Part shown: positions 1 through 44,086 of the stretch, piece by piece | How the letters are laid out: each line of letters opens with the position of its first letter | Position numbering within the stretch: the stretch's first letter is position 1 | NCBI GenBank assembly: GCA_019689975.1 | Contig: JADGGK010000018.1 | Span: 1 to 44,086 of the forward strand | Reading direction: 5' to 3' | Length of the DNA: 44,086 nucleotides | Source of the DNA: Pseudolabrys sp. | GTDB lineage: Bacteria > Pseudomonadota > Alphaproteobacteria > Rhizobiales > Xanthobacteraceae | The notes under the pieces: generated by a model | The model's input: only the letters and a program-made list of their open reading frames with translations | What the model was told of the DNA's origin: nothing | Database searches by the model: none | Program-made: the position numbers and the translations under genes

Positions 1-150
1 GTTTTGCAATTATTTATGAAAACAGGTTTTATCGGGCGGGCGGGAAACGTTCGGGTAATCGTGGGACAATTCCCAATAAAGTGGGCGGAACTCTTCCGAT
101 GGTGGGCAGGCACGCAGCCGCGTCACGACGGGTGCCGCGACCGCAGATGC
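1..150. other. Non-coding stretch downstream of pcaG
   Basis: No gene is supported here. It follows the stop codon of pcaG (minus strand) and would contain the 3' end of the pca transcript. A short inverted repeat, TGGGA-CAAT-TCCCA at 62-75, could form a weak hairpin but has no U-run on either strand, so I do not call it a terminator. The first 26 bases are AT-rich compared with the rest of the window. Confidence 0.4.
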
Positions 151-765
151 TCAGATTTCGAAGAAAACCGTCTCGTTCTCGCCCTGCACGCGGATGTCAA
201 AACGGTAGATTGCCGGTTCTCCGTCGCCTTGCCGGTGGGCGATCAGCGTTCCCCGCCGCTCCGCCGGGACCAGCGCGAGGATTGGATCCTCGGCGTTGGA
301 CGGCTCGTCGGAGAAATAGAGCCGGGTGTAGATCTGACGCAGCATGCCGCGGGAAAAAATGCAGAAAACGATGTGCGGCGCCTGCATCTTCCCGTCCGGT
401 CCTGGTACCCGACCCGGCTTGATCGTGTCGAAAACATAGACGCCGTCTTTGTCTGTCGCCGAGCGACCGAAGCCCTTGAAACTGGTATTCGGCCGCGCCC
501 GGGTGTCGCGCGGATGGGCATAGTGCCCCTGTGCGTCCGCCTGCCAGATCTCCACCATCGCGTCGTTGATCGGCACGCCGTCGCCATCGAGCACCCGGCC
601 TTCGATGCGTATCTTGCGACCGGAGGCATCCGGGGTCACCAAATTGGCGCCGACGGTGTCCTTCCAGTCGTAGCGATCACTCGGCTTCCAATCACAGCGG
701 CTGTGCGGCGTCAGCCCGAAGGCGAAGAAAGGACCGACGGTCTGTGAAGGGGTGATTTCAGACAT
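151..765 (-). CDS. pcaG: Protocatechuate 3,4-dioxygenase, alpha subunit
   Basis: This 204-residue protein is the alpha chain of the non-heme Fe(III) intradiol dioxygenase that opens protocatechuate to 3-carboxy-cis,cis-muconate in the cytoplasm. The start MSEITPSQTVGPFFAFGL is typical of PcaG, as are EIWQADAQGHY and the C-terminal RFDIRVQGE. The region that carries the two His iron ligands in the beta chain reads APHIVFCIF here, with one His, as expected for the structural, non-catalytic alpha chain. It is the last gene of the minus-strand pca operon, 15 bp after pcaH, and is preceded by a weak GAGA ribosome site. Length and motifs agree with the family, so the call is firm. Confidence 0.96.
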   Translation of the reverse strand: MSEITPSQTVGPFFAFGLTPHSRCDWKPSDRYDWKDTVGANLVTPDASGRKIRIEGRVLDGDGVPINDAMVEIWQADAQGHYAHPRDTRARPNTSFKGFGRSATDKDGVYVFDTIKPGRVPGPDGKMQAPHIVFCIFSRGMLRQIYTRLYFSDEPSNAEDPILALVPAERRGTLIAHRQGDGEPAIYRFDIRVQGENETVFFEI

Positions 766-780
766 TGCTCGGTCTCACGC

Positions 781-1488
781 TCAGTGCCTGTCCGTATCCT
801 GCGGAGTGGCCTCGCGACCACGCAATACGATGTCGAAACGAAAGCAAAGCGCCCAGTCGGGAATGGTATTCTCCAGATCGAATTTCGCGATCATGCGCTG
901 GCGCGCCTTCTCGTCCGTCACCGAGTTGAAGATTGGATCGAAGGGAAACAACGGATCGCCCGGGAAATACATCTGCGTCACCAGCCGTGACAGGAATGAA
1001 TGACCGAATAACGAGAAATGGATGTGATTCGGTCGCCACGCATTGTGGTGGTTGCCCCAGGGGTAAGCGCCGGGTTTGATGGTGATGAAGCGGTAATAGC
1101 CGTTCTTGTCGGTGACCGTGCGCCCGGCACCGGTAAAATTCGGATCGAGGGGCGCCGGGTGCTGGTCGACAACATGAACGTAACGGCCGCAGGCATTGGC
1201 CTGCCAGATTTCCACCAGCGTCTCCGGCACCGGCCGCTTGTCCTCGTCCAGCACAAAGCCATGGACGATTATGCGCTCGCCCAAGGGCTCGCCCTTGTGC
1301 TGCCGGGTGAGGTCGTTATCGCCTTCTTGGATTGCATCATGGCCGTAAATCGGTCCGGTCAGTTCGGACAGCGTGTGTGGCATGGGAATGAGCGGCCTGG
1401 AGGGCGAACGCTTGACCGTGCTGCGGTATTCAGGTGATAGGTGTTTCGGGTAAACACTCAGGCTTTCGATCGGATAGATGAGCGACAT
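781..1488 (-). CDS. pcaH: Protocatechuate 3,4-dioxygenase, beta subunit (catalytic)
   Basis: This 235-residue beta chain carries the iron centre of protocatechuate 3,4-dioxygenase. The ligands are visible: the first Tyr in NACGRYVH, the second in KPGAYPWGNH, and the two His in RPNHIHFSLFG. Other family marks are DPNFTGAGR and the C-terminal RFDIVLRGR. The start follows AAAGGACG, a good ribosome-binding site, within the 15-bp gap after pcaF. It pairs with pcaG to form the alpha/beta protomer. The pathway step is oxygen-dependent ring cleavage between the two hydroxylated carbons, and the product needs PcaB, PcaC and PcaD, which are not encoded in this window. Confidence 0.97.
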   Translation of the reverse strand: MSLIYPIESLSVYPKHLSPEYRSTVKRSPSRPLIPMPHTLSELTGPIYGHDAIQEGDNDLTRQHKGEPLGERIIVHGFVLDEDKRPVPETLVEIWQANACGRYVHVVDQHPAPLDPNFTGAGRTVTDKNGYYRFITIKPGAYPWGNHHNAWRPNHIHFSLFGHSFLSRLVTQMYFPGDPLFPFDPIFNSVTDEKARQRMIAKFDLENTIPDWALCFRFDIVLRGREATPQDTDRH

Positions 1489-1503
1489 GTTCGGTCGTCC
1501 TTT

Positions 1504-2709
1504 CTAGACGCGCTCGAGCGCCAGCGACACGCCCTGGCCCACACCGACGCACATGGTGGCCAACGCAAGCTTGCCGCCTCTTCGTTGCAATCCGTGCGCC
1601 GCCGTGAGCACCAATCGCGCCCCTGACATCCCAAGCGGATGGCCCAGGGCAATCGCCCCGCCATGCGGGTTGACATGCTCCGCGTCGTCCGCCAGCCCGA
1701 GCTGGCGTAGACAGGCTAGCGATTGCGAAGCAAAGGCTTCATTGATCTCGATCAAATCATAGTCGGAGATCTTGTGCCCCAGCCGCGCCATCAACTTGCG
1801 TGTCGCGGGGACCGGCCCGATACCCATGATGCGCGGCGGCACCGCGGCTGAGGCCATGCCGAGAATCCGCGCCCGCGGCGTCAGGCCATGCGCCTTGACG
1901 GCCGTCTCCGATGCAATGATCATGGCGGCAGCACCGTCGTTGACGCCGGACGCATTGCCGGCGGTAACGGTGCCGGGATTGCGGAAGGGCGTCTTAAGCT
2001 TGGCGAGCTGCTCCAAGGTCGTGTCGGGACGCGGATGTTCGTCTTTCTCGACCCGGCTGGTCGCCCCCCGTCGCCCAGCGACCTCGACCGAGACAATCTC
2101 CTCGGCAAAATAGCCTTCCGCCGCCGCCTTACCCGCGCGTTGCTGCGAACGAAGAGCGAAAGCATCCTGGTCCGCGCGGGTGATTTGGAATTCCTCGGCG
2201 ACGTTCTCGCCGGTCTCCGGCATTGAATCCACACCGTATTGAGCCTTCATCAGCGGATTGATGAAGCGCCAGCCGATGGTCGTGTCATAGATTTCGGTCT
2301 TGCGCGAAAATGCCTCATCGCTCTTGCCCATCACGAAGGGCGCCCGCGTCATCGACTCGACGCCGCCGGCGACGGCAAGGTCGATTTCCCCGGAACGGAT
2401 CGCGCGAGCGGCATTGCCCACCGCCTCCATGCCGGAGGCGCAGAGGCGATTGAGCGTTACCCCCGGCACGCTTACCGGCAGACCCGCGAGTAGCAGCGCC
2501 ATGCGGGCGACGTTGCGGTTGTCCTCGCCCGCCTGATTGGCGCAGCCAAGATAGACTTCGTCGAGTTTCTCCCAGTCGACATTGGGATTACGCTGCATCA
2601 GCGCCCTGATGGGAACCGCAGCGAGGTCGTCGGTGCGCACCTGCGCGAGCGCGCCTCCATATCGGCCGATCGGCGTCCGCACGGCATCACAGACGAAGGC
2701 CTCGCGCAT
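1504..2709 (-). CDS. pcaF: 3-oxoadipyl-CoA thiolase
   Basis: This 401-residue thiolase cleaves 3-oxoadipyl-CoA with CoA to succinyl-CoA and acetyl-CoA, the last step of the beta-ketoadipate pathway. The catalytic set is complete: nucleophile Cys90 in LNRLCASGMEA, His357 in GGAIALGHPLGMSG and Cys387 in CVGVGQG. I start at MREAFVCDAVRTPIGRYGG because GAGG lies 9 nt upstream and the family begins there; an in-frame upstream start at 2733 would overlap pcaJ. The operon context (pcaI, pcaJ, then pcaH, pcaG) favours PcaF over a general acetyl-CoA acetyltransferase. A second thiolase at 9548-10795 is clearly different and belongs to another pathway. Confidence 0.94.
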   Translation of the reverse strand: MREAFVCDAVRTPIGRYGGALAQVRTDDLAAVPIRALMQRNPNVDWEKLDEVYLGCANQAGEDNRNVARMALLLAGLPVSVPGVTLNRLCASGMEAVGNAARAIRSGEIDLAVAGGVESMTRAPFVMGKSDEAFSRKTEIYDTTIGWRFINPLMKAQYGVDSMPETGENVAEEFQITRADQDAFALRSQQRAGKAAAEGYFAEEIVSVEVAGRRGATSRVEKDEHPRPDTTLEQLAKLKTPFRNPGTVTAGNASGVNDGAAAMIIASETAVKAHGLTPRARILGMASAAVPPRIMGIGPVPATRKLMARLGHKISDYDLIEINEAFASQSLACLRQLGLADDAEHVNPHGGAIALGHPLGMSGARLVLTAAHGLQRRGGKLALATMCVGVGQGVSLALERV

Positions 2710-2719
2710 GGTCACGACC

Positions 2720-3490
2720 TCAGGCGGCGGCATGGGCGCGGTTGGTGCGCGCCTGCAGATCTCGCAGCACTTCGAGCTCCTCGACGGTCGGCGGCGGGGT
2801 CTGCGCCGTTCTCGATGCGAATCTGACCGGCCAGCCGGTATTTTCCTGGATCTGCTCGCGCGTCACGCCCGGATGAATGGAGACGACCGTCATTTCCTTG
2901 GTCTCCGGATCGGGCTCGAAAAGAGCAAGATCTGTGATCAGCCGCGTGGGTCCTTTGGTCTTCACGCCGAGCTTTTCGCGCGAGTCCCCCCCGGCGACAT
3001 GGCCGATCGACGTCACGAAATCAAGCTTGTCGACGAAACTGCGCTTCGACTGCGCCATGATGATGAATATCTCACCGCACGATGTCGCAATCTCCGGCGC
3101 GCCGCCGCCGCCCGGCAGACGCACTTTAGGCTTGTCGTAGGGTCCGACCACGGTTGTGTTGAGATTCGCGTATTTGTCGATCTGGGCCCCGCCGAGAAAG
3201 CCGACTTTGATGCGACCGCCTTGCAGCCAGTAGCGGAACATCTCCGGCACCGACACGGTGGTGAGCGCGGTCTCGCACAACTCGCCGTCGCCGATAGAAA
3301 GCGGCAGAATGTCGGGCTTCGTACCCAGAGTCCCCGACTCGTAGATCAGGACGATATCCGGCGCGTGGATCAGACGCGCAAGATTTGCCGCCGCCGAAGG
3401 CATGCCGATCCCGACAAAGCAGACGTCGTCGTTCTTCAACGCCCTAGCGGCCGCAATGATCATCATTTCGTTGGGCTTGTAATCGGCCAT
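2720..3490 (-). CDS. pcaJ: 3-oxoadipate CoA-transferase, subunit B (CatJ type)
   Basis: This 256-residue subunit forms, with the preceding gene, the enzyme that moves CoA from succinyl-CoA to 3-oxoadipate. The motif IYESGTLG contains the Glu that forms the glutamyl-CoA thioester in the glutaconate-type class I transferases. It is longer than classical PcaJ and resembles the CatJ/GctB branch. The start MADYKPNEMMIIAAARAL is chosen because GGAG lies 8 nt upstream and the start sits 5 bp after the pcaI stop; a longer in-frame reading up to 3709 would overlap pcaI heavily. The next gene, pcaF, starts 10 bp after its stop, so the genes are co-transcribed. Confidence 0.92.
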   Translation of the reverse strand: MADYKPNEMMIIAAARALKNDDVCFVGIGMPSAAANLARLIHAPDIVLIYESGTLGTKPDILPLSIGDGELCETALTTVSVPEMFRYWLQGGRIKVGFLGGAQIDKYANLNTTVVGPYDKPKVRLPGGGGAPEIATSCGEIFIIMAQSKRSFVDKLDFVTSIGHVAGGDSREKLGVKTKGPTRLITDLALFEPDPETKEMTVVSIHPGVTREQIQENTGWPVRFASRTAQTPPPTVEELEVLRDLQARTNRAHAAA

Positions 3491-3495
3491 GTTCG

Positions 3496-4356
3496 TCACT
3501 CCGCTGCGGTGCGGAATTTGCGCACAAGCTCTGCGAACACCTCCGGGCCTTTGCCGAGCACGTTTTCCTTCATCCAGGCCAGAAATGTATCTCGGTTTCG
3601 CGAAATTTCGTCCCATTGCCTGTAGAAGCTGTTGGTACGCGGATAGTAGCCCTGCGCGTAGGATGGATAAGCTCCTCCCGGCACTTCGGCGATGTAACCG
3701 ACAGTCCAATGCGGCAGCACCACCGCATTGAAGCTGCGCTGCGGCAGTTCATCGACGATCTCTTCGACCGTCACCACCGAACGTTTTGCCGCGAGCACCG
3801 CTTCCTTCTGGACGCCGAGCACGCCCTCGATCATCACGTTCCCGGCCCGATCGGCGCGCTGCGCATGAATCACCGCAACATCCGGTCTATGCGCGGGGAC
3901 TGCCACCAGCTCTTCGCCGGTGAAGGGACAGGTAATCTTCTTGATTTTCGGATTCACCCTGGGAAGGTCAACGCCGATATACCCACGAAATATGGCGCAG
4001 GGCAGACCCGCCGCGCCCGCTTCATAGGCATTGGCCATGGCGGCGTGCGAATGTTCTTCGATCGCAAGCGGGTTCGGCCAGCCATTCTCGACGGCATCGC
4101 GGAAGCGGTGAAGAGACCCCACGCCCGGATTGCCGCCCCACGAAAAGACCAGCTTGTCGGCACATCCCATGCCGATGAGCTGATCGTAAACGAGATCGGG
4201 CGTCATCCGAATGAGCGTCAAGTGCTTGCGGCCTTGGCGAATGATCTCGTGACCGGCCGCATGCGGAATTAAATGCGTGAACCCCTCCAAAGCGACGGTG
4301 TCCCCGTCATGGACGGTGGCCGCAATGGCCTCGGCGAGTGAGGAAATTTGCGCCAT
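3496..4356 (-). CDS. pcaI: 3-oxoadipate CoA-transferase, subunit A (CatI type)
   Basis: This 286-residue protein is the alpha subunit of a class I CoA-transferase. GFTHLIPHAAGHEIIRQGRK near the N-terminus and FSWGGNPGVGSLHRF are typical of the glutaconate/CatI branch rather than of the shorter 230-residue PcaI of Pseudomonas putida. It heads the minus-strand operon that continues with subunit B, pcaF, pcaH and pcaG, so 3-oxoadipate is the likely acceptor. Its start codon is 84 bp from the divergent DUF3237 gene, and the shared spacer should hold both promoters. The family assignment is firm. The exact acid acceptor is inferred from the neighbours. Confidence 0.92.
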   Translation of the reverse strand: MAQISSLAEAIAATVHDGDTVALEGFTHLIPHAAGHEIIRQGRKHLTLIRMTPDLVYDQLIGMGCADKLVFSWGGNPGVGSLHRFRDAVENGWPNPLAIEEHSHAAMANAYEAGAAGLPCAIFRGYIGVDLPRVNPKIKKITCPFTGEELVAVPAHRPDVAVIHAQRADRAGNVMIEGVLGVQKEAVLAAKRSVVTVEEIVDELPQRSFNAVVLPHWTVGYIAEVPGGAYPSYAQGYYPRTNSFYRQWDEISRNRDTFLAWMKENVLGKGPEVFAELVRKFRTAAE

Positions 4357-4408
4357 GGCACGGTCCCATTATTGCGCCCCGTATTTACGGCGACGCCCTG
4401 GCACGGTC
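4356..4408. promoter_or_regulatory. Direct repeat in the divergent pcaI / DUF3237 spacer
   Basis: TGGCACGGTC occurs at 4356-4365 and again at 4399-4408, a 43-bp offset, about four helical turns. The first copy overlaps the pcaI start codon. The spacing suits a regulator bound to one face of the DNA, but a 10-mer repeat in GC-rich DNA can arise by chance. No clear -35/-10 pair was recognised in the 84-bp spacer. Confidence 0.25.
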
Positions 4409-4440
4409 AAATGGCGGCCGGAAAATCGGGGGAGGGCATT

Positions 4441-4899
4441 GTGAACCTGCTTGGCGAGCGACCAATCTTCACCGTGGCGGCGGAATTGGCGGCGGCGATC
4501 GACCTCGGTGCGACACCCTATGGCGGCCGGCGTGTCGTCGGCATTCTCGGCGGAACCGTACGCGGATCGCGACTCAATGGCCACATCCTGCCGGGAGGCG
4601 CCGACTGGCAGATCGTCCGCTCGGACGGCGCGACCGACATCCACGCCCGTTATATTATCGAGGCGGAAACCGGCGCCCGCATCCTTGTCGACAGCAGAGG
4701 CTTGCGCCACGGACCACGCGAAGTCATTGCCGCGCTGGCGCGCGGCGACTCCGTCGATCCGTCGCTGTATTATTTTCGTACTGCCATGCGGTTCGAGACC
4801 GCGGACCCCGCGTTTGATTGGCTCAACCGCATCCTTGCGCTCGCGCACGACGAGCGCGCCGCGCAATCTGTGCGGCTTGATGTCTACGAGGTGTTGTGA
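4441..4899 (+). CDS. DUF3237 (UPF0311) family protein
   Basis: This 152-residue protein matches the DUF3237 family, seen in GILGGTVRGSRLNGHILPGG and ADWQIVRSDG followed by ARYIIEAETGARILVDSRG. The biochemical role of the family is not established; members are often encoded among aromatic or acyl-CoA catabolic genes. I choose the GTG at 4441 because GGGGGAGGG lies just upstream and the length then fits the family; an in-frame longer form from 4348 would overlap the divergent pcaI. It is the first gene of the plus-strand catabolic operon, 9 bp ahead of the crotonase. No signal peptide or membrane segment is seen, so it should be cytoplasmic. Confidence 0.82.
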   Translation: MNLLGERPIFTVAAELAAAIDLGATPYGGRRVVGILGGTVRGSRLNGHILPGGADWQIVRSDGATDIHARYIIEAETGARILVDSRGLRHGPREVIAALARGDSVDPSLYYFRTAMRFETADPAFDWLNRILALAHDERAAQSVRLDVYEVL

Positions 4900-4908
4900 A
4901 TGGTATAG

Positions 4909-5745
4909 GTGCAACCCGACCGCAACCCGGTCCGACCCGGAGCAAATGGATTGGACGAGCTCGTAGTACCGCAACTTCCCCCCTCTCTCCTCGCGGAACG
5001 CCAAGGGGACGTCGCCGTCCTGCGGCTCAACCGTGCCCATAAGCGCAATGCGCTCGATGACGATATTGTGCGGGGCCTCGACAATTTTTTTACCGCCCTG
5101 CCGGATGGGATCGCCGCGGTGGTGCTCGCCGCGGTCGGCGACAATTTCTCCGCTGGTCTCGATCTTTTTGAGCTGAAGGAGCGCGACGTTACCGAAGGCA
5201 TTGCACACTCGAGTCTCTGGCATCGTACGTTCGAGAAAATCCAGTTCGGGAGGATACCCGTCGTCGCCGTTCTGCATGGTGCGGTGGTAGGCGGCGGCCT
5301 TGAGCTGGCGGCCGCCGCCCATGTAAGGGTCGCCGAGCGTTCGGCCTATTACGCGCTGCCCGAGGGAAGTCGCGGTATCTATGTCGGCGGCGGCGGCTCG
5401 GTCCGGCTGCCTCGCCTCATCGGCGTTGCGCGCATGATCGACATGATGCTCACCGGCCGTACATATTCGGCCGAGGAAGGGCAGGCGATGGGCCTTACCA
5501 CCTACCTGGTGGATCCCGGCCAAGGGCTTGCCAAAGGGCTCGAGATCGCGCGGCGCATCGCATCCAACGCGCCCCTGACGAACTTTGCCGTAATGCACGC
5601 CCTACCGCGCATCGCCGAGTGCGATCCCGCCGCGGGCTATATGATGGAGGCCCTCATGTCGGCCATCGCCCAGGCCGACCCCGAGGCCAAAGCGCGTCTC
5701 AAGGACTTCCTCGAAAAACGCGGCCCCAAAGTGAAGCATACTTGA
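4909..5745 (+). CDS. Enoyl-CoA hydratase/isomerase (crotonase) family
   Basis: This 278-residue crotonase-fold protein probably hydrates a 2-enoyl-CoA or cinnamoyl-CoA type thioester. The oxyanion-hole segment NFSAGLDLFEL (near residue 77) and HGAVVGGGLELAAAA (near 122-136) are intact. Both acid/base Glu positions of classical hydratases appear present, in GLELAAA and ALPEGSRG, followed by GGGGSVRLPRLIG. The start is uncertain: GTG at 4909 gives the longest form, whereas TTG at 4951 removes a poorly conserved leader and has GGAG upstream. The following ligases suggest that an aryl-propenoyl-CoA is the substrate, which would match the hydratase of CoA-dependent hydroxycinnamate degradation. 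That last point is inference. Confidence 0.85.
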   Translation: MQPDRNPVRPGANGLDELVVPQLPPSLLAERQGDVAVLRLNRAHKRNALDDDIVRGLDNFFTALPDGIAAVVLAAVGDNFSAGLDLFELKERDVTEGIAHSSLWHRTFEKIQFGRIPVVAVLHGAVVGGGLELAAAAHVRVAERSAYYALPEGSRGIYVGGGGSVRLPRLIGVARMIDMMLTGRTYSAEEGQAMGLTTYLVDPGQGLAKGLEIARRIASNAPLTNFAVMHALPRIAECDPAAGYMMEALMSAIAQADPEAKARLKDFLEKRGPKVKHT

Positions 5746-5769
5746 CGGCGAGCCGGCGCGTCGCCCAAA

Positions 5770-5788
5770 TTGTTGTCCAGGACAACAA
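5770..5788. promoter_or_regulatory. Perfect 19-bp palindrome before the first ligase gene
   Basis: TTGTTGTCCAGGACAACAA is a perfect inverted repeat with 9-bp arms around a single A. It lies between the crotonase stop (5745) and the ligase start (5805). The TTGT...ACAA ends resemble operators of GntR/FadR-type regulators. It could instead be a hairpin in the mRNA, but there is no U-run after it. Confidence 0.6.
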
Positions 5789-5804
5789 AAATAACAGGGA
5801 CGAA

Positions 5805-7673
5805 ATGCCCGGCGTTTCTGGCACGACACGGTCTGCCGATGCCACGCCGTTGCGCGCGGTGAAGCTCGGCGTACCCGACGCCCATATCGAGACGAGAGCC
5901 GACGGCGCCATCCTCGTGCGCGCCAGGGCGCCGCTGGGACCATATCATGAAAAGCTCAGTCGGCCGCTCGAGCGATGGGCACGAGAAGCGCCAGAGCGTG
6001 TTTTTCTTGCCGAGCGAAACGGGCATCTCTGGCGATGTCTCAGCTATGCGGAAACGCTCGACACCGTGAAACGCATTGGCGCGGCACTGTTGCGGCGCGG
6101 ATTGTCTGTGGAACAACCGATCGCCATCCTGTCGGGCAACAGCATCGATCATGCATTGCTGGGGCTCGCCGCGGCCTATGTCGGTATTCCCTATGCGCCG
6201 ATTTCACCCGCCTATTCCCTTTTGTCGAGCGACTTCGGCAAATTGAAAGCCATGATGCAGCTGCTGACGCCGCGCCTGGTATACGCGAGCGACGGCCTCC
6301 TCTTCGCCCGAGCAATCGCCGCATGCGTACCGTCGGATACGGAACTGGTGGTGAGCCGCAATCCCCCCTCCGATCGCAAGACGACGATGTTTGCGAACCT
6401 GATGGACACAGAGGACTCCGTGGGTGTGGAAGCTGCTCATGCGACGATCACCCCGGACACGATCGTCAAGTTCCTGTTTACTTCTGGGTCGACGGGTGCG
6501 CCGAAAGCAGTGATCAACACGCAGCGAATGCTGTGCGCAAATCAGGCGATGATCGCCTCCGGATTTCGTTTCGTGGTCGATGAGCCGCCAGTGGTGGTCG
6601 ATTGGCTACCCTGGAGCCATACATTCGGAGGCAACCACAATTTCTACATGGTGCTCACCAATGGCGGTTCGCTCTATATCGACGACGGAAATCCGACGCC
6701 GGCGGGTACGCCGAAAACCGCACGCAACCTGAGCGAGGTCGCGCCGACGATCTATTTCAATGTGCCGAAGGGTTACGAGGCGCTGATTCCGCATCTGCGC
6801 GCGAGCGCGGACTTGCGCAGGAACTTTTTTTCTCGGCTGAAGGTGCTGTTTTATGCCGGAGCCGGTCTCAGCCAGGCGATACGCGACGAGCTTACCGAGC
6901 TGGCCGCGGCCACCATTGGCGAGCGCATCATCTTTCTGTCCTCGCTGGGTTCGACCGAGACGTCACCGCTCGCCCTGGCTTGCACGTGGGATTTCGCAAC
7001 GACCGGCAATATCGGGCTGCCGTGCCGCGGCGTGGAGCTCAAACTGGTGCCGCATGACGGCAAGCTCGAAGCGCGACTGCGCGGACCAAACATCACGCCG
7101 GGCTATTGGCGACAGCCTGAACTGACGCGGCGGGCCTTCGATGAGGAGGGCTTCTATCGGATCGGCGACGCGCTGCGATTCGCGGATCCGAACGACCCCT
7201 TCAAGGGCCTTTTGTTCGATGGTCGCATCGCCGAAGACTTCAAGCTGTCGACGGGAACTTGGGTGAGCGTCGGTCCTTTGCGCGCGCGCTTTATCGACCA
7301 TTGCACGCCTTATGTTCGCGACGTGGTCCTTACCGGCCTAAACCGCGACTTCATCGGGGCGCTGGTGTTTCCGGAGGTCGACGCATGTCGCAGACTGGCT
7401 GGTCTTCCCGCCGAAGCAACGCCGACACAAATCGTGGCGGCGACGGTCGTACGCCTCACCTTCGCGGAACTCCTGCGCACGTTTGCGGCCGCGGACGCCG
7501 GCTCCTCCATGCGTATTGAGCGCTTATTGCTCATGAGCGAGCCACCATCCATGGACAAGGGCGAGGCCACCGACAAGGGGTCGATCAACCAACAGGCTGT
7601 GCTCGCCAATCGAAGTGAGCTCGTAGAGGCGTTGTATCGCCACCCACCCGACGCGGCGGTGATTGCGCCATGA
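5805..7673 (+). CDS. Feruloyl-CoA synthetase-like AMP-dependent ligase 1
   Basis: This 622-residue adenylate-forming enzyme should activate a carboxylic acid to its CoA thioester with ATP. The phosphate loop [18 protein letters not shown], the A5-like LGSTETSPLAL, the hinge region [20 protein letters not shown] and the C-terminal [14 protein letters not shown] are the marks of the feruloyl-CoA synthase (FCS) subfamily. The ATG at 5805 is chosen because AGGGA lies 4-5 nt upstream and the sequence before it contains a palindromic site; an in-frame reading from 5619 would overlap the crotonase. The stop overlaps the start of a paralogue by 4 bp (ATGA), so the two are translationally coupled. The actual acid (ferulate, p-coumarate, caffeate or another) cannot be read from the sequence. 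Confidence 0.9.
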   Translation: MPGVSGTTRSADATPLRAVKLGVPDAHIETRADGAILVRARAPLGPYHEKLSRPLERWAREAPERVFLAERNGHLWRCLSYAETLDTVKRIGAALLRRGLSVEQPIAILSGNSIDHALLGLAAAYVGIPYAPISPAYSLLSSDFGKLKAMMQLLTPRLVYASDGLLFARAIAACVPSDTELVVSRNPPSDRKTTMFANLMDTEDSVGVEAAHATITPDTIVKFLFTSGSTGAPKAVINTQRMLCANQAMIASGFRFVVDEPPVVVDWLPWSHTFGGNHNFYMVLTNGGSLYIDDGNPTPAGTPKTARNLSEVAPTIYFNVPKGYEALIPHLRASADLRRNFFSRLKVLFYAGAGLSQAIRDELTELAAATIGERIIFLSSLGSTETSPLALACTWDFATTGNIGLPCRGVELKLVPHDGKLEARLRGPNITPGYWRQPELTRRAFDEEGFYRIGDALRFADPNDPFKGLLFDGRIAEDFKLSTGTWVSVGPLRARFIDHCTPYVRDVVLTGLNRDFIGALVFPEVDACRRLAGLPAEATPTQIVAATVVRLTFAELLRTFAAADAGSSMRIERLLLMSEPPSMDKGEATDKGSINQQAVLANRSELVEALYRHPPDAAVIAP

Positions 7674-9544
7674 CGAAGCTGGCCGACGCCCACAATCGCG
7701 ACGTGCGCACGCGACCCGTCACGCTAGGGCCTCGAGACGTTATCGTCGAGCATCGCGACGACCGGACCATCCTCTTGCGGTCACCGCAGCCGCTCGCAAC
7801 CTTTCCGCCCAGGATAACCGACCGGCTGAAATTCTGGGCCGCCGAAACGCCACAACGCATTTTCCTTGCCCAGCGTCAATCGCGCGGCGGGTGGCGCACG
7901 GTAACGTATAACGAGGCACTCCGCTTAGCCCGTCGGATCGGTGCGTCATTGCTGGCACGCGATTTGTCGGCCGAACGACCGATCGCGATCCTTTCGGGCA
8001 ACGACATCGAGCATGCCTTGCTGGCCCTCGGCGCGCTCTATGTCGGCATCCCCTACGCGCCCATCTCCCCGGCTTATTCACTGATGTCGAGCGATTTCGG
8101 ACGATTGCGCGCGATCGTCGAATTGATCACGCCAGGTCTGGTTTTCGTCTCTGACGGAGCAGTGTTTGCACCGGCGATCGAGGCAGTCATTCCGCGCGAC
8201 ATTGAATTGATTGTCGCGCGTCATCCTGTCGAGGGGCGTCGTACGACTTTGTTTGCGGATCTGTGCAAGATGCCGTCAGACCGGTCGGTCGATGCCGCTC
8301 ATGAGGCGGTCGGCCCCGACACCATTGCCAAGTTTCTCTTCACATCCGGATCAACCGGTGTCCCCAAATGCGTCATCAACACCCAACGCATGTGGTGTTC
8401 CAATCAACAGATGCTGTGCCAGTCACTGAGCTTTTTCCTCCACGAGCCTCCCGTGATCGTCGACTGGGCGCCCTGGCACCATACCGCCGGAGGTAATCAT
8501 GACGTCGGTCTCGTACTCTACAACGGCGGCACTTTTTACATTGACGAAGGCAAACCGCTGCCCGGTGCAATCGAGGAAACCGTCCGCAATCTGCGAGAGA
8601 TTGCGCCGAACTGGTATTTCACTGTGCCGAAAGGCTACGAGGCACTTTTGCCCTACCTGCGCAGCGACGCCATACTTCGGCGCAATTTCTTCTCACGCCT
8701 GAAAGTGCTTTGGTTTGCCGGTGCTGGCCTTTCGCAGCATATATTCGATGAAATACAGGAACTTGCGGTGCAGACCTGCGGCGAACGCATCCTGTTCTTG
8801 ACCGGCTTCGGTGCGACCGAAACAGCGCCGTTCGCGTTGGCGCGCACATGGCACACGGATAACGCCGCCAATGTCGGGCTACCTGCCCCGGGCGTTGAAC
8901 TCAAACTCGTACCCGAACAGGGCAAGCTTGAAGGGCGGCTGCGCGGCCCGAATATCACGCCAGGCTATTGGCGCCAGCCGCAATTCTCCGCCAATGCTTT
9001 TGACGAGGAAGGTTTCTATCGTCTCGGCGACGCTTTCAAATTCGCGGATCCCGGAGACGCCAGGCAGGGACTCCTGTTCGACGGCCGCATCGCCGAAGAC
9101 TTCAAACTGTCGACGGGGACGTGGGTGAGCGTCGGTCCGTTGCGTACGCGTTTTATCGACCACTTCTCACCTTACATACGTGACGCGGTGCTTGTGGGAG
9201 CCGATCGCGGCGAAATCGGCGCTCTGGTCTTCCCCGATGTCACGGCTTGTCGCGCGCTGGCGCCGGATTTGCCGGCCGACGCGCCGCCCGCTACCGTGCT
9301 CGGCGAGCCGCGCGTGCGCGCTTTTTTTATGCGACGTCTTGGAATGCTGGCGCGGCAAAGCCCCGGCTCGTCGACGCGCGTTGCCCGTATGCTGCTGATG
9401 TCCGAACCCCCGTCGATGGATAAAGGCGAGATCACCGACAAGGGTTCGATCAATCAGCGCGCCGTGCTCACGAATCGCGCGGAATTGGTCGAGGAACTTT
9501 ACGCACCGACGCCTTCCGCTCGCGTCATTCTCATTGGGGAGTGA
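7670..9544 (+). CDS. Feruloyl-CoA synthetase-like AMP-dependent ligase 2
   Basis: This 624-residue paralogue is roughly 60% identical by eye to the preceding ligase along its whole length. Motifs are intact: [48 protein letters not shown] and [14 protein letters not shown]. The differences cluster where substrate specificity is expected: DWLPWSHTFGGNHNF in ligase 1 reads [15 protein letters not shown] here, and FYAGAGLSQ reads WFAGAGLSQ. The start ATG overlaps the previous stop, and a GTG-started thiolase follows after 3 bp, so it lies in a tight operon. A different preferred acyl substrate, or a heteromeric role, is possible. The family call is firm and the substrate is inferred. Confidence 0.9.
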
Positions 9545-9547
9545 CCC

Positions 9548-10795
9548 GTGCCTAACCAGCAGGGCCTCGTCGCAGAATTCTCCGATGCCGTTCTCGTCGA
9601 TGGCGTGCGGACGCCCTTCGTCGATTATAATGGGGCGCTTGCGTCGGTTTCGCCGATCGACCTCGGCATCAAGGCCGCGCGTGAAATATTCAAGAAAACA
9701 CGTTTGTCGCCCGAGGACGTTGGGACTGTCATCGTCGGCTCGATGGCGCAGGCAAGTTTCGACGCATATATGCTGCCGAGACACGTGGGGCTTTACTCGG
9801 GGGTACCGCGGGAAACTCCGGCACATCTCGTACAGCGCGTATGCGGCACCGGCATCGAAGTGCTTGCGCAAGCGGCGGACGCCGTTTCGTTCGGACGCGT
9901 CGAACTCGCGCTTTGCGTGGGCACGGAGTCGATGAGCCGCAATCCGATCGCCGCTTACACACATCGCGGCGGTTTTCGCCTCGGGCAAGTCGAGTTCAAG
10001 GATTTCCTCTGGGAAGCATTGCGCGATACCGGATGCGACTTGACGATGGGCGAGACGGCGGAGAATCTCGCGCGCCAATATCAGATTACGCGGAGCGACG
10101 CGGATGCATATGCCTCGCGCTCGTTCGAGCGTGCATTGAACGCGCAGCAGAACGGCTTTCTGGAGGGTGAGCTCGCTCCCGTTGTGAGCGAAGATTTTAC
10201 CGCGGACGGCCTCAAGCCACGGGGAATTGCGGTCAAGAGTGACGTCAAGGCCGACACTCACGTGCGACCATCGCCGGTCGAGCGGCTAGCGACAATCAAA
10301 CCGGCCTTCGGCGGCGTGCAGACCGGCGGCAACTCGTCCGGGATTGTCGATGGCGCGGCGGCGGCCCTCGTGGCCAGCACGGGCTATGTTCGCAGGCTAG
10401 GCAAATCGCCGCTCGCACGCATCATCTGCGCTGCAGCGGTCGGTTGTCCGCCGGAAGTCATGGGCATCGGGCCCGTGCCGGCCGTTAGGGCCGTGCTCGA
10501 GCGCGCCGGTCTTACTCTCGCCGACATCGATCGGTTCGAAATCAACGAGGCCTTCGCGGCTCAGGTCATGGCCTGCGCGCGCGAACTGGAGCTCGACGAG
10601 GATAAACTGAATGTCAACGGCGGTGCCATTGCCATAGGTCATCCGCTTGGGGCTACTGGAATTCGTCTGGCACTCACTCTCGCTCGCGAACTCAGGCATT
10701 CCGGGCTACGCTATGGCATCGCTTCCGCCTGCATCGGCGGCGGCCAGGGTATCGCCATGTTGATTGAGAATACGGACCACCGGAGAATGAACTGA
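9548..10795 (+). CDS. Acetyl-CoA acetyltransferase-type thiolase
   Basis: This 415-residue thiolase carries the full catalytic set: Cys99 in QRVCGTGIE, His365 in AIGHPLGATG and Cys395 in SACIGGGQG. It would cleave a 3-oxoacyl-CoA with CoA, releasing acetyl-CoA. The GTG start follows the ligase stop by 3 bp, and the stop overlaps the next start (TGATG). With the ligases, crotonase and SDR it completes a set of beta-oxidation activities, so an aryl-3-oxopropionyl-CoA is a reasonable substrate, giving an aroyl-CoA such as 4-hydroxybenzoyl-CoA. It differs strongly from PcaF in this window (for example QRVCGTGIE against LNRLCASGM). The substrate is inferred from context. Confidence 0.88.
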   Translation: MPNQQGLVAEFSDAVLVDGVRTPFVDYNGALASVSPIDLGIKAAREIFKKTRLSPEDVGTVIVGSMAQASFDAYMLPRHVGLYSGVPRETPAHLVQRVCGTGIEVLAQAADAVSFGRVELALCVGTESMSRNPIAAYTHRGGFRLGQVEFKDFLWEALRDTGCDLTMGETAENLARQYQITRSDADAYASRSFERALNAQQNGFLEGELAPVVSEDFTADGLKPRGIAVKSDVKADTHVRPSPVERLATIKPAFGGVQTGGNSSGIVDGAAAALVASTGYVRRLGKSPLARIICAAAVGCPPEVMGIGPVPAVRAVLERAGLTLADIDRFEINEAFAAQVMACARELELDEDKLNVNGGAIAIGHPLGATGIRLALTLARELRHSGLRYGIASACIGGGQGIAMLIENTDHRRMN

Positions 10796-11556
10796 TGGAT
10801 ATTAAAGGGCAGTCTGCCATCGTCACCGGTGGCGCGTCGGGGCTCGGCGCGGCCTGCGCCCGCACGCTGGCGGCCGCCGGGGCCAGGGTCGCCGTGTTCG
10901 ACATCAACGAGAAGGCCGCCGCCGCTATCGCTTCGGAGCTGAAGGGCATTGCGGTGCCGTGCGATGTCGCCGATGAAAAAAGCGCCAGCACCGCAATTGA
11001 AAGGGCCGCCGCGGAACATGGACCCGCACGTATCCTCGTCAACTGCGCCGGAATCGGACCCGCCAAGCGGATCGTCGGCCGCGATGGACCGATGCCGCTT
11101 GCCGATTATGAGCGCGTGATCCGCGTCAACCTGATTGGCACCTTCAACATGTTGCGGCTGGTTGCGTCGGCGATGCAAGGACTGCCGCCGCTCGGTGACG
11201 GAGAGCGAGGAATCATTGTCAATACGGCTTCGGTCGCCGCATTCGAAGGGCAGATCGGTCAGGCTGCCTATTCATCGTCGAAAGGGGGTGTCGTCGCGCT
11301 GACAATTCCGGCAGCGCGCGAGTTTGCACAATTCGGAATCCGAGTCGTCGCCATCGCGCCGGGTATATTCGGCACTCCCATGCTGAAATCGTTGCCGCAG
11401 GAAGTGCAGGAGTCGCTCGCGGCGTCGGTGCCGTTTCCCAGACGGCTCGGCGAACCGCGCGAATTCGCGGCACTGGTGATGCATTGCGTCCACAACACCT
11501 ACCTCAACGGCGAGGTCATTCGCCTTGACGGTGCCTTGCGCATGGCGCCGCGATAA
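10795..11556 (+). CDS. SDR family 3-hydroxyacyl-CoA dehydrogenase-like protein
   Basis: This 253-residue short-chain dehydrogenase has the NAD-binding TGGASGLG at 11-18, NCAGIG, and the tetrad Asn112, Ser146, Tyr159 and Lys163 (NTASVAAF...QAAYSSSKGG). It resembles type 2 3-hydroxyacyl-CoA dehydrogenases (HSD17B10-like), which have a longer loop after NCAGIG. The acidic residue after strand 2 (VFDINEK) favours NAD over NADP. In this operon it would oxidise the 3-hydroxyacyl-CoA made by the crotonase to the 3-oxo form used by the thiolase. The start overlaps the thiolase stop by one base, which implies coupled translation. Confidence 0.88.
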   Translation: MDIKGQSAIVTGGASGLGAACARTLAAAGARVAVFDINEKAAAAIASELKGIAVPCDVADEKSASTAIERAAAEHGPARILVNCAGIGPAKRIVGRDGPMPLADYERVIRVNLIGTFNMLRLVASAMQGLPPLGDGERGIIVNTASVAAFEGQIGQAAYSSSKGGVVALTIPAAREFAQFGIRVVAIAPGIFGTPMLKSLPQEVQESLAASVPFPRRLGEPREFAALVMHCVHNTYLNGEVIRLDGALRMAPR

Positions 11557-11563
11557 ATTCGCT

Positions 11564-11608
11564 CGCCGCTCGTTGCAAGCCGTAGCAAACCACGGCCTGC
11601 GAGCGGCG
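11564..11608 (+). other. Strong nested hairpin between SDR and thioesterase genes
   Basis: CGCCGCTCG at 11564-11572 is perfectly complementary to CGAGCGGCG at 11600-11608, and the interior holds GCCGT (11579-11583) against ACGGC (11592-11596). No U-run follows. It could be an mRNA processing or stabilising element or a partial terminator that lowers thioesterase expression. Confidence 0.4.
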
Positions 11609-11650
11609 GCTGCCGACGAAACCGCCCATCCGAAGAAAGCCATTCCTTAC

Positions 11651-12076
11651 ATGACGACATACTCAAACAGACGCGTGGTGCGCATTGAATGGGGCGATTG
11701 CGACCCGGCGGGAATCATCTTCTATCCGCGTTATTTTGAGATCTTCGACGCTTCGACGGCCGCATTGTTCGAACGTGCGCTCGGGATGACGAAATTCGAC
11801 CAACTTAAACACTTCAATTTCGCCGGCTATCCGCTCGTGCGTACTCGTGCCAAATTTATCAAGCCGACCCGTTTTGGCGACGATGTCACGGTGGAAAGCA
11901 CCATTACCTTCGGTCGATCGAGTTTCAACGTCGAGCACAAGCTTTCATGCCATGATCAGCTATGCTCCGAATGCTCGGAAACCCGCGTGTGGGTGATTCG
12001 CGATCCCTTGACCGGCAATATCAGGTCGCACCCTGTGCCGCAGGAGGTGCTGGCGAAGTTCGCACGCAAAAACTAG
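11651..12076 (+). CDS. 4-hydroxybenzoyl-CoA thioesterase-like hotdog protein
   Basis: This 141-residue hotdog-fold protein matches the 4HBT family. The signature RIEWGDCDPAGIIFYPRYF lines up with the Pseudomonas 4-hydroxybenzoyl-CoA thioesterase, in which the Asp before PAG is catalytic (Asp18 here). It would hydrolyse an aroyl-CoA to the free acid. In context it is the natural exit from the side-chain pathway: a hydroxybenzoyl-CoA made by the thiolase becomes a hydroxybenzoate that can lead to protocatechuate. The ATG at 11651 gives a normal length; reading further upstream would overlap the SDR gene. A 94-bp gap with a hairpin separates it from the SDR gene, so it may be expressed at a different level. 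Confidence 0.86.
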   Translation: MTTYSNRRVVRIEWGDCDPAGIIFYPRYFEIFDASTAALFERALGMTKFDQLKHFNFAGYPLVRTRAKFIKPTRFGDDVTVESTITFGRSSFNVEHKLSCHDQLCSECSETRVWVIRDPLTGNIRSHPVPQEVLAKFARKN

Positions 12077-12160
12077 CGCAGGTGCCGGTCGGATCGATTC
12101 GTCACCATCATAACGATGAGCCCCCGCAAAAGGCGACGAAGCAACCCAGGATCGGCGTAG

Positions 12161-12289
12161 CCGGTTCTGGATTGCTTCGCCCTGTTCGCAATGAAGGGGC
12201 AATATCGGCGAATCCGCTCTCGCGGATCGCGGCAAATGGAGGCCTGTGCTCGGAACGAGCGTCACACCCTGCCGATAGGAGAAGGGTGT
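12161..12289. repeat. Extragenic palindromic repeat region
   Basis: The 336-bp gap 12077-12412 contains no supportable gene. It holds ATTGC-TTCGCCCTGTTC-GCAAT (12171-12192), which resembles an extragenic palindrome scattered through many Hyphomicrobiales genomes, and a separate hairpin, ACACCCT (12264-12270) with AGGGTGT (12283-12289). The second could help end transcription of the catabolic operon, which converges here on the MarR gene. Repeat identity is from memory of such sequences. Confidence 0.45.
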
Positions 12290-12412
12290 TTGGACGGAGC
12301 GACTCGGCCTGCGCCGATCGCAGATTTGAGACGATGGGAATTGGTGAAGATTTCGATCCGAGGCTCTTCGGCAAGCGAGACGCCTTACGCCTTGTCGCGT
12401 TGTGCGATGCTG

Positions 12413-12907
12413 CTATTCGATTTCGGCGGCGATTTTCTGCAATAAACGCACGAAACCTGGTCGGTTCTTCCGACCGACAATACGGTCGAGTTTACGCTCA
12501 TGCAGACGCGCGCAGCGCGTCATTTCGGCGAGCGTCTTCCGCCCGGAAGGCGTAAGGCTGAGCTGGTACGTTCGACGATCGTGGTCGACGCGCCTGCGTT
12601 CCACCAACCCTCGCCGTACGAGATCTTCGACCACGGGCGTCAAGCTTGACTTGTCACGACCATTGGCAAGCGACAGCTCGGTTTGACTGATACCCGGATT
12701 GAGCCCTATCAGTGTCAGCGTTGCGAAGCGCCCCGGGCTTTCGCCGATTTTGTATGAACGGCGCGAGAAGGCGGCGAAGGTCGCTTCCTGCGCCATGCGC
12801 AGGTTGAAGCCGATCCAATGCGTCAATCGGCCAAATTTTATTGATCTCACAAAGGCTTCGCTGCCCTTCTCGCGCCGCCTGGAGCGTCTTCCTTTGCCCC
12901 CAGCCAC
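12413..12907 (-). CDS. MarR family transcriptional regulator
   Basis: This 164-residue protein is a winged-helix MarR regulator. The HTH and wing are visible in ATLTLIGLNPGISQTELSLA, DKSSLTPVVEDLVRRGLVE and the wing RRRVDHDRRTYQLSLTPSG. I place the start at GTG 12907 because AAGGAGG (12912-12918 on the forward numbering) precedes it by 4 nt. The N-terminal 20 residues are then very basic and unlike the family, and GTG 12850 is an alternative that begins close to helix 1. It is divergent from the TRAP operon, and an inverted repeat fit for a MarR dimer lies in the shared spacer. MarR regulators of this context (CouR, HcaR, FerR types) often respond to aryl-CoA thioesters. The ligand here is unknown. 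Confidence 0.88.
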   Translation of the reverse strand: MAGGKGRRSRRREKGSEAFVRSIKFGRLTHWIGFNLRMAQEATFAAFSRRSYKIGESPGRFATLTLIGLNPGISQTELSLANGRDKSSLTPVVEDLVRRGLVERRRVDHDRRTYQLSLTPSGRKTLAEMTRCARLHERKLDRIVGRKNRPGFVRLLQKIAAEIE

Positions 12908-12962
12908 CTTGCCTCCTTGCCTGCCGATGCGTTCGCGCCGCAAAATTCCGTATCCGCGATTT

Positions 12963-12980
12963 TAGTTTGGCATCAAACCA
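12963..12980. promoter_or_regulatory. Putative MarR operator, copy 1 (marR / TRAP spacer)
   Basis: TAGTTTGGCATCAAACCA is an inverted repeat (TrGTTTG-nnnn-CAAACyA) in the divergent spacer. It is identical at 16 of 18 positions to the copy at 15970-15987. TTGGCA inside it could serve as a -35 box for the TRAP operon, and on the minus strand TAAAAT (12964-12959) could be a -10 box for marR, so a bound dimer would block both directions. Confidence 0.7.
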
Positions 12981-13004
12981 ACTTTGCCGTACCAACTTTA
13001 CAAC

Positions 13005-13058
13005 GGCGTCGATATCCGGCTCAATTGCTTAACAGGCCGTGTATCGCCGGTCGACGCC
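13005..13058 (+). promoter_or_regulatory. Long hairpin in the TRAP operon leader
   Basis: GGCGTCGA (13005-13012) and CCGGC (13016-13020), separated by a TAT bulge, pair with the continuous right arm GCCGG-TCGACGCC (13046-13058). This gives a 13-bp stem with a 25-nt loop, ending 8 nt before the ribosome site AGGGAGG at 13067-13073. It may control translation or stabilise the mRNA. No known riboswitch class was recognised. Confidence 0.5.
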
Positions 13059-13079
13059 TAGCCAATAGGGAGGATGTTC

Positions 13080-14114
13080 ATGCACTATCGCTTCGCGCGC
13101 CTCGTCCTTGCAGCCGCCGTCATGACCCTGGCCGGTGCAACAGACCGCGTCCAGGCGCAGGACAAAACCTTCGATTTGAGAATTTCTCACTGGGTTCCCC
13201 CTTCGCATCCCTTGCAGAAAGCGCTCGAGGAATGGGGTGCATCGGTCGAGAAGGCATCCGGGGGTACCATCCACTACAAGGTCTACCCCTCGCAACAACT
13301 CGGCAAGGCTTTCGACCATTACGACATGGCACGCGATGGGATCGCGGACCTGACCTATGTCAATCCCGGCTATCAGCCCGGTCGTTTTCCCATTATCGCC
13401 GCGGGAGAATTGCCATTCCTTATGTCGAATGCCAAGGGCGGCACGCGGGCCATCGATGCCTGGTATCGGAAATATGCGGCAAAGGAGATGAGGGACGTCA
13501 AATTCTGCCTCGCCTTCGTTCATGATCCGGGCACGTTTCACTCGCGTACCAAGAAGATACTGGTCCCGAGCGACGTCAAGGGGATGAAGATCCGCCCCGC
13601 GCATGCAACCATGGCGACGTGGGTGACTTTGCTCGGCGGAACGAACGTGCAGGCTGCGGCACCGGAGGTGCGCGACATCCTCGATAAGGGCGTTGCCGAC
13701 GCGGTTACGTTCCCCTGGGGTTCGGTGCCGCTGTTCGGGATCGACAAGGTGACGAAATATCACATGAATGCGCCGCTCTACGTCACCACTTTCGCGCTGG
13801 TGTTCAACAAGCATCTCTATGAACAAATGTCAGCCAGGCAGAAAAAGGTGATCGACGACCATTGCACCAACGAGTGGTCGCTCAAGGTCGCCGCACCATG
13901 GGCCGATTTCGAGCACTCCGGCATCGACAAGATCAAGGCCGAGGCCGGGCACGAAGTTTACGACATTACCCCCGCGCAACTCGCCGAATGGAGGAAATCG
14001 GCCGAGCCGCTGCACAAAGCTTGGGCCGACAACGTGAAAAAGGCGGGGATTGACCCCGACACGGCGATGAAAGAGCTCGCCGCCCAGCTCGTGACATATG
14101 GGGCAAGCTATTGA
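13080..14114 (+). CDS. TRAP transporter solute-binding protein (DctP family)
   Basis: This 344-residue periplasmic binding protein delivers a carboxylate to the TRAP permease. A signal peptide covers about residues 1-25, with cleavage likely after VQAQ. The mature part begins DKTFDLRISHWVPPSHPLQ, typical of the family, and KGMKIRPAHA contains the conserved Arg that usually binds the substrate carboxylate. I prefer ATG 13080 to ATG 13074 because AGGGAGG then sits 6 nt upstream. The next gene starts within its stop codon. R. palustris uses a TRAP binding protein (TarP) for p-coumarate near MarR-controlled hydroxycinnamate genes, so an aromatic acid ligand is plausible but not shown. Confidence 0.92.
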   Translation: MHYRFARLVLAAAVMTLAGATDRVQAQDKTFDLRISHWVPPSHPLQKALEEWGASVEKASGGTIHYKVYPSQQLGKAFDHYDMARDGIADLTYVNPGYQPGRFPIIAAGELPFLMSNAKGGTRAIDAWYRKYAAKEMRDVKFCLAFVHDPGTFHSRTKKILVPSDVKGMKIRPAHATMATWVTLLGGTNVQAAAPEVRDILDKGVADAVTFPWGSVPLFGIDKVTKYHMNAPLYVTTFALVFNKHLYEQMSARQKKVIDDHCTNEWSLKVAAPWADFEHSGIDKIKAEAGHEVYDITPAQLAEWRKSAEPLHKAWADNVKKAGIDPDTAMKELAAQLVTYGASY

Positions 14115-14644
14115 TGAGCGGGCAAGAGGCCCCCGTGCCTGCACCTATCGACCGTTTCATCGGCGTGATCGAACTGACGGCGGCAGGATTTCTTGCCGCC
14201 GTTACGGCAATAACCTTCATATCGGTGTTGCTTCGTTACTTTTTTTCGTGGTCGATTCCAGACGCATACGATATGAGCGCGTTGTTGCTCGGCACGCTCA
14301 TCTTCTGGGGCATGGCAGGGGCGGGTTATCGGGGCGACCATATTACGGTCGATCTGCTGTGGAGCGCATCATCGCGCACTTTGCAGCGAACGATGGATAT
14401 TTTCGCCAATCTTGTGACGCTCGGATCGATGGCCGTGTTCACGTGGATGATGGCGTTGAAGGTTATCGATACGCGTCAGGATAATGTTCTGACCTTTGAT
14501 TTGCGGCAGCCAGTCTGGATCTACTACGCCCTGGCCTGGTTCGGTCTACTCGCCGCTGTCGCGTTGATGGTGATCAGGCTCGCGCGGCTGCTCACGGCGC
14601 CGGAGCGCCTCGCCTCACGATTGCCCGCGGACATGATCGAGTGA
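14114..14644 (+). CDS. TRAP transporter small permease (DctQ family)
   Basis: This 176-residue inner-membrane protein has four predicted helices (around 15-40, 50-70, 92-115 and 130-155), the normal DctQ layout. The segment GTLIFWGMAGAGYRGDHITV contains the GxHI-like feature of the family. The ATG overlaps the stop of the binding protein by one base, and the large permease starts 10 bp later. It works with DctM in sodium-driven import of the solute delivered by the binding protein. The family call rests on layout and context more than on a strong sequence motif. Confidence 0.88.
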   Translation: MSGQEAPVPAPIDRFIGVIELTAAGFLAAVTAITFISVLLRYFFSWSIPDAYDMSALLLGTLIFWGMAGAGYRGDHITVDLLWSASSRTLQRTMDIFANLVTLGSMAVFTWMMALKVIDTRQDNVLTFDLRQPVWIYYALAWFGLLAAVALMVIRLARLLTAPERLASRLPADMIE

Positions 14645-14654
14645 AAGGCAAGGC

Positions 14655-15953
14655 ATGAGCAGCGATACGGTCGCGATTGTCGGCTTTGTGGCCTTGTTCG
14701 TCCTCATGCTGCTGCGCGTGCCGGTCGGCATTGCCATGGGGCTCGTGGGCATCTGCGGATTCGGTTATCTCGCCGACTTCGGACCTGCCTTGAAGCTGCT
14801 GGCACAATCTCCGATTCGGACCGCCACGTCGGCCGAATTTGCGGTAATACCGATGTTCCTGCTGATGGGTGCGCTCGCGTCCACTTCGGGAATGAGCCGC
14901 GAATTATTCCGTGCCGCCAACTCCTTCCTCGGTCACCTCAAGGGCGGATTGGGCATCGCGACGATCGCAGCCTGCGGCTGCTTTGCCGCAATCTGTGGTT
15001 CCTCTGTGGCAACCGCCGCCACTTTTTCCTCGGTCGCATATCCGGAGATGCGCCGCTACGGCTACCCGCAAAGTTTTGCCACCGGGGTTGTTGCCGCAGG
15101 CGGGACGCTTGGAATCATGATCCCTCCTTCCACCGTTTTCGCGGTCTACGGACTGATTACCGAGCAGGATATTGGCAAGTTGTTCATCGCCGGCATCATC
15201 CCGGGCGTAATCGCCGTGACCATGTATATCATCACCATCAACATTATCGGCTTTGCGCGGCCGGGCTTCCTGCCGGCCGGTCCCCGCAGTCCGTGGAGTG
15301 AGCGGCTGGCGGCGCTGCGCGACATCTGGGCGGTGATACTGCTTTTCATCTTCATCATCGGTGGACTTTACGCAGGCATTTTCACCGCAACCGAAGCGGC
15401 CGGGGCCGGGGCCGGCGGGGCGTTTCTCATCGCCCTCTCGCGTGGCAAGCTCACGCGCGAAGGGTTCTGGCGAAGTTGCGTCGAAACGGTGCGTACCACG
15501 GCCGCCGTGTTCACGATCCTTATCGGCGCGCTGTTATTTGGCTATTTTCTCACGATCACGCAGACGCCGCAGAAAGTTACTACCTTTCTCACCGGTCTCG
15601 GACTGGGCCCTCACGGGGTGCTGCTGCTGATCATGCTCATGTATTTGCTGCTTGGCTGCATCATGGACGCCATGGCGATGATCATTTTGACGATCCCGAT
15701 CATCTTTCCGGTCATCAAGACGCTCGGCTTCGATCCCATCTGGTTCGGCGTCATCATCGTCATGACGGTGGAGCTCGGCCTTATCCATCCTCCTGTCGGA
15801 ATGAATGTGTTCGTCATCAAAAGCGTGGTCAAGGACGTGAAACTGTCGACGGTGTTCTATGGGGTCATCCCCTTCGTGATCACCGATATCGTGCGGCTCG
15901 GGATCCTTATTATGTTCCCGATCCTGGCAACATGGCTACCTTCGCATATGTAG
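14655..15953 (+). CDS. TRAP transporter large permease (DctM family)
   Basis: This 432-residue protein is the transport channel of the TRAP system. It is hydrophobic throughout, with about 11-12 helices. Family marks include LLRVPVGIAMGLVG near the N-terminus, GGTLGIMIPPSTVFAVYG, and LIHPPVGMNVFVIKSV near the C-terminus. The ATG is preceded by AAGG. It ends the TRAP operon; only 51 bp separate its stop from iorA, but that gap holds its own promoter-like box and a second operator copy, so iorA probably starts a separate transcript controlled in the same way. Confidence 0.94.
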   Translation: MSSDTVAIVGFVALFVLMLLRVPVGIAMGLVGICGFGYLADFGPALKLLAQSPIRTATSAEFAVIPMFLLMGALASTSGMSRELFRAANSFLGHLKGGLGIATIAACGCFAAICGSSVATAATFSSVAYPEMRRYGYPQSFATGVVAAGGTLGIMIPPSTVFAVYGLITEQDIGKLFIAGIIPGVIAVTMYIITINIIGFARPGFLPAGPRSPWSERLAALRDIWAVILLFIFIIGGLYAGIFTATEAAGAGAGGAFLIALSRGKLTREGFWRSCVETVRTTAAVFTILIGALLFGYFLTITQTPQKVTTFLTGLGLGPHGVLLLIMLMYLLLGCIMDAMAMIILTIPIIFPVIKTLGFDPIWFGVIIVMTVELGLIHPPVGMNVFVIKSVVKDVKLSTVFYGVIPFVITDIVRLGILIMFPILATWLPSHM

Positions 15954-15964
15954 ACGGGCCATGG

Positions 15965-15987
15965 TATAATAGTTTGCTATCAAACCA
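15965..15987 (+). promoter_or_regulatory. TATAAT promoter box with MarR operator copy 2 before iorA
   Basis: TATAAT lies at 15965-15970, with a weak -35 candidate TTCGCA at 15941-15946 (18-bp spacer). TAGTTTGCTATCAAACCA at 15970-15987 starts on the last base of the -10 box, so it would cover the transcription start. It matches the site at 12963-12980 at 16 of 18 positions, differing only in the two central bases. The position suits repression by steric block. Confidence 0.7.
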
Positions 15988-16004
15988 TTGATGAGGCGGC
16001 AGCG

Positions 16005-18146
16005 ATGGAACGCTCATTTAAAAAGGAAGTGCAGGCGCTGCGGCTTGGAAATGGCGATACTTTTCGCGGCGAAGGCATCCTTGCCGTCACCAAGGCATTG
16101 CTGCAGTCCGGCGTTTCGTACGTCGGCGGCTATCAAGGCGCACCGGTATCGCACCTGCTCGATGTTCTAGTCGATGCCGAAGACATCCTGCGCGAGCTTG
16201 GCGTACATCTCGAGACCTGCACGAATGAAGCTTCGGCCGCCGCCATGCTCGGAGCCTCGATCAACTACCCCTTGCGCGGCGCGGTTACGTGGAAGTCGAT
16301 TGTCGGCACCAACGTCGCGGCCGACGCGCTTTCCAATCTTGCGTCGCCCGGTGTCGTCGGTGGCGCCATGATCATCCTTGGAGAGGATTATGGGGAAGGC
16401 GCCAGCGTCATACAGGAGCGCTCGTACGCCTACGCGCTCAAATCGACGATCTGGCTGCTCGATCCGCGCCCTGACCTGCCTTCGATCGTGCGCACCGTCG
16501 AGAAGGGGTTTGAGCTTTCCGAGGCCAGCCACACGCCGGTGATGCTCGAATTGCGCATTCGCGCCTGCCATGTAACCGGCGAATTTCCCGCCAAGGACAA
16601 TCGCAGGGCGCAATATTCGGGCGTCAGCCGCATTCCTGGCCCGGTGCGTTTTGAATACGGTCGACTCGCACACCCGCCGGTTACTTTCCTGCAGGAAAGG
16701 CTGAAGACCGAGGAGCGCCTACCCGCCGCGTGCGCTTTCATTCGCGATCACCGGCTTAACGAATTCATCGACGGTGACGTGCGGGAAATCGGCATCATCG
16801 TCATGGGCGGGCTCACCAACAGCGTGCTGCGCGCTCTCGAGCGCCTCGGGCTTGCCGACATCTTTGGCGTATCGCGCATTCCAATACTCGTGCTCAATGT
16901 CGTATATCCATTGGTGCCGGAAGAAATTCGCGCTTTCTGTACCGGCAAGCGCGCCGTTCTCGTGGTCGAGGAAGGCTATCCCGACTACATCGAACAGACG
17001 GTCAATGTCGAGTTGCGTCGCGCCGGACTCTCGACCAGGGTTTATGGCAAAGGCCCGCTGCCCAAGACCGGCGAATATACGTCGGAGGTGTTGTTGCACG
17101 GGCTCGCCGCGTATTTGCAGACCACGCGACCGACCGGGGTTGACATTGACGCCATTGCCGCGAAAGCGCGCGCCGTCACCGCCCGCAAAACCGACGTCTC
17201 CGCCGCGCTCGGCGGGTTGCCGCCGCGGCCACCGACGTTCTGTACGGGTTGCCCCGAGCGGCCGGTTTTTTCCGCGCTGAAGCTGATGCAGCGCGAGGTG
17301 GGTCCCACACACATCAGCGCCGACATCGGTTGCCATTCATTTGCAACCTTCGCTCCGTTTTCAATGGGCAATTCCATTCTTGGCTATGGGATGTCTCTCG
17401 CGAGTGCGGCTGCCGTCGGCCCCAACATGGACAGGCGTCCCATCGCCGTGATGGGGGACGGCGGATTCTGGCATAACGGGCTGATCACCGGCGTCGCATC
17501 GAGCTTGTTCAACAAGGGCGACGGAATACTCGTCATTATGCAGAACGGCTACGCATCCGCGACCGGCCAGCAGTACATACCGTCGAGCGCCGCGGGCGGC
17601 GACAGCCGCGCGCCTGGCATGAGCATCGAACAGACGCTGCGCGCCATGGGGGTGAAATGGCTGCGTACGGTACGCAGCTACAGCGTGGCCAGAATGGCGG
17701 CCGCATTGAAGGCGGCCATGAAAACAGCCGAACGCGGCCTAAAAGTGATCATCGCCGATGGCGAATGCCAACTGGCGCGGCAACGGCGTGTGCGCGCGGA
17801 AGAACTAGAAAAATTGAAACGCGGCGAGCGCGTGAAGCGCGTGCGCTACGGGATCGACGATGACATTTGCACGGGCGACCATTCCTGCATCCGTCTTTCG
17901 GGCTGTCCGTCATTGACGGTAAAGCCTTCGCCTGATCCTTTGCGCACGGACCCGGTGGCGACGGTGGTCGATAGCTGTGTCGGCTGCGGCCTGTGCGGCG
18001 AGGTCGCGCATGCCGCCGTCTTGTGTCCGTCCTTCTATCGAGCCGAGGTGGTGCGCAATCCGCATTGGACCGATCGTGCAATCTTCCACATACGGCAGCG
18101 GGTGATCGGTTGGCTTGGCGGTTACAACGTTAAGGCGGCGGCATGA
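16005..18146 (+). CDS. iorA: Indolepyruvate:ferredoxin oxidoreductase-like alpha subunit
   Basis: This 713-residue ThDP and iron-sulfur protein belongs to the arylpyruvate:acceptor oxidoreductases, which convert a 2-oxo acid and CoA to acyl-CoA and CO2. An N-terminal pyruvate-oxidoreductase-type domain covers about 15-190. The ThDP-binding half holds FCTGCPERPVF (near 412) and MGDGGFWHNGL...IMQNGYASATG (near 485). Two C-terminal cluster regions follow. The second, CVGCGLCGEVAHAAVLCP (near 658), is a normal 4Fe-4S motif. The first, CTGDHSCIRLSGCP (near 622), lacks the CxxCxxC core. The gene is joined to iorB without a gap. The 2-oxo acid substrate and electron acceptor are not known, and no ferredoxin gene is near. 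Confidence 0.88.
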   Translation: MERSFKKEVQALRLGNGDTFRGEGILAVTKALLQSGVSYVGGYQGAPVSHLLDVLVDAEDILRELGVHLETCTNEASAAAMLGASINYPLRGAVTWKSIVGTNVAADALSNLASPGVVGGAMIILGEDYGEGASVIQERSYAYALKSTIWLLDPRPDLPSIVRTVEKGFELSEASHTPVMLELRIRACHVTGEFPAKDNRRAQYSGVSRIPGPVRFEYGRLAHPPVTFLQERLKTEERLPAACAFIRDHRLNEFIDGDVREIGIIVMGGLTNSVLRALERLGLADIFGVSRIPILVLNVVYPLVPEEIRAFCTGKRAVLVVEEGYPDYIEQTVNVELRRAGLSTRVYGKGPLPKTGEYTSEVLLHGLAAYLQTTRPTGVDIDAIAAKARAVTARKTDVSAALGGLPPRPPTFCTGCPERPVFSALKLMQREVGPTHISADIGCHSFATFAPFSMGNSILGYGMSLASAAAVGPNMDRRPIAVMGDGGFWHNGLITGVASSLFNKGDGILVIMQNGYASATGQQYIPSSAAGGDSRAPGMSIEQTLRAMGVKWLRTVRSYSVARMAAALKAAMKTAERGLKVIIADGECQLARQRRVRAEELEKLKRGERVKRVRYGIDDDICTGDHSCIRLSGCPSLTVKPSPDPLRTDPVATVVDSCVGCGLCGEVAHAAVLCPSFYRAEVVRNPHWTDRAIFHIRQRVIGWLGGYNVKAAA

Positions 18147-19679
18147 ATGGATAATCTGCGTCCCATCAATTTGCTGATTGCGGCGCTGGGCGGCGAGGGC
18201 GGCGGCGTACTTACCGAATGGATCGTGGCCGCAGCAAGCGAGATGGGTTTTCCGGTACAATCGACCTCGATCCCGGGCGTCGCCCAACGCACCGGAGCGA
18301 CGACCTATTACATTGAAATATTTCCGCAAAAGACAGACCTCCTGGGCGATAAGCGGCCGGTTATGGCGCTCGCACCCGGAATCGGCGATGTCGACATCGT
18401 GATTGCAAGCGAATTGCTGGAGGCTGGCCGCGTCATAACGAATGGATTCGTCACGCCTGATCGTACCGTGATGATCGCCTCGACCAGTCGCCTCTATACC
18501 ATGGACGAGAAGATCGCCATGGGTGACGGCCGCTTCGACCAGGAAAAGCTCATCGAGGCCGTCAGACGGAACGCGAAAGAAGCGTTCCTCGTCGACATGG
18601 ACACCTTGACGCGGCGCTCGGGCTCGATGCCCAGCGCCGTCATGTTGGGTTTGATTGCCGGCTGCGGCCGATTACCTATCACCGCAGAACGATTCGAGTC
18701 GGTGATCCGCGCCGACGGAAAGGCAACTGACGCGAATCTTCGCGGTTTCCGCGCAGGGCTCGAGGCCGTGCAGGCAAGGCGTGAATGGACGGGCGAACCG
18801 ACGCCCAAGAAGTTCGCCCCCAAGACGTCGGAACTCGTCGAACACGAGGTTACTTACACGTTGCCATTGGTCGCGCAGGAAATTGCCATAGAAGGCGTGC
18901 GGCGATTGATCGCTTACCAGGGCGTGGGCTACGCGCAGCTTTATCTGAGCCGCTTGCGTGCGATTAACGACGTGGATCAGACCGTTGGCGGTCAGGGCAA
19001 ACTGGTATGCGACGTTGCGCGTCAGCTCGCCGTCCGTATGTCCTTTGAGGACGTCGTGCGCGTCGCCGAGGTCAAAATATCTCGGGAACGTCTTCGGCGT
19101 ATTGCGCAAGACGAATTACGTGCAAATGGCGAGCCGTTTTCCGTCCACGATTTTCTCAAGCCGGGAATCGAAGAATTGACTCAGCTCTTACCGCCTATCA
19201 TTGCTCGGCCGATCCTATGGTTGGCCGAGCGATGGGAGTGGTTCGGGCGCATTCATTTCGGAATGAAGATCAACGTCACGTCCATCAGCGGCTACCTCCG
19301 ATTTCTTGTTCTGGCCAAGCTCAAATGGTTACGACCATACGGAATTCGTTATCAGCAGGAACAGGAACAGATCGAAAGCTGGCTCGATCTCGTCAAAAAG
19401 GCTGCATTGATATCGATTGACTTCGCCCACGAGGTCATCGAGTGTGCGCGCCTCATCAAGGGATATGGCGACACGCATGCGCGTGGGCTTGCGAACTATC
19501 GGCTGATAGAAACGCGCGTCATTCGGCCGGCCCTCGCCGGCGGCCTGCCGCCCGCGAAGGCCGCTGACGCCGTTGCCAGTGCGCGCACCGCGGCGCTCAA
19601 GGATCCGGAAGGTGAAAGTCTCGCCAAGTGCCTCGCCGAGATCGACGCGCGCGTCCCACTTCCCGCCGCGGCGGAATAA
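18147..19679 (+). CDS. iorB: Indolepyruvate oxidoreductase beta subunit with C-terminal extra domain
   Basis: This 510-residue protein starts on the base after the iorA stop. Residues 1-190 are the pyruvate oxidoreductase gamma-type domain of IorB (LLIAALGGEGGGVLTEWI, STSIPGVAQRTGATTYYIE). Classical IorB of archaea ends there, at about 200 residues. Here some 300 more residues follow, largely helical, with RLIAYQGVGYAQLYLSRL and a tail rich in Ala, of the type annotated as DUF6537 in proteobacterial relatives. The function of this extra domain is not known to me; a role in contacts with the electron acceptor is only a guess. With IorA it forms the oxidoreductase. Confidence 0.85.
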   Translation: MDNLRPINLLIAALGGEGGGVLTEWIVAAASEMGFPVQSTSIPGVAQRTGATTYYIEIFPQKTDLLGDKRPVMALAPGIGDVDIVIASELLEAGRVITNGFVTPDRTVMIASTSRLYTMDEKIAMGDGRFDQEKLIEAVRRNAKEAFLVDMDTLTRRSGSMPSAVMLGLIAGCGRLPITAERFESVIRADGKATDANLRGFRAGLEAVQARREWTGEPTPKKFAPKTSELVEHEVTYTLPLVAQEIAIEGVRRLIAYQGVGYAQLYLSRLRAINDVDQTVGGQGKLVCDVARQLAVRMSFEDVVRVAEVKISRERLRRIAQDELRANGEPFSVHDFLKPGIEELTQLLPPIIARPILWLAERWEWFGRIHFGMKINVTSISGYLRFLVLAKLKWLRPYGIRYQQEQEQIESWLDLVKKAALISIDFAHEVIECARLIKGYGDTHARGLANYRLIETRVIRPALAGGLPPAKAADAVASARTAALKDPEGESLAKCLAEIDARVPLPAAAE

Positions 19680-19889
19680 CGCGTGGTCGTCAGCGATGGT
19701 CACGAGGACGCAAATCGGAAATATGGATCCTACCGTTTGACCCAGCTACTTTCCGTGCATGCCGGTCTTGCTCGCGGCTCCGAGAAAAGCTGATATGTTT
19801 GCAATGGCGGTGTTGGCCGCTCACGGATGAGAGACCGAACCGTGAACGGCGGAAGGAGCCGCAAGACGCGGGTTTCAGGAGTGGCGTCC

Positions 19890-21596
19890 ATGGCGGTGAC
19901 ACCGGGCGGGCGGGAACGGCTGCCGATCGCCGCAGAAGCCTTTCTGCGTGCGCTCGCCGAGCATGGCGTCGACTATTTCTTCTGCAATCCAGGCACCGAT
20001 TTTCCTCCGATCGTGGAAGCCTTCAGCCGCGCGAGAAAGACAAATGCCAGGGTACCCAGGCCAATCCTGGTGCCGCACGAAAATCTCGCCGTCGGAATGG
20101 CGCATGGCGCCTATCTCGTGACCGGCCGTGTCCAAGCGGTCATGGTTCACGTTAATGTCGGCACCGGCAACACGCTCAATAACCTCACCAACCTTTCCCG
20201 TGACCGCGCGCCGCTTATCCTTGCGGCGGGACGGACGCCGATTACGGAAAAGGGTAATTTCGGATCGCGCACGCGACCGATCCATTGGGCTCAGGAAATG
20301 TTCGATCAGGCCGGCATGGTGCGCGAGATGGTGAAATGGGATTATGAGCTGCGCCAACCGAACCAGGTAACTGATATGGTTGCGAGGGCCGTCGAAGTCG
20401 CCATGGCGCACCCGCGCGGACCCGTCTATCTCGTTCTGCCGCGTGAGCCGCTGGCGGCGACGTTGGCCGAGCCGATGGGCCCGGTCAAGCCGCGGCAGCA
20501 AGCCGCACGCGTTTGTCCTGATCCACGAACGATCGCTACGCTTGCTGATTGGATCGCCACGGCCGAACGTCCATTGATCATCACCGCCGCCCTGCCCGAG
20601 GAGGCCGTTTCGGTATTGGAACACCTTGCAGAACGCTGCGCCATTCCGGTCGTTGCACACAACCCGCGCACGGTGTGCCTGCCTTCGAGCCACTCCATGC
20701 ATTTCGGCTTCGAACCCGGCGCCCTGCTTGCCGAATGCGATTTGGTCATCGTCCTTGAATCGGACGTGCCATGGATTCCACATTTGCAACAGCCGCCAGC
20801 GGGCGCACGGGTTGCCCACATCGGCGAGGATCCCTTTTTTGTGCGCTATCCGATGCGTTCGTTTCCGGGCGATCTCGTGATCCAATGCGGCGCGACCGAA
20901 GCTCTGACAACGCTCATCGACTCGGTCGAGCCGCGCATCCAGGTCGCCGCCGCGCGGATTGCGGCTCGGCGCGCGAGACTCACCGAGCGCATGCGCAATC
21001 GACGCTCTCAACTTACCAAGGATTCGACCCCAGGCGGAACTATTTCGCCGGAATATCTGTCGCGCCTTATCGGCGAAACGATCGGCGAGGACGCCATTAT
21101 CTTCAACGAATATCCCTTACGCGCCGACCACTGCCCGCGCGAGAAACCCGGCACCTTCTTCTCGCTCGGGCCAGCGGGAGGACTCGGGTGGGGTTTCGGC
21201 GCCGCGCTGGGCGCAAAGCTTGCCAAGCCGGATGCTTTTATCGTCGCAACCCTGGGCGACGGGGCCTATATTTTCGCCAATCCGCTCGCCGGTCACTGGG
21301 TATCGACTGCGCATCAGCTTCCCATTCTCATCGTGATTTTCAACAATGGTCGTTACGGCGCCGTGCGGCGGGCGACGCTTTCCATGTTCAAGGATGGTGC
21401 GGCCGGCGAAGCGGATGGCCGTCTACTGGCCGACCTCGATCCCGCTCCGCCTTATGACGCTATCGCGGCGGCTCAGGGTGTGCATGCCGAGCGGGTCGAG
21501 AAGCCCACCGACCTCCCGACCGCGCTGGCGCGCGCGCGCGACGTCGTCGTGAATGAACGACGACAAGCGCTGCTCAATGTCATTACGCCATACTGA
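19890..21596 (+). CDS. ThDP-dependent acetolactate synthase/decarboxylase-like enzyme
   Basis: This 568-residue enzyme has the three-domain layout of the acetolactate synthase/benzoylformate decarboxylase superfamily. Glu64 in VPHENLAVGMAHG is the ThDP-activating Glu. The ThDP-Mg motif starts at LGDGAYIFANPLA (near 455) and ends in IVIFNNGRYG. It is unlikely to be the anabolic acetolactate synthase, since the operon has no small subunit and is catabolic. Decarboxylation or carboligation of a 2-oxo acid is the likely chemistry. The ATG at 19890 has AGGAG 8 nt upstream. A 210-bp gap after iorB may hold a promoter, though none was recognised with confidence. The amidohydrolase follows after 34 bp. 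Confidence 0.84.
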   Translation: MAVTPGGRERLPIAAEAFLRALAEHGVDYFFCNPGTDFPPIVEAFSRARKTNARVPRPILVPHENLAVGMAHGAYLVTGRVQAVMVHVNVGTGNTLNNLTNLSRDRAPLILAAGRTPITEKGNFGSRTRPIHWAQEMFDQAGMVREMVKWDYELRQPNQVTDMVARAVEVAMAHPRGPVYLVLPREPLAATLAEPMGPVKPRQQAARVCPDPRTIATLADWIATAERPLIITAALPEEAVSVLEHLAERCAIPVVAHNPRTVCLPSSHSMHFGFEPGALLAECDLVIVLESDVPWIPHLQQPPAGARVAHIGEDPFFVRYPMRSFPGDLVIQCGATEALTTLIDSVEPRIQVAAARIAARRARLTERMRNRRSQLTKDSTPGGTISPEYLSRLIGETIGEDAIIFNEYPLRADHCPREKPGTFFSLGPAGGLGWGFGAALGAKLAKPDAFIVATLGDGAYIFANPLAGHWVSTAHQLPILIVIFNNGRYGAVRRATLSMFKDGAAGEADGRLLADLDPAPPYDAIAAAQGVHAERVEKPTDLPTALARARDVVVNERRQALLNVITPY

Positions 21597-21630
21597 GGCG
21601 AGCATCGTACAATCCAACAAGGAGGACTGC

Positions 21631-22647
21631 ATGCGTATCGACGCCTACACCCATTTCATTCCGGAAAAATTCTTCAACAAGATCGTCGAGAGCGGTCATG
21701 CCGATATCGGCCGGCGCGTTCGTGAAATTCCCTGCATTCATGATCTCGATATTCGCCGCAAAATCGTTGACGGATTTCCTGACTATGCGCAAATCCTTTC
21801 GTATCCACAGCCGCCGCTCGAAGTAATGACCAAGGGTGACGGCGTGGCGGCCAATGAACATGCCAAGCTCATTAATGACGGATTTGCCGAAATTGTTGAA
21901 AAGAATCGTGCTCATTTTCCGGGCTGGGTTGCACAGGTCTCGCTGATCGCGCCCGATGCCGGCGCAGGCGAAGCCGAGCGTGCAATCAAGATGGGCGCGC
22001 TCGGGGTGCAGATCTTCACCAATGTTGCGGGGAAACCCCTCGATGCCCCGGAATTCGAGCCGTTCTTCGCTTGCATGAACAGGCTCGGAAAACCCATCTG
22101 GATGCATCCGGCGCGCGCGGCCAATTTCCCCGATTACCTTTCCGAGAAGAAGTCGAAATATGAAATCTGGTGGGCATTCGGATGGTCCTACGAGACGGCG
22201 GCCGCAATGGCGCGGCTCGTCTTCTCTGGAATCATGGACAGATATCCAAATCTGAAGATCATTACCCACCACTTCGGTGGCATCGTGCCGATGCTCGAAG
22301 GCCGCATCGGTCCGGGCTGGGATCAGCTCGGAGCACGAACGTCGGATGAGGATCTGAGCGCCATCCTCAAGCGACTGCGAAAGCGCCCGCTCGATTATTT
22401 CAAGCATTCCTTCTACACTGACACCGCCGTATTTGGCGGCGAGCCGGCGACCCATTGCGGTTTCGCCTTCTACGATTTCGATAAGATCGTGTTCGCTTCC
22501 GACTGTCCGTTTGACCCGGAAAAAGGCACGATGTACATCCGCGAGACCCTGCGCATCCTCGATGGTATCAATTTCTCCAAGGAGAGGCAGGAGAAACTGT
22601 TCCACGGCAACCTCGAGGCGATCACGGGCGTCAAGCTATCCCGGTGA
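21631..22647 (+). CDS. Amidohydrolase family protein (ACMSD/Amidohydro_2 type)
   Basis: This 338-residue TIM-barrel protein belongs to the amidohydrolase_2 group, which includes ACMSD and several aromatic-acid decarboxylases as well as hydrolases. Metal-site motifs are visible: [14 protein letters not shown] and FASDCPFD. The first motif is [11 protein letters not shown], where most relatives have DxHxH; the first His is replaced by Tyr6, and His8 is kept. The start has GGAGGA 6-7 nt upstream and follows the ThDP enzyme by 34 bp, so the two are probably one transcript. Decarboxylation of an aromatic or muconate-like acid, or hydrolysis of a ring-cleavage product, are both possible. The substrate cannot be told from the sequence. 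Confidence 0.84.
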
Positions 22648-22662
22648 CCCGCTGAAGGCGGG
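22648..22662 (+). terminator. Small hairpin after the amidohydrolase gene
   Basis: CCCGC (22648-22652) pairs with GCGGG (22658-22662) around a TGAAG loop, right after the amidohydrolase stop. There is no U-run, so this is at best a weak terminator at the end of the catabolic region and before mutS. Confidence 0.2.
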
Positions 22663-22771
22663 CCTTCGACCGAGGGCGGCGGGCGGCCGATCAACCTTTT
22701 TCCGCAGGCCGAAGCGGGAGACGGGGTCGTTCGCTTCCGCCTGCCCTCATTGTTGGTGTAGCCTTGCGCTC

Positions 22772-25504
22772 ATGGCGCTGACGCATTTGATCGGTTTCGC
22801 TGAACCTGAGTCGCCTCCGGGCGACGGCGGCGGACGCATCACGCCGATGATGGAGCAATATATTGAGATCAAGGCCGCCAATCCTGACTGCCTTCTGTTT
22901 TATCGAATGGGCGATTTCTATGAGTTGTTCTTCGACGATGCCGAAGTCGCAAGCCGCGCGCTCGGAATTGTCCTTACCAAGCGCGGGAAACACCTCGGCC
23001 GCGATATTCCGATGTGCGGCGTGCCAATCGAGCGCGCCGACGAATATTTGCAACGGTTGATTGCGCTTGGACATCGCGTTGCCGTCTGCGAACAAATCGA
23101 GGATCCGGCCGACGCAAAAAAACGTGGCGCAAAGAGTATCGTCCGGCGTGACGTGGTGCGGCTTGTCACGCCGGGAACGCTAACCGAAGATTCGCTACTG
23201 GATGCCAGGCGCAATAACTATCTGCTCGCTATCGCGCGGATGCAAGCTTCGGCGCCTCCCGATGAGACGCGTTTTGGACTTGCGTGGATTGATATCTCAA
23301 CCGGTGAGTTTCGTGTCTCTGAATGCCGCAGCAGCGGGCTAGGGACGGAACTGGCCCGGCTTGAACCGAGTGAGGTCATCGTTTCGGATTCGCTCTATTC
23401 CGATCCAGAATTTGCCAGGCATCGGCGCGCGCTACGGGCGGTCACGCCGCTGACACGCGATGTGTTCGACGGCGCGACCGCCGAACACAGGTTGGCTTCT
23501 TTTTTTGCCGTCGCCACGACCGAGGCCTTCGGGGTGTTCTCGCGGCTCGAGCTGATCGCGGCGGCCGCCTGCGTGACCTACATCGAACGTACCCAGGTCG
23601 GGAAACGCCCGCTGATTGCGCTGCCCATGCGCGAAAGCGTCGGCACCACCATGAGTATCGACCCGGCCACCCGCGCTAATCTCGAATTGACCCGCACGCT
23701 GGCCGGCGACAGGCGTGGATCCCTGCTCGACGCCATAGATCGCACGGTGACCTCTGCCGGTTCGCGTCTGCTCGCGCAGCGGCTTTCGGCTCCCCTCACG
23801 GATCCGCATGCGATTCGACGCAGACTCGATTCGGTTGCCTGCTTTTTCGAGAATGCCGCCCTGCGAAGCGAAACCCGATCGCGTCTGAAAGCCACGCCGG
23901 ATCTCGCCCGTGCGATGGCACGGCTCACGGTTGGCCGCGGCGGTCCTCGCGACCTTGCCGCGATTCGCGATGGCGTGAACGCCGCAGCGGAGCTTGCGCG
24001 AACGCTGCATGGGCTGCAGCAACCTCCGACCGAAATCGCCGAGGCGATACAAAACTGCGCCAGACCGAGTGGGGCACTGCATGCCGAATTGGCGGCCGCG
24101 CTTGCCGCGAATCCGCCGCTTGTCAAACGCGACGGAGGTTTCGTTCGGAGTGGCTATGATAACTCGCTCGACGAGGCGCGGGCGCTACGAGACGAATCGC
24201 GTCGTGTCATAGCCGCCTTGCAAATGCAATATGCCGAGCAGACCGGTATCAAAACGCTTAAGATCCGGCATAACAACGTGCTCGGCTATTTTGTCGAGGT
24301 CACGGCGCAGCATGGCGAGAAACTGCTGGCGCCGCCATTCAAAGCAACCTTCATCCATCGTCAGACTCTTGCCGGACAGATACGCTTCACCACCGCGGAA
24401 CTCGGCGAGCTTGAGGCAAAGATCGCCAATGCGGCCGAACGCGCATTGCGGCTGGAGCTTGAGATCTTTGAGCGCCTCGTTCAGGCCGTAGTTGCCGAAA
24501 CCGACAATATAAATGCCTGCGCCGATGCGTTGGCGCGGCTGGACGTCGCAACTGCGCTTGCGCAACTCGCGGTAGAACAGGATTATGTTCGGCCGCAGAT
24601 CGACGACGGGCTTGCCTTCGTCGTTGACGGTGGTCGTCATGCCGTCGTCGAGCAAGCGTTGGCACGGGATGGCTCCTCATTCGTTCCCAATCACTGCGAT
24701 CTTTCACCTCCGATGGAGGACAAAAACGGGCGTATCTGGCTGCTGACCGGCCCGAACATGGCAGGCAAGTCGACGTTTCTGCGACAGAACGCGCTGATTG
24801 CAATTCTGGCGCAGATGGGAAGTTTCGTGCCGGCAAGACGTGCCCATCTCGGCGTCATTGATCGACTGTTTTCGCGGGTTGGCGCAGCCGACGATCTTGC
24901 GCGGGGTCGTTCCACCTTCATGGTCGAGATGGTGGAAACTGCGGCGATTCTCAATCAGGCGAGTCCACGTTCATTGGTAATTTTGGATGAAATCGGCCGC
25001 GGCACCGCCACCTTCGACGGGCTGTCTATAGCATGGGCAACGGTCGAGCATCTGCACGAGGTCAACCGTTGTCGCGCGATCTTTGCTACACATTTTCATG
25101 AGTTGACGGCGCTCGCAGCGCGCCTGCCGCGTCTTCACAATGCCACGGTGCGTGTGAAGGAATGGCAAGGTGACGTGGTGTTCCTGCACGAGGTGGTTCC
25201 GGGGGCGGCCGATCGATCTTATGGAATCCAAGTGGCAAAGCTCGCGGGGATGCCGAGGCGTGTCATTGACCGCGCACGAGTTGTGCTCGCTCAGCTTGAG
25301 CGCAAAGATCGCTCGACGCCAAAAGGTTTCGAGGATCTGCCCTTGTTCGCCACACCCATGCAATCCGCGCAGCATCAGCATCCGCTCGATCGGCTGGCCG
25401 CGGCTATCGACGCGATCGACCCCGACGAGCTGTCGCCGCGCGAGGCGATCAATACGCTTTATCGCTTGAAACAGACTTTGGCGCAGACCCGCACCAGCGA
25501 GTGA
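22772..25504 (+). CDS. mutS: DNA mismatch repair protein MutS
   Basis: This 910-residue protein recognises mismatches and starts methyl-independent repair with MutL. The mismatch-reading Phe49-x-Glu51 motif lies in [11 protein letters not shown], the Walker A loop is [12 protein letters not shown] (near 660), and the Walker B and signature region reads [17 protein letters not shown]. Clamp, lever and connector domains fill the middle. The ATG at 22772 starts the normal short N-terminus before [20 protein letters not shown]; an in-frame reading from 22433 would overlap the amidohydrolase. In several Hyphomicrobiales mutS is next to glnD; here three unrelated genes lie between them. Confidence 0.98.
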
Positions 25505-25508
25505 CGCG

Positions 25509-27263
25509 ATGAACATTGCGGAACGCGCAGGACTGTCCGCCTCAACGGAGGCACGGGGTTGGCTTGCACGTTTTGAGGCGGCGTTGCAACAGCGTGACAC
25601 ACGGGCTGCAGCCGGCTTTTTCCTGGAGGACGGCCTCTGGCGCGACGTGCTCGCCTTCACCTGGACCATTCGCACGATGGCCGGCCGCGAGGCGGTCAAT
25701 CGTGCGCTGCAGGAATCGCTTACTCGAGTGATGCCGAGGAATTTTACCATCCCACCGCAGCGGACACCCCCGCGATGGATCAAACGGGCGGGCAGAGATG
25801 CCATCGAAACGATCTTCGAATTCGAAACGGCGTTCGGCGCATGTGCAGGTGTCCTGCGCCTCGTGCCCGACGACGGGACGGGCCTGCGCGCCTGGACACT
25901 GAGCACGAATTTGCAGGAGCTGCGCGGCCATGAGGAGAAATTCAAACGCCGCGCCGAACCCGAGACACAGCGCGATTTTAGCACGGAAAGCTGGAACGAA
26001 CGACGCAGGAAACAACGTGCCTATGAAGATCGTGACCCGACGGTGATCGTAGTCGGCGGCGGCCAAGCCGGGCTTTCTATTGCCGCCAGGCTGCAGCAGC
26101 TCGATGTCGACACGCTGATCGTCGACCGCCACGCGCGTATCGGCGATAACTGGCGCACGCGTTACCAATCGCTGACGCTGCACAATGAAGTGCATGTCAA
26201 TCATCTTCCCTATCTGCCCTTTCCCCCTACCTTTCCGGTCTATATCCCGAAGGACAAACTCGCCAACTGGTTCGAGTTCTATGTCGATGCGCTCGACCTC
26301 AATTATTGGACCGGCACGATGCTCACTGCCGGTCGCTACGACGACACGCGCGGGGAATGGTCCGTCACGGTCCAACGGACCGACGGGACAACACGGGTCA
26401 TGCGGCCGCGTCATCTCGTGTTTGCAACGGGGGTTAGCAGCATTCCATATACGCCCGATTTGCCCGGACTTTCGGATTTCCGGGGCACTGTCGTGCACTC
26501 CGGTGACTTCAAGAATGCCGCGCGCTGGAACGGTCGCAAGGCGTTGGTACTGGGGACGGGAACGAGCGGCCACGACGTCGCCCAGGAGCTGCATGCCCAC
26601 GGCGCCAAGGTCACGATGATTCAGCGCAGCAAGACCTATGTGGTCAGCTTAAAGGAGGCGCAGAGCGTCTATGCGATCTACTCGGAAGGAATTCCCTTCG
26701 AGGATTGCGATTTGCTCGCCACGTCATTTCCCTATCCCGTGTTGCAGCGCGCCTATCAGCTGTCCACGGCCAAAAGCCTCGAGGTGGACGGCGCGCTGCT
26801 GAAGGCATTGGAAGAACGCGGGTTTCGGCTGTGGGCGGGAGAAGACAATACCGGATTCCAGATGATGTATCTGCGCCGTGGCGGCGGTTATTATTTCAAC
26901 GTGGGGTGCTCGGAGCTCATTATTTCCGGCGCCATCGATCTCGTTCAATATGCCGATATCGATCGCTTCGTCCCCGCTGGCGTCAGAATGCGCGACGGTC
27001 AAATCCGAGAGGCCGAGCTGCTGGTTCTCGCAACCGGCTATCACAACCAGCAGGAGGCGGTTCGACGCTATCTCGGTGACACCGTTGCCGAGCGGGTCGG
27101 CCCCATATGGGGCTTTGACGAGGGCGGCGAATTGCGCAACATGTGGCGTCGCACGCCGCAACCGGGCCTGTGGTTCACGGCCGGGAGCTTGGCGCAATGC
27201 CGCATCTATTCGCGCTACCTTGCGCTGCAGATCAAGGCACTGGAGGCGGGCTTGCTAAGTTAG
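25509..27263 (+). CDS. NTF2-like/flavin monooxygenase fusion protein
   Basis: This 584-residue protein begins 4 bp after mutS. Residues 1-165 look like an NTF2/SnoaL-type domain (ARFEAALQQRDTRAAAGFFL, LWRDVLAFTW). Residues 175-584 are a class B flavoprotein monooxygenase: FAD loop VVGGGQAGLS (near 178), NADPH loop LGTGTSGHDVAQE (near 345), and an FMO-type linker FRGTVVHSGDF, followed by the ATGYHNQ-type motif near the C-terminus. It would hydroxylate or oxygenate a small molecule at a carbon, nitrogen or sulfur. YUCCA-like and Baeyer-Villiger-like functions are both possible. The role of the N-terminal domain is unknown. Its last 9 bases overlap the convergent membrane protein gene. Confidence 0.85.
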   Translation: MNIAERAGLSASTEARGWLARFEAALQQRDTRAAAGFFLEDGLWRDVLAFTWTIRTMAGREAVNRALQESLTRVMPRNFTIPPQRTPPRWIKRAGRDAIETIFEFETAFGACAGVLRLVPDDGTGLRAWTLSTNLQELRGHEEKFKRRAEPETQRDFSTESWNERRRKQRAYEDRDPTVIVVGGGQAGLSIAARLQQLDVDTLIVDRHARIGDNWRTRYQSLTLHNEVHVNHLPYLPFPPTFPVYIPKDKLANWFEFYVDALDLNYWTGTMLTAGRYDDTRGEWSVTVQRTDGTTRVMRPRHLVFATGVSSIPYTPDLPGLSDFRGTVVHSGDFKNAARWNGRKALVLGTGTSGHDVAQELHAHGAKVTMIQRSKTYVVSLKEAQSVYAIYSEGIPFEDCDLLATSFPYPVLQRAYQLSTAKSLEVDGALLKALEERGFRLWAGEDNTGFQMMYLRRGGGYYFNVGCSELIISGAIDLVQYADIDRFVPAGVRMRDGQIREAELLVLATGYHNQQEAVRRYLGDTVAERVGPIWGFDEGGELRNMWRRTPQPGLWFTAGSLAQCRIYSRYLALQIKALEAGLLS

Positions 27264-28055
27264 CTCGGGAGGAGGCGGGCGATGCGTCAACATCATCAGC
27301 AGGCTCCACCCGATCGATGTCGCCAACGCAAGCGCAAGGCCTTTAGGATTGCCGAGCGGCTCGGCGGTAAAGTGCAACACCGCGCAGGCAAAGGCGAAGC
27401 CGACCAAGCCGACCGGAGCATTGGCCAGCACGGCCGCCGCAGCTTTTCCGCCGACACGCGGATGCATGACCATCACGATGCTGGTCAGCACCACGGGAAA
27501 CACGGCGAGCAGGCCACTGCCACGCGGCCCGAGCTGGAAGCTGAACGTCACCACCACGGCAACAAGAATTGCGACCATCGCCGCGCGCACGAGCAGATCA
27601 GTGAAACGCGCGCGGAACGCAGGCATGCGCACGTGGCGCAACGAACGCGCGAACCAGCTACACAACGCCAGGACGACGATATTCATCGCTGCCGCGGCCG
27701 GGAAATCCCAATCGACGGAACGGATGACCAGAGCGAACATCGTCCATGCCGAAAAAGCGCCACACAGGCTCACAATCAGCGAACGGTGCTGCGCCAGCAG
27801 GCTGTAGACGACGGCAAAGGTGGCGTTGGCCGCGTTGATCGCCAGGCTCATGATGACGCTCTGCGCAATGAAATGCGCGTCGTGATCCATTGCGAGAAAG
27901 ACATAAACCGGACCGGCGCCGATCGGCAGGGTCGCCACCATGCCGCCAATGACGGGGCCGGCGCGTTCCGCGGTGACCGTCGCCGCCACGACAAAGGCAG
28001 CGGTGACAATCATCTTCACGATCAGGGTAAGGGCAAAATAAAGCTCGGGAGACAT
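27255..28055 (-). CDS. Integral membrane protein of unknown function with internal repeat
   Basis: This 266-residue protein has about eight predicted helices and no signal peptide or catalytic motif that I recognise. Two segments look like repeats: AERAGPVIGGMVATLPIGAG near residue 30 and LGPRGSGLLAVFPVVLTSI near 175, each at the end of a helix and followed by another. This pattern recalls small GlpM-like (DUF3147) membrane proteins joined in tandem, but I do not claim the family. It is convergent with the flavoprotein gene (9-bp overlap of stops) and 130 bp downstream of the alcohol dehydrogenase on the same strand. A hairpin lies directly before the start codon. Confidence 0.75.
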   Translation of the reverse strand: MSPELYFALTLIVKMIVTAAFVVAATVTAERAGPVIGGMVATLPIGAGPVYVFLAMDHDAHFIAQSVIMSLAINAANATFAVVYSLLAQHRSLIVSLCGAFSAWTMFALVIRSVDWDFPAAAAMNIVVLALCSWFARSLRHVRMPAFRARFTDLLVRAAMVAILVAVVVTFSFQLGPRGSGLLAVFPVVLTSIVMVMHPRVGGKAAAAVLANAPVGLVGFAFACAVLHFTAEPLGNPKGLALALATSIGWSLLMMLTHRPPPPELT

Positions 28056-28063
28056 TTGGCGCG

Positions 28064-28094
28064 GCGCAGAGCAGCACGTTACCCTGCTCAGCGC
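28064..28094 (-). promoter_or_regulatory. Hairpin abutting the start of the membrane protein gene
   Basis: GCGC-A-GAGCAG (28064-28074) pairs with CTGCTC-A-GCGC (28084-28094), ten base pairs with one A-A mismatch and a 9-nt loop. On the minus strand it ends 8 nt before the ATG at 28055, where a ribosome site would be expected and none is seen. It may repress translation, end the upstream alcohol dehydrogenase transcript, or show that the true start is the Met at residue 14. Confidence 0.4.
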
Positions 28095-28185
28095 AAGCGG
28101 ATTACCGGCAGATCACGTATGAATTGGCGCACGTCGCGGCAGCATTGCGGGAATGCGCCGCCGACGGCCTCGCTCTTGATCGCCG

Positions 28186-29244
28186 TCAACCGGTCGCTGG
28201 AGTGAGTACGACGCGTCCAACGACCCTGCCCGCCCGCAATTCGCCGTGAACGGCATTGACGTCCTTCAACGGACGCGTCGTGATCGGCACGTCGGGAAGA
28301 CCCGTGCGGCGCACGAGGTCCATGAGCTCGGCCATTTCGGGCAGGCTGCCGACATAGGAGCCCTGGATGGTCAACGCACGCATCGGGATCGGCGGCAGCG
28401 ATACTGTGAGGTCGCCGCCGAAAAGGCCGACGATGATGTACTTGCCGCCCTTGATGAGTGAATCGTAGCCAAGTCGCGCGGTCGCGGAGGAGCCGACGAG
28501 GTCGATTACCGCCCAGGCGCCACCCTTGGTCAGGTCGACGATCTGCTGGACGGCGTCGGCGGCGCCGCCGTCGACCACCGCCGTGGCGCCGGCCTTCTTC
28601 GCCGCTTCACGTTTCACCGGGTCAATGTCCACGACGATCGCGCTATGCCCGCCCATCTTGTTATGCAGGGCAAGGCACATCAGCCCGAGACCCCCCGCGC
28701 CGATGATCACGGTTGGCTCGGTCTTGAGGGTGGTCACTTTCTTCAATGCACCGAATGTGGTGACACCCGAGCAGGCAAGCGGTGCGGCACGCGTCGGATC
28801 CAGATTGCCGATGTCGAACAAATAGCGCGGATGAGGCACGATCATGTAGTCGGCATAACCGCCATTGGTAAACACGCCGAGGCTTCTCATGGTACGGCAG
28901 AGATTCTCTTCGCCGCGGCGACACGGCCCGCAGGCGCCGCACCCGATCCAGGGATGCGCAAGCCGCCTGTCGCCGATCTTGACACCCTCCGCCTCCGGAC
29001 CGAGAGCCACCACCTCCCCAACGTTCTCGTGACCGAGGGTCACCGGCAGTTTCATGCCGCGGTCCTCGAGGCTGAGGCGCTTGCCGCCGCCGAGGTCAAA
29101 ATAACCGTCCGCAAGATGCAGATCGCTGTGGCAGACGCCTGCCGCGAGCACTTTGAGCAGAACCTCGGTTCCCTTTGGCTCCGGGATCGGTTGCTCCCTG
29201 AGTTGCAAGGGCTCGCCGCAGACGCAGACCTGGAACATGCGCAT
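28186..29244 (-). CDS. Zinc-dependent alcohol dehydrogenase (MDR family)
   Basis: This 352-residue medium-chain dehydrogenase has the catalytic zinc ligand Cys38 in AGVCHSDLH, the GHEN motif at 71-74, and the structural zinc set Cys102, Cys105, Cys108 and Cys116 (GCGACGPCRRGEENLC). The nucleotide loop VIIGAGGLGLMC follows, and VVDIDPVKR suggests NAD. It oxidises an alcohol or reduces an aldehyde; the substrate is not evident. I start at MRMFQVCVCGEPLQ because GGGGAG lies 9 nt upstream. The 251-bp spacer to glnD (29245-29495) is divergent and shows no clear promoter or other gene. Confidence 0.9.
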   Translation of the reverse strand: MRMFQVCVCGEPLQLREQPIPEPKGTEVLLKVLAAGVCHSDLHLADGYFDLGGGKRLSLEDRGMKLPVTLGHENVGEVVALGPEAEGVKIGDRRLAHPWIGCGACGPCRRGEENLCRTMRSLGVFTNGGYADYMIVPHPRYLFDIGNLDPTRAAPLACSGVTTFGALKKVTTLKTEPTVIIGAGGLGLMCLALHNKMGGHSAIVVDIDPVKREAAKKAGATAVVDGGAADAVQQIVDLTKGGAWAVIDLVGSSATARLGYDSLIKGGKYIIVGLFGGDLTVSLPPIPMRALTIQGSYVGSLPEMAELMDLVRRTGLPDVPITTRPLKDVNAVHGELRAGRVVGRVVLTPATG

Positions 29245-29495
29245 GTTTGTCTCGCTCCCCACCGCCGTCATCGCCGATCGGTACCGGCCTATGCGAAAGA
29301 ACGCCCCGAAGCAGGTATCGCGGACCGGGAACGGGACACAGTCCGCGCCGCCCGGCGATAGAAACCGGCCCGCGCCGTGCCTCCGCTCGGAACGCGACGA
29401 GCCGGCCAACCGAAAAAGCATAAAGTATTGCGGGTCGCACTTCAAAAGAGTTCCGAGATCGGCGGGCGACCGGCGGGTTTGTCCGCTAGGATGAC

Positions 29496-32357
29496 TTGTC
29501 GCGTGACCTCCGCTATCCCCTAGCTGCCATGACGTCCCTCGCCCTCGATCACAGCGGCCGCCCCCGAGCGGACCATATTCCGCGCAATGCCGCCGAACTG
29601 ATCGATGTTCACGCGCTTGCCGTCGAGCTTGATCGGCTCGCCGCCGACCGACCCAACGACGAGCGCGAGTTGCGCAGCCTCGTGGCGCAGCGGCTCAGAG
29701 GCGCGCTCAACGCCGGCCGCGTGCGCGCCGAACAACTGCTGCTCAAGGACCGTCACGGACGGCGTTGCGCCGAGCGCCTGTGCCGGATGCAGGACGCCAT
29801 TATCGGCCTCCTTCATGACTTCGCCCGCAGGCATCTTTATCCGTTGCAGAATCCGACGGAAGCCGAACGCATGGCGGTGATCGCCACCGGCGGATACGGC
29901 CGCGGGCTGCAGGCACCCGGCTCCGACATCGATCTCCTGTTTCTCCTGCCCTACAAGCAGACCGCGTGGGGCGAATCGATCGTGGAAGCAATCCTCTATT
30001 GCCTCTGGGATCTCGGACTGAAAGTCGGGCACGCCACGCGTTCGGTGGATGAGTGCATTCGTCAGGCCAAGGCCGACATGACCATTCGCACCGCCGTCCT
30101 CGAGGCACGTTTCCTGTTCGGTGACCGCGCGCTGTTCGATGACCTGCAGGCTCGTTTCGATGCGCAAGTCTTGCGCAACACCGCCCAGCAGTTTGTCACG
30201 GCCAAGCTCGCCGAGCGCGAGGAGCGCCACCGGCGAGCAGGCCAATCGCGCTACCTGGTCGAGCCGAACGTGAAGGATGGCAAAGGCGGATTGCGCGATC
30301 TACATACGCTGTTCTGGATTGCCAAATATGTCTATCGCGTGCGCGAGCCGATCGAGCTGATCAAGTGCGGAGTGTTCGACAAGCAGGAATACCAGCTTTT
30401 CCGGCGTTGCGAGGATTTCCTCTGGTCCGTACGCTGCCATATGCATTTCCTCACCGGCCGCGCCGAAGAACGTCTTTCCTTCGACATCCAGCGGGAAATC
30501 GCTCAACGGCTTGGCTACACCGCACATCCAGGCCTGAGCGAAGTCGAACGCTTCATGAAGCATTATTTTCTAATTGCTAAAGATGTCGGTGATCTGACCG
30601 CAATCCTTTGTGCCGAGCTGGAGGACAGCCACGCCAAGAGCGTGCCGGTGCTCAGCCGACTCATGGCGCGTTTTCGCCCTGTTCGGCGCACGAAACTGTC
30701 TGAAAGCGACGATTTCATCGTTGACAAGAATCGTATCCGGCTTGCCGGCAGCCAAGTCTTCAAGCGTGATCCTGTCAACCTGATACGCATCTTTTACTTG
30801 GCACAGAAACACAATCTTGCCTTCCATCCCGACGCAATGCGGGCGATGACGCGCTCGCTGGACCTCATTGACGCGCGCTTGCGGGAAAACGAAGAGGCCA
30901 ACCGGCTCTTTCTGGATATTCTCACTTCGCCCAACGACCCCGAAACGGTGCTTCGTCGTATGAATGAGGCGGGGGTGCTCGGGAAATTCGTGCCGGCTTT
31001 CGGCAAGATCGTCGCGATGATGCAGTTCAATATGTACCACCATTACACCGTGGACGAACACTTGTTGCGCTGCATCGGCGTGCTTCAGGAGATTGAGCGC
31101 GGCGGTGCCGCAGACACGATGCTCGCCAACGAGCTCATGCGTACCATCGTGCCTGGGCATCGAACTGTACTCTACGTTGCGTTGTTTCTTCACGATATCG
31201 CCAAGGGTCGCATTGAAGATCACTCGATCGCGGGCGCGCGGGTGGCGCGTCGCCTTTGTCCCCGACTCGGCTTTTCCTCGGCGGATACCGAGTTGACCGC
31301 TTGGCTCGTCGAAAATCATCTTGTCATGTCGAGCGTGGCGCAATCGCGCGACCTGTCCGACCGCCGGACGATTGAAAATTTCGCGGCCGTCGTGCAGTCG
31401 GTTGACCGACTCAAGCTGCTCACCATCCTGACGACTGCGGACATCAAGGCGGTCGGCCCCGGGGTCTGGAACGGCTGGAAGGCCCAACTCATCCGTTCGC
31501 TCTATTATGAAACCGAGCCGGTCCTGACCGGAGGCTTCTCGGAGGTCAACCGCGCCCAGCGCGTCGCCATGGCCCAGGAGGAGTTCCGTGAGGCCATGCA
31601 AGATTGGTCACGCGAGCGTCTCGACGCCTATATCGCCAAGCTCTATCCGGCTTATTGGCTGAAGGTCGACCTTCCGCACAAGATCGAGCATGCGCGTTTC
31701 GTGGCCGCCGCCGAAGAAGCCGGCAAGACACTTGCCACGCGCATCAACTTCAATCCCGACCGCGATGCCACGGAGCTCACGGTGCTCTGCCCCGATCATC
31801 CTTGGTTGCTTTCGATGATCGCGGGTGCCTGCGCCATCGCCGGCGCCAACATTGTAGACGCACAGATTTCGACGACAACCGACGGGCGGGCGCTCGATAC
31901 TATTTCGTTCAATCGCGAATTCGAGCGAGACGATGATGAAGAGCGGCGTGCGGCCCGCATCGCCGAGATTGTCGAGAAGACGTTGCGCGGCGAGATCAGG
32001 TTGCCCGACATCGTAGCCAAGCGAGCGCCGTTGAAAGGGCGCATCAAAGCCTTCGCGCTTGAGCCGACGGTAACAATCAACAATCAGTGGTCGCACCGCT
32101 ACACGATGATTGAGGTCACGGGTCTTGATCGCACCGGGCTTCTCTACGAGCTTACCGCAACACTTTCCAAGCTCAATCTCAATATCGCCAGTGCTCACGT
32201 TGCAACGTTCGGCGAGCGGGTCGTGGACGTGTTCTACGTTACCGATCTGATGGGTGCGCAGATAACCTCGCCCACACGACAGGCCGCGATTAAGCGCGCG
32301 CTTATCGCACTGTTTGCCAGGCCGGATGGAGACCAGAAACTCGCCAAATCTGGATGA
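29496..32357 (+). CDS. glnD: Bifunctional [protein-PII] uridylyltransferase/uridylyl-removing enzyme
   Basis: This 953-residue enzyme senses glutamine and adds or removes UMP on PII proteins, the top of the nitrogen control cascade. The domains are in the usual order: nucleotidyltransferase with GGYGRGLQAPGSDIDLLFLL (near 130), a linker, an HD domain with HHYTVDEHLL and LFLHDIAKGRIEDHS (near 510-575), and two C-terminal ACT domains (LCPDHPWLLSMIAGA near 765, VTGLDRTGLLYELTA near 872). The start is TTG 29496 with AGGA upstream, or ATG 29529, which has no clear ribosome site; the difference is 11 residues. Length and motifs agree with alphaproteobacterial GlnD. Confidence 0.97.
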   Translation: MSRDLRYPLAAMTSLALDHSGRPRADHIPRNAAELIDVHALAVELDRLAADRPNDERELRSLVAQRLRGALNAGRVRAEQLLLKDRHGRRCAERLCRMQDAIIGLLHDFARRHLYPLQNPTEAERMAVIATGGYGRGLQAPGSDIDLLFLLPYKQTAWGESIVEAILYCLWDLGLKVGHATRSVDECIRQAKADMTIRTAVLEARFLFGDRALFDDLQARFDAQVLRNTAQQFVTAKLAEREERHRRAGQSRYLVEPNVKDGKGGLRDLHTLFWIAKYVYRVREPIELIKCGVFDKQEYQLFRRCEDFLWSVRCHMHFLTGRAEERLSFDIQREIAQRLGYTAHPGLSEVERFMKHYFLIAKDVGDLTAILCAELEDSHAKSVPVLSRLMARFRPVRRTKLSESDDFIVDKNRIRLAGSQVFKRDPVNLIRIFYLAQKHNLAFHPDAMRAMTRSLDLIDARLRENEEANRLFLDILTSPNDPETVLRRMNEAGVLGKFVPAFGKIVAMMQFNMYHHYTVDEHLLRCIGVLQEIERGGAADTMLANELMRTIVPGHRTVLYVALFLHDIAKGRIEDHSIAGARVARRLCPRLGFSSADTELTAWLVENHLVMSSVAQSRDLSDRRTIENFAAVVQSVDRLKLLTILTTADIKAVGPGVWNGWKAQLIRSLYYETEPVLTGGFSEVNRAQRVAMAQEEFREAMQDWSRERLDAYIAKLYPAYWLKVDLPHKIEHARFVAAAEEAGKTLATRINFNPDRDATELTVLCPDHPWLLSMIAGACAIAGANIVDAQISTTTDGRALDTISFNREFERDDDEERRAARIAEIVEKTLRGEIRLPDIVAKRAPLKGRIKAFALEPTVTINNQWSHRYTMIEVTGLDRTGLLYELTATLSKLNLNIASAHVATFGERVVDVFYVTDLMGAQITSPTRQAAIKRALIALFARPDGDQKLAKSG

Positions 32358-32392
32358 CAAATCGGTGCAGATCGCCGCGAGTCAGCATTTAA

Positions 32393-32409
32393 CACGGCTT
32401 TAAACCGTG
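32393..32409. other. Near-perfect palindrome after glnD
   Basis: CACGGCTTTAAACCGTG is a 17-bp inverted repeat with one mismatched pair, between the glnD stop and the PBP start. It could be a weak terminator or a protein site. No U-run follows. Confidence 0.25.
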
Positions 32410-32444
32410 CCCCTTAGCCTTCGCCCCCGGGGAGTCGACGGCGG

Positions 32445-34580
32445 TTGGCGCCTCGACGCAGGAACGGTTTGGCAATGGCGTCGGGACGGGAACGCGTATC
32501 GCGGCGAGAGCCGGCATTTCACAAAAGCCCGCCGCTTCACGCCCGGCGTGAAGAGGCTGCCGCGCCACAGCGCCAACACCGTACGCGCACGCGAGGGGCG
32601 ACGCGAAGACGCCGCTCGCTCGCCGGCCGCCTACTTTATTGGACGCTGGTAGCCTTATTGTGGCTCATGATCAGCGGCATCGGCGCAGTGGCCTATGTCG
32701 GCGCGCATTTGCCGCCGCTGCAGTCGCTGGAAATCCCCAAACGACCACCGTCGATCGAGATCGTGGACGTCGAAGGACGTCTGCTCGCGCGCCGCGGCGA
32801 TCTGGCAGGTGCACCGCTCACGCTAAAGGACCTCCCTCCCTATGTCCCACAGGCGTTCGTCGCCATCGAAGACCGGCGATTCTATCAGCATTACGGGGTT
32901 GACCCATTCGGCATTGTGCGCGCGCTCATCGCCAACATTATCCATCGCGGCCTCAGCCAAGGCGGATCGACCATTACCCAGCAGCTTGCCAAGAATCTCT
33001 TTTTGACCCAAGAGCGGACCATAGAACGTAAAATCCAGGAAATCCTGCTGGCACTCTGGCTCGAGCAAAAATTCTCCAAAGCGGAGATTCTGCAACTCTA
33101 TCTCAATCGCGTCTATTTCGGCGCCGGCGCCTACGGTATCGAACAGGCTTCGCAGCGTTACTTCGGCAAATCGGCGCGCAGTCTCACGCTGGCGGAGGCC
33201 GCGCTGCTTGCCGGTCTCGTCCGATCGCCGTCCCGACTCGCGCCAACACGCAATTTCGACGGCGCCGAACGACGCGCGAAGCTCGTCCTTGCCGCCATGG
33301 TCGAGCTTAATTTCATCAGCCAGGCGAGCGAACATGCGGCCTTGGCGCATCCGCCACACGTGGTTGCGAAGGCGGGGACCGGTTCCATCAACTACGTGGC
33401 CGACTGGGTGATGGATGCGCTTAACGACGTGCTCGGCCACGTGGATCAAGACATCGTGGTACATACGACCATCGACGCCGATCTGCAGGCGAGCGCCGAG
33501 CAAGCGCTTGGGGATGAACTGCGTACCAAAGGCGAGAAGAACAAGGTATCGCAAGGAGCACTGGTCGCCATGTCGCCGGACGGGGCCGTGCGAGCGTTGG
33601 TCGGTGGCCGCGATTACACGGAAAGTCAATTCAATCGAGCGGTTTCGGCGCGTCGTCAACCGGGCTCCGCCTTCAAACCTTTTGTCTATCTCACCGCATT
33701 GGAGCGTGGACTGACGCCTGACACCGTGCGTCAAGACGCACCCATCAGCGTAAATGGATGGAGGCCGGAGAACTACGAGCATCACTATTACGGACCAGTG
33801 ACCCTCGCCCAGGCGCTCGCACTTTCGTTGAACACCGTATCGGTGCGACTCACGCTCGAAGTTACTCCCCAATCGGTGGTGCGCACCGCGCATCGATTGG
33901 GTATCGCTTCGCCTCTCGAGCCCAACGCCTCGATCGCACTTGGCACGTCGGAAGTCTCGGTGCTTGAGTTGACCGGCGCCTATGCAACTTTTGCCAATGG
34001 CGGTTTTGCCGTGACGCCACATGTCATTGCACGCATCACCGATGGGAGAGGGACTCCGCTTTACGTTTATAGGACGCCGCCGCTCGGCCGCGTGGTGGAT
34101 ACGCGTCATGTCGGCATGATGAATGCGATGATGCAGGAGACGCTCACCATGGGCACGGCGCGCAAAGCCTCGCTGCCCGGTTGGCCGGCGGCCGGCAAGA
34201 CCGGAACCTCACAGGATTTTCGTGATGCGTGGTTCGTGGGCTTTACTGCTCATCTCGTGACCGCCATTTGGATGGGCAATGATGACGGCGCGCCGACCAG
34301 GCACGTAACCGGCGGCAGTCTGCCGGTGGAAGTGTGGAGCCGCTTCATGCGCGCGGCGCATCAGAACGTCCCCGTCGCACCGCTGCCGGATACCCCGGCC
34401 GATTTGTTGGTGTCGGGTGTGTTCACCAGACGTCATAGTGATGGCACGCTCGCTCCGGTCGATGCATCCGCCGAGCCGCCGCGGCCGCCGTTGCCGGTCG
34501 GGCCGATCGCCGATCGCACAATGACGCACCGCGGCGGCCTCGACGGATGGCTGCTCGATCACTTGTTTGGCCGACGCTAG
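32445..34580 (+). CDS. Class A penicillin-binding protein (PBP1A family)
   Basis: This 711-residue bifunctional peptidoglycan synthase is anchored by one helix near residues 64-88 (LLYWTLVALLWLMISGIGAV). The glycosyltransferase domain has the catalytic Glu in AFVAIEDRRFYQHYG (near 138) and GGSTITQQLAKNLFL. The transpeptidase domain has SxxK in RQPGSAFKPF (near 407), SxN in LSLNTVSVRL and KTGT in AAGKTGTSQDFRD (near 583). The N-terminal 60 residues are very basic and poorly conserved. The start may be TTG 32445, with GGGGAG 10 nt upstream, or ATG 32475. It is shorter than E. coli PBP1a and lacks the OB-like insert. Its stop overlaps the convergent exporter gene by 4 bp. Confidence 0.94.
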   Translation: MAPRRRNGLAMASGRERVSRREPAFHKSPPLHARREEAAAPQRQHRTRTRGATRRRRSLAGRLLYWTLVALLWLMISGIGAVAYVGAHLPPLQSLEIPKRPPSIEIVDVEGRLLARRGDLAGAPLTLKDLPPYVPQAFVAIEDRRFYQHYGVDPFGIVRALIANIIHRGLSQGGSTITQQLAKNLFLTQERTIERKIQEILLALWLEQKFSKAEILQLYLNRVYFGAGAYGIEQASQRYFGKSARSLTLAEAALLAGLVRSPSRLAPTRNFDGAERRAKLVLAAMVELNFISQASEHAALAHPPHVVAKAGTGSINYVADWVMDALNDVLGHVDQDIVVHTTIDADLQASAEQALGDELRTKGEKNKVSQGALVAMSPDGAVRALVGGRDYTESQFNRAVSARRQPGSAFKPFVYLTALERGLTPDTVRQDAPISVNGWRPENYEHHYYGPVTLAQALALSLNTVSVRLTLEVTPQSVVRTAHRLGIASPLEPNASIALGTSEVSVLELTGAYATFANGGFAVTPHVIARITDGRGTPLYVYRTPPLGRVVDTRHVGMMNAMMQETLTMGTARKASLPGWPAAGKTGTSQDFRDAWFVGFTAHLVTAIWMGNDDGAPTRHVTGGSLPVEVWSRFMRAAHQNVPVAPLPDTPADLLVSGVFTRRHSDGTLAPVDASAEPPRPPLPVGPIADRTMTHRGGLDGWLLDHLFGRR

Positions 34581-35782
34581 CGTTTGGCGTCTGAAGCACG
34601 TGCGCGTACGCCGCGCGTGGCAAACCACAATGCCAGACTCGCGCACCCCATCAATGCGACACCACCGGCAAGCGACCAGGCTCCATGTCCGAGGAAGGCG
34701 CCGACAACAGCCCCGCACGCGGCCGCAACCGTCTGCTGAACGAAACCAAGCAGCGCCGATGCCGCCCCCGCACGCTCTGGAAACGGCATCATCGCACCGG
34801 CGATGGCCTGCGGCAGGATCATGCCGAGCCCGGCGAGATAGAGCGCCATCGGCACGACCAGCGACGCGGCGCTGGTGAAGCCGACCGCGACGGACGCCAC
34901 CATGGCGAGGCCGCCCAATGCATTCGCAAGCCCGCCAAGGCCGATGGTGCCGCCGAGACCGAAGCGGGTGACGATCCGGGCCGCAATCGTCGTGCCAAGC
35001 ATGTAGCCGAGTGATCCGAGCGCGAAGGCGATGCCGAAATCGACCGGCGAAAGACCGTAGAGACCTTGCAACGCGAACGACGCCGCGGAGATCCACGCGA
35101 ACAACCCGGCATAACTTGCGGTAGCCAATCCCAAATAGGCGAGGTAGGCGCCGTGGCAGGCGACACGGCGATACGAGTGGAGTATCGAGGCGAACGACAT
35201 CGGCTCGCGTGCTCGCTCCCTGACAGTCTCCGGCAGCAGCAGCCAGATGACGATGACCCCACAAAATCCGGCCGCGGCGAGGAACAAGAATACCGCGCGC
35301 CAGCCCAATGCCGTCTGCAACAGACCGCCGACAATCGGCGCCAGCACCGGTGCGAGCGCCATGACAGAACCGATGAGCGACAATTCCCTACCAGCGCGCA
35401 CGCCGACATAGAGATCACGCACAATGGCGCGCGCCAAAACGACGCCGCCACAGCCCCCTAGCGCTTGCAGCGCGCGTGCGCCGATCAACATCGGCAATGA
35501 GACCGACAGGGCACATAGGAGGCTCGCCAGGCAATAGACCAGGATCGCGGCCATCAACACCGGTTTGCGGCCGTGACGATCCGACAGCGGACCATACAGG
35601 ATCTGACCCACGGCAAAACCGACAAGATAGGCCGAGATGGTAAGCTGCCCCTGCGCCGGGGTGCCGCCAAGCATGTGTACGATGTCCGGCAGTGAAGGCA
35701 GATACATGTCGGTCGTAAGCGGTCCGACTGCGCTCAGCGCCGCCAGTAGCGCCGTGAGCGCGAATGAATCAGGACGCAGCAT
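34577..35782 (-). CDS. MFS multidrug exporter (Bcr/CflA family)
   Basis: This 401-residue protein has 12 predicted membrane helices and the marks of the Bcr/CflA drug efflux group of the major facilitator superfamily: GPLTTDMYLPSLPDI in helix 1, the loop motif GPLSDRHGRKPVL between helices 2 and 3, RALQALGGCGGVVLARAIVRD, and LAPIVGGLL in helix 5. It should export small molecules in exchange for protons. The substrate is unknown; bicyclomycin, chloramphenicol or sulfonamides are exported by relatives. The gene is convergent with the PBP gene, sharing CTAG at the two stops. Confidence 0.92.
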   Translation of the reverse strand: MLRPDSFALTALLAALSAVGPLTTDMYLPSLPDIVHMLGGTPAQGQLTISAYLVGFAVGQILYGPLSDRHGRKPVLMAAILVYCLASLLCALSVSLPMLIGARALQALGGCGGVVLARAIVRDLYVGVRAGRELSLIGSVMALAPVLAPIVGGLLQTALGWRAVFLFLAAAGFCGVIVIWLLLPETVRERAREPMSFASILHSYRRVACHGAYLAYLGLATASYAGLFAWISAASFALQGLYGLSPVDFGIAFALGSLGYMLGTTIAARIVTRFGLGGTIGLGGLANALGGLAMVASVAVGFTSAASLVVPMALYLAGLGMILPQAIAGAMMPFPERAGAASALLGFVQQTVAAACGAVVGAFLGHGAWSLAGGVALMGCASLALWFATRGVRARASDAKR

Positions 35783-35835
35783 GGGCTCGTGACCAGCCTA
35801 ACCAGGGAGCATAGGCTAGAGCAGATTTTGATCGG

Positions 35836-36021
35836 ATTGAATCGGCACCATCATTGCCGCGAACCGTGTAGGGGCGATGAAACAATCGCGGGTCAGCAGG
35901 TTCATCTGGATCGCTCCGCTGCCTGCGCGATGCCGGGTCAATATCGTCAATGTCCGCTCCACCAATTTGCCGAGAAACTCGCCTTGACCGTGAATGAAAC
36001 CGAATCGTGGTGGGACTCAAT
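35836..36021. repeat. Imperfect inverted repeat bounding a gene-free stretch
   Basis: The 263-bp gap between the exporter start and the metallopeptidase stop has no supportable gene. ATTGAATCGGCACCATCATT at 35836-35855 resembles the reverse complement of 36003-36021 (ATTGAGTCCCACCACGATT). Such end repeats could mark a small MITE-like element about 185 bp long. No target duplication was seen. Confidence 0.3.
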
Positions 36022-36045
36022 GCGAATCGGATCGCGAACGTTGTT

Positions 36046-36831
36046 CTATTTCTCAATCGCCTGCGAGCGTGCCTGTCCATTGCCATAACGATGCAGCTCG
36101 GTACCGTGCGCATCCAGCCAGGCCTTCGCCTGCTTCCAGGAAGGAAAGATGCTTTCGACCACCCGCCAGAAACGGGCGGAATGGTTCATTTCCGCGAGAT
36201 GAGCGACCTCGTGGGCGGCGAGATAGTCGAGCACGAGGGGCGGAGCAAGGATCAATCGCCACGAGTAGGACAGCACTCCATTCGCCGAGCAGGAACCCCA
36301 GCGGGTCGTCTGGTCGCGTACCGCAACCCGTCGGACGCGGACGCCCAGCAAGGCCGCGGCGCGCCGGCTCGCGCGGAGCAGATCCCGACGCGCCTCGCGC
36401 TTGAGAAAATCGATGACCCGGCGCGCAACATGCTCTGCTTGTCCGGCTACGCAAAGCACGCGCTCGCCATCCGGCGTGCAATGGGTCCAGACGGTACCGC
36501 GCCGACCAGGGCAATGTTCGATGCGGTGTTCGATTCCGCGCAACGGTACCCGCGCGCCATGCACCAAGGGCACGGGAGGGGGCAGTCGATCGAGCCGGGC
36601 TGCAATCCAACCGCCGTGCCTTTGTGCGAACTCGCGCGCCCGTCTGACGCTTCCGCGCACCGGCATGGTCATCACGACCTCGCGATTCACGGCATGAATG
36701 CGCAAGGTATAGCGACGCGCCCGGATGTGGCGGCGCAACCGGATCGCATAGACCGCGCCGTCAAATTCGATCGTCAGCAAGGTCGGATCGCCGGGGCGAA
36801 GACCGATCAGATGTGGCGGCGCGACTGACAT
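36046..36831 (-). CDS. YgjP-like (DUF45) zinc metallopeptidase
   Basis: This 261-residue protein has the YgjP/WLM-type signature: RDQTTRWGSCSANGVLSYSW, then LAPPLVLDYLAAHEVAHLAE with the zinc site HExxH, and MNHSARFWRVVE with the third His. The N-terminal half has the usual beta-rich region (VYAIRLRRHIRARRYTLRI). The family is related to M48 and SprT peptidases, and the substrates are mostly unknown. I start at MSVAPPHLIGLRPGDP, since the residues further upstream (in-frame to 36999) look non-coding. It is divergent from the DUF2336 gene across a 225-bp spacer in which I see no firm promoter. Confidence 0.88.
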   Translation of the reverse strand: MSVAPPHLIGLRPGDPTLLTIEFDGAVYAIRLRRHIRARRYTLRIHAVNREVVMTMPVRGSVRRAREFAQRHGGWIAARLDRLPPPVPLVHGARVPLRGIEHRIEHCPGRRGTVWTHCTPDGERVLCVAGQAEHVARRVIDFLKREARRDLLRASRRAAALLGVRVRRVAVRDQTTRWGSCSANGVLSYSWRLILAPPLVLDYLAAHEVAHLAEMNHSARFWRVVESIFPSWKQAKAWLDAHGTELHRYGNGQARSQAIEK

Positions 36832-37056
36832 AAGATTTCTCAATTCTTGCGCGGTCACCAGATCAAACGATTCTCGTCTTTTTGGGAAGGCTTGGTTTTG
36901 GACGCCGCGCCTTATCCGTCGGCCGCGTAGGCATGGAAAACAAGGCGGAAAATAAGGTGAACGATTCGCTGCCGCCCGATCAGACGCCGTACAAGCCAAA
37001 CCTAACAGAGTGTTTATTTTTCATTGGTAGGATGTGCTGCGGAAAGAAGATGCTTG

Positions 37057-38061
37057 ATGCAATACACCACGGTCATTGCCGAGCTCGAGCGAACCATTCG
37101 TCAGGCCCCGCCAAGCCAGCGGCTTGCCACATTGCGGGCCGTGACCAAGCTGTTTCTCGCCAACGCGCCCGGTCTTTCCGAGGACAAGGTGGAGGTATTC
37201 GACACCGTATTCAACAGTCTCGTCGACAAAATCGATAATAACGGCCTGATCGAGCTGAGCGAGTGTCTTGCGCCGATCGAGAACGCGCCGCCCCGAATGA
37301 TCAAGCGCCTTGCCGGCGACCCGGAAATCATGGTTGCACGACCGGTCCTCGTGCAATCACCGCGCCTTTCGACCGACGATTTGGTTGAGTTGGCGCAGAC
37401 CAAAAGTCAGGCACACTTGCTCGCCATCTCCAAGCGCACCGAGCTCCCCGAACGCGCCACCGACATTCTCATTCAGCGCGGTAATCGGGAGGTTGTTTAC
37501 AGTGTCGCCTCGAACCGCACCGCGCGCCTGTCCGACCGAGGACTCGCCGCGCTCAGCATGCGCGCCGCCCAAGACGAGCGGGTTGCCGCCGCGATCAGCG
37601 GGCGGCCGGATGTTCCTCCAGAAGTGTTCCGCAGCCTCCTGTCCAATGCGCTCGCTCAATTGGAGGCCAAAACCCGATCTTTTGCGGCTGCACAACGGCT
37701 TGTCATATCGATGAAACAGAACAGCCGTCTTGGAGACAAGGAAGTGAGCGAGTTTGCCGTCGAGAACCGCTATTATGAAGTTATCGCGGCGTTGTCGCTT
37801 CTCAGCGGCCTCAAACACGAATTGATCGAAACACTGATGGAAGGGGACGAACCGGGCGGGTTGTTGATCGTTTGCAAGGCGCTCGGCATGAGCTGGGAGA
37901 CGGTCGCGGCCATTCTCAAAATGAAGAACGGGCCGCAGGTAGCGTCGGACAAATTGCGGCTCACTCACGCTGATTTTGGCAAACTTTCCCGTTCGACCGC
38001 CGAACGGGTGCTGCGGTTCTGGCAGGTTCGCCAGCAGCTCGCCAAGGAGCGACTGCATTGA
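37057..38061 (+). CDS. DUF2336 domain protein
   Basis: This 334-residue protein is all-helical, built from HEAT-like segments (SQRLATLRAVTKLFLANAPG, LIELSECLAPIENAPPRMIK, DILIQRGNREVVYSVASN), and matches the DUF2336 family, common and often present in several copies in alphaproteobacteria. The phrase RGNREVVYSVASNRTARLSD is typical. No biochemical function is established for the family to my knowledge. There is no signal peptide or membrane helix. The ATG at 37057 follows a purine-rich AAAGAAG stretch; an earlier in-frame start at 37024 adds only a Cys-rich leader. A PilZ protein follows after 84 bp on the same strand. Confidence 0.85.
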   Translation: MQYTTVIAELERTIRQAPPSQRLATLRAVTKLFLANAPGLSEDKVEVFDTVFNSLVDKIDNNGLIELSECLAPIENAPPRMIKRLAGDPEIMVARPVLVQSPRLSTDDLVELAQTKSQAHLLAISKRTELPERATDILIQRGNREVVYSVASNRTARLSDRGLAALSMRAAQDERVAAAISGRPDVPPEVFRSLLSNALAQLEAKTRSFAAAQRLVISMKQNSRLGDKEVSEFAVENRYYEVIAALSLLSGLKHELIETLMEGDEPGGLLIVCKALGMSWETVAAILKMKNGPQVASDKLRLTHADFGKLSRSTAERVLRFWQVRQQLAKERLH

Positions 38062-38145
38062 GCGAAATTGCGGAGCATCAAGAAATGGCTATGGGCCGAA
38101 TACCGAAGGGCACTTCCGCGAAATAGCGACGACGGTCCGAAAGAG

Positions 38146-38487
38146 ATGAGCAAGACGATGAGCGAAAAACGACGCTGGTTCCGCGTGAGACCCGGAGGCC
38201 GAGTGGCGCCGTTCGGGAAGATCCTGCTACCGGGCAGCCGCGAGACGATCGAATGCCGCGTGATCGACCTGTCGGCCGGCGGTGCCTGCCTCGAATTGTC
38301 GACGCGACTCCAACTGCCGACCCACTTCGAGTTCCAGCACGGCGGCACGCGCAAGATCTGCGCCCTGGTCTGGGTCCGTGGCTACCGTGTCGGCATACGC
38401 TACGATGCCGCGACGCAGCGCGCCTTGTCGGACGGTCTCAGCCGCGTCCGCAGGGAAAAACCGCGATTTTCGCATCTTTCGCGATAG
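38146..38487 (+). CDS. PilZ domain protein
   Basis: This 113-residue protein is a stand-alone PilZ domain, a cyclic di-GMP binding fold. The two binding motifs are present: RRWFR near the N-terminus (RxxxR) and DLSAGGACLEL (D/NxSxxG) near residue 43. No effector domain is attached. I start at MSKTMSEKRRWF; ATG 38158 is four residues later and also possible. An in-frame upstream start at 38068 adds an unlikely basic leader. It converges on phaZ with a 20-bp gap that contains a hairpin. Whether it regulates motility, exopolysaccharide or polymer use cannot be told. Confidence 0.86.
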   Translation: MSKTMSEKRRWFRVRPGGRVAPFGKILLPGSRETIECRVIDLSAGGACLELSTRLQLPTHFEFQHGGTRKICALVWVRGYRVGIRYDAATQRALSDGLSRVRREKPRFSHLSR

Positions 38488-38518
38488 CGACGGCGGCAGC
38501 GGAATGCTCAGCCGTCGC
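38487..38518. terminator. Candidate shared hairpin between the PilZ and phaZ genes
   Basis: GCGACGGC (38487-38494) pairs with GCCGTCGC (38511-38518), an 8-bp perfect stem with a 16-nt loop between two convergent genes. It could act in both directions, but U-runs are missing and it overlaps the end of phaZ. Confidence 0.3.
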
Positions 38519-39872
38519 GACTCCGATTGTGTGACAGAACAAAATCGGCAATGCGGGGCGCGATTTCGGCCCGGAACCGGGAGCCATTGAACACGCCGTA
38601 ATGGCCGACGCCGGGCTGCACATAGTGCACTTTCCGAGCGGGGGGAATATTGGCGCAAAGGCGCTGTGCCGCCTCCGTTTGTCCGAGCGCCGAAATGTCG
38701 TCGTTCTCGCCCTCAATCGTCATCAGTGCCACTCGTGTGATGGCCGCGGGATCAATCTTGCGTCCGCGATGAGTCATCTCCCCCTTTGGCAGCGCGTGGC
38801 GGATGAAGACCGTGTCCACCGTCTGTAGGTAGAACTCCGCGGTCAGGTCCATGACGGCAAGATATTCGTCATAGAATTCGCGATGCTTCTGCGCCGAGTC
38901 GCCGTCACCCTTCACCAGATTGAGAAACAAGTTGCGATGCGCCTCAAGGTGGCGATCGAGGTTCATGCTGACAAAACCGTGCAATTGCAGAAAGCCGGGA
39001 TAGACATCGCGCATGAATCCCGGATGCGGGAACGGCACCTTGGTGATGACGTTGCGACGGAACCAATCCAGGCCGCGCGACTCGGCAAGCTTGTTGACGG
39101 CATTGGGATTGATGCGCGTATCGATCGGCCCGCCCATGAGCACCATCGACAATGGCGTATCGGGGTCCCTTTCGGCCTCCATCAAAGCGACTGCCGCAAG
39201 CACCGGCACCGAAGGTTGACACACGGCCACGATATGCGTGTCGCCGCCAAGACGGTGCAGGATCGAAATGACATAGTCGATATAATCGTCGAGATCAAAA
39301 CGACCAGCGGCGACCGGCACCTGGCGCGCGTTGCGCCACTCGGTGATGTAAACATCGTGGTTGGGCATAAAGGCCTCGACCGTGCCGCGCAGCAAGGTTG
39401 CGTAATGCCCCGACAGCGGCGCGACAATCAGCAGTTTGGGCTGCGGTCGGCGCGGCGGACGATCAAAGACGCGCAGGAAGTGCAACAGACGGCAGAACGG
39501 CCGCTCCCATATCGATTCAATGCGCACCGGTACCCGCTCGCCGCCGACGGTCGTGTGATCGATGCGCCATTCCGGACGGCCGTAAATCCGTGTCGTGCGT
39601 TCGAATAATTCCGCTGCCGCCGCGACCGTGCGGCCGTAGACGGTGTGGGCCAGCGGATTCGCCGGGTTCTTGAAGTAAAGCCGTGTCGCATCGGCCAATG
39701 CCCGCGCCGGATCGAGCGCGGCATGGCCGATCTCGTACAGCCAATAGAGCGGCGAAGCGAACAATGCGCTCGTATCACCAGCAAAAGTCGCCGCCCCGTC
39801 GAATTCACCGATCGGCATCGACCGTTGTCCCAGCCCCTGTTGCACCGCAGCAGACTGTCGCGTTTTGCCCAT
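38508..39872 (-). CDS. phaZ: Intracellular polyhydroxyalkanoate depolymerase
   Basis: This 454-residue protein degrades stored poly(3-hydroxybutyrate) inside the cell. It matches the PhaZ family of Cupriavidus and Rhizobiales: LYWLYEIGHAALDPARALAD near residue 43, LLIVAPLSGHYATLLRGTVE, and the lipase-like box VCQPSVPVL with Cys218 in place of the usual Ser. The C-terminal part has EGENDDISALGQTEAA, with the acidic residue, and VGHYGVFNGSRFR with the active-site His. No signal peptide is present, as expected for the granule-bound type. An AT-rich stretch with a TATAAT box on the minus strand (39935-39940) lies upstream. The family also hydrolyses amorphous polymer only. Confidence 0.94.
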   Translation of the reverse strand: MGKTRQSAAVQQGLGQRSMPIGEFDGAATFAGDTSALFASPLYWLYEIGHAALDPARALADATRLYFKNPANPLAHTVYGRTVAAAAELFERTTRIYGRPEWRIDHTTVGGERVPVRIESIWERPFCRLLHFLRVFDRPPRRPQPKLLIVAPLSGHYATLLRGTVEAFMPNHDVYITEWRNARQVPVAAGRFDLDDYIDYVISILHRLGGDTHIVAVCQPSVPVLAAVALMEAERDPDTPLSMVLMGGPIDTRINPNAVNKLAESRGLDWFRRNVITKVPFPHPGFMRDVYPGFLQLHGFVSMNLDRHLEAHRNLFLNLVKGDGDSAQKHREFYDEYLAVMDLTAEFYLQTVDTVFIRHALPKGEMTHRGRKIDPAAITRVALMTIEGENDDISALGQTEAAQRLCANIPPARKVHYVQPGVGHYGVFNGSRFRAEIAPRIADFVLSHNRSRDG

Positions 39873-39934
39873 AGCGTCAACAATAGAGATATGTTCTCTA
39901 AACCCGCTTTACAACCCGGGATTTCCTATAACCT

Positions 39935-39940
39935 ATTATA
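39935..39940 (-). promoter_or_regulatory. TATAAT box upstream of phaZ
   Basis: On the minus strand this hexamer reads TATAAT within an AT-rich stretch (about 39925-39960), 63 bp before the phaZ start. No good -35 was seen at 16-18 bp; that position falls in the 3' end of the ABC permease gene. Confidence 0.35.
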
Positions 39941-39958
39941 AATACTTTTGTTTTTGCG

Positions 39959-40786
39959 TTATTCGCCGGTCTGCAACAAAGTTCCGTGTTCGCGCGCGCT
40001 GCGCAAAAGCATCGCGAAGGCGATCGCCGCAAGCGCGAAAAGGAGGAGGTTGAACGCCAGCGCCTCGATCATCAGGTCGCCGCGAAATACGTGGTCGATG
40101 AGGAGCGCACGCATGCCTTCGAACACATAGGTCGGCGGCAGCAGCCACGCCACATGCTGCAGCCAGCCCGGCAATACGGCCACCGGGTAATAGACGCAAG
40201 TGAGCGGCAGAAACAGGAACATGATGGTCCAGGCCATGCTCTCCGCACCAAGACCGTTCCGCAGCAGGAGACCGGCAACAAAAATGCCAACCGACCAGCT
40301 CGTCAGAATCAGATTGGCAAAAAACGCGGCAAGCGCAAAGCCAAGCGACCACAAATTAAACCCGAAAAAGGCGATGGCAAGCAGCGATACCGGAATCATC
40401 CCGATCGACAGCCGCACCAGGCTCATGATCGTCAACGCCGCGATGAATTCGGTGGGACGCAACGGCGACATCATGATATTGCAGAGGTTGCGTGCATACA
40501 TTTCCTCGAGGAACGAAATTGAAAACCCGAGCTGCCCGCGGAACAGAATGTCCCACAGCAATACCGAACCGATAAAAACGCCGCTTGCGCGCGCGAAGAA
40601 CCCCGCGTTCTGCGACACGTAAAGTTGCAAAAAACCCCACATCAGCATCTGAACGGTAGGCCAATAAACCAGATCGAGGACCCGCGGCCAGGAAGACGAC
40701 AAGAGGTACCAATAGCGCCGCACCATCGCGCCGACGCGTCGGAACGAGAAACGCATCTGGACACAAGCGCTCATGATTTCGATCAT
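39959..40786 (-). CDS. ABC-2 type transporter permease
   Basis: This 275-residue protein has about six membrane helices and fits the ABC-2 exporter permeases (NodJ-like group): YWPTVQMLMWGFLQLYV, GVLFIGS-like GVFIGSVLLWDILFRGQ, LEEMYARNLCNIMMSPLRPT, and VYYPVAVLPGWLQHVAWLLP. It should pair with the ATPase gene directly upstream to export an unknown solute. The start is uncertain: ATG 40786 (MIEIMSACVQMRF) leaves a 106-bp gap, whereas ATG 40861 adds 25 basic residues and leaves 31 bp. I prefer 40786 because the family begins near there. Confidence 0.87.
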   Translation of the reverse strand: MIEIMSACVQMRFSFRRVGAMVRRYWYLLSSSWPRVLDLVYWPTVQMLMWGFLQLYVSQNAGFFARASGVFIGSVLLWDILFRGQLGFSISFLEEMYARNLCNIMMSPLRPTEFIAALTIMSLVRLSIGMIPVSLLAIAFFGFNLWSLGFALAAFFANLILTSWSVGIFVAGLLLRNGLGAESMAWTIMFLFLPLTCVYYPVAVLPGWLQHVAWLLPPTYVFEGMRALLIDHVFRGDLMIEALAFNLLLFALAAIAFAMLLRSAREHGTLLQTGE

Positions 40787-40892
40787 CGCTCTTTCGTAAC
40801 CGCGGAAAGCGGCATCGGCCAAGAATGGCCTCCGCCTCTGTCGACGCGACGACGGTCCCATGTTCCAAAATGCGCGGCAGCGCTGCCGTTCC

Positions 40893-41660
40893 TCATCGGG
40901 CAATCTCCTTCTGTCGTCCGCGTGCGACGTCCAGATAAACCTCCTCCAAAGTCTCACGGCCATAGCGTGCCAGCAGTCGCTCCGGCGAATCGTCGTCATC
41001 GATGCGGCCATTCTTCAAGATGATGACGCGCTCGCATAGCCGTTCGACCTCGTTCATGTTATGCGACGCCAGCAAAATGGTTGCTCCACACTCCTCGCGA
41101 TACCGTTCGAGTCGGGCGCGGACCCAGTCCGCGGCGTCGGGATCAAGCGAGGCGGTCGGCTCGTCGAGCAACAGCAGCTCAGGCCGGTTGATCAGCGATT
41201 TCGCAAGCGCAACGCGCGTTTTCTGGCCGGCCGATAACCGGCCGGTCGGACGATCGAGCAATTCGACAAGACCGAATTCATCGGCGAGCTCCGCAATGCG
41301 CGCAGCGACGTCCGCCACCGCGTAGAGCTGCGCAAATATCGTGAGGTTCTGTCGTACCGTCAGACGCATTGGCAGATCGACGTAAGGGCTTTCAAAATTC
41401 ATCCGGTGCAGAACCTGGTAGCGTGCGCGCGGCATGTCGACGCCGAGTACGGTCACGCTGCCCGAAGTGGGCGTCACAAGCCCCATGATCATGGCAATGG
41501 TGGTGGTCTTGCCCGCACCGTTGCCGCCGAGCAGGCCGGTGATGCTGCCCGACGCCAAACGAAATGAAATACCGTCGACGGCCGTGGTCGATTTATAGCG
41601 CTTGACGAGGCGGTCGACGACGACGGCGGAGGAGGAACAGGCATCCATAATCGGCATCAT
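40893..41660 (-). CDS. ABC transporter ATP-binding protein
   Basis: This 255-residue ATPase drives the neighbouring ABC-2 permease. Walker A is GLLGGNGAGKTTT, the signature LSAGQKTRVALAKSL, Walker B LLLLDEPTASLDPDAA, and the switch His lies in LLASHNMNEVERL. The segment TVDGISFRLA-like VDGISFRLASGSITGLLG is normal for NodI/DrrA-type exporter ATPases. The pair is oriented away from actS; the divergent spacer to actS (41661-41779) shows no clear operator. The substrate is unknown. Confidence 0.92.
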   Translation of the reverse strand: MMPIMDACSSSAVVVDRLVKRYKSTTAVDGISFRLASGSITGLLGGNGAGKTTTIAMIMGLVTPTSGSVTVLGVDMPRARYQVLHRMNFESPYVDLPMRLTVRQNLTIFAQLYAVADVAARIAELADEFGLVELLDRPTGRLSAGQKTRVALAKSLINRPELLLLDEPTASLDPDAADWVRARLERYREECGATILLASHNMNEVERLCERVIILKNGRIDDDDSPERLLARYGRETLEEVYLDVARGRQKEIAR

Positions 41661-41779
41661 GTGACGCCGGGTCGCAGGAAAAGCAAGGCCCGCCGCCTGT
41701 CAACGTCGGTGCCGCGCCCAACGCTCGGACGCGGTTGGTCGCATCCGGTCGAAGGGAGAAAAATGGTAACATCGATCAC

Positions 41780-43090
41780 ATGATACCGTTCAGTCTCCGC
41801 CAGTACCATCCACGCCGCACGGTACGACTCGAGACGCTGGTACGGCTGCGTTGGCTTGCCATTGTCGGGCAGACGACCGCTGTTCTTGTTGTTTATTTCG
41901 GCCTCGATTTCGAGCTGCCGATTTGGGCGTGTCTTGCCGTGATTGCGCTGTCGGCTTGGCTGAATATCGCGCTTCGGCTGCGTTTTCATATGACTCAACG
42001 TCTCGAACCCGACCGAGCGGCGTGGCTTCTGGCATTCGATACCGCTCAACTCGCGGTGCTGTTGTTCCTTACCGGAGGCCTGCAGAATCCCTTCGCATTC
42101 CTTTTCCTTGGGCCGGTGTTGCTCGCAGCAACGGCATTGCCGGCACGCTTTGCCGTTCTGATCGGCACGCTGGCCATTGCGTGCGCCACCGTACTCGCCT
42201 TCGTCCATTATCCGCTGCCCTGGGCGAACGACAATCCGCTGAAACTGGAGCCGATCTACCTTTTGGGCGTGTGGTTCGCGATCCTGCTCGCGATCGGCTT
42301 CATCGGCGTCTATGCATGGCAAATTGCCGAAGAATCACGACAGCTCGCCGATGCGCTGGCAGCAACCGAATTGGTATTGGCACGCGAGCAACACCTTTCT
42401 CAGCTCGACGGGCTCGCCGCGGCCGCCGCCCATGAACTTGCAACGCCCCTGTCCACGATTGCGGTAATCGCCAAGGAACTCGCCAACGCCATTCCGGCCG
42501 GAGCGCCGCATGGCGAGGACGTGCGACTTTTGCGTGAGCAGGCCACGCGTTGCCGTGACATACTTGCCAAGCTGACGGAATTGTCGGCCGGCGGCGAACC
42601 ATTCGATCGCGTGCCGCTCACGGCACTGATCGAGGAAGTGATCGCGCCGCATCGGAATTTCGGCATCGTCATCGACGCCGACGTGCAGGCGGGCGATCCA
42701 CCCGTCGTGGCGCGGAATCCGGCAATTCTTTATGGCCTCGGTAACCTTCTGGAAAACGCGGTCGATTTTGCGCACGCGCGCGTGACGATCAGTGCCGCGT
42801 GGACCCAGGAAACGATCGAAGTGACCATCGTCGACGACGGACCGGGCTTCGCGCCGGAAATCATGTCGCGTATCGGGGAACCTTACGTGACCAGCCGGTC
42901 GCGGAGCGCGGATAGTGTGGAGGAGGAATCGAAGGGGCTCGGTCTCGGCCTGTTCATTGCCAAGACCCTGCTTGAGCGGTCGGGCGCGACGCTTGCGTTT
43001 GAGAACAGACCGCTGCCCGCGCACGGCGCGATGATTCAATTGCGGTGGAATCGTGGCGAGTTTGAACGTCCCTTCCCCGGATCGCCTTGA
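41780..43090 (+). CDS. actS: Redox-sensing histidine kinase ActS/RegB
   Basis: This 436-residue membrane kinase controls energy and redox genes with ActR. Six helices fill residues 25-180, and GGLQNPF at 99-105 is the quinone-binding motif known from RegB. The H-box is AAAAHELATPLSTI with His218. A Cys at 258 in TRCRDIL lies 40 residues after the His, the same spacing as the redox-active Cys265 after His225 in Rhodobacter RegB. N, G1 and G2 boxes are present (NLLENAVDFA, VDDGPGFA, GLGLGLFIAK). I start at MIPFSLRQYHPRRTVRLE, as in the family. ActR follows in the same direction. No senC gene lies between them. Confidence 0.94.
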   Translation: MIPFSLRQYHPRRTVRLETLVRLRWLAIVGQTTAVLVVYFGLDFELPIWACLAVIALSAWLNIALRLRFHMTQRLEPDRAAWLLAFDTAQLAVLLFLTGGLQNPFAFLFLGPVLLAATALPARFAVLIGTLAIACATVLAFVHYPLPWANDNPLKLEPIYLLGVWFAILLAIGFIGVYAWQIAEESRQLADALAATELVLAREQHLSQLDGLAAAAAHELATPLSTIAVIAKELANAIPAGAPHGEDVRLLREQATRCRDILAKLTELSAGGEPFDRVPLTALIEEVIAPHRNFGIVIDADVQAGDPPVVARNPAILYGLGNLLENAVDFAHARVTISAAWTQETIEVTIVDDGPGFAPEIMSRIGEPYVTSRSRSADSVEEESKGLGLGLFIAKTLLERSGATLAFENRPLPAHGAMIQLRWNRGEFERPFPGSP

Positions 43091-43146
43091 GATTGGCCCC
43101 CGGAACCACTATGTTGACAATCACCGCATCCGCCGAGAGGTGGTGC

Positions 43147-43725
43147 ATGCATGTTGCCGCGAATGCTTCCGTTGAGCGGGCGCCACGGGAAGACGTGCCT
43201 GGCGACCGCTCGCTGCTGATCGTCGAAGACGATCGCTCCTTCCTCCAACGTCTCGCCAAGGCGCTGGAAAGCCGAGGCTTCACCGTGACGACGGCCGAAT
43301 CGGTTGCCGACGGGCTGGCCCACGTGGAACGCGCGGCGCCAGCCTTTGCCGTGGTCGACATGCGACTGGGGGATGGCAATGGGCTCGACGTGATTTCGGC
43401 GTTGAAAAAGCGCCGTCCGGACGCGCGCGGTATCATTCTCACCGGCTACGGCAACATCGCGACGGCGGTCTATGCCGTCAAGCTCGGCGCGGTCGATTAT
43501 CTGGCTAAACCTGTCGACGCGGACGACGTTGTTGCCGTGCTGCTCGCCAAGGACGATAAAAAAATCGAGCCACCGGAAAACCCCATGTCGGCCGATCGGG
43601 TCCGCTGGGAGCACATCCAGCGCATCTATGAATTATGTGGCCGCAACGTCTCGGAAACGGCGCGCCGGCTCAACATGCATCGTCGAACCTTGCAACGGAT
43701 CCTGGCCAAACGCGCGCCGCGATAG
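43147..43725 (+). CDS. actR: Response regulator ActR/RegA
   Basis: This 192-residue regulator has a receiver domain with phospho-acceptor Asp71 in VVDMRLGDGNG, Lys121 in YLAKPVD and the acidic pair VEDD. The Fis-type HTH at the C-terminus (GRNVSETARRLNMHRRTLQ, near 160-180) is nearly invariant across RegA, PrrA and ActR, which makes the call secure. I choose ATG 43147 because GAGAGG lies 6 nt upstream and the length then fits; TTG 43087 would overlap the actS stop but adds 20 atypical residues. It should act on photosynthesis, respiration, carbon and nitrogen fixation or acid tolerance genes, depending on the organism. Confidence 0.95.
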   Translation: MHVAANASVERAPREDVPGDRSLLIVEDDRSFLQRLAKALESRGFTVTTAESVADGLAHVERAAPAFAVVDMRLGDGNGLDVISALKKRRPDARGIILTGYGNIATAVYAVKLGAVDYLAKPVDADDVVAVLLAKDDKKIEPPENPMSADRVRWEHIQRIYELCGRNVSETARRLNMHRRTLQRILAKRAPR

Positions 43726-44086
43726 GCTTCGCTCTTGCACGTGCTCGGTCGGCACAATCGCCGCACGGATGCCGGACAATTCAGGCTTCGCGCTTGGCCG
43801 GGAACGGCAAGCGGATCATGCCCATTGGACTCGCGTCACTGGTAGGTGACTTTGCCGCCAATTTGATCTGAGCGCCGCGCCCGTCGAGCGGTCGGGTCTC
43901 GCCGTCGGATGCGGCCCAGGCTGCGATCAACCTCTCTCATCATCGACACCGCCTCGGGAAAGCTCTGTCGGGGGATACGCGCGCCCTATATTTAGCCGAC
44001 GTAGAACCCATCCTTGAGCGCTGCACTAGCCGGGACGATCGCGTTCGAACTCGCCGCGCGGCTGCTTCCTGGCCTTGACCTTCCCC
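43726..44086. other. Window end without a supported gene
   Basis: These 361 bases hold no gene I can support. On the minus strand, 44026-44086 is open for 20 codons and ends in TAG, so it could be the C-terminus of a gene lying mostly beyond the window (GKVKARKQPRGEFERDRPG), but this is too short to judge. No terminator for actR was recognised. Confidence 0.3.

What the first reader, a model, noticed from the sequence alone, without database searches (positions are those of the whole stretch)
12963..15987. Two near-identical inverted repeats link a MarR regulator, a TRAP importer and an IorAB oxidoreductase
TAGTTTGGCATCAAACCA (12963-12980) and TAGTTTGCTATCAAACCA (15970-15987) agree at 16 of 18 positions and differ only at the centre. 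One lies in the marR/TRAP divergent spacer and the other starts on the last base of a TATAAT box before iorA. The arms (TrGTTTG / CAAACyA) suit a dimeric winged-helix repressor. This defines a small regulon whose substrate is imported and then oxidatively decarboxylated. The operator and the regulon are, as far as I know, not described.
Basis: partly seen in the sequence, partly recalled or inferred. Interest (0 to 1): 0.72.

Follow-up and report, generated by a model that had tools for sequence, protein, structure and literature searches.

The report
MarR operators controlling aromatic-acid uptake
Two matching DNA palindromes, the only two of their kind in this environmental bacterium's genome and conserved in its relatives, very probably let one regulator switch on both the uptake pump and the first processing enzyme for an aromatic acid.

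Summary
The two 18-mers are the only matches to TRGTTTGN4CAAACYA in the 3.57 Mb genome, which belongs to Pseudolabrys or close kin, judged from relatives. In 41 of 41 congeneric genomes with this MarR a site lies just upstream of marR: 25 exact, 11 with one mismatch, 5 with two or three. A reversed-pattern control reaches three in 5 of 41 and never fewer. The second site, between dctM and iorA, recurs with at most two mismatches in 11 of 20 relatives with that junction and usually overlaps a -10-like box.

Best reading: a MarR autorepressor with two operators co-controls a TarPQM-like aromatic-acid TRAP importer and an IorAB-like 2-oxoacid oxidoreductase. The locus resembles the Rhodopseudomonas cou cluster, but the regulator is not CouR (33% identity, other recognition helix). 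In ten loci a thiamine-diphosphate enzyme replaces IorAB; in four the module lies beside 4-hydroxyphenylacetate genes. Both suggest an aryl 2-oxo acid. Binding, ligand and substrate are untested. No description was found in the open-access papers searched. A well-supported new member of a known kind.

The parts
12963..12980 (.). Operator 1, TAGTTTGGCATCAAACCA, in the marR/dctP divergent spacer
   Evidence: a site is found upstream of marR in 41 of 41 congeneric genomes with the MarR
15970..15987 (.). Operator 2, TAGTTTGCTATCAAACCA, between dctM and iorA
   Evidence: at most 2 mismatches in 11 of 20 relatives with a dctM-iorA junction
15941..15970 (+). Promoter-like TTCGCA-18-TATAAT with TG extension before iorA; its last T is the first base of operator 2
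   Evidence: overlap recurs in 8 of 12 distinct relatives compared
12413..12943 (-). marR, 176 aa from TTG (start codon uncertain)
   Evidence: PF12802 42.1 (cutoff 27), PF01047 36.5 (cutoff 24.6); winged-helix model
12996..13003 (+). CTTTACAA box, conserved on the dctP side of operator 1 in most relatives compared; possible -35 region, not proven
13074..14114 (+). dctP, TRAP solute-binding protein (start 13074 or 13080)
   Evidence: PF03480; 59% identical to the TRAP binding protein near couR
14111..14644 (+). dctQ, TRAP small permease
   Evidence: PF04290
14655..15953 (+). dctM, TRAP large permease
   Evidence: PF06808; TIGR00786 333.7 bits, cutoff 268.45
16005..18146 (+). iorA-like 2-oxoacid oxidoreductase subunit
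   Evidence: TIGR03336 246.9 bits, below its 650.9 cutoff
18147..19679 (+). iorB-like subunit with DUF6537
   Evidence: PRK08312 554 bits, cutoff 348; PF20169
19827..21596 (+). Thiamine-diphosphate enzyme (PRK08327 family); conserved neighbour, control by the operators not shown
   Evidence: 662 bits, cutoff 456; neighbourhood
5619..12076 (+). Conserved neighbours: two PRK12582 CoA ligases (5619-7673, 7670-9544), thiolase (9548-10795), SDR (10795-11556), 4HBT thioesterase (11525-12076); no operator of this type found in front of them
   Evidence: ligases 50-53% to the cou-cluster ligase
781..4356 (-). Conserved neighbours: pcaH (781-1488), pcaF (1504-2733), CoA-transferase (3496-4356)

Best explanation
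The two palindromes are operators of the adjacent MarR protein, a homodimeric winged-helix repressor. Without ligand it sits on operator 1, in the spacer between marR and dctP, and represses its own gene and the dctPQM importer; it also sits on operator 2, which begins on the last base of the iorA -10 box, and blocks transcription start at iorAB. When an aromatic acid or a product made from it (an aryl 2-oxo acid or an aryl-acyl-CoA) accumulates, MarR lets go and both units are made together: uptake by a TarPQM-like TRAP system, then conversion of the 2-oxo acid by the IorAB-like enzyme. Shown by computation: the sites, their uniqueness in the genome, conservation and position, and the MarR and TRAP families. 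Inferred: binding by this MarR, repression rather than activation, ligand and substrate.
For: Only two sites in the genome. In 41 of 41 congeneric genomes with the MarR (best MarR match per genome, stretch from 420 bp before to 45 bp after the aligned start) the best site has 0 mismatches in 25, 1 in 11, 2 in 3 and 3 in 2; reversed pattern in the same stretches: 3 in 5, 4 in 19, 5 in 14, 6 in 3; coding stretch of equal length: 4 in 19, 5 in 17, 6 in 5. G3 T4 T5 G7 / C12 A14 A15 C16 are invariant in the 40 relatives, and some variants change both arms alike: TAGTTGG..CCAACTA in G034, TCG..CGA in G016 and G023. In a family sample 7 of 187 non-congeneric genomes match; 5 of the 7 lie at the module or at a 49-60% MarR homologue. 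In 80 loci, 45 matches to TRGTTKGN4CMAACYA in 39 loci, 44 of them within 400 bp 5' of marR, iorA or dctP; reversed 0. At order level, sites with at most 3 mismatches precede 10 of 15 MarR homologues of 35-53% identity, reversed control 0 of 15. The site stays with marR where iorA, not dctP, is the divergent neighbour (G018), and G019 has both sites in the window's two places. Operator 2 overlaps a -10-like box in 8 of 12 distinct relatives. Nearest solved fold of the MarR model: DNA-bound CouR.
Against: No binding or expression data. In 6 of 20 relatives the dctM-iorA gap has no site (4 or more mismatches: L100, L105, L106, L110, L132, L158), and in 3 the best site has 3 mismatches, one of them (L121) doubtful; in the 10 loci with a thiamine-diphosphate enzyme after dctM there is no site in that gap. 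Of the 41 of 80 loci without a match to the extended pattern, 17 have a MarR of 50-68% identity, most of them the L116-L130 type. One exact site in G040 is unlinked, as are two in other genera (L055, L056), equal to the 2 of 198 reversed-control genomes; L055 lies 24 kb from a couR homologue in G166. MarR proteins can also activate. The IorA-like protein is far below the curated cutoff.
Confidence: 0.82

Rival explanations
1. The MarR acts as an activator, or as activator and repressor, at dctP: operator 1 lies just upstream of a conserved box that could be the dctP -35 region, where a bound factor could help RNA polymerase.
For: In the relatives shown, operator 1 is 1-9 bp upstream of CTTTACAA/CTTTACAT where that box is readable. 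Activating MarR proteins exist (passages of PMC4737184 and PMC9613470).
Against: Operator 2 covers the edge of the iorA -10 box and the likely start site, where binding should block. In the window the box is 15 bp from operator 1, after a 9-bp direct repeat; a tight activation geometry should not tolerate that.
Confidence: 0.12
2. The sites are bound by another regulator, and the MarR is only a neighbour.
For: No binding was tested. One exact site (G040) and two in other genera lie away from any detected module gene.
Against: The site accompanies marR in 41 of 41 congeneric genomes although its other neighbour changes (dctP or iorA), and precedes distant MarR homologues too. Where the presumed recognition helix differs (CouR), the six couR spacers read lack the palindrome.
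Confidence: 0.05
3. The regulator and operators are as proposed, but the substrate is a hydroxycinnamate (p-coumarate class), with the CoA ligases as the first catabolic step and IorAB serving a side route.
For: DctP is 59% identical to the TRAP binding protein of the cou cluster, and the ligases and thioesterase also have cou-cluster homologues; TarP of R. palustris binds coumarate, caffeate, ferulate and cinnamate (PMC3610893, passages).
Against: Only TRAP and iorAB carry the operator in the window; the ligase genes do not. In four loci the same module lies beside 4-hydroxyphenylacetate genes instead of ligases, and MarR homologues at order level sit beside a thiamine-diphosphate enzyme in 14 of 15 loci.
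Confidence: 0.35

Closest known systems
CouR and TarPQM p-coumarate cluster of Rhodopseudomonas palustris
   Same: MarR regulator near a TRAP aromatic-acid importer, CoA ligase and thioesterase; TRAP proteins 59/47/73% identical, ligase 50-53%, thioesterase 53%; nearest solved MarR by sequence and fold.
   Different: MarR 33% identical; presumed recognition helix RDKSSLTP against ILRPNFVAM; six couR spacers read lack the palindrome and those six genomes have no exact match at all. IorAB, the thiamine-diphosphate enzyme and the thiolase gave no hit in the 19.5 kb cou stretch. The CouR footprint paper was not held.
Saro_0803 / nov1 repressor of Novosphingobium aromaticivorans
   Same: Best NCBIfam match of the MarR (65 bits); its inverted repeat also overlaps a -10 box (PMC10046596, passages).
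   Different: Far below the 200-bit cutoff; operator GCAATA-N6-TATTGC, not TAGTTTG-N4-CAAACTA.
CouR of Rhodococcus jostii RHA1
   Same: MarR repressor of hydroxycinnamate genes with one operator shared by divergent promoters (PMC4737184, passages).
   Different: Operator cATTGA-N5-TCAATg.
iad auxin-degradation loci of Variovorax and Bradyrhizobium
   Same: IorAB-like genes in a MarR-regulated aromatic locus (PMC9613470: abstract, passages and sections 8-9).
   Different: The Variovorax MarR is only a distant match (7kfo 21.1 bits; about 20-22% identity by fold); no iadDE-type dioxygenase among the ORFs scanned.
HpaR of homoprotocatechuate operons
   Same: MarR regulator of 4-hydroxyphenylacetate catabolism; the module lies beside hpa genes in four loci.
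   Different: 28.7 bits, cutoff 121.2; L106 has a separate true HpaR, 149.8 bits.

Membership tests
MarR family regulator | MarR winged-helix domain above the curated cutoff | tested here: met
   PF12802 42.1 (27), PF01047 36.5 (24.6); model pLDDT 82.4, top PDB hits are MarR proteins
MarR family regulator | Dimer that binds an inverted repeat and releases it with ligand | not testable with these tools
   Inverted repeat present and conserved; no binding assay
CouR (R. palustris) | Orthology to CouR | tested here: not met
   33% identity; CouR homologues at E up to 1e-40 in 52 of 198 family genomes, none in the own genome or the 10 congeners sampled
CouR (R. palustris) | Same operator | tested here: not met
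   No TRGTTTGN4CAAACYA in the six couR spacers read nor elsewhere in those six genomes; the published footprint itself was not available
Saro_0803 family | NCBIfam NF053777 cutoff | tested here: not met
   65.1 bits, cutoff 200
HpaR | TIGR02337 cutoff | tested here: not met
   28.7 bits, cutoff 121.2
TRAP transporter | DctP, DctQ and DctM in one gene group | tested here: met
   PF03480, PF04290, PF06808 above cutoffs; genes 13074-15953
Indolepyruvate:ferredoxin oxidoreductase (IorAB) | IorA above the IOR_alpha cutoff TIGR03336 | tested here: not met
   246.9 bits, cutoff 650.9; hence 'IorAB-like'
Indolepyruvate:ferredoxin oxidoreductase (IorAB) | IorB in the PRK08312 subfamily | tested here: met
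   554 bits, cutoff 348
iad auxin-degradation locus | iadDE ring-hydroxylating dioxygenase | tested here: inconclusive
   None among the ORFs scanned, but not all 167 ORFs were scanned

The most novel reading that the evidence does not exclude
An undescribed MarR subfamily senses an aryl 2-oxo acid, or the aryl-acyl-CoA made from it, and controls a portable import-plus-decarboxylation module. Its wiring adapts to the enzyme in place: a second operator in front of iorAB, or read-through into a thiamine-diphosphate enzyme that overlaps or abuts dctM. The same module feeds either a hydroxycinnamate/protocatechuate branch or the homoprotocatechuate branch.
Probability: 0.35. Interest if true: 0.58.

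Novelty: new member of a known kind. Interest (0 to 1): 0.43.

Why it matters
It gives a precise, testable operator (TRGTTKGRNNYCMAACYA) and regulator for a gene module widespread in Pseudolabrys and related Hyphomicrobiales, mostly known from metagenome bins. It would give a role to MarR proteins that match no curated NCBIfam family, tie IorAB-like enzymes to aromatic-acid uptake, and offer a candidate biosensor for an aromatic acid. It is useful rather than surprising.

Tried and rejected
Chance repeat: rejected. CouR orthologue with the CouR operator: rejected. Further regulon members in the own genome: none with the pattern or its looser form; the three 2-mismatch places (L022-L024) have none of the tested module genes within 1.5 kb. 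A site at the ligase genes: none in the window at up to 3 mismatches. Fate of the product: HpaD-like proteins in the own genome score at most 201.9 bits, cutoff 321.4, and no phenylacetyl-CoA oxygenase PaaA was found, so the downstream route is open. Identity of 7nqg: no relevant paper found; placed only by its position near couR. The core promoters of dctP and marR could not be assigned.

Literature: in a library of open-access papers only. The R. palustris CouR paper was not held. Papers were seen as follows: PMC9613470 outline, abstract, passages, sections 8 and 9; PMC9594313, PMC4737184, PMC3610893, PMC10046596 and PMC9765128 passages only; all others search listings.
Full report
WHAT WAS CHECKED. 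Both 18-mers stand at 12963-12980 and 15970-15987 and differ only at positions 8-9. TRGTTTGNNNNCAAACYA occurs exactly twice in the 3,574,772-base genome, at these two places; the reversed pattern occurs 0 times. At up to 2 mismatches the genome has 5 places against 10 for the reversed control, so nothing beyond the two exact sites stands out. The wider TNGTTKGNNNNCMAACNA again gives only the two. Because the pattern was drawn from these two sites, the real test is in other genomes.

CONSERVATION IN THE GENUS. 27 of 43 congeneric genomes (own included) have an exact match; reversed control 1 of 43. I located all 30 exact places: 29 lie at marR|dctP, marR|iorA or dctM|iorA, and 1 (G040, L179) does not. 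A MarR match at E up to 1e-20 was found in 41 of 43 genomes (two genomes have a second, weaker match that I did not examine). In all 41 the best site, in the stretch from 420 bp before to 45 bp after the aligned start of marR, has 0 mismatches (25 genomes), 1 (11), 2 (3) or 3 (2). The reversed pattern in the same stretches has best values of 3 (5), 4 (19), 5 (14) and 6 (3); a coding stretch of equal length has 4 (19), 5 (17) and 6 (5). At 3 mismatches site and control overlap, so the two weakest cases (G016, G023) rest on their symmetric arms, TCGTT..AACGA, rather than on the count. Positions G3, T4, T5, G7 and C12, A14, A15, C16 are invariant in the 40 relatives; the refined consensus is TRGTTKGRNNYCMAACYA, which a few variants still break at positions 1, 2, 17 and 18. 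The titles of the named loci point to Pseudolabrys and kin.

BEYOND THE GENUS. In a family sample of 198 genomes 14 match: 7 of 11 congeneric and 7 of 187 others. Of these 7, two (genus g38) have the site between dctM and iorA, one (g34) in front of iorA, two (g12) in front of a 49-51% MarR homologue, and two (L055, L056) are at none of the tested genes. The reversed control also matches in 2 of 198. L055 lies on the same contig as a couR homologue, 24 kb away. In the 80 loci (1.365 Mb; the call returns at most 80, and many are the same genomes as above, so they are not independent), the exact pattern has 27 hits in 26 loci and TRGTTKGN4CMAACYA has 45 hits in 39 loci, 44 of them within 400 bp 5' of marR, iorA or dctP; reversed controls 0. 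Of the 41 loci without a match, 24 have a MarR under 50% identical or none that my search recovered; 17 have one of 50-68%, most of them the type in which marR precedes iorAB (L116-L130), some of which show AATTAGTTGGGTACAAAACCAATT instead. At order level 15 of 397 genomes, own included, have a MarR match at E up to 1e-25. In the 15 loci from the 14 other genomes (MarR 35-53%) the best site upstream has 0 (1 locus), 1 (2), 2 (3), 3 (4), 4 (4) or 6 (1) mismatches; reversed control 4 (3), 5 (4), 6 (8). In 14 of these 15 a thiamine-diphosphate enzyme of 33-37% identity to the window's lies in the same short locus.

THE SECOND SITE. could read a dctM-iorA junction in 20 distinct relatives (the window and the duplicates L058 and L059 left out). 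The best site in the gap has at most 2 mismatches in 11, 3 in 3 (one of them, L121, doubtful) and 4 or more in 6; the reversed control is never under 4. In the window the site begins on the last T of TATAAT (15965-15970), part of TTCGCA-18-TATAAT with an extended TG, the best promoter-like match of the region. In 8 of 12 distinct relatives compared, the operator's first T likewise ends a TAnnnT hexamer, such as TATATT, TAATAT, TAAAAT, TAGAAT, TAAGAT; L178, L089, L125 and L091 do not fit. A protein bound there should cover the -10 edge and the expected start. In the four hpa-type loci the gap is short and bare, so read-through from dctPQM is likely there (inference).

THE REGULATOR. The window MarR passes the Pfam MarR models but reaches none of the cutoffs of the 9 NCBIfam models it hits; best is Saro_0803, 65 of 200 bits. 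Its closest solved relative is CouR of R. palustris (72.7 bits), and the AlphaFold model (mean pLDDT 82.4) has DNA-bound CouR (6c2s) as best fold match, TM 0.91 by target. The presumed recognition helix RDKSSLTP is kept in the congeneric rows aligned and close in g34 and g12 (RDKSTLTP, RDTSSLTP, RNTSSLTP), whereas CouR has ILRPNFVAM; that this stretch is the recognition helix is family knowledge, not a computed complex. CouR homologues at E up to 1e-40 occur in 52 of 198 family genomes. I read only the six couR spacers in readable orientation (L063, L064, L065, L067, L072, L079): they share an AT-rich stretch and no TAGTTTG palindrome, and those six genomes have no exact match anywhere.

THE STRUCTURAL GENES. 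DctPQM are TRAP proteins. DctP matches PDB 7nqg (E 7.5e-130). That chain is 98-99% identical to a protein 13 kb from couR in three genomes of the genus with the nearest CouR. This fits TarP, which binds coumarate, caffeate, ferulate and cinnamate and is encoded in the coumarate locus (PMC3610893, passages); equating 7nqg with TarP is my inference. In the 19.5 kb cou stretch L203 the TRAP genes are 59/47/73%, the ligase 50-53% and the thioesterase 53% identical to the window's; IorAB, the thiamine-diphosphate enzyme, thiolase, SDR and pca genes gave no hit there. IorB passes PRK08312; IorA is well under the IOR_alpha cutoff. In Aromatoleum, IorAB is described as turning phenylpyruvate into phenylacetyl-CoA (PMC9765128, one passage).

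WHAT THE MODULE ACTS ON. Hints from gene order. First, in 10 loci another thiamine-diphosphate enzyme takes the place of iorAB and overlaps or abuts dctM (two of the ten profiled, both PRK08327 above cutoff), and distant MarR homologues also sit beside such an enzyme. Second, in L100, L105, L106 and L110 the module lies next to 4-hydroxyphenylacetate genes. In L106 HpaE, HpaD, HpaH and HpaR are above cutoff, HpaB-2 (758 of 885 bits), HpaC and HpaG below; in L105 HpaE is above cutoff; in L100 and L110 HpaB-2 is 761 and 750 bits, below cutoff; the remaining hpa genes of L100, L105 and L110 were judged only by the look of their ORFs, and no HpaE-like ORF was seen in L100. Third, in the window type the neighbours are CoA ligases, thiolase, SDR, thioesterase and protocatechuate genes. 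An aryl 2-oxo acid such as 4-hydroxyphenylpyruvate fits the first two best; hydroxycinnamate uptake fits the third. The own genome has no PaaA match and only sub-cutoff HpaD-like proteins, so the route after IorAB is not known.

VERDICT. The finding is real, and its regulatory reading is the best-supported one. The operator sequence was not found in the searched papers, nor the regulon, in an open-access library only. It is a new member of a well-known kind, MarR autorepressors of aromatic catabolism. What is unusual is the second operator before iorAB and the exchange of IorAB for a thiamine-diphosphate enzyme beside the same regulator.

Noticed in passing
window 12977-12999: A 9-bp direct repeat ACCAACTTT (12977-12985, 12991-12999) leaves the CTTTACAA box 15 bp from operator 1, against 1-9 bp in the relatives shown where the box is readable.
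   Followed up: partly
marR|dctP spacers of relatives, e.g. L028 at 1395, L036 at 1391: 22 of 41 congeneric genomes have a weaker palindrome TGGTTNNNNNNCCAACTT in the fetched stretch, about 60 bp on the dctP side of the operator in those inspected; reversed control 0. The window lacks it.
   Followed up: partly
L135 9880-9921 (Pelagibacterium limicola): Two exact sites in tandem before a 43% MarR homologue followed by a thiamine-diphosphate enzyme match; a cultured strain.
   Followed up: no
L179 1735-1752 (G040): An exact site with none of the tested module genes in the 4 kb fetched; an extra target or chance.
   Followed up: no
window 17867-18055, end of iorA: The C-terminal cysteine motifs of the IorA-like protein (CTGDHSCIRLSGCP, CVGCGLCGEVAHAAVLCP) look unlike the usual ferredoxin spacing (recalled); no ferredoxin Pfam model matched.
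   Followed up: no
L138 upstream of its MarR: A palindrome with a 5-bp centre, TTGTTTG-TCTAT-CAAACAA, precedes a 39% MarR homologue in a Rhodospirillales bin.
   Followed up: no
L086 9327-9344: The one extended-pattern match of the 80 loci that lies away from marR, iorA and dctP (TGGTTGGGGCTCCAACTA), beyond the CoA-transferase match near the contig end.
   Followed up: no
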